From Sabellastarte sp. h YS-2021 (taxonomy: Eukaryota > Annelida > Polychaeta > Sabellida > Sabellidae), in assembly GCA_964017235.1 (NCBI GenBank), contig OZ024933.1, positions 9,241,962 to 9,305,961 on the forward strand: a stretch of 64,000 nt of DNA. Direction: 5' to 3'. Of the stretch, positions 1 through 64,000 are shown piece by piece. Each line of letters begins with the position of its first letter. Positions within the stretch are counted from its first letter, which is position 1. The translations under genes were made by a program, and so were the position numbers. The notes under the pieces were generated by a model that saw nothing but the letters and a program-made list of their open reading frames with translations, searched no databases and had not been told where the DNA came from.

Positions 1-740
1 GGTCGATTCAGGCCAGATTCTCATCACAAACAAAGTAATTGAAACAAAATTATGGTATTGTTATTGTTTCTTGTGACATCAATATCATTGTTAAATCAGT
101 ACTTAATTGCTCATTTATTGAAAACTTCATAAAGTCTGGTTGGTTTAATACCTGTACCTATTTTTAAGAATTAGTTGAAAACTTTATCACTGTAAAAACT
201 GCGTAATGTGGTTTTATGAGAGTCTGAAATATTTGAACATATCTAATAACAATGATGACAAATTTGGGTTTGTAACAAAAATTCAAACATCACTGCCCCA
301 TTGTTTATGCCTTCAAATGTCATAAAATATGACACTTTGGCTATAGGTACCACTCCCCTTCCAAAGTAATTGGCAAGATTAAGTGTCCCACAGAATTTAT
401 CATAAGCAGTCGGAGACCACTATGTTTGAACAAACACTTTATTGTGGCTGAAATGAGTATGGTTCTAATCTTTTTGTTTTTAAAGGAAATTGAAGTATGA
501 TACTGATATGTTAATAACCACAGTTAAGAATTCGATTTCACCAATGATATGGAGACATAATTTCAGAAAGAACTTGAACAAACTGTGACTATTTAACTTC
601 TATGTAGGGTTTATTACTTTTCCATTCCATTTTTCCACAAACAACCCAAGTCAGAAGAAACCCGTTCTGTCAATTACTTCACATGAAACAATGTTTATGA
701 TTATTTGTTCTTCACACTGAAATACCCAACCAATATTGCA
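1..740. other. Non-coding AT-rich stretch
   Basis: I see no convincing exon, repeat or element border here. Both strands are rich in stops and the sequence is of ordinary AT-rich intergenic or intronic character. Confidence 0.4.
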
Positions 741-744
741 ATTG

Positions 745-990
745 AGATATCAAGCATATACCAATGTTAGTCATGTCTTCCGGAATCTCTTGGTCGACTC
801 TGGAGACTATGATGTCTATGAACTCAAGTGGTGAAAAAACGTACTTTGAGACAAGCATTCCCATAGGTCTTAAACAGTTATCAAAGAACCAGTGATGTAA
901 TTTGGTACATCATAGAATGCATGAACAAAGCTGTCCTCAATTTTATTAATCAGTTCATCGAACCCAAAGTACAGGAAAACCTTCATTGTT
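745..990 (-). pseudogene. Coding-like relic of unknown family
   Basis: The minus strand reads as protein-like text in two adjoining frames: first a stretch containing FGFDELINKIEDSFVHAFYD, then one containing KLHHWFFDNCLRPMG and VFSPLEFIDIIVSRVDQEIP, with a frame change between them near 880. The residue mix (Trp, paired acidic residues, few low-complexity runs) is unlike the AT-rich background. I do not recognise the family. It could be a decayed transposase, a piece of a host gene, or two exons of one gene. The neighbourhood gives no further support. Confidence 0.25.
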
Positions 991-1002
991 AGCTGCGTTT
1001 TT

Positions 1003-1497
1003 GTGAATTTTAATTCATCATATCACAAAGCAAGATACTACACATTTTCAACATGTGTAGAATGTATAATTAATCAGAACTACATTTCAAGAAAGGGTAA
1101 CAGTAAACTTATGAATGTGTCTGGATGCATGCCTCCTGATAGTTTATTTCTTGAACAAAGGACTTGGGACAAAGCAACACAACACACTGCTTCAAGTAAA
1201 TCAAGACACAAAGTAGGATATATATATATATTTGCTTCTCAAGTCCTGGACAGATTTTGTGGTGCTACATGGAGTGAAATTGTTTATGTACTTTCCATTT
1301 CGGCTGCTCAAGGACTCAGCAACTCATTCAGTACAGTTAAGACTAGAAATCTATGCATACAAGTTGTAGCAAAATCTATCTGGTTAACAATTCATAATAT
1401 AAACCTGATTTATCTTCATATTGCAATTTTTTATAACATCTCCTGTTGCATTACCCAGAGTTTAAGATCAAAGTGCCTACAATTTAACTTTAGTTAA
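1003..1497 (+). CDS. Long open frame, probably not a gene
   Basis: An ATG-started frame of 164 codons. It has no signal peptide, no recognisable domain and no repeated motif; a stretch of TA dinucleotides lies inside it and is read as Tyr-Ile. The length is unusual for this AT-rich sequence, which is the only reason to list it. I infer chance openness or a decayed element rather than a functional gene. Confidence 0.12.
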   Translation: MNFNSSYHKARYYTFSTCVECIINQNYISRKGNSKLMNVSGCMPPDSLFLEQRTWDKATQHTASSKSRHKVGYIYIFASQVLDRFCGATWSEIVYVLSISAAQGLSNSFSTVKTRNLCIQVVAKSIWLTIHNINLIYLHIAIFYNISCCITQSLRSKCLQFNFS

Positions 1498-2205
1498 CGA
1501 TTTGATTGTATGGTAGGCTGTTCATGGTGCATATTTTTATCCAATCCTATGTTGTCGTAACGTCACTATCAGGTTTGGAAGAGTTGGGGCAGACTTGACC
1601 AAGGTGAGTCAATCCAAGCATATATCTTAACTATGTTTATTACACATATCATCAATCACACATCAACAGCTCCCTGGCTGGTTTACAAAGTCACCCTATG
1701 CTCATGCCTATATCAAACACCCATAAATACATAATCATTTCTAATAGTATTTTGAAAAAAATAAGATTATATAAACACAAACATTACAGTGAGCAACAAA
1801 TATTTAAATGAAATAAAACTGTAGGGCTCACAGTCACAATAACCAAACAAGTTCTGACAATGAACATATCAAGCATATAGTGCTGACAAATCATTCATAA
1901 ATATAATTAAATAAATTTCAGTATTTAGTTGACATAAATCAAATATAATTTTATCACAACTAGTGATATCACAGCCAGTGGTTAACTAAAACATGTTCAC
2001 AACTACAAAGCCCTTACTGGTTACAAGTCAGCATTCCATTTAATCATATACCAAATAACACTCACCTGCACCGACCAACAAACTAGCACACGAGCAACTC
2101 TCAACAAAACACAATCTCAAAAGATTGACCCTCCAACTGATCTCTTTTAAATCATACAAAACAATGACATTGTGCCATTAGCAATTTCTGTTAACTGCAA
2201 AAGCA
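1498..2205. other. Non-coding stretch before the Penelope-like cluster
   Basis: No exon or element border is supported. The end of this stretch, from about 2190, shares short words with sequence near 8178 and with the reverse complement of about 6120, so it probably belongs to the flank of the retroelement. Confidence 0.35.
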
Positions 2206-2209
2206 GACA

Positions 2210-2575
2210 GGAATATTTAAGGAAAATAAGGGTAATGTCCAGAGTGTGAAGGGATATCAATGGAACATTTTATTAAATAAATAGATAAATGTCTATTGGA
2301 TGTATATCCCCAATATTCCACATCCACTATGTCTCTCTCATCTTTCTATGTTCAGATTTGGGAGTGTTATACTTGAGGGAACACCATTCCAGCAGAGGAA
2401 ATTGCATGTCCCTGACTGAATGACCCTTCTCAGTAAAGTGTTTAGAGACTGGGGTAATTCTAGTTTCCGTGGGTTTAGAGACTGACAGTTAGTCTTCATA
2501 AATTCTTTTTCTGAACGGTCTCCCTGTTTCCCCCACATAGTATTTATCACACTTTTTACAAGTGATTAAGTAAAA
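2210..2575 (-). mobile_element. Inverted 3'-end fragment of the Penelope-like element
   Basis: The minus strand carries the GIY-YIG endonuclease end and 3' untranslated region of the same PLE that lies at 2605-6130 on the plus strand. The untranslated part (2225-2340) is nearly the reverse complement of 6005-6130, and the coding part matches the region around 5800-6010. The two pieces therefore form a tail-to-head inverted pair at the 5' border of the main copy. Inverted or tandem partial copies at the 5' end are a known habit of Penelope-like elements and arise during target-primed insertion. No complete open frame is present. Confidence 0.75.
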
Positions 2576-2604
2576 TTGATAAAATAACAGAAAAAAAAAA
2601 AACA

Positions 2605-2930
2605 AAATTTTATCTGAAGGATTCCCCATAGATTATTAATTACCACTTAATAATATTTTGTCGAATACTTACACCTTGCAGATTATTAAAGTGCAATAAA
2701 GTGCAGACAGCAACGGTGCAAATTAGCGGTGCAATTGCATTTCCCAAAAAGTACCTTAGGGGGTAGGGTTACATACACTCTCCAGCCTTTGATGAGACAG
2801 ATTACTTACACTGTCCGAATACAGTAGTGACTAGTTATCACATACAGTATCAGACAAATAACACATCTCAAGTTAATCAAAGTGACTTTACACTGTGACA
2901 CTTTACACACTTCTGAAATTTTTGTGTGTT
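2605..2930 (+). repeat. PLE head repeat, copy 1 (pseudo-LTR-like)
   Basis: This segment is closely repeated in direct orientation at 7845-8180 and, more diverged, at 13395-13620. It contains the palindromic word GGTGCAATTGCA, a shared GGGTAGGGTTAC block, and near 2788-2830 the word TTGATGAGACAG followed by CTGTCCGAA, which resembles the stem II region of a hammerhead ribozyme. It immediately precedes the first open frame of the PLE, as expected for the pseudo-LTR of these elements. Confidence 0.65.
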
Positions 2931-5739
2931 CAACATGAGTGTGGCCTCATTAATTGCAAGTCACAGTACCCTGCTTACTGTCTTCTCCAAAGTAGACTTA
3001 CAGTCAGATAACTTGGAGGCACCAGGATCAGATACTCCCTTTCCTTCTGAAAGACTCTCTGATGAAACCATCAATGTGTTAGTGGCAGCCAATCAAATCC
3101 TCAGTACTAACCCACAAAGGCAGAAAGGGAACAAGATACCCAGAAATTAACAGCCTGGCACCTCCAGAGAACCAGTCCCAGAGTCCAAGCCAATTTACCT
3201 GAGACTCAAGAACAGTCATAGGAAAAAGATTGCCTTAGCTAGCCAAATTAGTAAGATGCACAGTGAGCTTCTGAAGAATATCTACCCAACTAGTGTGGAA
3301 TTTAAATTTAATGTCAACAAGAGTAAAAGTGATGGAGTTCAAAAGTGCATGGTCTACTATCATTAAAGAATGCAAACAAAAACTCACCAAAGTCTTGTTG
3401 CATGATATTTTCTCAAAGAGCTCACAAGTCAAAGATAACATCAGTAAAGATTTCCTGTTGTTAGAAGAAATACTCACCGCAACACAACTGAAAGAGATCA
3501 AAGATTCTCTCAAAATCAGGTGCACCAACATTACACCCACGTATACTCTGAAGGCCAAAAGGCAATATGAGTCCAAAAGATCAAATCAGGAACAACAGAC
3601 CAAATGAAGGATGGTTGTCCCACAGCGAAGAAAGAAAGACAGAGAGCCTGAGTTACAGAAACTCATAACACAGCTCAAGAAAATCTTGAAATAACTCTCA
3701 AAGTTTTTTAAATAGCATTACACTTATAAAATATTTTTATACTACATTTGTGTACATACACCTTTCTTCACACCACTTCATCATAGTGGTGCAATTGCAC
3801 TTTTAATAAAGTACCTTATGAACACTTTTAGTCTTAATCTTGGATAAAACAAATTTAACATGGCTACTAAGCAAAAGATTGAATTAGCTTCATTAAGTGC
3901 CACATCAGGCATCTTGCCTACATACACTAAATTTGAAAGCTACATAGACAAAAATGTGATCAATCTATCGAATGTTCAGTTAAGTGAACACCAAGTCAGG
4001 GCCTTGGAAAAATGGCTCACATTTTGCCCAACACCGGGGCATCCTGACAAATCCAGGATTTGGGATGACTTCAAGAATTCCATAGGAGATTACAGCTAAT
4101 GCAATTCTTCTCCGATACTTAACATTCACTTCCTAAATGAAAATGCTAAGACCTCTGATCAAGCAAAAACTCTAAGTGATCCATATAAAGAGAGCCATTC
4201 TAAATTCAAAAATAAATCATCATGGGCACCAAACCCTCCAAACAAAACTCTGGAGGTGTTCAAAAGGGCGTTCAAAATGAATCTCGTACAGGCTAAGATA
4301 CCCCCAAGCCAAAAAGACATCCTTACCAAACAAGAAAGACTAGGGCTACCAGAATTAGCTAACAACCTAAACATTGTCATTAAGAAGGCTGACAAAGGTT
4401 CTGCAGTAGTTGTCATGCAAACTACTAATTACCTATGGGAAGGATATAGGCAATTAAGTGACAAGGAGTTCTACACCAAACTTAAGGAGGACCCCACTTT
4501 AGATATCTCAGAAAAGATATGTAAAGTTCTCACTGAGATGAAAAATCTGAAGATAAACACTGAAAAGAATTTTGACTATCTTAATGTAAAACACCCCAAA
4601 GCTGGGAGGAATACATCCCACATGTAATATCAGCAAAGTTGTGAATGCACATATTAAAGATTATGTCCCTAAGACAAAATCTTATGTAAGGGACACCCAA
4701 TCTTCATTAGTAGACTGAAGGAATTGGGCAAAATCCCTCAAGGAGTGCCATTAGTCACCCTGGATGTGTCATCCTTATACACCAATATTCCAAACCATGA
4801 AGGAATATTAGCGATAGCAGCTCAACTAAGGAAGGATAGGACTAAGGACCCAATTACTCCTTACATCCTTATATGGGTACTGCACTAACACCCAATTATG
4901 CTAATCTATTCATGGATAGGTTCAAAGCTAGTGCCCTCAAAATTGGGACAAACAACTTCTCATATGGCTTAGGTTCATAGATGACATATTCATGATCTGG
5001 AATCATGGTGAATCAAAACTCAAAAAGTTCCTGGAATACCTTAATAACATCCATGACAAGATTATATTTACTCATGAATTTAGTAAGAATCTATCAATTT
5101 TCTGGACACTACAGTGAGAATTGACACCACAAGAGAGCTATACACAACACTGTATGAAAAACCTACGGACACACATCTGTACTTACACTACACTTCTGCA
5201 CATCACAAGCCTTGCCACATAAAATGTCCCTGTGGACAATTCCTAAGGATACATAGGATTTGTTCCAAAAATGAAGATTTTATTCACCATGACATAAAAT
5301 TGACTGGATACTATCTGAATAGAGTGTACCCATTTAGGGCCCTCAAGAAACATATGCTCAAGACAAGTGCTTTCACACAAGATGAATTATTACTAGTCAA
5401 ACGAAAGAAACCTTTGACACAGATGTCATGGTCACCACTTACAACCCAAATAACCCGGACATTAAAGGGTTCATTCATAAGAACTGGAATATTACTGAAC
5501 ATAGTAATGACTGTTCAAAAACATTCAAGGATAAACCCCTAGTTGGTTACAAAAGATTACCTAACCTTAGGAACTTACTAACCAAGGCAGAAATAGCCTA
5601 CCCACCCACTACACAAGACAAAAGTGTTATCAAACCCACAATATGCACCAGACTCGGTACATGCAATTACTGTCCACTGATCACTAATATTAGTGAAGTA
5701 TAGTGCAAAATCACACACAAAATTACCAAAATCTCAAAA

Positions 5740-6009
5740 GTGCCCAAACACATAACTTGTGAATTAATTGATATCATTTACTTAATCACTTGTAAAAAGT
5801 GTAATAAATACTATGTGGGGGAGACAGGGAGACCGTTCAGAAAAAGAGCTAATGAACACAAACTGTCAGTCTCTAAACCCAAGGAAACTAGAATTACCCC
5901 AGTCTCTAAACATTTTCCTGATAAGGGTCATTCAATCAGGGACATGCAATTTTCTCTGCTGGAATGGCGTTCCCTCAAGTATAACACTCCCAAAAACATA
6001 GAAAGATGA
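5740..6009 (+). CDS. GIY-YIG endonuclease domain of the PLE
   Basis: The frame contains DIIYLITCKKCNKYYVGETG, where the ITCKKC and YYVGETG blocks are the GIY-YIG core as found in Penelope-like elements, followed by RPFRKRANEHK (the catalytic Arg helix) and, near the end, PVSKHFPDKGHSIRDMQF with the conserved His/Gly region. The domain nicks the DNA target for priming. It ends shortly before the element's 3' untranslated region. Only the last exon-like block of the element is intact in one frame. Confidence 0.85.
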   Translation: MPKHITCELIDIIYLITCKKCNKYYVGETGRPFRKRANEHKLSVSKPKETRITPVSKHFPDKGHSIRDMQFSLLEWRSLKYNTPKNIER

Positions 6010-6130
6010 GAGAGAAATGGTGGATGTGGAATATTGGGGCTATACATCCAATAGGCATTAATCAATTTATTTAATAAAATTTTCCATTGATGTCCCTTCA
6101 CACTCTGGACATTACCCTTATTTTTCTTGT

Positions 6131-6437
6131 CTGTCCATGGAACCTATTAAATAAACAGGGTATTAATTACTACAATTAATAAAAAATGATTTTAGACCAA
6201 TTACAAACCCATTTTATAGTGTAAACCAATCAATACATGATTCAGCATAAATGGGTTTTTACATATTTTGTGACATCATTAAGAAACTCATATGATGTAA
6301 TAAGTCATCGTTCAAAAGTAATATGACATCACAAACATAGTAACCAATTCATTTTTGCTATAGAGTCACTGAGAGAGTGAACCAAGTGCACAAGTTAGAA
6401 TTCTGATGATTATCTCACTACATTCTTACCACTCAAT
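6131..6437. other. Non-coding spacer after the PLE
   Basis: AT-rich sequence with a few short repeated words (ATGACATCA type near 6290-6325). No coding or element border is supported. Confidence 0.35.
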
Positions 6438-7224
6438 ATGGATAAAGCAAAGTTCTTATGCGCTTTTTGTAATAAAGGGTTCACTTGCAATTGCCTCCTT
6501 AAGGAGATACAAACAGAACATTCATTTTAATTCTAAATATAATTGCATCTCAAACAAGAAAGTCTACACAAGGCATAAATATATTATTTAACACTCAAAG
6601 GTGTGTTTAATTGAAAAACTGGAAGGAGGAAATCACTATTGACCTGACACAGAAGGCACCAAGCACCTCTACTGATATGACTATGATAGCCTCTGACCTA
6701 GCACTGAGTGAATGTGAAACTTCTATCACTGAAATTGAAGTAGAAGTTATGAATGATCATTTGACCACTTTGATTACCAAGAACCAGATCAGAAGCGTGT
6801 CAACCAATACTGAGTCAAGCAGTCTGTCCACCTGTGATAAAGCCACACAGACAGAGCAGAGCCATTGATTGTCTTCATCCCTGACAAGATAATCACCTTT
6901 AAGGATGGACTCCAAAAAGACTCCAAAACTTTCCAAAAATCCCTACAGATTTTTGTTGACACAGTGGGCAATGATATAGTGATGACTAGACTGAATTTGA
7001 GCACCCCCAAATAACCCACCAGTCAAATTGGATTGCTCAAATTCAACCTAGCGCGTCTGAAGCAAACCAAATTAGGTTCCCTTATGCTGAGGATGAAAAT
7101 CAAGAGATGATTTCCATCTGTGCAAGAAAACCAACTAGGCCATCATTGATAATTCCACAGAAGATCAGAGCACAATTTAAGGTTCCTAAAATTGACCAAC
7201 CAGGAACATCAAAAGACGCCTGAG
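6438..7224 (+). pseudogene. Decayed transposon-like ORF with zinc-finger start
   Basis: The segment begins with an ATG at 6438 and reads MDKAKFLCAFCNKGF, a C2H2-type knuckle (C-x2-C then F) in which the first zinc-binding His position is not conserved. After a stop, coding-like text resumes at 6611-6868 with an acidic Ser/Thr-rich region ending CDKATQTEQ, and again to about 7222 with the basic segment ARKPTRPSLIIPQKIRAQ and the closing PGTSKDA. I infer one decayed protein of roughly 240 residues from a mobile element, lying between the PLE and the second head repeat. The family is not recognised; it may be an accessory ORF of a related PLE or an unrelated insertion. Confidence 0.35.
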
Positions 7225-7844
7225 TTTATTAGTATCCATAGATACTAAATAAATTAAAATTTATTACAGACATAACTTGTAAAATTAAAACAACATTTCA
7301 TTGTATTGATTAGTTATTTTATTATACACACACACCCACACACAGTAATAAATTTCATACATATTTATTATTTATAATCACATATAAATAATATGTGAAG
7401 AAATATATTTAAAAATCTATGAATATCATCATGTGATTTTACTATCTTTGTGTATTTATAATTGATCAATGTGTAATAAGCTGAGCTATTAAAAAACCAT
7501 TAAGTTCTAGATCACCAAATCAGAAACCCACACTTGTTTGATTCCCCTGGCCACAGCTTTCATGATAAAATGCAATCATGTCACCCCATCACCAGCAGTA
7601 TCACCATCACCCATATGGTTATTGCTGAGTAAGATGATAATCCAACTCCAGATGTATTTGACATATTGAACATCAGTAAGTCTCTCCCACACACCAATCT
7701 GTAAAATGTGTACATAACACTAACATTAACACACTTCATGTGAGGGTACATAATGAGACATTCAGTATCTGGAAGTGAAAATATCCTACAGAAATGGGCA
7801 ACAATACAATCCACTATAAGTATTTCATCCATAAATAAAATATC
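7225..7844. other. Non-coding stretch with a CA-rich microsatellite
   Basis: AT-rich sequence with an imperfect (CA)n run at about 7326-7346. Nothing else is supported. Confidence 0.45.
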
Positions 7845-8180
7845 GAAAAAAATTATCTGAAGGATTCCCATTGGTTATTAATTACCACTTAATACTATTT
7901 CTCAAATACTTACACCTTGCACATTATTAAAGTGCAATAAAATGCACTCACCACCAGTGTAATTTAGAGGTGCAATTTGCACTTACTAAAAAGTGCCTTA
8001 TGGGGTAGGGTTACAAAACTCTCAAGCCTCTAATGAGACAGATTACTTATACTGTCGAAATGCAGTAGTCACTAGTTATCGCATACAATATCAGGCAAAT
8101 AACACATCTAAAGTTAATCAAAAATGACTTTACACTGTGACACTTTACACACTTCTGAAATTTTAATTTTGTGTGTTAGA
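7845..8180 (+). repeat. PLE head repeat, copy 2, hammerhead-like
   Basis: A direct repeat of 2605-2930, clear over its full length. Near 8025-8062 it holds CTAATGAGACAG, a ten-base loop, then CTGTCGAAATGCAG: an ACAG/CTGT stem II between a near-perfect CUGAUGAG box and a CGAAA box. This is the core order of a hammerhead ribozyme, with one change in the first box. Hammerheads are established in the pseudo-LTRs of Penelope-like elements. No PLE coding sequence follows, so this is a solitary head copy. The stem I pairing could not be settled by eye. Confidence 0.6.
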
Positions 8181-9368
8181 CAGGAATATTTATCTTCGTG
8201 TTTAAACAAAACACGATTCTTGCTAACACTCATGATTTGTGGCCATGCTACCACACCTATTTCTGTAATTTCATATTCAGATATTGCCCTTGCCCTAATA
8301 GAATTAAATCAGCCATCAAACCAGGAATTGTGCATCATTATTAATTTACAAGTTATTTATATTTTTATGGAATGGTACCATCTTTCTACAAGCTATTTTT
8401 GTTTTTTTTGTGATATTAACATATTTAGAGCATGAAACTCAATTCTAGGTTTCGATTACTTCCAGGCTCAGAATGCTTTCCCTTCCTCCTGTATTCAAGT
8501 CCTTCATATTTTCGTGACATTGACATTTTCCTGTCGTCCACAAGAAAATCACAGTTTACATAAAATCAGCCTCTTATGCCTTCCACACCCCAGATTAAAG
8601 ACAAACGGCACCATTTCCCTTTTCAGTTATTTAGTGCAAGCATGTGACAAGTCCAAAATTGATATTGTGTACGAAATGGTATTTTTAGTAGCTTATTTTG
8701 ATTTTCTTAGATTACCCAGTCAAGCTCTTTCCCTTTTTCCGCTCCCGCTCAAGTGTTACACATCTCTTCCCTCCCATTCTGTCCTCTATTCCCGTGTCTG
8801 CCATCAAAGCCCTCCCCTTTTATATTGTGCTCCCTTCCCGGCTGTCAGTGAAACTGCCAGACATTCGGCTTTTGGCTTTCCTAGTGAATAAATATCCTTT
8901 CACGAGTTATGTATCCTTGTTTTACTACACTAAAATCCCAGAAGTAGAATATGTTGTCTACATTTGATCAATGTTAACATTTCTCATCTGTATTGAGTTA
9001 TCGCCATCAAGACAATCCTTGTAAACTTGCATTAGGCATTACGCAAGTGTGTTTCACTGTGTGATTACGCCATCTTCTTGAAAACAACGAAAACAAAAAA
9101 AAATCTGTGAAAATATTTAAGTTTTTTATGCTAACTACATAACCTTGATATAATTGTTGTTTTCTTTGTAAATAGATAAAAAGTTCAGAACAACATAAAT
9201 ACTTTTGGAGAACGATATGAAAATTAAAAATTTGTTTCTTGTGGATATTGTCTCAATTGAATATAAATACAGCACACCTATTAAGTAAAATTCAGTGAAC
9301 TCGACATTCATAAACTTCTAGTTTTTTATGTTAGAATCATGTGCAAGCTTTTTAATTTTAGCTCAAAT
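8181..9368. other. Non-coding; GC-richer block with a TATA-like word
   Basis: From about 8460 to 8900 the base composition is richer in C (plus strand) than the surroundings. On the minus strand the word TATAAAAGGGG lies at about 8817-8827, a good TATA-box match, but no clear first exon follows it. Overlapping open frames on the plus strand are C-rich and have no recognisable domain. No gene is claimed. Confidence 0.3.
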
Positions 9369-9691
9369 CTAAGCTACAAAGAAATCAGGGAAAACATTCT
9401 GACTTTCTAAGTCTGCCAAATAAGTGTCAGTATTGTTTGTACATGAAGGATTCACCTCAGGTGGCTCTTGACATTGCATCATTTGATATGGAATTTGTTT
9501 GAATGACAGATCCAACCTTTCAAATAAAGTGACAATTTGTCCATCCATATGTTGCAGCATGTGATATTTTTTACAAGTTTCACAGTCTCCATGAAGTTAT
9601 TATCTGCACTTTTTGCATCACATTTATCAGGCCCAGATAACATGCTAACAATAGTAAACGTAAGCAAAATACACATCAGGGATAGTGTCAT
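9369..9691 (-). pseudogene. Possible small secreted protein gene with a frame break
   Basis: On the minus strand an ATG at 9691 begins MTLSLMCILLTFTIVSMLSG, an excellent signal-peptide shape (short N-region, hydrophobic core, small residues), followed by DKCDAKSADNNF. Protein-like text then continues in another frame from about 9590, with CETCKKYHMLQ and a predicted helix ending FERLDLSFKQIPYQ, to a stop at 9369. There is no GT-AG intron that would explain the change of frame, so this is a frameshifted pseudogene or a sequence error in a gene of about 100 codons. Three or four Cys and an amphipathic helix suggest a secreted factor. Family unknown. Confidence 0.35.
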
Positions 9692-10475
9692 AATAATATT
9701 GCCATGTTAAAAAAGTGTTTTGCCTAACAAACTAGATAGTGCAATCTGCATCTTTAATTTTTGCAATGTGAACCATGGTATGCAATTATAGTAAAAAAAT
9801 AATAAGCTGAACATCATGTACCTGTACTTGATTTTGAGATCTTGCCCCGTATACCCAGCTGTTACAATATGCCATAACTGTTACGATTGGTCCTTTTGGT
9901 GTATATATTACTGAGATAAAACTTGGTGATATCATTATTGTTGCTCCCACCACCTGTGTTATGCATTCCACCATCTTGGCCAAAAACTGATTGGATCTGC
10001 ACAGATAAGCAAGCATTCAATGAGGCAGGATTGTTAACATTAGTACAAAAATATGTACATTGTAAAACATTACTGTTATCTACAACAGATTCAGAAACAC
10101 GATTATTATCCAACTTACTAGTGACTATTGTAGTTATCCTTTGTCTGGTTTTCAAGATATAACTTACAAAATTGACCACTAAAATATTGTTAACATATAA
10201 TTTATTGTTGCTTAAGTCTTGATTCTGCCTTCTACTGTGTCTAGTTGGTTGCTGGCGCACTTAAGTAGTAGATACAGATACTTATCCTGTTCTCTGTTCT
10301 TGAAATTATATTTATCTTTGGAAAGGCTGGCTGTTCTATCCTTTTACTCACAAAAACTTATATTTAATTATATTTGTACTGTCCGTGATGTCCATCATGA
10401 GAGAAGCCCCTTCATTATAATAACTTCTTTTGTAAAACAGACAGTGAATTGACTGTGACAAATTTGTGACACACT
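9692..10475. other. Unassigned stretch with overlapping open frames
   Basis: Both strands are open over 9862-10260. The minus frame is polar and Asn-rich (NTGGGSNNNDITK); the plus frame 9923-10162 starts with a hydrophobic segment and ends with another. Neither shows a known domain or convincing splice borders, so no gene is called. Confidence 0.25.
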
Positions 10476-11095
10476 TGTTACAACCATTAATGTATCAATA
10501 ACCAATAATGTATCATTGTGTGTAAATTGTCACACATATTTAAAGGATTAATTGCAGTCATTGTTGCTTTGAAAATGCTTGTGGATGATCTGAAGTACAG
10601 AGACCTATGGTTTATTTACTTATATATCAAGCAGCTGATTCAGTAAGCAGGTTTAACAGTAGTATAATGAGAGAATTTCATATTGTCGCATGTGACCCAT
10701 TTTTGAAGGTAATCAAAGACTTGTAACAAATCTTTGCTTATCACACTATCCCGGATCTATCAAACTACAGTTTTATTTATGGTCTGAGGTTAAACCTTTA
10801 CCCCAGATGCTGGTTGGTAAGCTTCATTTATTTTTAATGCTAACACCCTTAATTGTGTTCAGTTGAAAACCTTATATGAAATATTTTCTAATACATTAAT
10901 GGTTGATACATTATTGCCGCTTACTTGTCGATACGTTATTGGAGCAAGTGATTTTTACATTAATGGTTAGAGAATTGATACATTGATGGTTAATTTTGAT
11001 ACATTATTGGTTGATTATACATTATTGGTCAATTTTTGTTATATTATTGGTTAGCTGATACATTATTGGTTATCCATTTATTAATGGCAGTAACA
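10476..11095. mobile_element. Non-autonomous DNA transposon with subterminal repeats
   Basis: The ends are inverted: TGTTAC then CCATTAAT at the left and the complement at the right (10476 and 11095), with CACT on both outer sides as a possible 4-bp target duplication. Just inside the ends the word GATACATTATTGGTTA recurs: in one orientation at 10491-10520 on the left and in the other orientation at least six times between 10893 and 11075 on the right. Multiple subterminal copies of a transposase-binding-like word are typical of non-autonomous relatives of cut-and-paste transposons. No coding capacity is present. The superfamily is not decided. Confidence 0.55.
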
Positions 11096-11981
11096 CACTC
11101 TCAACCTATTAGTATCATGCTTGGTTTTCAGTGGGCATGGCAGGCATTATTTCATTAATAAATCTAAACTTAAGGAAAAAAAATATTACTCTGAAGTTTC
11201 TTCTACTTCTTTTAATAAGTAAAACACATAATGTAGGATTTCAAGCTACAAATTTTAAGCTGATAATACTGGGTCACCTTCTCTGTCAAGGTGCATGTAC
11301 GCCCAGTACAAATGTAATGTCACTTTTCATCATGGACAAAAAAATATTATCTCCGTCAGTATTTTATCAATGCTCTTTGATATCGATGCACAGAAAATTC
11401 TGGGGCAAACAACTTCTAAAACATTACAAAGAACAGTTTTGATTCATGTTTCAGCACTTTTCAAATTGGCAACATTTGAATGTTTTTTCCAACTTCACTT
11501 TGTATTAAATTACATGCTTTTTGGCTTAAGTGGTGTCACAATATATGTGTGTGTTTGGTTTTTGTTACCATGATAAGCTTGGAATTTGCTTCTTCAAGAC
11601 TTTTAGCTTTAAAATTCTGATGCAGTAAATTCAACCCACTATTGTCATCAAATTACCCCAAGTTTTCCCAATAAAACCACTAGTTTTATACACGACAACA
11701 TTTACCCATTGATATTTTACACAGTGGTAGCAATGAGTTTTTCCATCTTTCTGGCCAATTGTTGTACTTGAAATACTAAAAGACAGAAAATGCTTCCAAA
11801 AGCAATAATAGCAAGTTCTGACACGAGAATGTACCACAAAAACAGTTGAATCTAGGAAATGCTTAACCACAAACCTAATAGCTGCTAACTGAGAGATAGA
11901 AATTATTGTTGTATTTTACACATATTAAATATATATATATATATTCACATAGGTTTTATGAATGTACAATGATGATTTCAG
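11096..11981. other. Non-coding stretch before the receptor exons
   Basis: No Ig-like exon or signal-peptide exon was found here. A short (TA)n run lies at about 11930-11942, immediately upstream of the first recognised receptor exon. The plus-strand open frames at 11131-11573 have no recognisable domain. Confidence 0.35.
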
Positions 11982-12293
11982 CAAATACTATAGCAATAAA
12001 CATGACCAGCTTTCCCAAGGAATCAGTTGAAGAAGGATCAGTAGCTGAATATATGTGTGAGACCAACTGGTCTGACTGTACTGACCCTCCTGCTGTAATA
12101 TGGTTTGTGGATGAAGAGTCTGTAAATGCAAGTGATGTGCACACTATAGAAACTTACTCATCTTCTACTAGTAGAAAAAGTACCAAGAGTACTATGACAT
12201 TTATAGCAGACAGGATGTTCAATAATAAACAAGTGAAATGTATCTTGGGGAATGGTTGCACAAAATTCAATGAACACACACTGAATGTGACAT
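11982..12293 (+). CDS. Receptor exon: Ig-like domain 1
   Basis: A whole Ig-like domain in one exon. The first Cys is in AEYMCETNW, the core Trp in AVIWFVDEE, and the second Cys in NNKQVKCILGNGC. The exon follows an AG at 11980-11981 and stops before GTAGGT, leaving one base of a codon; joined to the next exon this yields a Tyr before PPE, the usual end of an Ig strand G. An upstream AG at 11951-11952 is an alternative acceptor. Earlier exons probably exist because there is no start signal here. Confidence 0.7.
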
Positions 12294-15200
12294 GTAGGTA
12301 TATCTCACCACATGTATAATAAAGGTAGACATGGATTATTCCTACTTTACAGAAATATTTTGTAAACACCCATTTATTTCCAGTTACAACATCTTGACAT
12401 AAAGAAGTAAGCAGTATTTGCCAGAGCACCCTGTATTTTAAACTTTTAATATTTCACTTCTGGTGTGTTCAATTTTTTCTTAAATTGCCACTTGAAAAAG
12501 TTTGTAAATTGATTTTCAATGACATATTAAGTATGGTAAGTTTTTAGATTTTATCAGATTATATTCTTATATCAGTTAAACCAGGTGAACTGTATATGAA
12601 AATAGGAGAGGCAGTGATTATCAACTGATAATTAATTAAAGATTTCTATTTCAAAAAATTTGTGCTATGAGTCAAAATAAAGTGATTTATTGGTTTCAGA
12701 ATGTAAATAAAAGTGATCATTTAGCCAAAATTGAATAACTTTTTACAGGTAAACTTTTTAATATCTAACTATATCAGAGTGATAAACTGGCTAAGCATAT
12801 GACTGTCCTTCAATTTCTACATTTTCGGTGTTTTAATGCACATATCCACATGAACTGCAGGAGGAAGTAGCCTGGCAATAAATAAATATAGGCCTTTGGC
12901 TTATTCAAAATAAATTTGGCAAATTATTTGTTGGAATTTATCTCTTTGATAATAGTTAAAATATGGAGTTTCTATTACTAGCAGCAAAAGCTTGAAACAA
13001 AAGACATTTCTCACATATCAAAATTTGCTAAATATAACACTTATTTACAGCTTTTAGATTATCATTATTTTTATTACTTAGATCCACCTGAAGTATTTGT
13101 AGAAGGTACAAGTATACCTGCTGTGGAATACACAGAAAGAAAATTAGAATGCAAAACAGTAGGTGGAAACCCATCAGATCCAAGTAGCTATAACTATGGG
13201 TGGATGTCCAAGACCACTTATAGAGTCTCAAATACCTTCAAGATACTCTCATCTGGTATGTTTAACTGAAATTACTTTTAACAAATGATTCAGTCTGTAT
13301 AGATTGGGTTTTAATAGAGAAAGTCACATTTGTGTAAAGTGAAATGATGTATTATATTACATTTCACTTGCAGAAAAATAAGAGTGTCCTTAGTGTAAAT
13401 TAACGCCAAAATGAACCCATACTTTAATAAATGGTGCAATTGCACTCTGAAAAAGTACTTCAGAGGAGATGTTAGACTTATTCTCCAGCCTCTGATGAGA
13501 TAGCACGATAAGACTACTAAAATACTGTTGTGTATACAATTACAACAGTTAAGGCCCAATTGAACAACAATTGTTTCAAAGTGAACTCTCACTGTGACCT
13601 ATAGCACTTCTGATTTTGTTTTGCTTTACATTTTACTTGCAGTTGGTTATGTATGTAAATATATATTTTAATATCTTGTACAATACATATTGTAAATAAG
13701 TATTGGAAATTGAATTGCACCTTGCTGGCAATTAGAGACTGTAACACTGATAAAATAGTAAATGATTAAAATGCTATCTGTTCTTCTGGAAACTTATGCA
13801 GCATTATTGCACTGTTTTTTGAGTTTGTCACTGAATGAATGCACATGCATGCGGCGTTTTAGCAAAACTGGAATAAACCTTGATAAAATAATATACATAG
13901 GACAAAATAGTAAATTTTAATTTTAAAATCATGGAATTTAATTCCTTCAATCTTTCAAACAGATATATCTTTATTTAAAGTTATTATGCTTTAGGAATTT
14001 CTATGAAAAATTCTGGAAAAACATTACAGCTCAATAAGCTTGGCTACAAAGAGATGGCAGGTACCTACAAGTGTACTGTGACAGGTATTGGTGGAAACAG
14101 CAGTGGAAATGGTACTCTGGAAGTGTACTGTAAGTATTTATTTGAAAGCTTATACACTGAAAAATTATTTCTTTAGTACACAAGCCAAACATATCTTTTG
14201 AGACTGATCAAAAGTAAATCTAAAAGTGTTTTTCATTGTCAAAAGGAATTTAGGCTGGTGTTTTTCTTTAATTATTTTCATGGAACAAGATGCATTATGG
14301 CTAATCAATAATTTGTATTTGTAAAAATGTATTTAAAAGTTTGAAAATGAACTGTTTGAGATTATTTCCAAATTGTTTCACATAATATCTGAATATTTTG
14401 ATAATATTTCAATATTTTTCAAGCACACAGTGTAGTGCGGGTAACATTTGATAAAAGATTTTTTCACCAATCATTCCAATTTAGGCCATGATAAATACCA
14501 TGAGTAAATATGAGGTAGGACAAAATATTCAAAGAGTATGATTTTTTTTAAAAGGATGGGAAACATGGCAAACTGAAATGCCTTTGTGTGATAAGAAATC
14601 TCTAATGCCAGATTCTTTACTACCACATAAAAATGACCTTTATATTCTCTACTTTGTAGTATTTTATTGCTTAGTAAATCATGTAGTGGGAGTTATGATC
14701 CTTCATGCTTAAATACCATATTTTGTTATATTGGTAGATATTTTTTTTATTTTGAGAAATTATCTGCAGAGTGTGACTTAGTCTGAACCCTAGATATGCC
14801 ATATCATCATGACCTCTTGTACAAATACTTCTTAGCACATCATGCAGATGTTGAACAGAATGGAAGTACTTCAGCTTCATGAATAAAAAAATAGCGTGCA
14901 CTTTTTTCTGGGATTTTATGTCAGTAGAACAGGTAAAATTTGAGTGATCGTGAACTGACGAGCAAGACTTATTTACCTTATTTGTTTTTTGCCAGATGCC
15001 AAATGCTAACATGGCATGTAATTACTCCAACATTTTTATATTCTAATTTTGTGGCTGTAAATTTAAATGATGAACATGGAAACATATTAGCTATACTAAG
15101 GGTCCTTGTAATTGTATTTATACTCAGCATAATATCTCCATATACAACAGGACTCAAAACGGTATTAAACCCATCCGACTGCACAGGTACAGCCCCAACT

Positions 15201-18200
15201 CACAAGTAACTGACATTCCCCTAACGGGAAAGTTAGAGACTCAAGGATAATAATTTATTAATGTCCTTGAGGTTCTTTAGCCTATCACTAGGGATAGGAC
15301 CCAATGACAGAGGACTGCCATTTTAAGTGGTCATCCCAGCCACTATATATCTGCCTGTACCTGGGTTTAAACCCAAGTCCTCTCAGTTCCTCAACAAGTG
15401 TGTTGCCCGCTAGGCTACAGTGGTAGATGTGCCACTTCATGATATTTCTATATATCAGTGTAAATAGACTCCATCATGTAGCAACGTTGTGGTGATTTTT
15501 TCAGATACAGCTAAATCAGAAAATACAGCTGAGGACATGACTGTCTACGCTACCCTGGATTCTGCAGCAAATCTGTCTGTGAAATTTCATATGAATCCTG
15601 TCAGTAATTACACCGTTCATTGGTCCATGGGTACCTCAAATGGCCTGAAAGATAGCAATGTCAATAATACAGTGAAAGGCAATAATGTGAAGACCACCTA
15701 CTTTATCTCAAATGTAAGCAAGCAGCAGCTGGGAAAGTACACAGTTCGAGTCATCAACTCAGCTATTACAAGTGAACACAATGAAGCCATATTCAGTGTC
15801 ACATTAAAATTGCTAGGTAACAAAAATAATATTATGCTATGTTTAAACCTAAAAGTTTGGAAACCAGGTTTTACTTATCTGCATACTATTAAAACACAAA
15901 ATATTAAAGAAACTTTTATTCTGATTTCAGGACAGAATAGCAGTTAGAACTATTGACACCTTTAATACTAGTATTTATTTGGGTAGAGTTACAATGTCCA
16001 TCTTTTCTATGACAATTTCAATGCTATTTCTTAGCGAAAAATATGAGGAAAACAAGGAAAAGGAGGAAAACTAAGTATTAGTATTTCATAATGCATCAAA
16101 ATTACATCGACGAAGTGAACTGCTATAATTAATATACATTATACCACTATATCCACTCATTTAAGAGGTGTTTATGCATGAAATATATAGAAATAAATGG
16201 CATGTATTCCCTGTCAATCCAAGTAACCTATTAAAACTTCTCTGCAGCTGTGTTATTGTCTGCATTTTCTTTAGCAAAGTTCATCTCCAACTATATTTGG
16301 TTTTAACAATCAATGCCAATATGCATAATTTTATAATATAATTATTTACTTCAGGACAATGTAGCAAAATATTGATTTATTTGGACCACCATATCATACC
16401 TTGTCAGATCCCCCAAAAATATTAAATATTTCTGACTTACATCATTATAGTGAAAACTGCTGTGACGACAAAAAAAATTATTTATAATTGGTACCATACT
16501 GCTGTGGTATTTCAAGGTAAATGATATGTTTTAAAAGTTTTAGGAAAAGGCTACCCTTTTGATGAGTTAGGAACAGATTCAGTAAAAATTGTCCCAATGG
16601 CATGCTACAGACTATCATTACCAGACAATGGTAATAATTTGGGTAGGTTTTCAAGTATATTTTTTATAATTTGTTGGAGATGGATGTTCCAAAGACAATA
16701 CAATAGCAAACACTTTTAATAAAGCCCACAGGAACATATTATATTCTATAAATGTTGCATGTAATTTTAGGTCCCCCCGAAAAACCTGTGAATGTAGCTA
16801 TTCTTGCAAAGTCACACACTAGCATAACAATTGCCTGGGAAGCAGGGTTTAATGGTGGATCTGAACAGCACTTTAAAATCCTCTATCGTGAAAAGGGTGA
16901 AAGAAATTACCAGGAAAGCCATGATAGCATCACTGGCCTCAAAACTGGACAGAGCATAAACTACACAATACATGAACTTTATGCAAAGACAGAGTATGAA
17001 ATCATTGTTGTTGCCATAAATCAATTCAAGAACAAATCACAAACCAAAGCTGCTGCAAAATTTGCGATAACTGGAGGTATGATTTCAATGTAAAACACAA
17101 GTTATATCAAAATAATTGTTGATCAAACTGTTTTCAAACTTTAAAAAAGTCAAATAAATCTTTTGACATTGTTTCCTATGTTAATATTCGCTGAGTGGAT
17201 GACAAAGTATAGACCTCTTTTTTAATTTGAAAAGAACACCCAGGTGTTTGATGAAGTATGCTGTACTTTTACACCTGTGGAATACATTCACATTTAGAAC
17301 AATGCTGAGATTAATCACTGCTTAAAGGTGTATATTCATATTTTAAAAGTGCTCTAATTTCATTTTCCATGTATTGATAAGTCTATATAATGGTCATTTG
17401 GGTGAAGATTTTGGAGAAAAAAAGCCTATTAACATATAAAAACAGATGTATTGTTTCATTTTTCACAAGATTCGGGCCGATAAATGGTGATGGCGCTTGT
17501 GAGGCTTGGTATTTTTTATCAAAACAAAAATACGGCAGAAGTCATTTGAACAGCTGTGGCTTACGGGTGATATATCTTTATTTTTAAAAGAAAAGAAGAA
17601 ACCACAAGAAAAAATCTCAAAACTAGGAAGCAACATGGGCATCTTTTGAAGAGTGGATTACTGTGATGACAGATCTAGGCATTTTAATGACTTGTTGCTC
17701 TTGTAGGGTAGGAGTATTATGAAAAAAGCTATAGCCTAATTTAAATATATTCATCTCAATTTCAGTAACACAAACACATTTTATAACTGTGTACCAACAC
17801 AACGGTCTAGTCTCATGTTACATATACTGCTAAAAAAATGTCTGACTTGTCTTTATAGCATTTTTTCCAAAAATATGGATCCCAACTCTTTGGAACATAA
17901 AAGGTTAGCCTTGTAAAAGACACACAGACAGAGAATATATGTATATGAGTTTAAAGTAAATTGGTCTACAGAACTCACAATTAGCTAGCCTTTGCTTACT
18001 GAAAAAATTTACCAAGAACCTACAAATAACTTAATATTCAGCAACTCTTCACTGTTTGTAGAGATTCTGGCAACTCAGTGTAAATTATTACCAATGTAAA
18101 TTACGTTAGAACTAGAACTAAAGGGACATTTTTTAGTACTTTTTTGCATAAATAAAAAGGAAACATGCACATAATGACCAATAATAAACTCATAAAAGAT

Positions 18201-21200
18201 GTACTAGTAAATAAAAACACTGGTGTGTTGACATGTAAAAATAAATTTTATCAGGATTACTGTATTACACTTTATGATTGATAAAAAATATCATGTCTGT
18301 ATTACGGAAAAGTAGAAGTCTTCAGCTTTTTTCACCGAGAAGTCGGGACTTTTTTTTTCAGCTTAAATTCCCCCCAAGAGTGTACAGCTGTTGTGTCCCT
18401 ATGATATTTTATAAAAAAAACAAAATGAGTTTATATATCAGATCATCCCCTATTAGAGTTTTTACATTGTACACCAGTGGGAAGTAAGCAAGGTAGTTAC
18501 ATGCCTAACATGGCAGTGCCTGATTTAAATAAATTTGAGGGGTGGCAACTTTATATATGTGTAGAGCAATATTTGTGTACACATCAAAAACTGGACAATA
18601 TAATGTATTGTCTGTTGGAACCTTTTAAGGACTGGCCAGTAAAATCTCAAGTGGCTGGTTATAAGAAGTTTGTGGTACCTGTTTTTTTACAAATTAGTGT
18701 GTGCTGTCTTGCTAAACTGTGATCACATTTGTGACCCATAGAAGTAACACTTAATTATTTTGTTGATGATTGGAGAGATAACTCTAATTTGACAGTTGAA
18801 CTGAAGCAATGACATTTCATTAGTGTAATATGCCAGCCCCTTAGTTATTGATTGGAAATGGGAAAAAGTCCTACAAAGAAAAGCCCTACAGGAGAAAAGA
18901 ACAACAGTTTTTGATATCCATGTAGAAAAGTAATACACTATTTTCTAGATCCTGGAGGAAGCCCTATGCATTATGGTTAGTTTACAAATGAATCAATTGC
19001 TATTCAAACTACCATATGCTTTCTTGATTACAGTTACTCAATGTTGATGACAACTGATCAAAAAGAACATTACAGTGAAACTTCAAGTAGAAATGGAGTT
19101 TTGTTCCAGAATTTTTACAGTCAGTTGAACTTAGAAGTTGTTTCTAAAGATTGGGATTTGTTTACTTTCCTTTTAAATTGGTGTCCGGATGGGCAGGCGT
19201 CCGGGCAGGCAGGCAGGCACGTAGCAGGAAAAAGAGTGTCCGGACTGTATCTCAGAAACTGTAAGGTGTAGGAAGTTAATATTTGGTAGGAACATTGATT
19301 AGGGGGTGTAGGTGTGCAACATCATAGTGTGCGTTGATTTGTCTTTGCCATAATAACCTTGACCTATAAAATCTGGTCCAGGCCATATCTTGGAAACTGT
19401 AAGATGTAGGAAGTTAACACTTAGTAGGGACATTGATTGGGAGTTGTAGGTGTGTAATGTCATGATATTACCTTGATTTGACTTTTTTATCTTACCATAG
19501 TGGCCTCGACCTTTAAAATTTCATATCACGGTCTTTGTACTGTTTCACTACTTTTATTTTTTGATGGTGTTGAAAACTAGTTCCCCAGGCTGTGGGGATA
19601 TGGGCATCTTTGATGCCATTTTTATATGTTATTTGTATTGTGAATGTTAAAAGTATTTCTCCATATTTTAGTTTGCAGAACAATAATTGTGTATGTGATA
19701 TAGCAAATACTAAAAACAATAACAATTTTGAAATAATAAAAGTGATGTGTAACTTTGAAACAGTTTATGTTTGCAAATTGTACTGTCTGAAAAGGACTGT
19801 TATTGACATTCTCAAAAATGGTGTAGGGTGTTCTCAATGAGAGTCCACAAATTGTATTTAGTTTTTTTTCTGTATGGGTTTTCTCTGCAGGGCTTTCTAT
19901 ACTTTAAATGATGAAAAACTGGTGCAGGACATTTTGGAAAAAAGGAAATACCAAGAAATTGTTATTTGTGTAATGTGATAAAATCCTTCATCACTTCAAC
20001 ATAATGGGTTAATATTAAAATTTTCTTTGTTAATGAGCTGAAACACCTCTTGTACACCACTGACCACCCATACTACCACTGATGGTTACTTTAAGCTCCA
20101 CCCACATACCTGTTAAATGATTTCATTGGTAATTCACATTTAGGTCAGTGTACTACCCTGGGTAGGAATGGTTACAATGTAAAAACTCTATTAATTATTT
20201 GGTACTGTTAGTAAAAATATCTTTCTGCTGCCAACACATGCAGTGTTATTTGTCATCATATTTTGTGACAATTTTTTTGTGGATTATGTCATAGTGGGAG
20301 GTCGCAAATGTCATTTGATATAAATATGCTGGAACAACAAAAACAAAACACATGTGCCGTGTGGTTTAAGTTAAAAGTCTTTATTTCACGACAGGTTAAA
20401 CTTCCAGACAATGAAAATATTGTGAATGTGTTGTTTATGCATAGTTCTAACACTCTGAATAAATTTTGACATTTGACCAATAATTCTGAATATACACCTT
20501 TAAGAAAGTACCTTATATTTGGTTAAAAGATAGTAATGTTCTCCTTTCTGAAGCTTATACCCTCATGTCTCAAATCTAGATCAAACACTAGTTCAGATTC
20601 AGTTAGTCTAAGCATCAAATTATTTTTTAACACTGAGGTGGGAAGCTGAAACAAATCAAAGGCTAATCACAAGCCACAAAGTTTTTAAAAACTGAAACTG
20701 AAATATTAGATATAAAAATATACCTTATGTGTAACATCCTATCCGTTTAAAATTATATTAGTAAAAAACAGAAAAGAAATATAGCCATATATTGCAATAG
20801 TGTATGCAAAATATAGTATCCACAGGCTATCACATACTTTCACTGAAATTGGCCTACAAGTACCAAAGAAAGTCATACCGTTATAATGAAGTTTTACCTA
20901 AGAACTTATAAACAATTTATTCTAAAATGCTTTTTTGCTAACTACTTGTGTCCCAGTTGAGTAGCAAATTTTAAAATCATAATCCTTGATAATCTTTTGG
21001 TGCATTGTGCTATGATCTTATCACACGTATTATTGGCTATTTTTTCCTAAAAGAATGAAATCCTGGTTAATTTGTCTTAAAATATATCTAAATGCCAAAT
21101 ACTGGATATCAGGATATGGATCCTTGTTAATATTTCATCCAAAATGATAAGAAAAAATACACTTTTCTGCTCTTGGTAAAGGTCCTAGCAGGCCGAGAGT

Positions 21201-24200
21201 TTGCAAATTGGTAATGCATTACAGGTTGTCACCTCTGTGTGACACAAAAAATTACCTATGAATGTTTCATTTTTGGATGAAATGGCGATCAATGGTTGGC
21301 CGTACATTTAATTATTGGATACATCTTAACACGTATGGTATACAACATTAAGGAATCAAAATCTATATTTAAAAAAAATCTTGCTTTGGAATATAAGAAG
21401 AACCAGTTTCCAGCAGACTATTCTTTGAGAGTTCCATTCTATACCAGATGAGCTACAAACGAAATCCTAAGTAGGTAAACTAGATAAGACAACATCAACA
21501 TTTAGTGTGAGCCCAAATTAGATTTCTATAATGTGCAAATATTTGCCTATTATTCTATCATGTAGCAGATTTATCTTACAAACATACTCAAGAGTGCTAC
21601 TCATGGAAACAATTGAATATATCTAGTGTCACATAAAACCGTGCATGGAAGATTGTGTAATTTTGCCATTACAGTATTTTTGCTTAATGTTTATTTCATA
21701 CAGATAATGGAAGACTGAATCCAACAACAATTGCTATGGGTGTATCCCTAGGTTTGGCCATCACTATAATTATTATTGGATCTACCCAGTACAAGTCAAG
21801 AAAGTCTCTACAAGGTGCAGTATAACTTGACATTAATCATAATCATATAGCTTTATGCAATTCTTCACCATTGTGATAGAATATAATATGGTTTTATCAC
21901 ATGGCTTCTGCTTTCCAAATTACAGTGGTTATAATCAAATCTTCTGTACTAAAATAAAACTTTTGTGAAATGAGATCTATCCATTTTCAGACATGGAAGA
22001 ATTTTCGTCCTCTTTTGTATGCGGTAAGTGTTCACTGTAAATGTACATGTGTAAATGTATATATGGAAAAGGAAGAATAATACCAGATATTGAACAATCA
22101 CAGAAGTTAAATCCACAACCCTTCTAGTGATAATTTTTTGTCTTTACGTATCAGTGGACAACTGTTGTATTATTATGTTTCCTTTGTGCAATGATTCAAA
22201 AGTGTAATTTCATTTGTTCCTTTATTGACACTACAGTGACTAAGGTCGTAGAGAGATTGCTTACGGAGTATAAGTACTAACGAATATACAAAATTAGGAA
22301 ATTTGCTATTTTAGGACAAACTCCTGGGAGTATGGGGCAGTAAATAGAGATATCAAGTTCTCATGTAAATAATCCATGGACAAAAAAATAAGTCAGTACC
22401 AGACAGAAAACCCATGCATGAAAAATACAGAAAAAGCTTTTGCATAGAGATAGAATTTCAGCTTCCTTTCATTGGGAAATGCATCTGAGCAAATATTATG
22501 GGGCAATTCATTGCAAACTTTTGGAATGTCTTAAGCGACGCTAAAACTCCAGTGCTTGGTATTATATGCTCATCAGGATTCCTGTGTGCAGTACTTATGG
22601 TTTTCAAAAAGGACTAAAATGTGTAAGATAGCTAGTTATCTTATAAGTAATTTGCAAACTAATAAAATGGATTAAAATATGTAAGATAGCTAGTTATCTT
22701 ATAAATAATTTGCAGACCAATGTTGACATTTTAAATACAGATTGCTGTTAAAACCACATATAGTGTTGTGTTGGTGGCCAGTCATACCCAGATTTTTCTG
22801 AATACATTGTAACTGATTCGGATAAAACTATAAATATTCTGCATAAAATACAGTAGGCCAGAGAACTGCTTTTGCCAGGTCTTCTTCTTCATTTCCACTG
22901 CTGCCTGTCTTGACATTGTGGCAAATGGCATTCTAAATGTTTTGTCATTTTCAAAGACATCTGCCATTATCCTTACATTTTTTGTCCCTTTGGTTCTGAA
23001 CCCGCTGATCCTATAGTACTCCATATTACAATTAGTTGCAACCTCTTTGTTGATTTAGTGCATGTCAGGAGACCTGCATTTGCTTTCATACTGCATAGGA
23101 AGAGGGGACTACAGGGAATGCCAGGCATGTACCATTAGATGCAAATGTATGTTGATCACAAGATTTTTGTGCATGACCTGTAACTTCATACTGCGGTATC
23201 TCCTCTGATAAGTTGCCTGTAAAGCTAATATTAGTTGTGTATAAAAAAGCTGCCATGACATTTATACTCCATTCATTCTCACTATTACATCAAGGAGAGA
23301 AGCAAAGACTTGAATTTTTGAATTAATGAAAATAATGAATCTTATTAATATGTGGTTGGCACACGGGCAGTAAATGCTAGGAGGAAAAGGCTGGTCCTTT
23401 ACCGGTTGTCACTGAGACACAAGACAACCAGGAAGCACGGCTCAACTAGGTGACACAATATACTCCCCTGTCAAAGGACACGAAAAGGACTATGATGAAA
23501 CAGTCACCAAAAAGAGGACATTGAAGAAAATCCAGCTGACAGATCAGGAGGATGTCCTAGTAGACTGAACCAAGGACCAGCTCATTGTAAGCAATAAGGG
23601 AAAATAAGGAATACAGGCATGAAGATAACACTCTCAGAAGAGCAGTCTACCATACCTAGTAATGTTAATCATCTGAGAGAGTGGCCTTCCAACAGCCAGA
23701 CACAATCACGGAGGAGGAGGATCTTAAGGTAGGAGACACCAGCTTCAAAGATACACAGGTACTATAGTGTCATGGACTAGTATCCCCAGCCAGCAGTGTG
23801 TCACAGTGACTAAAGACAACCCTTGAGGATCAAACCTATCACCATATCTCCTTGGGTTACTGGATCTCCTGTGAAATGTCAAACATCTATCTAGAGATCT
23901 AGACCAAGTTTTAGCATATAGCCTTTAGAATAATCAATTCTGTTTGACAAAATTTGATTATGCTGCATTGGGTGGACAATGAAGAGGAGACTAAGCATTG
24001 TTTCTTGTATTTTCCTGTTTGTATTATGGAAATAAAGATCAAAAATGAAAATTATGAAAATGCATCACTATTTTATCGTTTAATTACATGTTCTCTTTCT
24101 CTTGGCTTCTGTGTAAGAAATAGCCCATAGTTGTTGGTGTGTGACCGTGGTGACATGTTACGACCTTTGACATGATGGAACCCACAATATATAACTTTTG

Positions 24201-27200
24201 GTCAAGCACATTTTATTGTTGACCAGATGGAATCCTAAATGCTTAACTGTTGTGATCACAAATATTTAAGAGTTTTTGCAACCTGAAATGCAAATAATTA
24301 ATTTTGTTTATGGAAGAAATAGTGGACATGTGTTGGTCAGAAAGACATGTATTTTTCTTCAGAACATTATATTAAACATGACATGTGTTTCTAACTAGAA
24401 TACATGCACATTTATCACGGGCAATATTTTTAATCGGTACTTTTTCAAAAACTTCTTTCATTGTGAAAAGTATATGTACTTTTCATGTGCATTATTTCAA
24501 ATAGTCCAGAACAGATACACTCTTACCATGTTTATTATTTAACTCTGTTGAGTCACACCATCTGTTGTTGCTATGTCACTGCAATTGTAGTAGTTTTTAA
24601 AATAACAACCATGCTTCTTGGAAGTGTTGTATGCACTATCAGCTTTTGTGTCTAAAATGTTTAATCCCTGTCGCAAATGACCTGCTTCAGGTCTGTCTTG
24701 GTCATCTTTTTTTTCCAACAGCACCTGGTGTATACATGGATATTCGTATAAGGTGCATTTCTAGTAGTCCTGCAGTAAATCTGTTACAAAACAACCACAT
24801 GTATTTTATACCATTCCAAAGTTATTTTGCACAAGAAAGTTGGTAGTTGAATATTCATTGATCACATTCACAAAAAAACCTGGGCTTCAGGACAATGAAT
24901 ATGATCTGAAAAAAAACTGCATATGATCTGAAGTGACAGATTCTGACACAGATATATGAGCATATTCAGAAACAGCATAGAGGTATCATTGCAATTTTTG
25001 TTAGATGTAGAATAGTTGTTACACCATGTCCATTGATCATCGCTGTTTGAGGCTTGTACACAGGTGTAAGGCTATGGTAGATATAAAATCTAGATCATGA
25101 ATCTTTCTGTTCCCAGTGACTACAAATCTGCAGATGGGGTTTTACATCCTGTTCACCAGCCAGGACCTTATTGAGAAAGGTCCTCAACTTCGGCACTTGT
25201 TGGAGTTAGTCACACACATAAGTGACAGCCTATGCTTAGATGCCAAACCTGCTAACAAATTGGCCATGGAGGACCTTCAAACATAGTAAATCAAAGCACT
25301 GTTCTACATGAAAACGGAAACAACAATTACAGCTGCATCACATGTAAGATACTACGTAAAGTTCCTGTTATCCCTGATTTTAAACAATCAAGAGCAAGCA
25401 CTGCTTACATGACTTGAAAAGAGTAAGACTGAGTCAAACCATGCAATTACTTCAGCAAGGCTGGAATATTTTTTTTTATTTATGTTTCAAAACAGTCGGA
25501 GTTTCTTCGAAAGAAAATTTCTATACATTATATCAGATACAAGCAGCCTAGCATAAGAACAGCAATGTGTGGTTATGCATGGTTCTAACATTTTCTAATT
25601 TTTCAGAATGCTGCCTACCTTTTGTTACATCTTTTTGTTACATAATAGAGAGAAAAATATTAATAAATTGAAAGATTATTTGAGCTAGTCTACATTTACA
25701 AGGGATGTACAGAACTCCAAAATCACATTCCAAAAAGAGTAAGGAATCGAATATAAGAGGGTTTGGGGCATTAAGTTCTGGACTATGTTAAAGACAACCA
25801 TGTGTTTTATGACATGCCAAAAGTCATTCAGATATCTTGCAAAAGTCAGTTTCCAGTATGAAATCATGTATACTGCATTGTAGACAATTTTCTGGGATAA
25901 AAGAAATGATTAGGTACCAATAGACTTGATCATAGTCACTGATACAGGCTATGCTGAAACAGCCTACGGTTCAGCAGTCATATTAGGTGTCCACCTGTAT
26001 ATGAGCACAGCAAAAGAGAATTATCACCTTTTTTCTGAGCATTTTTTTTCGGTATCACCATATCTCTAGCTCAGTCACAAAAGCAACATGCACACATAGA
26101 AACTATCTCAGGGTAACATTTGATTTCAACAGTATTTAAATTTGTGCACATGCACACTTATCCATCTGTAAACTGCATATTACTTTTGTGCAAAGCATTC
26201 CAGGTACAATCAGGTACAATCTTGTGGGTATTACTTTTGTGCAAAGCACACACTCCAGTACAATCAGGTATAATCTTCGATGGCAGATTTACACCACAGG
26301 GAGCCAATAGACACCATTCAAAGTTTAATCTAGCTGAGCCAAATTATAGCAGTGATCCGTGTCTTTAAGTTTGGTAGCACTTGCTAAGTGCACAAGTCTA
26401 TACATAGGCAGCGACGTGTGCTATTAAGTGTAGTTAAGCAAACAAGTGCTTTATTACCTAGAATTGTTTTATTTAAAAATAATTTTGCTAAATCGTGAAT
26501 TAAGCATACTGATAAATATATAATGCACAACAATCATGACTAAGTAAACTGTTAAACAGACAAAGGAACAACTAAATAATTATGTTTAGTATCTGAAAAA
26601 AAATACAGCTAAAATTCAAATTTATGTGTTTAAATTTAATACTCACAGCTAAAGGAAAGTTTATGAAATATGTAAAAAAATTAAATATAAGTGCTGTACT
26701 GTGAAACATATCACTGTTTCATGACAAATGACAGCGGCAGTGATGACTAATTAAAATGTTTTTGAAGCTGTTTGTTCAAGAAAATATAGATAAACACTTT
26801 TCATAGATTCATTCTTTCTAGTTCAACATCGGGTGGAGAGGGCTAATTCAGAGCAATATGATGGGCTTAATTTGCATGATAGAGAGGAATCTACAATTTA
26901 TCCCCGTGTCTACCGTGATCTACAAAGAAACACCCGGGAAACTGCAGGTAAAATTTGTAATAATGATATTGCTTTCTCCCTGAAGACTACATGATGTAGG
27001 GAATACACTTATACAGCCACAAGAGTGTGCACATATATGCATTTCCTGGGTAATGTAAAAGACCAGAAAAATATACCATACAAAATTTATACCCTGACAC
27101 ACTCAAATGGGATTTCATTTTCTGATCTCAAGTATCAAAAAAAAAATCAAAAGGAAAACTCCACCCACTCAAAAAGAAAATTGTAGTAATAGTGTTAAAG

Positions 27201-30200
27201 TGATGAACTTATTTTAGACTTGAAAGGATAGGAATAGCAGTCAGGAGCATATTTACAAGTGTAAAAGTAACACTAATGTATCAGGTCTTTTGAATCACAT
27301 TAATATTTTCAACCATTGTAAAGAACAAACCTTAAATCTATAGTGCCACTGTAACAATAAAAATATTAAGGTAGATTTACAGGTGAAGAAGGATATGAAG
27401 TCATTCCTGAAACAGCCTTTACGGGTGAAACAACTAGTGATTTAGGTTTGTGTTATTCTTATCCTTCTATTTTGTTTTATGCAAGTCATAAAATTCAGCT
27501 TTGCTTTGGCAAAAATTTGGCTTCCATGTCAGAAAACTTTTCTCTAATCAAAATTAATCTATTTTTTCATCAAATCAGAACATGGCTACACAAGTAACAT
27601 TTTCTTACACTAAAATATTTATGTTCCTTTAGTGAATGTTTTTGTCAAATTATGGTGGGTATTTCGATAATAAAACTGAAGCATGTGTATACTGGGTAAA
27701 ATTTTATTTAGTAACTGTATAAACAGTGATTTGAACTGACAATAATATATAGTTTTCACAAAATATTTACCAATGCACAAAGGGATGAAGTCGTGAAGTT
27801 AAAGTAAACAGTGCTTAACTGTGAAACTAGAGTTACAACATGAGTTAGTGTTTTGATAGTACTGGTATTTAACAACTTTTTAAGAATTCTCAGGAATAGT
27901 TTAGGAAGGCAGAGTCTAAAAGTTAAATTAACGACTATAATGTCTATTTTTCAGACAATCTTGAGCCTAGAACCAGCACTAGCAAGGCATTGTTTCATGT
28001 CCTTTGAATTGTTATGCCTGTGGCAATTACACATTACTCACAATTCAGTTTTGAATATAGTTGAGCATTATGACTTAAAGCAATATATTTATGCACAAAA
28101 TTTTGATACTGATATGGTTAATGAGAAATGTAAAACTGTTTTATACAATATGACAGAGCTTAACTTTTTCAACAAGAATTATTGGTAAAATCATGTACAA
28201 TGTGACTTTAGAGCTTGCATCATACGATGTATAGGTATGATATGTAAAATCTGACACAATTAAAGTACAAAAATTTTGCAAAACAATTTTTGTGATAATG
28301 TTCACTTGAACACCACATCCTCACAGAAAGAAACAATTAATGTCAGATTGAGGACCAATATTGTCAGTTGTACAACAGTTATCAGTCAGTTAATATTTTA
28401 TTGATTTCGCAAAGGAACTAAATACTTTAAATCTGGGAATAAAATAAGAGATCTGAAACTGTGTATGTTATTATACGTAGATGATATATTGTAATTATCT
28501 CAGAGAATGAACAGAAATTGCAGAAACTTTAAGATCACGTCCAAAAATGGTGCAAAAATGGCAATTGAATTTAAATATTGATAAAACACAAACTGTACAT
28601 TTTCACAAATGCCATAAAAAGCAGACTAGGTTTGAATTTTAAAAAGTTGTGGTAGTTTCCTAATATAAATATCTCGGAACTTTCCTTGACAAGTTTTTGA
28701 CATTTAGTGAAAATGTTCAGACACTAGCAGATTCAGCTGGAAGGGGTCTTGCCTCGTTCATATCTAAATTTAAGCAATTTAAAGATTCTGGTTACAGAAC
28801 TTATGAAAAAATGCATAGCACTTCTGTGGTACCAGTTTTAGTTATGGGGCAGGAATATGTGTGTGGGGGGGTTGTCAAACATGGGCCAGCAGCAAAAAAT
28901 TATAATAGGGCATTACGATATTTCTTAGGTGTAAATAAATTTACGGCAAATCTATTCTTACAGGGAGACTCTGGGTGGCTTCCACCAAAATATGTGTTTT
29001 ATTTATCTGCATTACAGTACTGGAATAAATTTTGTCAATTCGATAATGCACACATACCAAAGCAGATATTTAAAAGGACATTTCAATTTAAAAAAATATT
29101 ATACCTGGGTGAAGAATATTGAAAAAGTTTGGATTTACTAAACTTGTCATCCTATTTTTTTGGAAAGAAGAAAGGTTGACAAACTTGCAAGAAAGTTTTG
29201 GAAAATAGAACTTGCACTCTTTGTAATCATGAAAAGATTGAGGATGAGATTCATTCTCTCTGTGTCTGTTTCCAATTAGAATTGATTCGTCGAAAGTATT
29301 ATGAAACATATTAGCATCTTAAATCCAGATTCAGTAACCTAGACAATGAAACTATTTTTTTATATGAGTGAAAATCATTCTCAAATACTTGGTAATTTGA
29401 TAGTTGACCTGATGAAATGAAAAAAAAATATTGTTTAGAGATCATACTGCTATTTAAAAAAATCCCATTATTGTTTTTGTGGTCCGAAATAATCCACCAC
29501 ACAATATCATTGTAATTGTATTTCACAGTGACTTATAAGCCCTTCAGGGGCTGGGTGATGTTGCTTATATTGTTTTGTATATTTATGTAATGAAATTATA
29601 TGTCGCATCACTAGGATAAAATAATTAATAAATAATATAAAGTAGTTAAAACTTTGGTTTACAAATATAGCTACTGCCCAAAATCTGTCAATGTATCAGC
29701 ATATAATGTATCTGGAGTAGCAATTATTCTTCAAAAAGTATGATTTTAGGTATCTACATTAATGCAAGCAATGTATATGTGTTTCTAAGGACAGGAGAAC
29801 TAAGGTGATGTTAATTTGATGATGATTAAAGTACAAACAAAATGCTACTTTTTAGTTGAATTTTGAATTAATCATATAATATCAATGCAAAAGCAAAGTC
29901 TATGGCTTTAAGGTTCTATGTTATTTTCGCTAAGTTAAATTTTCCAACAGAATCTTTGAGCAAAAATATATTTTAAAACATATTTTATTAGAAGGACATG
30001 TCAGTTCAAGCATTTCAATTTTTTTCTGCTACTAACTGAAACTATCTTTCACATTAAAATCATTAAACAGTAACAAGACAACTTGCTAAAGCCAATATCA
30101 GCAAGGCTTTTAGATGTAGTAGAATATCAATAATGTTTCTTTCTTACAGTTTTATTGTATCAAGTTTTGCAATTTTTGTGTCCACAAATAGATAGCACAC

Positions 30201-30952
30201 ACAACAACCACATTTTGGGTATTGTCAAATTGAAATCTATCTGGATATACGTTATATTCAAAAGATAAAGATATTTTACAGACTAATAATTTATCAGTAC
30301 TTAGTTTGGATGAAAATGATAAAACCTACAGCTAATAGTGGGTATGTAAATAAACTGAGACTTAATGGAGAGAGTTAATGAAAAAATGCTAAACAGATGA
30401 AATCAATTTACAGATTTAAAAATAACCATTAAAAATAAGGTCTATTTACAGGGGGAGTAGGATATGCAAATGTACCTAAAACTGTTGTCTCCCATGCAGG
30501 AAGTGATGATTCAGGTTTGTATTTAAACTTATTCTGTTATATAAAGCATTATTTAAAGTGTATGCTTAATTTTTTTTATCTTTGACATCATATTTAACAT
30601 ATTATGGTAGTTATTTCAATGATAAAGTGAAAGTAGCTGAATAATAGGTAAAGAGTTACCTGTCAGTAGGAAACATTGGGCTTGGAAAACGAATTTGTAA
30701 CCATTTCACAAAAGTAATACTCTTTTAAGTACATGAAAACACTTCTTAACTAGAAAACTGGAATTATGATTCATCTAGTTTAATGCATAATGTTTCAAGT
30801 TAATGATTGACTATATTTTCAGTTGTAAGACATAAGTAATAAACTTTGCTTACTTTATCGCTGCATCAAAAATGATAAGACTAAGGAGCAATAAAAAAAC
30901 TGTAAAATCTATTTGTATCACAGACTATCTTGAACCAGTAACCCAGCACTAG
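11982..30952 (+). CDS. Ig/FN3 transmembrane receptor with tyrosine-motif tail
   Basis: Span of a host gene assembled from exons at 11982-12293, 13082-13255, 13996-14129, 15505-15816, 16771-17076, 21704-21814, 21991-22023, 26822-26947, then 27383-27445 and/or 30452-30514, and 30924-30952 with the stop. All internal exons begin and end in phase 1 with GT-AG introns. The product is a type I cell-surface protein: three Ig-like domains, one FN3 domain, one membrane helix (IAMGVSLGLAITIIIIGS) and a tail of about 90 residues with at least six tyrosines. Motifs seen in the tail are YDGL, TIYPRV (ITSM consensus TxYxxV), YRDL, YEVI, VGYANV (ITIM consensus; also the YxN form liked by Grb2 SH2 domains) and YLEPV. 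By domain order it resembles nephrin/Kirrel-type adhesion proteins and invertebrate IgSF immune receptors; which of these it is cannot be decided. The N-terminus, signal peptide and promoter are missing or not recognised, so the start given is that of the first exon found. Confidence 0.75.
12294..13081 (+). other. Receptor intron
   Basis: Intron between Ig exons, bordered GTAGGT and TTAG. I see no further exon or repeat inside it. Confidence 0.5.
13082..13255 (+). CDS. Receptor exon: first half of Ig-like domain 2
   Basis: Begins PPEVFVEGTSIPAVE and includes RKLECKTVGGNP (first Cys of the Ig fold) and YNYGWMSK (core Trp). It is 174 bases, phase 1-1, with acceptor TTAG and donor GTATGT. The fold is completed by the next exon, so this domain is split by an intron, unlike domains 1 and 3. 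Confidence 0.75.
13395..13620 (+). repeat. PLE head repeat, copy 3, diverged, inside an intron
   Basis: This intronic segment shares the block from GGTGCAATTGCAC through CTCCAGCCTCTGATGAGA to the closing CACTTCTGA with the head repeats at 2605 and 7845. Here the CTGATGAG box is perfect, but the partner GAAA box is changed. It is an older solitary copy. Confidence 0.6.
13996..14129 (+). CDS. Receptor exon: second half of Ig-like domain 2
   Basis: Reads KTLQLNKLGYKEMAGTYKCT, the classical strand E-F end of an Ig domain with the Tyr corner and second Cys (AGTYKC). The exon ends in GTLEVY, leaving a phase-1 T before GTAAGT. Length 134 bases. Two NxS/T sequons (NSS, NGT) suggest an extracellular, glycosylated face. 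Confidence 0.8.
14130..15184 (+). other. Receptor intron
   Basis: Intron up to the SINE-like insert. Open frames on both strands near 14671-15209 have no domain or splice support. Confidence 0.4.
15185..15430 (-). mobile_element. tRNA-derived SINE
   Basis: On the minus strand a tRNA-like head is visible: box A TAGCCTAGCGG (15407-15417) fits the consensus TRGYNNARNGG at every position, and about 32 bases later GGTTTAAACCC (15363-15373) fits box B with two changes. The anticipated tRNA-unrelated body follows to about 15185. A shorter related piece lies at 47075-47165. The insertion sits in an intron of the receptor gene. It is transcribed by RNA polymerase III if active; nothing shows it is. 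Confidence 0.6.
15505..15816 (+). CDS. Receptor exon: Ig-like domain 3 without the disulphide
   Basis: A full-length Ig-like domain in one exon (312 bases, phase 1-1, acceptor TTTTTTCAG, donor GTAACA). Core Trp is in NYTVHWSMG and strand F is QLGKYTVRVINS, where the usual Y-x-C Cys is Val; the strand B Cys is also absent. Such Cys-less Ig domains are known in membrane-proximal positions of adhesion receptors. There are several sequons (NLS, NYT, NVS). Confidence 0.7.
16544..16642 (+). CDS. Possible extra receptor exon
   Basis: An open phase-1-1 block with acceptor TTTTAG and donors at 16631 (GTAATA) or 16643 (GTAGGT). It would encode GKGYPFDELGTDSVKIVPMA followed by about 12 residues, an acidic linker with one Tyr and no Ig or FN3 feature. 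It lies between Ig domain 3 and the FN3 exon. Skipping it keeps the frame. It may be an alternatively used linker or a chance open stretch. Confidence 0.35.
16771..17076 (+). CDS. Receptor exon: fibronectin type III domain
   Basis: A complete FN3 domain in one 306-base phase-1-1 exon. It begins PPEKPVNVAI, has the strand B Trp in SITIAWEAGFNGG, strand C in HFKILYREKG, and the Tyr of strand F in KTEYEIIVVAINQFKNKS. FN3 immediately before the membrane is the arrangement of nephrin-like proteins. Acceptor AATTTTAG, donor GTATGA. Confidence 0.85.
17077..18490 (+). other. Receptor intron, first part
   Basis: Long intron between the FN3 and membrane exons. No further FN3 exon was seen. Short open frames around 17390-17587 and 18278-18487 have no recognisable content. 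Confidence 0.4.
18477..18722 (+). mobile_element. Possible gag-like fossil
   Basis: The frame contains MAVPDLNKFEGWQLYICVEQ, which resembles the start of gag proteins of Ty3-like LTR retrotransposons. The rest is not clearly alignable by eye. If real it is a short, old and broken fragment sitting in the receptor intron. Confidence 0.22.
19190..19525. repeat. Two-unit dispersed repeat with GGCA run
   Basis: After a GGCAGGCAGGCA run (19193-19217) there are two tandem, diverged units of about 140 bases. Each contains ATCT(C/T)(A/G)GAAACTGTAA then TGTAGGAAGTTAA and GACATTGATT and closes with CCTTGACCTATAAAAT or CCTCGACCTTTAAAAT. It looks like part of a dispersed repeat family; I see no coding potential. 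Confidence 0.55.
19526..21703 (+). other. Receptor intron, last part
   Basis: AT-rich intron sequence with no exon or element border that I can support. Confidence 0.4.
21704..21814 (+). CDS. Receptor exon: transmembrane helix
   Basis: Encodes NGRLNPTT, then the hydrophobic span IAMGVSLGLAITIIIIGS, then the basic stop-transfer QYKSRKSLQ. The exon is 111 bases, phase 1-1, acceptor CATACAG, donor GTGCAG. Basic residues on the C-terminal side support a type I orientation with the Ig/FN3 part outside the cell. Confidence 0.8.
21991..22023 (+). CDS. Receptor micro-exon in the cytoplasmic tail
   Basis: A 33-base exon with strong borders (CCATTTTCAG and GTAAGT), phase 1-1, encoding MEEFSSSFVC. It is open in the same phase as its neighbours. 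Being in frame by itself, it could be skipped without harm. Confidence 0.6.
22611..22722. repeat. Tandem duplication, 58-bp unit
   Basis: Two neighbouring copies (starting 22611 and 22669) of a unit containing TAAGATAGCTAGTTATCTTA, itself an almost perfect palindrome. The copies differ at a handful of positions. Confidence 0.8.
23385..23880. other. Compositionally distinct block of unknown origin
   Basis: The base composition is visibly richer in G and C than the surrounding intron. One plus-strand frame includes SPVKGHEKDYDETVTKKRTL followed by KKIQLTDQEDVLVD before a stop. No family is recognised. It may be a decayed insertion. Confidence 0.3.
24540..25460. other. Coding-like debris of unknown origin
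   Basis: A minus frame at 24539-24724 contains QDRPEAGHLRQGLNILDTKA, and a plus frame ending near 25288 contains LIEKGPQLRHLLELVTHISD. Both are more protein-like than the background, but neither is assignable. I infer remains of one or more mobile elements in the intron. Confidence 0.25.
26178..26277. repeat. Tandem duplication, 51-bp unit
   Basis: Two neighbouring copies starting at 26178 and 26229, each beginning TATTACTTTTGTGCAAAGCA and containing GTACAATCAGGTA. A recent local duplication in the intron. Confidence 0.8.
26822..26947 (+). CDS. Receptor exon: tail with YDGL and ITSM-like motif
   Basis: A 126-base, phase-1-1 cytoplasmic exon (acceptor TTCTTTCTAG, donor GTAAAA). It reads QHRVERANSEQYDGLNLHD and then REESTIYPRVYRDLQRNT. 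TIYPRV is an exact match to the immunoreceptor switch consensus TxYxx[VI]; YDGL and YPRV are separated by ten residues, close to ITAM spacing; YRDL is a further YxxL. These would be phosphorylation and SH2-docking sites if the protein is a signalling receptor. Phosphorylation itself is inference. Confidence 0.75.
27383..27445 (+). CDS. Receptor tail exon, cassette copy 1 (YEVI)
   Basis: A 63-base phase-1-1 exon encoding GEEGYEVIPETAF then TGETTSDL. It matches the exon at 30452-30514 in length, phase, borders (ATTTACAG before, GGTTTGT after) and the GY-x-x-[VI]-P core, so the two arose by duplication. The flanking intron sequence is also related. Confidence 0.7.
   Translation: MKKDMKSFLKQPLRVKQLVI
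27955..28007 (+). CDS. Alternative terminal exon, cassette copy 1
   Basis: After TTTTTCAG, in phase 1, this encodes NLEPRTSTSKALFHVL and a stop at 28005-28007. The first 27 bases are clearly related to the terminal exon at 30924 (AATCTTGAGCC against TATCTTGAACC), but a one-base length difference shifts the reading past the TAG used there, and the Tyr of YLEPV is Asn. If spliced to the exon at 27383 it gives a shorter tail without ITIM or YLEPV. It could also be a dead copy. Confidence 0.45.
28330..29640 (+). mobile_element. 5'-truncated LINE between the two tail cassettes
   Basis: Remains of a non-LTR reverse transcriptase: the YVDDI active-site box at about 28473, a broken palm-thumb region, then an open C-terminal stretch (28697-29122) with ALRYFLGVNKFTANL and GDSGWLPPKY, typical of LINE C-terminal regions, and a closing CTLCNHEK / EDEIHSLCVC zinc-knuckle-like motif near 29210-29270. 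The 3' end has a TAAT-rich tail (29615-29640). The 5' part, including any endonuclease, is absent, and there are stops and frame changes in the palm and after 29122. Clade uncertain. It sits in the intron between duplicate tail exons. Confidence 0.65.
29641..30451 (+). other. Receptor intron after the LINE
   Basis: AT-rich intron sequence. No exon or repeat is supported except the final acceptor region, which resembles that before 27383. Confidence 0.4.
30452..30514 (+). CDS. Receptor tail exon, cassette copy 2 (VGYANV, ITIM-like)
   Basis: A 63-base phase-1-1 exon encoding GGVGYANVPKTVVSHAGSDD. VGYANV fits the ITIM consensus [VILS]-x-Y-x-x-[VIL], and YAN is a Grb2-type SH2 site. Partner of the exon at 27383; intron sequence about 90 bases downstream (ATTATGGTAGTTATTTC) is also shared with the first copy (27649). 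Confidence 0.7.
30924..30952 (+). CDS. Receptor terminal exon (YLEPV) and stop
   Basis: After TATCACAG, in phase 1, this encodes DYLEPVTQH with the first base supplied by the previous exon, then TAG at 30950-30952. The phase, the join SDDS-DYLEPV and the existence of a diverged second copy (27955) support it as the true C-terminus. A possible poly(A) signal AATAAA lies at 31046-31051. Confidence 0.65.
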
Positions 30953-31045
30953 AAACAGAGCCAGGTGAGTTACTGGTTTTTAATGGCCATTTAAATGTAA
31001 TATGTCCACTTGAAAGTTGGAATTGTTAATGGAATGCTTTTTTAC

Positions 31046-31051
31046 AATAAA
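31046..31051 (+). promoter_or_regulatory. Possible poly(A) signal of the receptor gene
   Basis: AATAAA about 95 bases after the terminal-exon stop. Such words are common in AT-rich DNA, so position is the only support. Confidence 0.3.
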
Positions 31052-32985
31052 AATCCTTGAAATTGGCAGATTAGAGATATATATGTCATGGTAGAAAGTC
31101 CAATCTTGAAATTCTACTGGGAGAAAATTCAATTGGAGTTTTACCAGTAAATAGTTCAATCCAGGAGATTTTGGTTTTGCCCTCATGTCCAAAATTCAAT
31201 AAACTTGTTAGATATTCCAATTCTAGATTTTTTAGGTATTGTTGTGTGTTCCAGAAAGTAATATTTGTACAAATTCAATATAAACTGAAAAAAGGCAAAG
31301 TGATACACAAAGAGTGGTTCACATAAATCTGTCATTTGAGATTTACCATAATTAAACATGACAGTTAGAGACTGAAATATTCAGTCTATTAACATCAAGT
31401 ATATGAACATCAAATACCATCAAGATTTTTCAGGGAAATCTGGTCTTAGCATGTAAATTTTGTAGTAGTGTCAACTCCTCCAGAGTTTCAACATCTGTGT
31501 GAGACAGTTTAGGGAAATGCACATTTCTCTTGTCATTTAAGTCTTAGGACTGTAGAGAGTGTTTATTATTCCTTCTGTAATAACAATCTGTACATAGTCT
31601 TATTGTTCTTTTTAATTTTGTACTATTAGTACCAAGTTTACTGGATTTCAGACCCAGAGCAATACCTAATGCTCCTAGATGGAAGTTTCTACCAGTACCA
31701 GTAGAAATTCCAGTAGGACTTTCTAGGGTAGGAACTGACTTTCTACTGGTACAATTTGAATATCTACCAGATTAGACTTTTTACCATGACATAGATTAGG
31801 AAAGATCTTTACTTAACATCTGATTTTTCCTTGTATTTCTGATAAAATTGTGTAGGGCATTACTTAAGACTTCTTATTCTATGCAAAACTATGCAGAGCT
31901 AAGTATTTTTCTATAATACTCATGGTGATATGCTGTCCAAATAAAATACATCAGAGTTCTATTTTGATTAAAAAAACTTCACCTGCAAAAGAAGTTACCT
32001 TTTTCTTTCAAAGGAATTTGTAATGTTCATTTCTTCATTAACTCATCATAAGAAAGTCTATCTCTGGAGAACCATTATGTTGAGATTATTGTTTTTATTG
32101 TTTCCTGATAGTTTCAGCCCAGCTGGAGAGATAATGATGATATCAAAAATCAAGAGACAATATACTGGAGACTCAGAACACCTGCAGACACATGCATATT
32201 CCAGAGAGGACCGAGTAACTATGTGGACAATAAGAAACCTTTCTGCACAAAGTGTTGAATAAATTGAAACTATATTTTATGAGTATAACAAGGTGACACT
32301 GTATGTAAAACTAGCTATTTGAATTATTACCAATTCACATGTATAAAAAGACTATGAGATAACATAAATTATCCCCAGTCTGATGATAAACAAATTAAGA
32401 TTGTCTTAAATCTATGTATTCACAAATAATCCTTTAACTTTTCAAATGTCATGTATTTGGTTTCTAATGAATATTTTCATTTTACCTGTGGTCTGTTATG
32501 GTTTCTAAAAATAATCGTGTAACACTCAAATCAGATATATTTCTTGAGTGTATTACTTCGTGTTAACATTCTTATTTGAAAGCTATCACTATAGATGCAT
32601 CTGTGGTGGTGTTTAAGGATTGATCATGGAGTAAGATTAACAAGAGTGATATCTTGTCATGTGTGTTGAATACATATATTCAAACTAGAAGTAAATATGC
32701 ACAGTTTAGCATTGGCAACTATACACCCCTGAAAAGCTACTGTCTCTAAGGATATAGATTGAATCTCTGATCTGATCTGAAGGGGCATACTGGCAGTTAT
32801 TTGCAATAACACAATAACTGTTGTTTAAGTAACAGTGTTTATAGAAATGTTTTCATCAGTATTAAACTAAAAAGTTTGCTTGTCTGTATGACTTACTTAA
32901 ACCCTTTGAAAATGTCTTGTTTATTATGACGTCCTTATTCCTGGTATCATTGTTATATATTTTTTTAATGTTGTACTATATGTGA
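31052..32985. other. Region downstream of the receptor stop
   Basis: No clear gene. Near 32113, TTTCAG is followed by a phase-1 reading CAGCTGGAGAGATAA that resembles a further short terminal exon (xQLER and stop), and an overlapping frame stays open to 32250; both are weak. Sequence near 32285 shows some likeness to that near 44570. Confidence 0.3.
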
Positions 32986-32989
32986 TTAT

Positions 32990-33190
32990 TTTAACATTGA
33001 ATATATGATGATTTTAGTGCACATTTGTATAACTGTTAGCCATGGTATTCTTGTGAACATTAAGCAAAAGTATATTAATCTTACAAAAGCCCTTTTACAC
33101 TGAATAATATTAGGTCACAGGTCTTTGCATGAGTATGCATAACCTCAAAATATATTTAGGTGTGTGAAAGACATCTGGAGAAGATAGTTA
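32990..33190 (+). repeat. Diverged long-range repeat, copy 1
   Basis: Related in direct orientation to 45000-45225, with shared words CTTACAAAAG, GGTCTTTGCATGAGTA against GATCTTTGTATGAGTA, and GTGTGAAAGACATCTG against GTGTGAAAGGTATCTG. It may be an old duplication or an unrecognised dispersed element. Confidence 0.5.
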
Positions 33191-33990
33191 TATCTGTAAT
33201 ATCTTACCATTGTGCCTTTGAGACAGAAAGACACAATGCTGACATAATTTATCATTCTGCAAACAGCTGTTGTCCATTTGGTTGTTGTTCACGTATAGCT
33301 TTGATCTGCCAATTGATTGTTTACATATAACTTTCTTTTACATTTTTCTAATTTTTCAGAAATGTTAAATTGTGAAAATAAATTCTCCATGTCTCATTGC
33401 ATTTGTTCCTGGTTATCTGCCTGTTTTTTTTTGTTTATTTTTGATTGTATATCCTATATATATCCTACGAATATTTTCTGGGATGAATTTAAAACTAAAA
33501 CTTTCATTTTCTCTGCACAATGTTATTTTGATAAGAGAGTAGGTTTTGACTAATGTTTTTTAATATTTCTGCTAGATTGTTATTATATCATATTTTTAAC
33601 ATATATATATTACATATTTCACAGCTTTGGAGGTTTCCCCCACCTTGGTAGTTAGTTAGTTAGCTTGCTTCATTTGCATACACTGTTTATGATATATAGT
33701 GTAGATTCTCCTGGTCACTTTTGTAAAAACCCAGGTACAAATTATGCTAATTAACCAGACCATGTGCAAGCAACATTAATGTGACATTTTCTTATTATAC
33801 AGAAGGGATATGCAAGACCTGTCTGCATCCAAATGGTATTGCTTGACTTTATCTGTTACAAACTTAAGTTTAAAAGGCCAAAGGGCAACAAAGACAATTT
33901 TCATGCGCTTTCTTGTTTTATGATAAAATATGGGTATTTCCTTTTTTTGTCTGTGCATTGTTATTATTATTAATGTAATTACTTTTATAG

Positions 33991-34110
33991 TTTGGACAAA
34001 AAGGTCATCATTTTTTAATGAAGTTGCTGGTGAAAACACTCTCTTTGACACATCTTTGACAGAGTCACTGAGTACAAAGTCTAATATCGATAGTGTTGCC
34101 AGTATTATTG
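33991..34110 (+). CDS. Possible isolated exon, phase 1-1
   Basis: A 120-base open block with a polypyrimidine-rich acceptor (ACTTTTATAG) and donor (GGTAAAT), phase 1 at both ends like the receptor exons. It encodes WTKRSSFFNEVAGEN followed by TLFDTSLTESLSTKSNIDSV, an acidic Ser/Thr-rich stretch without Tyr. It could be an alternative tail exon, part of a neighbouring gene, or chance. It lies downstream of the receptor stop and between the inverted arms at 33617 and 36154. Confidence 0.3.
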
Positions 34111-36000
34111 GTAAATAAACAAATCAACAGAAATTTAACTTTTAATTTGGACAGCGAAAGTAAAAACAATATCTATGCTTTAAACACCATATAATTTACA
34201 TACTTGGAGCACTGATGATTTTTAAAATATTGCACTATATGGTGCAGATGGAAAACTACAAATATATGGCCATAAAAGAGAGTCAAACATGACTAAGAGT
34301 TAATGATATCAATGTTAGGCTAATATATGTCATGCAGTTCACCCAAAAAACATAATTGCAAATGCAGAGAAACAATATGGATAAAAGTCTTTGAATACTG
34401 AAGAGGTATTGGTCTTCACTAAGATTATCCTCTTGTTGTAAGAATAATACCCCTGTTCCACTGTAGCAAGCTTCCTTATTGACTGCTCTGATCATGTTGG
34501 CATGTCAAATACATTATAACTAGCTGAGCATGCGTTACTAGGAGATTATCAGTGCAGAATCGAGTCTTTGAAAACACAGTATTTTATTGCCAGCCGGTCC
34601 ACAGTCCAATAATGAGTATTATTGGTTGGGTTCTGACGTCACCAAGCATTTGTTTACAAATATTGTTCTCTCACTTGAAAGTTTCAACTTACAATATCTC
34701 GCTTATTACTGCACAGATTTTGATCAAGCAAAAATGAGAAAAAGCAGTTTAAAAATATCTTACCAATGATAATATTTAATAATATTTTAGTAAGTTAACA
34801 GCTTATTTTGAAAAAAACGGCACTTTTTTATGGGAAAATTACAGATCCAAGAACCAGTTCAAAACAAAATGTCATGATGATGTATTTTTATTAGCCTCTA
34901 CTTATATGATGTCACAGCAATATATTTTTGGACAAGTCTTATTGGAAATTATTGTTTATACAATCATATCCATTATTTAATATTATTGGGCAATAATCAT
35001 TGATGCAGTCCATTTTTACAGTATATTGCCCTATAAAATTACATTATTGTACCATAAAAGATGTTTCAGGAAGCATTTATTTTCCAAGTTGTTGTAACTG
35101 GTATTTTTAATGTTAGGGAAATTGGCAAATTGACCCTCTGAAATCTTGACTTGTAAATTTAGCCCCCAGTTGGAAACAATAAATGTATGTAATAAAAGAG
35201 TACTTCTTGAGTGCCTAATATTCTCCATATCATTTTATGATGATTTTGGATGTTTTAATCAATGTCATTTATGGTCTGTCATTTGCTCACTTGTTTAGTT
35301 AGAGTTATGAAAAGTGCAATTGGTTTGATTGAGATTAAGTGTTGTAAAAGTTTTATTGAATCATATATTAGGTTAAACCTATACCTTCTGTTCACCGACA
35401 TAAAACTTTTATGATGTTTCCCCTTTGTTTAACATAATCTCTTTGAAAGTACATTAATTTTCTTGGGGCCAATTAATGAAGACATTTTATCCTGCAGGCC
35501 AATTTAATCAGGGTTTTCTGAGGGCCTATTGGATTTGAGTATTTTTTTTTGTGATCAATCAGATGGGTGCCTATTTGGTAAAAAAATTTGTCTATGATCC
35601 ATTAGGATCAATCTGTTCAGTGATAATTTAAAGCCTATGTTGTCCACATTTTCCATGATGCAACAAATCTTTCCCCAAGAGTGACTGCAACTCAGTGTTA
35701 TCAGAGTTGTTGTTATCAACTGTGGTAGTCATAGAGCAGGTCCTAAGTTCAATATGTGGCTGGTGAAGCCGATTCTTTTATTTTAGGAAAATTAAACAAA
35801 TTATTTCAGTTTTACCAATTATCCAGCAATTTTATCATTGGTTGTGTCTTAAGGTCAATCACAAAAGTGAAACAGGGGTATTCCTAATGTTTATCAGAGT
35901 CTGTCTTGATTAATCAGTTCATGTTTTACCATTTGTTGTATTTGGCTTTGTATTTAAAATAATTTATTTCAAAGTTATACTGGTTTATATGGTGCATTAA
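34111..36000. other. Interior between the inverted arms
   Basis: AT-rich sequence. No transposase motif, repeat or exon is supported. Confidence 0.4.
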
Positions 36001-36154
36001 ATTAGCATAATGTCAGCTGACACCAAATTAACATAAATTGTCCCTGGGTGTTTCACAAAAGTGACCTGGAGAATCTCCACTTTTATCATAAATAGTGTAT
36101 GCAAATGAGGCAAAACTAACTACCTAGGTGGGGGAAACCTCCAAAGCTGTGAAA

Positions 36155-38319
36155 TGTCTATTGTATTTTATGCTCAAAAATAGCTGAGTCACTGAAGTTT
36201 TTTTAAATTTATCATTTTGGTATGCCTATTCAGGTATATTTTTTATTTAGCTATATGTAGCTTAACATAATAGACACTACCCACACAAAAATTTGCAATT
36301 TGACTTGAAAGATAATATAATGCTGTCATGCTCTGCTGTCTTTAGAGACTCTATCAAATTTTACCACTTTAGAATGCCTGTTCAGGTGTTTTTGTTGTTG
36401 TTTTATTTTCATAAATGTAGCTCAACACAATAACCATATGTACCTATGTTGAATGTACTGGATCAATTACTTGCCGATATTCGAAATATTTCTATTTGAC
36501 CTGACAGAGAATATAATTCTCCAATGTTCTACTGTTTTAGAGTTTGTCCTAAGAAACATAACAGTTGCAATATACTATCACAAATTATAGTGTAGGAATT
36601 TCATCGGGGTAAAACTATGTCAGTGTCATTGTGCTATAAGTCGCCTGGATTAGCCTTATAGATATTAACCTTTACAAGAAAAACTAAATCCTATGGTAAT
36701 GCAGCTACCTGTATCTTTATGAACATCATCCAATGTGTTACCTAATAGTAGTGGTGTAGTGTGATGTTCCTGTTCCTTGATTATTGTACGCACACTTTTC
36801 TGCTAATAAGATGAATTCACCCAAAGTAACTTGGAGCATTCATAAATGGTCTACAGTAATATTCCTGTGTCTGTTCAGAGGGTTTTAACGGTGTTTACAC
36901 CATCATAACGACAAACTATTTAAATAGAGATTAACAAATAGAGATTTTGTGTCTGTAATTCAATATTTTTTTTAAAAATTATGAAATATTACTAAATTTT
37001 GTACACTGTGTTTTGGTGTAAGTTTTCCGATGAAGTTTGTTTTTATCAGTTATTTTAGATTGTTATTGAATACATGAATGACCTTCAATTTGGTTGTCAT
37101 TGTCCATCAAAATAGGTTTTGGTATGCAAGCTTAAGTAAAAGTGAAGTTTATGAACCACAAACATTGTGTAGAGAAAGTCGGAGTTAAAATTTAAAGCAA
37201 TGGAAATCTACAGTGATTATCAATGTATTGTGAAAATTGGAGGAGTCATGTGCCTCATATCAAGATGGTATTGGTATATTCACAAGCAAACTTTCTGATT
37301 ATAGAATATGTAATTTCATTAAACATTTCTTCAAGATTTTAAGCAAAAAGTTTTAAAGTATAAGAAGATGTGTAAAATAAGGTATCAATAATAACATTGA
37401 TATTCCTGATATTTTTAAAATTACAAAGCTAAACTTGCTGACATTGCTTACATTTAATTTGAGGTAACCTAAAAGATACTAGTGACTTGAAAGACAAGGC
37501 ATTTTCATTACAGTCCTGGGCTGTGTTTCCTAAATTATGTAGAAGTCTCCAACTCCAAATATGTTGGCTACTTCTACTGAATTGTTAAGTACATGCTGAC
37601 TGCCATCTGAATTTAATGCTCTACGATTTTAAATATTTTGCATCTTGAAAGTGAAAGTGGCTGATAATTTTATAGCTTGACTGGAACTAGTCCATCGTTT
37701 TAGAGTTCCTTGTTTAGAAAGTAGTCACTCAACCTATATGAATAAAATTATAGAGATTGTAAGATTAACATGAACTTTGTAATAGGTAACTAAGCTATGA
37801 AATTTGCAAAGAAAAATAGAATGCCAATAAATATGGCACTGTCTGAACTTGCTCCAAACTAGAGCATATTATTGTCTAATTTTCCTTTAAATGGTATGCA
37901 CAATGAGTGTGTCTTGCAATACTAACACATGCTGGGTTTTTTCAAGTAACAGTACTTTTGCTGAAACAGTAGATAAAAAATTACTATGGCTGATTTTGAA
38001 TATGTGTTTGGACAGAAAAATTTAAAAACTACAGCAGCATCGGTACTAAAATGTTTGATAACTAAAACTCCATTAATAATGTGTAAACCAAAACTTTTCT
38101 AAAGTATCCATCATATGTTCACTGAGTGACTGTGCTGCATTACAGTACACTATGACAAAATTTATTTCTTTTTTTATGAAAATTTAGTGAAAAATCAATG
38201 ATCGTGACTAATGTTTCCAGAAAGAAGCATGGTCTGTAGCTGCTATTTTACAGTAATCTGACTCCTCATGCAATTGGAACCCCTCTGTATCATTGAACTG
38301 CTTGTAAGATATGTTAAAA
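36155..38319. other. Non-coding stretch
   Basis: A local, diverged duplication is visible near 36180-36560 (phrases around TATGCCTATTCAGGTAT and AATGCCTGTTCAGGTGT, and TATTTGACCTGAC against TTTGACTTGAAAG). Otherwise I see nothing. Confidence 0.35.
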
Positions 38320-38589
38320 TCAGATTCCCCTAATTGCATAGGTAAAATCAGGGTAAACTTTGGTCATCCAGTGAAACAAAAGTTCAAAGGGTTTTATGTA
38401 CTCCATGTTTGTAAGATACTGACAGTCTTTGGTCCCTCGGCATGGCTTTCCCTGGTTTTTTGTGCAAATCCAGGCTGTAGTTATACAAGATATTTCGTGG
38501 GTGCAACCTTTCCGTGCACACAATTTCGCTTGCTGTCTATGATCATTGTTGTATTTGAAGGAAGAATCATTACATTTCCAGCATTCTTT
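38320..38589 (-). CDS. Possible exon of a cysteine-rich secreted protein
   Basis: On the minus strand a good acceptor (TTTATTTATCCACAG) is followed at 38589 by a frame reading KECWKCNDSSFKYNND, then LCARKGCTHEISC, WICTKNQGKPC and KDC before a stop at 38320. Eight Cys within about 60 residues, spaced C-x2-C, C-x4-C-x5-C, C-x6-C-x5-C, suggest a disulphide-rich extracellular domain. The last ~30 residues (MEYIKPFELLFHW and on) lack Cys. No family is recognised and no partner exon was found. The opposite strand is also open but has no such pattern. Confidence 0.4.
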   Translation of the reverse strand, partial: KECWKCNDSSFKYNNDHRQQAKLCARKGCTHEISCITTAWICTKNQGKPCRGTKDCQYLTNMEYIKPFELLFHWMTKVYPDFTYAIRGI

Positions 38590-38940
38590 CTGTGGATAAA
38601 TAAAATCAAATCTAATCAATATATTTAACATGTATGTATAAGTTTTAAAAGATGAACTAGCAACAATCAAACCTGTTCAAAACTATTCATTCACCATTTT
38701 AGAAACTAATATTGTGTTGTTGTATTATGTACAATAATTATAATAATAGGGAACAGTCCTGGATCGATGAACACGCCCAGGCTGATATGAGAAATGCCAG
38801 AAAGCTGGCTACTGACTTAGTCAAACACTGAATCCATATATAAATATCTACAGATAAATCAGGCCAGTGTGATACATAAAACTTTAAAAAATAAAGGAAT
38901 GGGTGGTTATCATACACATAACTCCTATAATGATTTCAAT
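38590..38940. other. Non-coding spacer
   Basis: Contains short words (ACGCCCAGGCTGATATGAGA near 38771; CTACAGATAAATCAGGCCAG near 38849) that recur in altered form near 41890, 48480 and 49245, which suggests part of a dispersed repeat. Confidence 0.3.
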
Positions 38941-39306
38941 TTTATGATTCCTTGTGTGACTTCAGGATTAACCATTAATATTGAAGCAGAACAGGATGTT
39001 TATAAAAATAAGCCATTATGTTTAGCTTCAACATGTTGTCATGAGCTTACTTTGAACCCATACATAAGACCCACCTAATTGAAAGACAAACTTGTTAATC
39101 ACTCTGTCACTGAAGTTTCTGTACACACATTGTATTGACACCAATATCATTACTGATAATACATTACTTGTCGGTATTTACACTACAAGATATGTCTAGA
39201 TTAAGTCAGCAATAATAAATTGATATAAAAACATAATGGCTTATTTTACATCCTGTTCTGCTTCAATATTAATGGTTAATCCTGAAGTCACACAAGGAAT
39301 CATAAA
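38941..39306. mobile_element. Foldback/MITE-like element with ~80-bp inverted arms
   Basis: The arm 38941-39022 returns inverted, with few differences, at 39227-39306 (shared core GGATTAACCATTAATATTGA followed by AGCAGAACAGGATGT). The 200-base spacer carries the words TACACACATTGTATTGACAC and TATTTACA also found at 48420-48540. It would form a long hairpin. No coding. Confidence 0.65.
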
Positions 39307-40052
39307 AAATGGATATGTTTCAAATAAAAACAAATGTTGTAATTTTTTTAAAAAAATTACCTTTTGAAGTGATATTACCTACACAATCTTAAAATCTTAT
39401 GAATGTTGAAAAAATAAAGATAATTTCAGGTGCACTTACATATTTTTTTTGTAAATGGTTGAAATTTGAAATTATAGGCTTTACACATACAGTTATCTAT
39501 GCATGGATTACAACGAGGCCAGTAAAATTGCTCAATACTGGCCACTATTTACAGAAAAAAGGCCAGATAAGACCATTAGTCTCAAAATTAAATCAAGCAT
39601 ATGAATAAGAGAGAACCTTACATTCTGATAGGTTCTTTAATTTACTCTAACTAAACCAGTACTTTGCTGTTTAAATAATTAATCTTCTTTACATTAGACA
39701 AATAATCTACATTAGGCATAGAAAGGACTAAAAGCGCCAAACCTCGAATATTGGAACATTTCCAAAAAATAGATATTATTTGATATATGATCTAGATAAT
39801 TCCCAAAGACTAAAGACTTGATCCCTTAGCTGACCCAAACATTATTTTTGAATGCAAAAGTCATTGAAACTAGATTGATTTGGAACTATTTAGACGTCCA
39901 TATTATGAGCCAGATTTTCCCAAAATTTAATCATTTTTCTCTTTGGTTAGACATTATGCAGAAAAAATACAGCATAACTTATCACCAAATACAATGTAAG
40001 CAGTTTACAAAACTTAAAATTTTAGAAGTGGTATACTATTGTTTATATCCAG
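39307..40052. other. Non-coding stretch
   Basis: Only a short copy of the CTGGCCACTATTTACAG word (39537-39553) stands out. No gene is supported. Confidence 0.35.
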
Positions 40053-40098
40053 AGAGGCTCCAGGACTTGCATCCACACAGGTGATCTGTAACTACAGT
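40053..40098. repeat. Short dispersed repeat, copy 1
   Basis: About 46 bases containing CTCCAGGACTTGCATCCACA and GGTGATCTGTAACTACAGT, repeated with a few differences at 40961-41008. Confidence 0.6.
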
Positions 40099-40960
40099 GA
40101 TGAAACAGACCATTAAATGTATTTCATGTGTACATTACTACTGTTAAAATCAAATGAACTGCAAATGATTAAGTTCTTTTTAACACTACATTATACACAA
40201 CAAAAATTGTAATATTCCAATAACATTATACCTTTAGCTTATGTACAGAACAGAAGAAGATAAAATCAAAATTATTATACAAAAACTGCCATTACATTCA
40301 TGTTAAAACTACTTGACTTTATGAAAGAAAGGCAAGCTACTCTTCCAATGTATAATACATGATGTTACCTAAAGTAATATCCATATATTTGCAACATTAA
40401 GGTGTGAGCCTTTAACTTTCATTTCTATTTGTTTAAGCCATATCACACAAATCTGATTTTTATGTACGTTATTTTATATAGCAATAATTTTATGTTTTTG
40501 TATACACAGTATACAGCCACTGCTGAAGTCACATGACTTGGGGAGGTCACAGATAGTTGAACACAATTTTAAATAATTGTTGCTTATATAGCAAAATCCT
40601 AACTAAACAAGAATTGTGAATTACAGAGCACAAATTCCAGTCTAAAAAGAAACAAAAGCTGAACCAGATGTCTTGGTGTTGAGTGAGTCTGCAAATGAGG
40701 ACCAGGAGCTGAGGGCCAGTACCTGTAAAAGGTGGATGACGCTGAGCATGACGAAGTAACGTGTGTGTGATTCAGAGGCACCAGTGATTTTTGTTACAAC
40801 GGACTTCTTATTATGAATTATGTATGATGTTGTTCTATAGGCTCAGTAGAGTAAGTTGGATGCCCTGAGCTTTACAAAGAATGCCACCCTAGAGCACTCC
40901 TGAGGTGACTTTTGACTTACACTTGCAGGTCACCTACAACATTGGTAACAAATGTAGAAC

Positions 40961-41008
40961 AGGGAGACTCCAGGACTCGTGTCCACACGGGTGATCTATA
41001 ACTATAGT
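40961..41008. repeat. Short dispersed repeat, copy 2
   Basis: Direct partner of 40053-40098, containing CTCCAGGACTCGTGTCCACA and GGTGATCTATAACTATAGTA. The 860 bases between the copies hold no recognised feature. Confidence 0.6.
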
Positions 41009-42362
41009 AGAAATTAGTATATATCATAGGTGATAGGGACAGTCAGGTGAAAAAAAAAAAAAAAAATTTTAGACACAGTGTTACAATGGTGCTCTTCAGC
41101 TTGCCTTTCCTCCCTCTAGAACTGGAATATTTGCCCAATAAAATAAAAGAAGTAGGGGCTAAACAGGAAGTACCTTTTTTAAATTATCTGTAGCAATGAG
41201 CCGTGTATAAACTATAGCCATACACCCGCAGTAGATTGTCCTTGGGTCCACGGACCATCAGAAAAACAGACAGATTCTCTGGATTTAAAACACCAGATAG
41301 TGAGAATCAATTTCTTTATATCACCAAAAGGCGTCAGACAAGTCTGGACTGGAAATTTTGGTTTAACCAACTATTTGTAACATATAAATGTTGAAAAAAT
41401 ATTTCAGTTATGTTAGTTTTGTGTTTTAAGTTTCCTAATTGATATTTTTACTTTTTACAGTTATTGTGTCTTAAAAAAACTGACAAGTAAATGTAATTAG
41501 ACACAGAGAAAGAAATTCTCATTTGGAAAATCGATGTCACGTTTGTATAAGCCATTTTTATTTTTCCCATCTTAAAAAAATATTTTTGCAGCTCCATGTT
41601 AGTTTGAAACTCATCTTAGTTTACATACTTAGAAATCACACTCTTTGAAAAGCATAATGTGTGTTCCAATGCCACAAAGAATATGATTAAAGTCTGATGA
41701 CATCACAGATGTGAATTAAATTTTGATCAATGACATATACTTAAAAATTTGAATTAATGGAGTTATGATTCGAATCTTTAAAATAGGATTTTGATTAACA
41801 AAACTGTCACTAAAAGTTCTACAGTTTTTGAAACATTTATTAATTTACAAAAACATTATTTTGATATAAAAGCATTCATGTAATTTAAGCTCAGAGTATG
41901 CCTGGGCGTGTACTCTGTATTAACCATTTCTATAGTTAAGTGTGTATAAAATTCTAATATATATGATCCTTTATCTAGATATAATTTATTTTGAACATAT
42001 ACAGCTTTGATCCAAAATCAGTATGAAAGTGACTGTCTTTGATAAAACTTGTTCTTGTCTTCAGCACCTTTGGTAGATATTAACCATGGGATATAAGTGT
42101 CACCCTTAAGAAGAGATTTTCAGTGAGTTGAGACTGCAAAAATCTAAATTCCAGTGGAAACTGGAGGAGAGTAGTGGACTTTATAATTGTCTGTTGTTGG
42201 ATGTTAAATGTTTCAATCAATAAAGATTTCTTTGGATATTTTGCCTATTGTCAAACCTGAAGTAATTGCATCCCCATACATCTAGTTCTCTTATCAAACA
42301 TCCCAGCTTTACTGCTTCCATAAACACCCCAAAACAAAATGTACTTTTTGAGCTATTCACAC
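41009..42362. other. Non-coding stretch with an A-run
   Basis: A run of A at about 41050-41066. No exon or element is supported. Confidence 0.4.
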
Positions 42363-42490
42363 CAGAGGCAGATCTAAGGGGGGGCGTGGGGGGCGCACGC
42401 CCCCCCTTTCAGGGTATGAAACCTTTGTCATGGGACGGTTTTCTAATCCTCCATGCCCCCATACCCAACCCCACGCCCCCACTGCCTCTG
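42363..42490. mobile_element. GC-rich MITE with CAGAGGCAG ends
   Basis: The 128-base segment begins CAGAGGCAG (42363-42371) and ends with its exact complement CTGCCTCTG (42482-42490). Inside are G-runs, then CGCACGCCCCCCCTTTCAG. Its composition is strikingly unlike the AT-rich surroundings. A related copy lies inverted at about 43560-43719. Confidence 0.6.
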
Positions 42491-43559
42491 TACTGACTCA
42501 CCAGAGTAATGTACCTATTTGAAGTGACAGCTATTAAACCCCTGCCATTGTCTAACACAACCCCATAGGGAATTAGATCCCTTTGTGTTTGTACTAAGTT
42601 AGGTCTGGTTTTTAAACAAACTGAGGATTATGTATGGAGGATTATCTGTCTTGATAACTTGGTTTGTAAACCTAATCAATTTAATAGTTTATGTTTAAAC
42701 AACAGGTACATAATTCACAGAATGGAATCACTTTGTTCTATTTTATCCACAATTGATAATTTAGTAGTTCACTCAGTTTTTCACTCAGAATTTTAACCTA
42801 TTATCAATTTTATTAACAGTACCTTTTAGAATTACAAAATTAAAATGAAAAACATTAAATTCTGAAATAGTTTCATCAAATTTTATCAACCTCTTTCAAA
42901 GGATAGCTATGAAAGTATAATGGTGTATAAATTAAGATCTATGTATGTTTCTCTAATTTTTTACCATCCCACAACTGTTAATTACTGTATCCATGCCCCT
43001 TTGATGTTTATTTCATGTGATTTTGTTCATGAAAGGAAACAGTTACATTTGTCTGGCATTCAAGTGTAGAAAAAAAAACATGCAGAAAAAACTTTAAGAA
43101 AAGTCACAGTAACAGAAACCCCTAGTAGAAAAAAAATCCAAAGTGGGTTTAAAAACACCCAAATCTATAAAACTTTGACTTTCATGGAAGATAGTTACCC
43201 ACATGATGAGCTTTCAATTTCACCTGATGCTTCTGTTGTTATATTACGTGATATCTATGTTAAGTGGTGCACATTACTTGTGTATTTTAAAACATGGTTA
43301 AAACTGACTGTTTATAAGAAATTAAAAAGTTGTCTTAGTTCTTTGGTTATTATGCATCATTTCATGATTTTTAATTAGGAATTTTTTCCACTTCGGGTGT
43401 TGTTTGAGGCTTTTCTAGTAGGGACTTTTCCCATTTTATTGGTAATTGGTATGAAATCACTCTTTACAAAATATCCGCACACAAATTATAAATGCCCTGG
43501 ACAAGTTATTTCATTTAGGACCATATTGAAATAACACATAAAGAATTCACCCGCTAATT
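42491..43559. other. Non-coding spacer between the two GC-rich repeats
   Basis: AT-rich, no supported feature. Confidence 0.4.
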
Positions 43560-43571
43560 GTCCTATCCCCT

Positions 43572-43612
<41 letters not shown>

Positions 43613-43719
43613 TAAAGAAAAAAAAAGACAAACGTCCGCCGGAAAATGTCCACTGGCCAAACATCTGCTCATCGGACAAGCCACGCGCCCCCTTTCAGAA
43701 AATCCTGTATCTGCCTCTG
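43560..43719. mobile_element. GC-rich repeat, inverted copy with 33-C run
   Basis: Its right part is the inverted partner of the start of 42363-42490: GCGCCCCCTTTCAG (43686 onward) and CTGCCTCTG at 43711-43719. The left part is an uninterrupted run of 33 C (43573-43605). Long homopolymers of this kind are error-prone in assembly, so the exact length is uncertain. Confidence 0.5.
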
Positions 43720-43864
43720 GTTATAAATTTGTTAGTGCAATAGTTAAAATTCCACTAAAAGTAACATTGGACATTTTGAGTATCTGTGCTAGTGAGGATT
43801 TTTTTTTAGTATTTGCAAATGCTTAACATGTCGATTTTTCACCACAACTTGTCTTATTACCTCC

Positions 43865-43990
43865 TCAGATTATCAACTAATTTTCTCAACATTTTGACTT
43901 AGTATCTGAAGATGTTGAGTTGTATGTCAACATGTTTACTTACTATTTGGAGATGTTGAGTAACTATGTCAGCATGTTGAGTAAGTATTA
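43865..43990. repeat. Imperfect tandem repeat with GATGTTGAGT words
   Basis: Two and a half diverged units of roughly 50 bases. GAAGATGTTGAGTTGTATGT and GGAGATGTTGAGTAACTATG are the clearest pair; each is followed by CAACATGTT or CAGCATGTT. Confidence 0.5.
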
Positions 43991-46900
43991 ACTTGTAGAC
44001 TATTATTTAGAGTTTGTTTTTAAAACAAAACCTGGCTTCAGAATCAATATATCTCCGCTTTTAATGCTTCCTTTTTAAAATTATTATTTTACATAGTCTA
44101 ACTTGAGACGTCAATTGTTTTTAAATAAAATTTCTTATATTTATATATTATGTGGAGGAGTGGTAATGCATATTACATTTCTACACAAAATATATCAAGC
44201 AGCCTCAATTATATAGAAACAGTATATTAGCTCAATGAAGATAACAAACAGACGCCTATCATAGGAAAATATCATTTTTTATGTTATCATACATCCTGCT
44301 AAAAATTGGTTATAATTAGTCCAATCATGACTCTTTTTATCGCTGTTTTATCACTTTTACACAAATATGATTTCATTTCAGCATTTCGGGGAGTGTAACA
44401 TCAAAACTTTTATTTTTCAGAAACAAAGGCTTAATAAAGACAAAGTAAAAGCCCAGATAACAAGGAGGCACATACGTGTTTGCAAAATATCTGGTAAACA
44501 TTTGGAGAAAATAAAAATTACGCATTTGTAGACAAAATGGTTAATTTGTTAAAATATACATTACCAAGGTAACATGATATATTACATGTAAGACAAGCAG
44601 TTTAAAGGTTACCTACCTATGAATACAGAGTGTGATTTCAAAAAAAATGAAACTGCTAATGTCTATCTACTGGTGAATGAAATTCTGAAGTAATTTGGTT
44701 TTAAATGTGCGCATTTGTACACAATGCCTGAAATATGTATATGATTTCTCTATTTATACTTGTATATCTTCATTTTGACAAGATTATATCTGCATGTAAA
44801 CGAACTCTCCACTTAAAAACTACTACAGAAAGGCTTTTACATCCAGGCTATAGATATGTGTTTGGTGGATGTAAGAACTTCATGTAAAACTGATGATGTC
44901 TTTTGCAAAATTGTAGAAACATTTAGAACAATGTCCAACAGAAAATGTTCATTTGTCTATTCAGTTGGCTAAAAGGTCTTTTGGGAATGGAATATTTATT
45001 TTGGTGGCATAAAAAATTTAGAATTAGTGTAATTTTTATATTTTAAATTGTCCTGTTTACAACTTAATATGTGTATCACAGCCATTGTCTTATAAATATC
45101 AAAAATAACTTGAGTAGTCTTACAAAAGTCCTTTTTGAATGGAATATTGTTGAATTGCAGATCTTTGTATGAGTAAAGATTACTGCAATGTGTGAAAGGT
45201 ATCTGCGTGTGACTGTTTTGTTAAATTTTAACATGATGCCCAGTTGTTAAGGCACTTTGAAGCAAAAGAGAAGATGTATACTCTGGAGACATTTTATACT
45301 TCAATAAACAATTGTAACTATTTTTTGCATCTAATTTAATTATTAAATTAAATTTTTAGTTGTTGATAGACATCCCTACGGCTGTTGTTGTATCTACTGT
45401 TTCCATTCTGTTTAGTTTTTCTACTGCATATTACACTTTATTTATTTAAAAACATACACGGGTTTCTTGCCATGAATTTGGCTTCAAAAATGAATCTCTC
45501 ATAACTTGTAGATTACATAATTTTGATAGCTAATAATTTCTTGATGTTTTAATGATTCTAGTTTGTACTTAGTTTCAATTCTTTTAAGCTTGCTATATAT
45601 AAATGACTGAGTAAGTATTTAGTTATTTTTCACTTTCTGTCTAGTTTGACATATTTCCAATAAGTAACCCATATTGAATTTTGTTTCAAAATAATCGGCT
45701 GCAGATATTCTATGTACCTGTTTATATACCTAGATACGTGTGTTTTATTTAGATCGGATTTGGTATTGAGACTAATCACAGTTCTATGCTGACCTTGAGC
45801 TGCATGTGAAACATTAACTAGTCCAAGCTTGTTTGTGGCTCTGTGGATTTACTGTGCCGGTAGTCTCCATTAGTTTTATCAATCAGAATTTGTATTTTGG
45901 GTAGAATGTGTTCACCACAACACAGACAGGGTTTTCAGTTTGTACTGGATTTTTAAAATGTTTGAAAAACCTCCCTCATGTTAAACTAAAAGGTACTCGT
46001 AAGTAAGCTGGGAGATAGATGGGGTGTGTCATTTTTAAGCATGCAATACCAAGATACAAAGTCAATTTACAGGGTTGCTTGTGTGGTAAAAATTCAAAAG
46101 CTTGTTATAACAACACTGAACGTGTGAATGCGCATTTAGCCTTTCTTACACTAAAAACTCACAACACTTTTCCAATACAGACAACTACAATTTTATTTAA
46201 TATGATCACGACTACTATTTGGAACTGATGGTTCTGTCCAATGTTTAAAGTTCCTCTATCTGACTTAATTGGCTTTGTGGCCAACACTCTTCTGTAATCA
46301 TCAGCTTGAATTGAACCAAAGCCAGCATGTTCGATGTACAGAATGTTATTTCTTTATATGTTTAGAAGGATGTAAACCTGAGACTTTGTTACTTAAGAGA
46401 AATAGAAGTGATTATGAATAAACTACTTTTGTCACAGTGTTTCATAATTTTTTTAGTGGTCAACAACCACAGCTGGCTTACTCCTTCCACCAAAGAATTA
46501 TGGTATTGCAAAATATATATCTAGACTGCAATGCTTAACTTTCTATATTTTCAGTGATACCACATGCTGAGGAAATTATAAATAGATGAAAGTTAGACTA
46601 AAGTGTAACACATCTATTTTGGGGTTGTGACCATTAAATGTTTATTGTGTTATGACATTATGAGCAGGACACATGAAGCCTTATTCTTCACTTTATACAA
46701 GAGTGAATCTAAACAACTGGGTCCTCAAATACCACAATAAATCCAGTGGAAAACAACATCTTATCAGTGATAATAGCTGGCAGCCCCAATAATTAGCTTG
46801 TATATGCTCCTATTGTGATTTTCTTCAATTTTGTAGTAATATGGTTCTCCCTGTAGTTGGAAACCTACACATTTGAACTGTTTGTGGACTGCAAGTGGAC

Positions 46901-47074
46901 ATGTGTAAAGATGGGGAACCTTGAAAAATAATTGGTAACCTGGGAAATAATTTTTTTTTAAATTTGTGTATCCAATTGGAAGAGGTATCTTTTGTCTTGG
47001 CTGCCTATGGCACTGCCTGTTTTATTGTCTAACCTCAATAGGTAGAGTCTGGTTGTATTTTGCATACTGTAATG
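43991..47074. other. Long non-coding stretch
   Basis: Includes the second copy of the long-range repeat (45000-45225, see 32990). Possible acceptors followed by short open readings occur near 44421 and 46555, but none is convincing. Nothing else is supported. Confidence 0.35.
45000..45225 (+). repeat. Diverged long-range repeat, copy 2
   Basis: Direct-orientation partner of 32990-33190, about 12 kb away. The copies are clearly related by eye but well diverged. Confidence 0.5.
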
Positions 47075-47165
47075 ATACAGGACCGGCATTTTGACTGGCC
47101 ATCAGACAAGCTTATAACTAGGTTCAAACCCACGTCCACTCGGGATTCCTACATTAATTTTAATG
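47075..47165 (-). mobile_element. SINE fragment related to 15185-15430
   Basis: Shares GGCATTTTGACTGGCCATC against TGCCATTTTAAGTGGTCATC, and GGTTCAAACCCACGTCC against GGGTTTAAACCCAAGTCC, including the box B region. The rest of the tRNA-like head is not clear. Confidence 0.4.
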
Positions 47166-48399
47166 AGGCTGTGTGGGTCTGAGTATTGCACATTGTGTCA
47201 GCCCCATTGTTTGTCATGTGCAACACTCTGTAGACTTTTTGGTTTTCATTAACATTTTTGCCAATGCAGGATTCTATTTTCTAAGAGGATATGTCTGTGT
47301 TAGAGAGATATGCCTGCTTTAGTGCAATATATTTGTATATTTGAACAGACTACTTTTTCACACTTGGCACCATAAAATCTATAGCATTATCGTGTTCAAC
47401 TACAAATACAAACAAAATATAGTTCACAATACACACCTGTTTTCTGGTATACATGAACAGTAATGACATTTCAGTCTAGCCCTGCATACAACTTTTTAAC
47501 CAATCTCTTTAATAATTTTAGCTATATATTTTGTCTTATTTATTTTGTGTATTGCTGCCATTTTACCAATGAATGAATGAGTCATCACTTCACAAAAATA
47601 ACTACACAATAAATTACATTTGGAAATGAATGAACCATCTACTTGACACAGTTATATTGTGTTGTGCAGAAGAATTGTTTGATCCTTCTGTAATTGTACT
47701 AAATCATGATAATTGTTAGGAAACTCTATTTCCCAAAGAAGTGATTAATAGGATTTCAGAAGATGCTTAAGTCACTTGTTTGTTCCTACTGTTAATTTAA
47801 TTATGTTAGGTATAATTATTTTGTGCAACTGAAAACTTAGATGAAGTTTTTTGGTCTTTAAAATAATTTTAATTGATTCAAATATTTCATTATTTTCAGA
47901 TTTATCATCAAATGAAAGAAAAGTCCAGTGTATTATTTACCAAAACAAGAACAGAATTCACATTAAATCATGAAACTAATACAGTCATCAAAGTGCAAAT
48001 AAAATAATATTATTCAGTTAAACACTATATTTTTTTCAGTTTTAATCATTCTTGGTTCAGTTGTTGAAATATAGAAAGAGGATCTCACTGTGACCGTGAT
48101 CTTGCCTTCTGATTTCTCACCTTTTTGTGTGCAGTATGAAATATTTGCAAAAATAAGGTAATTCTTAGAACTTTATTACAATAGACCACACCTAGTAGGA
48201 AAGTATAACACAGACCCAGAATAAACAGACCTGATTACAATGCTCTCACCCCTACCCTTCTGGGGATTATGTCAGTGAGTGGCTGACATAACAATTGTGA
48301 TTGAAATTTTACCAGATTCAAATTACAATGTGTTGCATATAGCTTGTTATAAACCGACGACCACAAAGACAAAAGTCAAGTGATTAAATGGTAAACTGG
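47166..48399. other. Non-coding stretch
   Basis: A possible terminal-exon-like reading after TTTTCAG near 47900 (LSSNERKVQCIIYQNK then a stop) is not supported by any partner exon. No gene is called. Confidence 0.3.
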
Positions 48400-48545
48400 T
48401 TAATCTCTCAGTCAGATATGCATCTGTACACACATTGTATTGACACAATGAACATTACTGTAAATATAATTAATAGTGGCCAGTATTTACAGAATAAGTC
48501 AGGTCTAGATAAAGGTGGCGATAATAAATTTAAAGAGAAGTTTTA
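48400..48545. repeat. Member of a dispersed repeat family
   Basis: Contains TCTGTACACACATTGTATTG, then GGCCAGTATTTACAG and GTCTAGATAAAG, all in the same order as in the spacer of the foldback element at 39105-39205. A weaker member lies at 48840-48960. Confidence 0.5.
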
Positions 48546-48839
48546 TTGAAACTAAATAAATGAAGCCATTAAGACAAATTAACTAATCTGGTGCAATATG
48601 AATGGGCATTGCTGATGTCAGCCAATAACTCAAAACTAATAGAGGCATTTGTTTCAAAAACAATTGTCGCTATCTGCAATAATTTGTCTTTAAAATGGTG
48701 AAAATGGTATACTTGTAGCTTTAGAACTTTGGTAGGTGTGATGTTTGAACCACCAAAATACATGCTTACATTCATTCATATTAATGTAGCTTATAGGAAA
48801 CTTAAAAATATTTTAAAGAAAATGAGTTTTTTTAAAGAA

Positions 48840-48960
48840 ACAGCTATACACAGATTGTATTAAGACTAGTAAAACTACTTAAGCATAAAACTGGCCACTA
48901 TTTACACTAGCCACCAAGTGAACAAATAAAATAACAAATTATAGGGGAATGACGATAAAT
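48840..48960. repeat. Weaker member of the same dispersed family
   Basis: Carries CAGCTATACACAGATTGTAT and CTGGCCACTATTTACA in the same order as 48400-48545 and the spacer near 39105-39205. No coding potential. Confidence 0.35.
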
Positions 48961-49889
48961 ATATGGCTTGATTTATTATAATAAAACTGTGCTCTGCTGA
49001 AAAATTAATGGGTATTCTTCATCAGCTAGCTAACTGACAAAGCCATAACAAAATATTGAACTAAATACACTACACATATTTTCCATCTGGTATCTGCACA
49101 AATTGATTTGCAACTAACAAAATATCTCTAACAACTATTATTCTTTAAAATGGTATAAATATCATATACAAAACTTAATTTTACTTAGATACGAGGAGTG
49201 CAGTGTTGTGACTGATATCACAATTGGTATCGTTCTCTCAGAGCCTATATGAATTCCAGGCTGATGTGAAGAGAACAAATACATAGTTACTTAAAATAGT
49301 TATGTCAACATAGTTCCTTAAGCTTCGTGAGTTTTGACAATGGAGTAATTAGTAGTTATTTCAATATAACTCATGTTTATTCTACTTGTTATACAAGGTA
49401 TTTCCTAGCTGGTCTTCTGTAAAGCAAGTTTGACAAGTTTGTAAGGCATGACCAATTTAGAGGGTCACTCTACCTTATAGAATTTTGGAGGGAATCTCCA
49501 TATTTGAAATTGCTAGTGAACGAGCAACATTAAGGAGATTTTAATTTTACCACCTCCATCCTCTTACCGCCTGGTGTTGGGCAACACAAATTATGGCTTA
49601 AATATGGGTTCTAACCCTCACAGATTTGACACTTGAGTACCTGATACATATTGGAACTTCGTAGGATCCCTAGTACTGCCTCACCTTAAGATTGGCCATC
49701 TTTTAGTAGTACTCTGCTTTTGTGTGATGGCCCTCTATGGGCTATATCTTCAGGTTGCTCACTGAAGGGAGGTACGTTAGCATCTTCTACAGCTATAGAG
49801 TATTTAGACACAGGCTGACCCTAGAATCCCACTACCAACTTGAACTTGACATAATGTGACCTTTAGATTGGTAGTAATCAAATATTATT
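48961..49889. other. Non-coding stretch
   Basis: Composition becomes less AT-rich after about 49440, perhaps part of the same decayed element as the next entry. No exon is supported. Confidence 0.3.
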
Positions 49890-50177
49890 TTATCTCAGAT
49901 GTGATTTTCCTTTCCCGAGTTGTGTCTTCAACTTGGTCAACTGAAGGTAGTGGATTTGAACCTTAGATTGACCCTCTTTGTCCCAAGTAAGAGAGTTCTC
50001 CTTCAGGGTTGATATAGCCCCTAGAGTAACTGGGATGGGCTTATTCAAAATGCAGTTCCCCTCTTTACTAATGCTTTCACTTGAACTTGACATTTCGACT
50101 TGACTAAGACTTACACTCAATTTTGACATTTTGACTAGACTCATGACATATTGTATATTAAACTTATAATTGTACAC
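49890..50177 (-). pseudogene. Open frame from an unidentified element
   Basis: A minus-strand frame of 95 codons, including KMSKLSVSLSQVEMSSSSES and GAISTLKENSLTWDKEGQSK. It is Ser-rich and polar and reads like the N-terminal region of a mobile-element protein, but I cannot assign it. The sequence on either side is similar in composition without open frames. Confidence 0.25.
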
Positions 50178-51640
50178 TATATTGTCTTACTTATGGTATA
50201 TTCGTATTTAATGTATGGTTCTTTTAAATTTTTATTTTATTCATTTAAACCTCTTGCTAGTTAACTTTACCTCTACTAAGATGTAAAAAAAATCCTCAAA
50301 TATGTTATTTATTGTCTGTTCAATGAACGGAACTTTCAAACTTACATCCACTCAGAATGGCTTTCCTCCACCTTGCAATTATCATCTAGCCTCTACTGTT
50401 TGACCTCACAATTTAGTAGAGGTTGATTTCTTGATTTTTGTAGCTTTAATCTTGGCAACTGTCTAATCAGAGGCTGTCACATCTGTGTGGGTTCAACTAC
50501 CAGAAAGGCTGATGCCTATGTCCCAATATGACCTTGGAGAAAAGTGAAGCACTACCTTTTATTTTGCAGAATAATGTATAGATCTATAATGTGCTATTAC
50601 ACCATGTGTTAAAATTTCTTGAATACATTATGTATCGTTCCAGCATTATGCATACAAAAGCCAAAGTGATCAAATGAAACACACCAGACATTATACATAA
50701 ATAAACAGGCCATAAACTGGTTAATATTAAGCATACTAAATATATGTATTATCTATGTACAGTTACTCAGGAGAAGACCAAATTACATTTCGCAGTAATT
50801 TTATAGATTAACTTGTTTCCTGTTTAGTAAACTATGCCTGGAAAACATTTTTTGCTATCCTTCAACAAATATATTGACTTTGCGAATAGTCAGTTGTCAT
50901 CAAATCAAAGTACAAAATCTTCTTGGAAGTGACCAAGAACAACAATAAATAGTTCATTTCCCTACTTGTCTAAAATCTACATACCCTACAATGAAAGAGG
51001 CGGGAAAAGGAGCTGGCTTTGCCATTGTTTTCACCATAATTGTTGTCCTCATATTAAAAACTGTGTGTTTCGTACCTGGCTAATTATCACTGTAATTGTA
51101 TAAAAATGGAGTTTGGCAGTGTGGGCGAAAAATAAACAAGTTAAAAATATTCATCAAGCGTGTTAAAATTATATACTTATCTTGTGCTTTCTGTGTCATC
51201 TCATCAATCGTTCTGTAGCTCTTAATTATGCTGTGCAATCTTTCTGTAATTCTATACCAGAGACTCTACGTGTCCTAAATCGCCACTAATTCTGAAATAA
51301 TTTTGTCCATTTGTTGCTTGTGTGAAAGAGTGTGTTTTTCCCAAATTTGTTTACTGTTTAATTGCTGTACACTAAGTCTGGGCAAACTTCATCACGACTC
51401 TTTGTCTGCACAATAATGAACATACAATGTGTACTTAGATTTTGTAAACTACCCTGGAGAAGGATACCTATTTTTAGCCAAAACTACGCCCCAGTCTTGT
51501 CCTTTAATGTGAAAGAAGCCTTTCAATAACTGATCATTGTTACCATGTGAAAAAGCCGAGTGTTATTTTTTTTGTTTGTGAAACCCCATTCACCCTCCCA
51601 CAATATCACGTCCATCCTATAATAATGGCCCAATTTTGCC
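50178..51640. other. Non-coding stretch
   Basis: No supported feature on either strand. Confidence 0.4.
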
Positions 51641-51646
51641 CCTTAC

Positions 51647-52906
51647 CTAACTTCTGACAAGTGTGCTATTTATGTCAGGACACATAATACCAAAACGCGC
51701 CATCTCATTGTAACCAACAATCTTACATTCAGTGGTTTCATTCCATTTTAATGCTTTTGGGTACACTTTAGAAGCATCACAATACCCATCGATATTGCAC
51801 ATTAATTCTGGGGTATTGTTACCAATTTTAATTTTCAACTCCATTATACAAAGAGGCCTTGCGTCATGAAAGTGTTTCAGCTAACTGTCTAAGGCTACCC
51901 CCAAAGCACGTAACCTCATAATTATTATTCATTATTTGCATGTTTCCATGTTCTTTACTAGCTCTGGCATATAAAGCACAGCTATAATTATTACTGTTCC
52001 ACTGATGGTCTATATCAAATCAACCGTCTTCAGGATACTTATGTTCAACAACATTAGTGTTTCTATTGTCCTCAATTGATTTACTATTTACACACTCAAG
52101 CTTACAGTCTCTTTGTCCAAGTGGTAGACTAACTTCAAATTTGGAGTTACTGTCCTGCTGTTTTGCCTTGAAATTACATTTCGACTCTATATGAGCCAGA
52201 TTCCTGCCCTGCCTGGAACAAAAGCTGCACATGTGCTTGTAGATACCATGGTTTGCCGAATGCATACAAGATCTATCATTGTAGCACTTGCATACTTTTT
52301 CACTTTGTTGACCCTGCACAGTTACTTATGAATTTGCCATGCCAACCTGGAAAGCCGAGAGTTTATTTATGGCCCAGTGTGCCGTATCTGCCCATGCCAG
52401 ATTACCGTGTTCCACTTTGTGCATTGATCTCGCCCATGCCAACCTCAATGGTGTCCATGGGAGAGATGTTACATTACACAACATCAGAATAACCTGCATT
52501 ACTGCTTGCTTTGACATTACTGGGTCCTGGATTTGGTGTATATTACTCAAATGCCCCACTACCTCCTGGGGTACAGTGAGGTCATAAGTGATATGCTTTC
52601 TTCCATCCCCTGTATGTCAGTCGTATTGTACTGTCCTGATTTTTTAGTCAAAAGGTGCCTACCTTGGGTTGAATCCACTATGGCCTGTTTTTGGTATGCT
52701 GCAACCAGCTGAGCTACTGCTTGTGATACAGTTGGGTTCTGTCTGAGGACATTAACATCTCGTATAATCATGTCCCTATTTGCCTGATTTACAGGTGCCT
52801 GTGCAATCTTTGCAGTGAATGCAGTAAGCTCCAGGAATGCTTTGTGGACGCTGGGCAAAGTAATTCCTTTTGCACATTGAGGAATACTGCTTATGTCCTG
52901 CTGCAT
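51647..52906 (-). mobile_element. Broken gag-like fossil, probably DIRS-type
   Basis: Several adjoining minus-strand open stretches read as one old retroelement protein region. The upstream part (52559-52906) is helical and Gln/Ala-rich; the middle part has a run of Trp-containing text; the downstream part (52020-52319) carries a Cys/His knuckle, CYNDRSCMHSANHGIYKHMC, then SFCSRQG, of the kind seen in gag proteins of tyrosine-recombinase retroelements. The copy is old, with a few breaks. Family assignment is by analogy only. Confidence 0.45.
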
Positions 52907-53268
52907 TTGTATCCCACGACCCTGAGCATCTACTACTGTGTTCAGAGCTGGATGGCTATGATATCGGTGACCATCCTAATGAGATCTCTGACTAACTAGA
53001 TAACTAAGTACCGTTCTTTCTTGTTTTTATCAAAGTTTTTCTTTTGAGTCGTTCAAATGCAGATTTTATCATAATAGTTTTGATTTCTATGCATGCACAA
53101 ATTCTAAAAACAGTTTTTTGTGGTTATAAAACCATATTGAATGGAAAGGTTTTAAAGTATATTACCTCTATGATATACATCTACCTTAGGAGTGTATCTC
53201 CTAAGTTCACTTACAGATTTTTATACCCCATGATATATCCCGAATGTCCACTTAATTTGGCCTTTGAA

Positions 53269-53299
<31 letters not shown>

Positions 53300-53539
53300 A
53301 AAAAAAAAAAAGAAAAAACCAAAAATAGCCACCCATGGACTGACATTAGTGAGATTTTGCTATGAGACTTCCAAATGTCTAACTAAACCACATATCAATA
53401 ATCAGCTCAAGTTGCTCATTCTGGAATCTGACTATTAGAAATTCTCAAAATTGGGGTATCATGGAAAATATGGCCACAATCAGTGCTGTTGGTTACATTA
53501 TTCCAGTTTCAATTAATTAGTTTGTTTTACTAGGGCTAA
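52907..53539. other. Spacer with a C-run/A-run junction
   Basis: A run of 21 C (53269-53289) is followed directly by 22 A (53290-53311). Otherwise AT-rich without genes. The exact run lengths may be assembly-limited. Confidence 0.5.
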
Positions 53540-54249
53540 AGTTATTAAGCATTACTAGTGTATCACATTGGGTTCTTGGAGAAGTGTCTAGTAATTCATC
53601 CTGTGAGAATTTGTTCGCTATGTTGAAGTCTTTTGGGGGCTTTCATTGGTATCCTTCTCTTCAAGTAGTAATTTGATAATTTGTATGAGTTATGGTGGAA
53701 ATCATCATATTTAGTGCATATCATTCTGAGCCTCAGATAACGACCATAGGGTATTTTCTTTTACATGGGTTTGGGCCGAGGTGTGGTGTAAGTACAGATG
53801 AGTGTTCGTTTTTTATACAGGGTTGTGAAATGTGTTCTATTGGTGTCGGTTTTTACACTAATATCTAGGAAGTTTATTGTGTCAGAAATATATTCATCAG
53901 TAAATTTGTTGGTTGGATGTAGAATATAAAGGTAGTATACAAACTCATCCACTTTATCACTTCCATGGATCCAGATTATGAAAGTGTCATTAATAAAACT
54001 CAGCCATACCATTGGTTTTTGTCTTAAGGTTAAGGCTTTAGTCTCAAATCTGTTGGTATGGTTAGGTACAACTGACAGTCCTTTGGATCTGTCACTTTTG
54101 AGATGATCTGCCATGACTTCAATGCAGTCACTATTGGGGATGTCTGAGTATAGTGAGCTAACATCTGAAGTAAGTAGTAGGGTTCCTTCACTTATGAGTC
54201 CTAGTTCTTTCCAGTTGAGAGATAAAGTCTTGTGTATCTCTAACATAGG
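53540..54249 (-). mobile_element. Penelope-like element fragment (RT palm and thumb)
   Basis: The minus strand encodes a PLE reverse-transcriptase segment: LLLTSDVSSLYSDIPNSD (palm motif A), WLSFINDTFIIWIHGSDKVD (motif C region, with an Asn where the family usually has the first Asp), then TINFLDISVKTDTN and TLYKKRTLICTY. Thumb-like text continues to about 53540. There is no GIY-YIG part. It is a different copy from the one at 2605-6130 and is joined abruptly at its upstream side to other sequence near 54250. Confidence 0.75.
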
Positions 54250-56169
54250 ATTTTTGTAATGGTCAAGAATTTAAGTAAAACAGCTAAATGGAAACAAACC
54301 TCAAAATTCTTTAATAACAGGCAAAGAAATCCCACAGAACTAGCTTTTGCTGATTGCAACACAGAGATAAATCAATTCTCATGGGGGGCCTTAGCTAATC
54401 CTTGCTCTTTTAGGTGACGCAGCCCTTGTAAAGTCAGTTGGAGGTGGAATACAACAGGCCAAGTGAGTTCAGAGGTCAGGGAAAGGTCAATGCGATGTGA
54501 AAACAGACGGGGCTGGTTTGGGCTTTTATTTACATCTTGGTATTGAATATGTACACTATACAGGGTATTTAAAATATTTTATGTAAAACATGAAATTTTT
54601 TAAAACCACCATAAAATAAAATAAAATGTATAAGAACCATATAACACATGTAATATGATCACAGGTAATATAACACAGAGTTGGTTGGTATTGTTCTACT
54701 GATCATGTCTGTTAACAACACAGTTCAAGTTGCGAAAATAAGGTCAAAGTTGGTGTGAAGTTGGTGTGAAAGGTCAAACCTGAAAGCCTGGTGTTGCCAT
54801 AAGTGAGGACATCTACAACTGCATGATTATCACAATAAATGTGTACACATTTGTTGGCCCAAAAAGCAGCCCAAACCTTGAGGGCCACCACAACATTCAA
54901 CATCTCCAAGTGTACAATGTTATAACCATTAAAGCACTTGGGAATGGGAATGGTGTAGACAAAATAGCCTTGTAGACAAGCATCAGGATATATGCGAATG
55001 TTAAGTGGTTAATGTCATATATAGTAATCCCATTGTAAGACTTGAGGAAAGTCTGAAACCAGACTAGATCTCTAAAGAATTCACGAGTGAGGACAACATG
55101 ATCATTCTCAAAATTGTCTCTCAACAACTGTAACATACGATTTAAGAAGTACCTAGCTGGTTAAACACACTTGGAAATGTATAATAACAGGCCCAACAGG
55201 GACTTAAGTTGACCTTTGATGACAGTTCTCTTATCTGACCACTCATGACAAACCCTGACAATCTCAGATAACTTATTAGAAGGTATAGATATGGTTCTGT
55301 CAATAGTGTTGAATAAAATACCTAAGCAGATAACCTTGGTATCTGAAGGACACAGCTTCTTATGGCTAATATCCAGACCTAGGTCCTGCAACAAGTTCAA
55401 CAAAAATTGATAAGATTGGTGGGCAGTGGACGGCAAACCACAGTATATGAGGTCATCAATGTAGTTCATTAGGGCATTATGACCATGTCTTGCCATGATA
55501 TATTTAATGCTATCGCTTATCTTACTAAAGAAAAAAATATATTAAGCGATATCCGAAGGGAACCGACAGGACCAGATAAAGCTGATTTTTGTGTTGCAAA
55601 CCTAATAGATCAATATTACCTGGGTCAATTTTTAACTGCCTAAAAGCTCGGCTAATATCGACCTTGGATATTCTAGCCGAAGGACCCAGAGCCCGAAGAG
55701 TTCGGATAATGGAGTCTACTGAAGGGTAATGCATTTGAAACTCTGTACCTAGATGAGATTTTTTTGCCACCCCATCATTAACTGATAGACCTTTGGGAAA
55801 GCTTAAATCTATAATAGCACGACAAGAATCGGATCCGGATTTCTCCCGGGTCATAAAGGGGGAAATATGCATTTTAATGGGTGGAGCATCAAAAGGTCCC
55901 AGTATAGCTTCAAACTGCAGCTCCTCTTGCACGTACTTGTCAATATGTTCAGAAAAGTTCTTAGCTGAAGCATGATTAACAAGAGTGCTTGCCAAGTGCC
56001 TAGATCTGTCAAAGTCAAGAGGAAACCCAAATTCAATTAGGTCACATAGTTGTTTGTCAAAATAATCACAGAGATGAGCCCTCCAACTGGAGATTTTCAG
56101 GTTAGTCTTTACAGGAATGCGAAGTCCCAAAAAATTGGGAATACCACACTTCCTAATCATTTTATGTGC
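54150..56169. repeat. Tandem duplication, copy A (2,020 bp)
   Basis: Base for base, as far as I can compare by eye, this is the same as 56174-58193. The four bases GAGA (56170-56173) separate the copies. The unit begins inside the PLE fragment (motif A region) and ends inside the DIRS-like RT region, so it spans the junction of two different elements. Every open frame of copy A recurs 2,024 bases further on. Confidence 0.9.
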
Positions 56170-56173
56170 GAGA

Positions 56174-58193
56174 ATAGTGAGCTAACATCTGAAGTAAGTA
56201 GTAGGGTTCCTTCACTTATGAGTCCTAGTTCTTTCCAGTTGAGAGATAAAGTCTTGTGTATCTCTAACATAGGATTTTTGTAATGGTCAAGAATTTAAGT
56301 AAAACAGCTAAATGGAAACAAACCTCAAAATTCTTTAATAACAGGCAAAGAAATCCCACAGAACTAGCTTTTGCTGATTGCAACACAGAGATAAATCAAT
56401 TCTCATGGGGGGCCTTAGCTAATCCTTGCTCTTTTAGGTGACGCAGCCCTTGTAAAGTCAGTTGGAGGTGGAATACAACAGGCCAAGTGAGTTCAGAGGT
56501 CAGGGAAAGGTCAATGCGATGTGAAAACAGACGGGGCTGGTTTGGGCTTTTATTTACATCTTGGTATTGAATATGTACACTATACAGGGTATTTAAAATA
56601 TTTTATGTAAAACATGAAATTTTTTAAAACCACCATAAAATAAAATAAAATGTATAAGAACCATATAACACATGTAATATGATCACAGGTAATATAACAC
56701 AGAGTTGGTTGGTATTGTTCTACTGATCATGTCTGTTAACAACACAGTTCAAGTTGCGAAAATAAGGTCAAAGTTGGTGTGAAGTTGGTGTGAAAGGTCA
56801 AACCTGAAAGCCTGGTGTTGCCATAAGTGAGGACATCTACAACTGCATGATTATCACAATAAATGTGTACACATTTGTTGGCCCAAAAAGCAGCCCAAAC
56901 CTTGAGGGCCACCACAACATTCAACATCTCCAAGTGTACAATGTTATAACCATTAAAGCACTTGGGAATGGGAATGGTGTAGACAAAATAGCCTTGTAGA
57001 CAAGCATCAGGATATATGCGAATGTTAAGTGGTTAATGTCATATATAGTAATCCCATTGTAAGACTTGAGGAAAGTCTGAAACCAGACTAGATCTCTAAA
57101 GAATTCACGAGTGAGGACAACATGATCATTCTCAAAATTGTCTCTCAACAACTGTAACATACGATTTAAGAAGTACCTAGCTGGTTAAACACACTTGGAA
57201 ATGTATAATAACAGGCCCAACAGGGACTTAAGTTGACCTTTGATGACAGTTCTCTTATCTGACCACTCATGACAAACCCTGACAATCTCAGATAACTTAT
57301 TAGAAGGTATAGATATGGTTCTGTCAATAGTGTTGAATAAAATACCTAAGCAGATAACCTTGGTATCTGAAGGACACAGCTTCTTATGGCTAATATCCAG
57401 ACCTAGGTCCTGCAACAAGTTCAACAAAAATTGATAAGATTGGTGGGCAGTGGACGGCAAACCACAGTATATGAGGTCATCAATGTAGTTCATTAGGGCA
57501 TTATGACCATGTCTTGCCATGATATATTTAATGCTATCGCTTATCTTACTAAAGAAAAAAATATATTAAGCGATATCCGAAGGGAACCGACAGGACCAGA
57601 TAAAGCTGATTTTTGTGTTGCAAACCTAATAGATCAATATTACCTGGGTCAATTTTTAACTGCCTAAAAGCTCGGCTAATATCGACCTTGGATATTCTAG
57701 CCGAAGGACCCAGAGCCCGAAGAGTTCGGATAATGGAGTCTACTGAAGGGTAATGCATTTGAAACTCTGTACCTAGATGAGATTTTTTTGCCACCCCATC
57801 ATTAACTGATAGACCTTTGGGAAAGCTTAAATCTATAATAGCACGACAAGAATCGGATCCGGATTTCTCCCGGGTCATAAAGGGGGAAATATGCATTTTA
57901 ATGGGTGGAGCATCAAAAGGTCCCAGTATAGCTTCAAACTGCAGCTCCTCTTGCACGTACTTGTCAATATGTTCAGAAAAGTTCTTAGCTGAAGCATGAT
58001 TAACAAGAGTGCTTGCCAAGTGCCTAGATCTGTCAAAGTCAAGAGGAAACCCAAATTCAATTAGGTCACATAGTTGTTTGTCAAAATAATCACAGAGATG
58101 AGCCCTCCAACTGGAGATTTTCAGGTTAGTCTTTACAGGAATGCGAAGTCCCAAAAAATTGGGAATACCACACTTCCTAATCATTTTATGTGC
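56174..58193. repeat. Tandem duplication, copy B (2,020 bp)
   Basis: Second copy of 54150-56169. At its right end the DIRS-like reading continues without interruption beyond 58193, so this is the original arrangement at that side, whereas at the left side of copy A the PLE reading continues. The parental state was therefore a single copy. Confidence 0.9.
56736..57160 (-). mobile_element. DIRS-like RNase H region (also 54712-55136)
   Basis: Contains NVVVALKVWAAFWANKCVHI then YCDNHAVVDVLTYG, the RNase H core of DIRS-type elements (the acidic YCDN box and the following helix), and upstream FFRDLVWFQTFLKSYNGITI, the connection region that precedes RNase H. An identical copy is at 54712-55136 because of the tandem duplication. 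Fossil; broken. Confidence 0.7.
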
Positions 58194-58937
58194 TTGCAAA
58201 ACCTGCCACACCTTCTTAGTGCCCTGGCATAATAGTATAGGGGTGAGTGGTATACATCCAAAGTTCGAACCCAGCTGTTGTGTGCCCATGAAAAAATCAG
58301 TACAACCTGCCATACTAGTTTGGCCATTATTAACCAGATTCAAGCCCTCCCTATTACTGGGCACAGGAACCTTTTTGTTAATCGAACAACTATCTGCTAT
58401 GCTAGTCTTGGGAGTAGCCTCAGAAACAGGTGAGTCATTCCTAAGGGAGTTATGGTGGTTCAACAGATCCGAAACGGGACTGGACTCAAACCCTTGTTCA
58501 CTTTGATTGTCAGTATAGCCGGACTCCATGCTTGCTAATGGTTGAAACTGATTAGAACATGGAATTTCAAAAGACTGGTCACTGATTACTGGTTTCTGTA
58601 CAATAGGCAGAGAATGGTGTGCATTCTTTTTCTTACCTGTGGAGGTACTATCCTTTAACTTAACTCCAGAAACTCCATTGCCACCATCTCTATGTGACTT
58701 GATTAAAATGTTTCTGTGTACTTGTTTACAGACAACAGGAGGTACTGCATTACTATTAAATACCTTTGACCTACCTGCACTTACTTTGCAAGTATTAGTG
58801 CTAAAACCCCTGTCGCACTTACCTGCTACAACCGAAGGAAATGATCTAGTATTTGTAACATTACAAAAGGCAAGGGCTCTGTCAGCCATACATTTGACTT
58901 GTGAAACGTTTACACTTAACAATTCATCAACTTCCAA
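57185..58937 (-). mobile_element. DIRS-like reverse transcriptase region (partly repeated at 55161-56160)
   Basis: The stretch 57549-58937 is open for 462 codons. Its first ~240 residues are a polar linker; then come KMHISPFMTREK, CRAIIDLSFPKGLSVND, ISKVDISRAFRQLKIDPG (palm motif A) and LVLSVPFGYR. The neighbouring stretch 57185-57520 holds the YIDDL active-site box (ALMNYIDDLIYCGLPSTAHQ). These words are characteristic of DIRS-group RTs. The 3' two thirds are repeated in copy A. Fossil; some breaks. Confidence 0.8.
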
Positions 58938-58989
58938 AGCATTAGCAAATGAGTTGGTAAAGAACCCGGTGACCTGAGTATGACCAACA

Positions 58990-59180
58990 AGGGTCGCACT
59001 CTCATTTAGTCGGTTTTTTTAACCTCATTCTTTACATTGCGTTGGAACTTCCTACATTCCACCTGTGGGTGGCTAAAAAGCCTACCTTCTTTGTTCCAAC
59101 AGTGAGAACAAATGTTCCTGTACGTGACACCCTAATTCTCATGAGTTTGCTTTGTAGACAGGCACCTTTGTTAAAATATA
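58990..59180 (-). mobile_element. DIRS-like gag Cys/His knuckle region, downstream of the LINE
   Basis: Minus-strand text with FNKGACLQSK followed by ICSHCWNKEGRLFSHP is the Cys/His knuckle found near the end of gag proteins of DIRS-type elements. It lies directly 3' of the LINE insertion and leads into the RT region, and so marks where the interrupted gag region resumes. Fossil. Confidence 0.6.
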
Positions 59181-62100
59181 ATTCTATTCTAATTCTAATC
59201 CTAATTGGACTTTTATAGCGATTAATCTCCCCAAACAAGAGGACTCTAAGGCGCAACAAAACAAAAAGCAGTCAACAAAATTCTGTGTCCAGGGACATAA
59301 CAGGGGTCGAACACCACGGAGAACGCCAGGAGGATGATTCAGGCTAGGGTGGATATGCTTCGGTGTACAGGTAGGTTTTAAGCTGTTTTCTGAAGGAGGC
59401 CAGGGATGGAGAGGCACGAATCACATCAGGGAGAGTATTCCACACAGTAGGAGCATCAAACGCAAAACTATTACCAAACTGTTTGACAGATTTATGAACA
59501 GAGGGGCAGAACTTTGGAATAACTAGGAAATTACCACCACTTTGACTGCGCCTGGTACTATAAGAACTGCTGTAGGAAGAAAGATGTGGTGAAAAATACC
59601 TGGGAAAACCTGTGTGAAGATACTTATAAACAAGTGTGACTGTCTTGAACACAATGCGCTGTTCAACAGGAAGCCAATGCAGTTTCCTTAGCACAGGAGT
59701 TATGCTGGTGTATCGACTGGTGTTTGATACAATTCTAGCTGCGCTATTTTGGATGCACTGTAATTTGCGTAGATTGAACTTGGACAGGCTCCTGAAAAGT
59801 GAGTTGCAGTAATCCAACCGACTACTAACAAGAGCGTTGGCTACAAGCACAGAAACATCATGAGTAAGAAACCGCCTGACATGTCTGAAGTCACGGAGTT
59901 TAACAAAACAACTTTTGCAGACATTCTGAACATGCTTCGACAAAGAGAAATCTGAATCAAGCCACACACCCAGATTTTTTACTGAATCTGCAGGGTAGAG
60001 TGAGTTGCCCAGGATATCAATTGGAAAAAATGCTTTCAACTTATCCCTTTGTCTCTTCGAACCAAAGATGATAAACTCAGTCTTATCAGGATTCAGTTTG
60101 AGCTTACTAGTTGTCATCCACTCTTTAACATCATTTAGGCACTTATTTAGCTTTTCAAAGGCAGCAGATGCATTCTTCTGGGATAAATGTATATAAAGTT
60201 GGCTATCATCTGCATAGAAATGAAACTTTATTCCATTATGTTTACTGATAACGGAACTGAGGGGGGTAGTGTACAATGAGAACAACAAAGGACCCAGGAC
60301 AGAACCTTGGGGAACACCAAATAGGAGTTTACAAACATCTGACAAAGTAGAACCAATTTTTACTGATTGGTAACGGTCCATTAGGTAGGATGTGAACCAT
60401 TTCAGAATGGAGCCACTGACCCCAAACCAGTTTTGGAGGCAACCCAGAAGAGTAGAGTGATCAATGGTGTCGAAGGCAGCAGACAAGTCAAGCAATACCA
60501 AGGCAGTGGATTCACCTCTTGACAATGATAAGTGAACCTCATTTTTTATGTAGAGAAGAGCAGTCTCAGTTGAATGGCCCGCCTTATATGCCGACTGGTG
60601 CGGGTTGTCTAAGTTATTGGCATTAATATGTTCTAACAGCTGCTTAGCAACCACACGTTCTACCAATTTAGATATAAAACTGAGACCTGATACAGGGCGA
60701 TAATTCTTAAGGTCATTTGAGGGAAGATTTGGCTTTTTAATAAGTGGAGTGACCACAGCAGATTTGAAGGCATCAGGAACGCATCCCTCCATGAGTGAGC
60801 AGTTGACCAGCTTTGTAAGGGATGGTAGCAATATATCAATGCATTCCTTAATCAGGAATGTCGGCAGAGGGTCCAACAGGCATGATTTTGTTGGTGATGC
60901 TTCAATTATTTTATCAACAGCATCTTCAGAAACTTGCCTAAAGACAGTAATTAGGGGAGGATCTGAAGGAGGGTTAACATCATATTCAGTGCCAGAAGAA
61001 GCAAAATTATCTCTGATCTTCTTGATTTTGTTGGTGAAGAAGGAGGCAAACTGGTCAGCCAATGACTTTTCGGACTCATGAGATGGAAGTGTGGCATCAG
61101 AAACCCTGTTCAGGGTCTTATGGAGCTCACGCCAAAGTTTTCGAGAGTCATGACTATTGTCTGAGATCAGTTTGCTATAGTAGTCTGATTTATCTTTATT
61201 TACAAGTGCATTGCACCGAGCAATCTGGCGACGAAGCCTACTCCTGTTAAGTGTACTTTTAGCCCTACGCCAGGTTCTCTCAAATTGGCGCCTAAGGGAC
61301 TTTGCACGTCGATAATCATCAGACATCCAATCGGCGGACTCCTTTTTCGTCAATTTAGATATAAGAGGTGCATGCCTATCCAGAACATCACTCAAATCAT
61401 GTACATATTGATCATACAGATCGACAACAGCATCAGCTGGAGACTTGACGAAGGACGTATTTTTGAGATCTGAGCGGAAGTCAGACATATTGATACGGTG
61501 GAACCTTCTATATTGAACTACATTTGGAGTATGAGACACTTGACAAGGGAAGGCAACTGAACATTTGACTAATGCGTGATCGGAAACAAAGTCACAAATT
61601 TTAACATCAGCAATGGTGTCCTGATCACAGGGAGATAAAATCAGGTCCAATATGTGACCATGTAGATGAGTAGGTTTATTGACTAACTGTTTGAGGTCAC
61701 ATGAATCAAGAAAGGTAGTGAATTTCTGACCGTCACCAACTGGAACATCAACATGAATGTTGAAGTCGCCACAAATGTAATATGAAGAATTAATGGATGA
61801 AAGGTAACCAACAAATGACATGAATTCTTCGAGAAAATTACAGGTACATGATCCTGGAGGGCGATAGATGCAGGCAAGCAACACTGAATGGCCATGAAGC
61901 CCGATTGACACCACTATATTTTCAAATGACTGATAACAAGGAGTTTCAATTATATGGGGTCTGTAGGAGGATCTGATGAAAAAACCCACACCACCACCAA
62001 TACCTGAGGGACGAGGCTTGTGAGGAAAGTTAAAATCGGGAGGAGTTATAGACCGTAAGAAGCTGTCAGAGTCAAATGGACGTATGTGTGTTTCCGTGAG

Positions 62101-62205
62101 GCATAGAAGATCAAGGTCGTATGAAGCCACCATGTCGGCAAGGAGAGGACAGGGAAACACTCTGCCCCCATTCAAACCCTTGTCCTGTGCCCTCTGAGTA
62201 CTGCC
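59180..62205 (-). mobile_element. CR1-like LINE, almost intact, inserted in the DIRS gag
   Basis: A non-LTR retrotransposon of the Jockey/CR1 group in the same orientation as its host element. One frame (59344-62685, shared with host sequence at its start) contains the apurinic-type endonuclease and RT. Seen in the endonuclease: DLLCLTETHI (about residues 191-201 of the open frame), GDFNIH (306) and SDHALVK (368). In the RT: LVLLDLSAAFDTIDH (729), GVPQGSVLGPLLF (790) and FYADDSQL (823). The C-terminal region CIQNSAARIV and LHWLPVEQRI is typical of CR1 relatives. The 5' end is truncated: no ORF1 and only the edge of the first endonuclease motif. The 3' end is a short TTAGAA-type repeat at about 59181-59205, as in CR1/L2-like tails. 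No internal stop or frameshift is visible after the truncation, so the insertion is recent. Confidence 0.85.
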
Positions 62206-62209
62206 CTGA

Positions 62210-63339
62210 CCAACCACGTGCCTTTGTGCATGGGCTCTCCTAACTCTATCAATTTTCTCAGTGTTCTGCCAACCAGCAATCTCCCCTGGTTCCATGCGAC
62301 ACAGCAGAACCGCATGGCTGTCCTTTGCAGAAGCCCAGGAGAAGTCAGTGGCGTCATCTAAAAGATTAATTACATAATCTAGCATATTCTCTTTTGTGAC
62401 CATGTCTGACTCCTCCTGGATGGTCCTGCAAAACCCAGACATCCACTGTATGGGGGACAATTGATTATAAGTAACCCTATCTTTATTCTGACCAGCAAGG
62501 ATGAATTCGTGGGGCCATTTGACCCTATGAGGGACAAACACCTCCACAGACCCACCCCTCTGTGACTTAATGTTTTGCTTACCTGGGATAGCAAGTCTTT
62601 CCTGAACTTGCTGCTGAATGTTTAATTCATGTATCAACCTATCAGGGGGGAACATAGCCCGTGCGTTGGGACACTGTGGCGTCATTTACACCCGAACTGT
62701 CCTGTGGCAGTTGGACATGTGTTTTAGCCTTGTTTTGACTTTTGGATTTTTTGACCTGAGCTCTGACTTTGGGTTTAGTACCAGTATTGGAAATGGTATT
62801 CTTTTCAATACTGTCCAACCGTTTGCCCAACGTGCTCAATTGCTGGCAAATTTTTTGGTTAATGAGGAGTTCGAACCCGAGGTACCAGGGACACTGTCCC
62901 TGCCACCACCAGTTGAAGCACTCTGTTTATCAGAAGTAATAGGGGACAAATTTTGATCTGAACTACGAATGAAATTTGATATGTCAATGTCCGACTCACT
63001 ATCTGAAAGTTCAGAAAACACTTGCCCAGCCTGCACTGACTCCATGTGACTCCTCGACGCCGTCAGAAAATCTTCATCAGTGGCCAACTGTATCTGGACA
63101 GGAATACTGCACTCCCTTCTATTTGATCTGAGGTTATATCTATTCGCCTCCATCAAGACAGTAACATCAAGCAAAATAAAAAAAAATAAAAATCTAAAAT
63201 CTTTTGATGTGCACTGGTCAGCTTTCAAATTCAAAGTGGCCTGCAAACTGGAGGTGGCAATGGCAAATGACGCTGGACCAATAGGAAGCAATCTAACAAA
63301 CAGCATGGCAGCATCTGAAATAACCCTAAGGTGGGACAT
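62210..63339 (-). mobile_element. DIRS-like gag region, upstream of the LINE
   Basis: Starts near 63153 with MEANRYNLRSNRRECS and an acidic Ser-rich stretch, then (before 62685) a coiled segment, then PHRVKWPHEFILAGQNKDRV, LSPIQWMSGFCRTIQEE, NMLDYVINLLDDATDFSWAS and KDSHAVLLCRMEPGEI. This helical Trp-rich block ending in KIDRVRRAHAQRHV is a recurring gag-like protein of DIRS-type elements in marine invertebrates. It is cut by the LINE soon after. Fossil with a small number of breaks. Confidence 0.65.
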
Positions 63340-63400
63340 AAAGGAATGAGCCCCGAGACACCTAGATGTCTCCTAGCAAACAGGTTGCTACAGTGGTAGG

Positions 63401-63479
63401 GGGTACAAGCTTTGCTTGACTTACCTCCAGACCTAACTCATCAAGAAGAGACAATAAAGTAAGTTAAGAGTTATGAATT
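63401..63479. other. Junction between two DIRS-like copies
   Basis: Short non-coding junction. Just before it, GACACCTAGATGTC (63357-63370) is a near-palindrome that may mark the 5' border of the first copy. Confidence 0.3.
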
Positions 63480-64000
63480 TTTTATGGAAGACCTATATAT
63501 ATGAGGTCATCAATGTAGTTTATTAGGGCGTTAAGACCAAAATTTATCATAATATATCTGGTGGCGTCTGAGCACCTCTCAGAAATTCCAGATCCGTGAT
63601 GAAATCCAAATGACAAAGATCTGTCCAGGAAGACATTTTTATGACAAATTCCTAGAAGATCAATGTCGCACGGATAAATACAGATATGCCTGAAGGGCTT
63701 ACTTATGTCAATCTTGTAAATTAGAGCCCAAGGATCAAGTTTTTCAGTTCTCTAGTTATATCATCCAATGAGGGGTATTTAAACAGAAAAAGGAACTTAG
63801 ATAAATATTCTTATTAACTGCACAGTTGACTGAAGCATTTTTGGGTCAACTAAGATCGACAATAGTACGTCTCTTATCAGAATTTTGTTTTGCCCTGGTA
63901 ATTAGAGGGGGAAATGTGCACATGAATAGGAGTTTCCTGCAAGGAACCATAAAGATCATCAGATCGAAGTTCAGAAATATATTGTTCAATGTGTTCTTCA
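63480..64000 (-). mobile_element. Second, older DIRS-like RT fragment, runs off the window
   Basis: The minus strand again shows the DIRS RT signature INYIDDLI (about 63502-63530) and, further upstream, HVHISPLITRAKQN and a TIVDLS block, in the order expected of the palm. It is clearly diverged from the RT at 57185-58937, with several breaks, and is therefore an older copy. It continues past the window edge. Confidence 0.65.

What the first reader, a model, noticed from the sequence alone, without database searches (positions are those of the whole stretch)
26822..30952. IgSF/FN3 receptor tail with ITSM- and ITIM-consensus tyrosines
The cytoplasmic exons encode TIYPRV (exact TxYxxV switch consensus), VGYANV (ITIM consensus and a Grb2-type YxN), YDGL ten residues before YPRV (close to ITAM spacing), plus YEVI and YLEPV. 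Such dense SH2-docking tails on Ig/FN3 receptors are established for vertebrate immune receptors and for nephrin-type adhesion proteins. In an apparent invertebrate this could be a signalling receptor of the immune or adhesion kind.
Basis: partly seen in the sequence, partly recalled or inferred. Interest (0 to 1): 0.72.

Follow-up and report, generated by a model that had tools for sequence, protein, structure and literature searches.

The report
Invertebrate Ig/FN3 receptor family with ITAM-like tail
The window holds one gene of a large clustered family of invertebrate cell-surface receptors whose inner tails keep a few tyrosines almost unchanged in a spacing used by vertebrate immune receptors, which suggests, without yet proving, an immune-type or recognition signalling system.

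Summary
The receptor tail is real, but the headline motif is not the one that matters. The gene is Ig-Ig-Ig-FN3-TM-tail, of a family clustered on several chromosomes (55 close FN3, 77 Ig3, 97 tail-exon matches at E<=10). The 'switch' tyrosine TIYPRV is private to this copy: 1 of 48 aligned tail exons has it, and its column changes at about the synonymous rate. The kept tyrosines are YDGL (47/48), the overlapping VYRDL (46/48) and YE[TIV]I of the next exon (22 of 22 copies found). Joined, VYRDL and YEVI give YxxL-x12-YxxI, inside the published ITAM consensus, in 18 of 19 genes, spacing x12 in 19 of 19. ITIM fits VGYANV in 3 of 8 copies and VYRDL in 10 of 48 (not the window). Best reading: a single-chain ITAM-like IgSF/FN3 receptor of an expanded family, probably mollusc. 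Expression, phosphorylation and orthologues in other species were not testable. A C3 cluster (16 FN3, 23 Ig3 matches) gave no match to this TM or tail exon: perhaps paired or soluble receptors.

The parts
11982..12293 (+). exon: Ig-like domain 1 (membrane-distal of those found)
   Evidence: AG/GT and phase 1 read from sequence; 60 of 111 genomic matches at E<1e-9; no Pfam Ig hit of its own, so 'Ig-like' rests on cysteine/tryptophan pattern, position and the joined PDB search
13082..13255 (+). exon: first half of Ig-like domain 2
   Evidence: 90 genomic matches at E<=1; no Pfam hit
13995..14129 (+). exon: second half of Ig-like domain 2 (GTYKCTV)
   Evidence: phase 1-1 exon read from sequence; only weak Pfam Ig_4 match, 0.074
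15505..15816 (+). exon: Ig-like domain 3, I-set without the canonical cysteine pair
   Evidence: Pfam I-set 1e-4, one bit under the curated cut-off; 77 matches at E<=0.1; B-strand Cys absent in 6 of 6 copies aligned
16771..17076 (+). exon: fibronectin type III domain
   Evidence: Pfam fn3 2.4e-10; 55 close matches incl. itself
21704..21814 (+). exon: transmembrane segment and basic stop-transfer (DNGRLNPTTIAMGVSLGLAITIIIIGSTQYKSRKSLQ)
   Evidence: 72 genomic matches at E<=10 to a family-like TM query
26822..26947 (+). tail exon T1: YDGL ... TIYPRV-YRDL
   Evidence: alignment of 48 copies and codon rates
27383..27445 (+). tail exon T2: GEEGYEVIPET; with T1 completes YRDL-x12-YEVI
27955..28007 (+). 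degenerate E-type exon DNLEPRTSTSKALFHVL* without splice donor
   Evidence: comparison with paralogues
30452..30514 (+). tail exon T3: VGYANV (YxN)
   Evidence: 8 copies compared
30924..30952 (+). last coding exon: DYLEPVTQH-stop
   Evidence: the same early stop in L009, L016 and L018; AATAAA at 31046-31051 read

Best explanation
A member of a large clustered family of type I IgSF/FN3 receptors that signal through their own tail. Shown: the exon anatomy; selection to keep the tyrosines of YDGL and VYRDL (codon rates), retention of the tyrosine of YE[TIV]I in every T2 copy found, and a constant YxxL-x12-YxxI pairing of the last two. Inferred: when the ectodomain binds its ligand and clusters, Src-family kinases phosphorylate the VYRDL/YEVI pair, a tandem-SH2 kinase (Syk/Shark class) docks on it, and the YANV (Grb2-type YxN), YDGL and YLEPV tyrosines recruit further SH2 adaptors. 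Output would be activating (phagocytosis, MAPK, effector release) rather than ITIM/ITSM inhibition. Copy-specific ectodomains would give a germline repertoire of recognition specificities, most likely in immune or self/non-self recognition.
For: Y of YDGL 47/48 and of VYRDL 46/48, replacement rates 0.04 and 0.09 of the mean synonymous rate against an exon average of 0.66 and 1.09 for the TIYPRV column; L/I at +3 in 46 and 42 of 48. T2 tyrosine in 19 of 19 aligned and 22 of 22 found. ITAM consensus met in 18 of 19 joined tails, spacing x12 in 19 of 19; consensus from PMC3528668 and PMC6919295 (passages). Ectodomain under purifying selection, pooled dN/dS 0.37 Ig1 and 0.32 FN3 in 7 genes, Ig1 dN about twice FN3 (0.222 vs 0.116). 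Ig3-FN3-T1 in order on one strand in 24 places. Precedents: Drosophila Draper-Src42A-Shark (PMC4503800, passages); a mollusc Ig receptor given an ITAM and ERK output in a review (PMC11999971, passages).
Against: No transcript, phosphorylation or ligand data. x12 is at the upper edge of the ITAM range; one of 19 genes (L027, YNDF) misses the consensus, and L010's T2 lacks an AG acceptor at the expected place (dropped by the filter, counted). No T2 was recognised in 19 of the 41 loci (window included), mostly the 3-kb ones, so the pair is untested there. VYRDL fits the ITIM consensus in 10 of 48 copies (not the window). Rows were picked by similarity to the window exon, which favours kept residues (although its TIYPRV tyrosine was not kept). 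No orthologue outside this genome was reached. Syk, Src and SHP genes were not looked for. No overall positive selection on Ig1 or FN3 (0 of 21 pairs above 1 each); the short tail exons are noisy (T1 3 of 21, T2 5 of 21 above 1).
Confidence: 0.6

Rival explanations
1. Nephrin/Kirrel-like adhesion receptor family: the tail tyrosines recruit Nck/Grb2/PI3K-type adaptors to actin after cell-cell adhesion, with no immune role.
For: Ig plus single FN3 before the TM is also an adhesion-protein layout (recalled); PDB neighbours of the joined ectodomain are titin, RPTP sigma/delta, angiopoietin-1 receptor, neogenin, contactin-2 and nectin-1, largely muscle, adhesion and growth-factor receptor molecules.
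Against: Dozens of clustered copies and constant YxxL-x12-YxxI fit a receptor repertoire better than a structural junction; the YDxV-type Nck sites of nephrin (recalled) are not the conserved motifs here.
Confidence: 0.2
2. Inhibitory or switch receptor (ITIM/ITSM, SHP or SAP-type docking), as the title of the finding implies.
For: TIYPRV fits TxYxxV and VGYANV fits ITIM in the window; VYRDL fits ITIM in 10 of 48 paralogous copies.
Against: Switch tyrosine in 1 of 48 copies; ITIM fit at T3 in 3 of 8 copies, at YDGL in 0 of 48 and at T2 in 0 of 19; the window's own VYRDL does not fit ITIM.
Confidence: 0.1
3. The tyrosines are YxxPhi sorting signals for clathrin adaptors: a scavenger-type endocytosis receptor.
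For: YDGL, YRDL, YEVI and YANV formally fit YxxPhi; a tyrosine with hydrophobic +3 is found in 47 of 48 copies (YDGL), 45 of 48 (YRDL) and 19 of 19 (YEVI).
Against: Conservation reaches beyond YxxPhi (EEGYExIPET; DYLEPV is not YxxPhi) and the x12 spacing is fixed. The two roles can coexist.
Confidence: 0.1

Closest known systems
Hydractinia allorecognition (Alr) complex IgSF family
   Same: Invertebrate IgSF family of one complex (41 members according to PMC11999971, passages) with ITAM/ITIM motifs on candidate genes (PMC12065747, passages).
   Different: [quoted passage not shown] homology to this family was not tested.
Botryllus fester co-receptors (FcoR)
   Same: IgSF type I receptors, tails with ITIM, hemITAM or a core YxxI/L/V motif (PMC12065747, passages).
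   Different: Ig-sushi-Ig-Ig ectodomain, no FN3 listed there; the family here has an ITAM-like pair and symmetric tail exons.
Oyster Ig receptors CgIgIT2 and the 'BCR-like' receptor of Sun et al. 2020
   Same: Mollusc IgSF receptors; the review PMC11999971 (passages) gives CgIgIT2 five Ig domains, a TM, an ITAM and ERK output.
   Different: Five Ig domains, no FN3 mentioned. The review's ITAM conflicts with its cited title, which calls CgIgIT2 an inhibitory receptor. The Sun et al. paper was not held, seen only in the reference list. Homology not tested.
Mammalian CEACAM family
   Same: Expanded IgSF genes; cytoplasmic exon sets encode ITIM/ITSM or a non-canonical ITAM (YxxLx7YxxI/M), with tails replaced between paired receptors (PMC2832619, passages).
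   Different: Vertebrate, no FN3 (recalled), other tail spacing; resemblance of plan only.
Drosophila Draper
   Same: Single-chain invertebrate receptor with an ITAM acting through Src42A and the Syk relative Shark (PMC4503800, passages).
   Different: A CED-1 family receptor, not IgSF (recalled); also uses an NPXY motif.

Membership tests
IgSF/FN3 type I receptor | Ig and FN3 domains followed by one TM segment | tested here: met
   Pfam fn3 over cut-off, I-set just under it; TM exon; signal-peptide exon not located
ITAM receptors | Yxx(L/I)x6-12Yxx(L/I) in the cytoplasmic tail, conserved | tested here: met
   YRDL-x12-YEVI in the window; 18 of 19 genes; consensus from PMC3528668. Assumes T1 joins T2
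ITAM receptors | Src-family phosphorylation and tandem-SH2 (Syk) binding | not testable with these tools
   needs biochemistry
ITSM (SLAM-type) receptors | conserved TxYxx(V/I) | tested here: not met
   present in the window, 1 of 48 copies
ITIM receptors | conserved (S/I/V/L)xYxx(I/V/L) | tested here: not met
   present in the window at VGYANV, but 3 of 8 T3 copies and 10 of 48 at VYRDL
hemITAM receptors | single YxxL/F with upstream triacidic sequence (PMC6919295) | tested here: inconclusive
   GEEGYEVI has two acidic residues and I at +3
Hydractinia Alr family | sequence homology of ectodomains | not tested
   no Alr sequence fetched

The most novel reading that the evidence does not exclude
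A protostome paired-receptor system: dozens of clustered IgSF/FN3 receptors carrying an ITAM-like tail on C7, C2, C5, C6, C11 and C14, opposed by a C3 cluster with related ectodomains but another or no tail, together forming a germline-diversified activating/decoy (or inhibitory) recognition repertoire comparable to CEACAM or Alr complexes.
Probability: 0.2. Interest if true: 0.8.

Novelty: new variant of a known kind. Interest (0 to 1): 0.55.

Why it matters
If expression and phosphorylation bear it out, this is a large single-chain ITAM-like receptor repertoire in an invertebrate, giving a test of whether clustered IgSF receptors coupled to Src/Syk signalling arose repeatedly for recognition outside vertebrates. 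It also shows a practical point: a motif read from one copy (the switch motif) can be private noise, while comparing paralogues exposes the motif that selection keeps.

Tried and rejected
A small exon between TM and T1 (about 21990-22024, DMEEFSSSFVC) was considered and dropped: the counterpart in L009 has no matching donor and no other locus shows it convincingly. TM splices to T1 in frame without it.

ITSM/SLAM reading rejected. YDGL-YPRV as ITAM rejected for the same reason; YDGL to YRDL is x14, outside x6-12.

Sister C6 subfamily (26-37% FN3 identity in most of its matches): one 5-kb piece downstream of an FN3 exon (L060) gave no tail; the strict exon filter of script 45 passed no candidate at all, and the open frames look retroelement-like by eye. 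Left open.

Positive selection on the ectodomain: not seen. Species: the COX1 frame on contig C647 is open only with TGA read as an amino acid and AGA/AGG as sense codons, so not a vertebrate; 'mollusc, perhaps bivalve' is my inference. The bacterial promoter scan was not informative. Structure prediction was not run. Ten paper searches (one returned nothing) listed no title or abstract start that describes this family; full texts beyond the cited passages were not read, and most subscription papers are not held.

Dropped before counts: low-scoring matches judged chance (for T2 those in L015, L025 and L048; for T3 those in L012, L016 and L021; for E those in L009 minus strand, L011 at 4491 and L028 at 4229) and one L025 exon that could be T2 or T3. 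L022's T3 comes alone (no AG at the expected place); without it T3 is Y 6/7, YxN 6/7, ITIM 2/7. In one search one of 48 rows (L010) was dropped because its first residue had been written as a start. Note 3 gives YxN as 7/8; 6/8 is right.

Full report
What is there. The window is G000:C7:9241962-9305961 of a 1.79-Gb animal genome. Reading the plus strand with splice signals gives one gene whose recognised exons are all phase 1-1: Ig1 11982-12293, Ig2 in two exons 13082-13255 and 13995-14129, Ig3 15505-15816, FN3 16771-17076, TM 21704-21814, then the tail exons T1 26822-26947, T2 27383-27445, T3 30452-30514 and a last exon 30924-30952 ending DYLEPVTQH-stop. Pfam finds fn3 (2.4e-10) and I-set (1e-4, one bit under its cut-off); Ig1 and the first half of Ig2 give no Pfam Ig hit. 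Ig3 lacks the canonical cysteine pair (B-strand Cys absent in 6 of 6 copies; one, L016, has an F-strand Cys). The signal-peptide exon was not found. By sequence the joined ectodomain resembles titin, receptor phosphatases, angiopoietin-1 receptor, neogenin, contactin-2 and nectin-1 in the PDB, which places it in IgSF/FN3 without naming an orthologue.

The observation. In composition shuffles of the 101-residue joined tail, five YxxPhi motifs against 1.23 expected (P 0.0019) and one ITAM-spaced pair against 0.02 expected (P 0.015) stand out; single ITIM, YxN and ITSM hits are near chance (P 0.25, 0.25, 0.064).

A gene family gives the conservation test. Of 117 FN3 matches at E<=0.01, 55 are close (E<=4.1e-23, 52-100% identity, window included; two have stop codons inside). 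Ig3 has 77 matches at E<=0.1, Ig1 60 at E<1e-9 of 111, the first half of Ig2 90 at E<=1, T1 57 at E<=10 with the window query and 97 at E<=10 with a C6 copy as query, several of them tandem T1 exons. These are match counts, not gene counts; the tool says that counts of large families are lower bounds, and the E<=10 lists may hold some chance matches. They lie on C7 6.8-16.5 Mb and on C2, C3, C5, C6, C11 and C14, with a few on C4. Ig3, FN3 and T1 lie in order on one strand in 24 places.

The tail under selection. I aligned 48 T1 copies from the window and 40 fetched loci. The YDGL tyrosine is kept in 47, the VYRDL tyrosine in 46; the TIYPRV tyrosine occurs in 1, the window. In a parsimony codon count on a FastTree tree of 47 rows, replacement rates relative to the mean synonymous rate are 0.04 and 0.09 for the two kept tyrosines, 1.09 for the TIYPRV column and 0.66 over the exon. 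T2 keeps its tyrosine and the I at +3 in 19 of 19 aligned copies; the tyrosine is in all 22 T2 copies recognised. In the other 19 of 41 loci no T2 was recognised in the stretch held. T3 keeps Y in 7 of 8, YxN in 6 of 8 and the ITIM consensus in 3 of 8; the E exon keeps DY in 19 of 26. Against a purely activating reading, VYRDL fits ITIM in 10 of 48 copies, though not in the window; YDGL in 0 of 48 and T2 in 0 of 19.

An ITAM-like pair across an exon junction. Joining T1 to T2 in frame gives YRDL-QRNTRETAGEEG-YEVI. The same Yxx(L/I)-x12-YxxI appears in 18 of 19 genes, with x12 in all 19; the exception is L027 (YNDF), and L010, counted here, lacks an AG acceptor where expected. ITAM is given as Yxx(L/I)x6-12Yxx(L/I) in PMC3528668 (passages) and PMC6919295 (passages). 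So the consensus is met, at the upper edge of the spacing. YDGL to YRDL is x14 and does not qualify.

Tail exons as cassettes. The tail exons are symmetric, so each can be skipped or repeated in frame. Some loci carry two or three T1 exons (L024, L029, L030, L041, L043, L046), and T2-E / T3-E looks like a duplicated pair. In the window the first E exon (27955-28007) has lost its donor and reads to a stop; the last E exon ends early in L009, L016, L018 and the window.

Ectodomain. In seven C7 genes (tail exons assigned to ectodomains by map position) pooled dN/dS is 0.37 for Ig1, 0.32 for FN3, 0.46 for T1 and 0.70 for T2; Ig1 dN is about twice FN3 dN (0.222, 0.116). The ectodomain is under constraint; greater divergence of the distal Ig domain is compatible with ligand diversification, but no overall positive selection was seen.

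A cluster without this tail. C3 182.0-183.9 Mb has 16 of the 55 FN3 and 23 of the 77 Ig3 matches but none of the 57 or 97 T1 matches and none of the 72 TM matches. Either the tail diverged beyond detection, was replaced, or these are soluble. Exon-set exchange of this kind is described for CEACAM paired receptors (PMC2832619, passages). I could not fetch the C3 downstream exons.

How it probably works. Shown: anatomy, family, selective retention of the tyrosines and of their spacing. Inferred: ligand clustering, Src-family phosphorylation of the VYRDL/YExI pair, Syk/Shark-class docking, Grb2-type and other adaptors on the remaining sites. Such a pathway exists in an invertebrate: Draper-Src42A-Shark in Drosophila (PMC4503800, passages). 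The immune assignment is a judgement from family expansion and the ITAM-like tail; adhesion remains a serious rival.

Place among known systems. It works like invertebrate IgSF receptors with ITAM/ITIM tails: Hydractinia Alr and Botryllus FcoR (PMC12065747, passages) and oyster CgIgIT2, to which the review PMC11999971 gives an ITAM and ERK output while citing a title that calls it inhibitory (passages). ITAM-type signalling by a mollusc Ig receptor is therefore already in print; what I did not find in the listings of my ten searches is this FN3-bearing clustered family. Homology to those families was not tested, so I do not file it as a member of them.

Noticed in passing
G000:C3:183068072, 183245150, 183422230 (and 183152821/183329883): FN3 matches recur at about 177 kb with equal or nearly equal scores, suggesting a recent 177-kb segmental triplication or an assembly duplication.
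   Followed up: no
G000:C7:9581395-9586913 and 9910633-9916121: Ig1, Ig2, Ig3 and FN3 matches with identical scores about 329 kb apart: a near-identical duplicated gene or uncollapsed haplotype.
   Followed up: no
G000:C7:9716231, 9718630, 9721029: Three Ig2 exon matches of equal score exactly 2399 bp apart: tandem exon repeats.
   Followed up: no
window 54372-56181 and 56396-58205 (-): The same reading frames repeated 2024 bp apart: a duplicated retroelement-like segment.
   Followed up: no
window 59344-62685 (-): 1113-aa open frame that looks like an endonuclease/reverse-transcriptase of a non-LTR element (recognised by eye).
   Followed up: no
window 3151-6009 (+): Fragments, one with YVGETGRPFRKRANEHK, which look like a Penelope-type element with GIY-YIG endonuclease (by eye).
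   Followed up: no
window 28664-29122 (+): 152-aa open frame in the intron before T3, reverse-transcriptase-like by eye; no Pfam match.
   Followed up: partly
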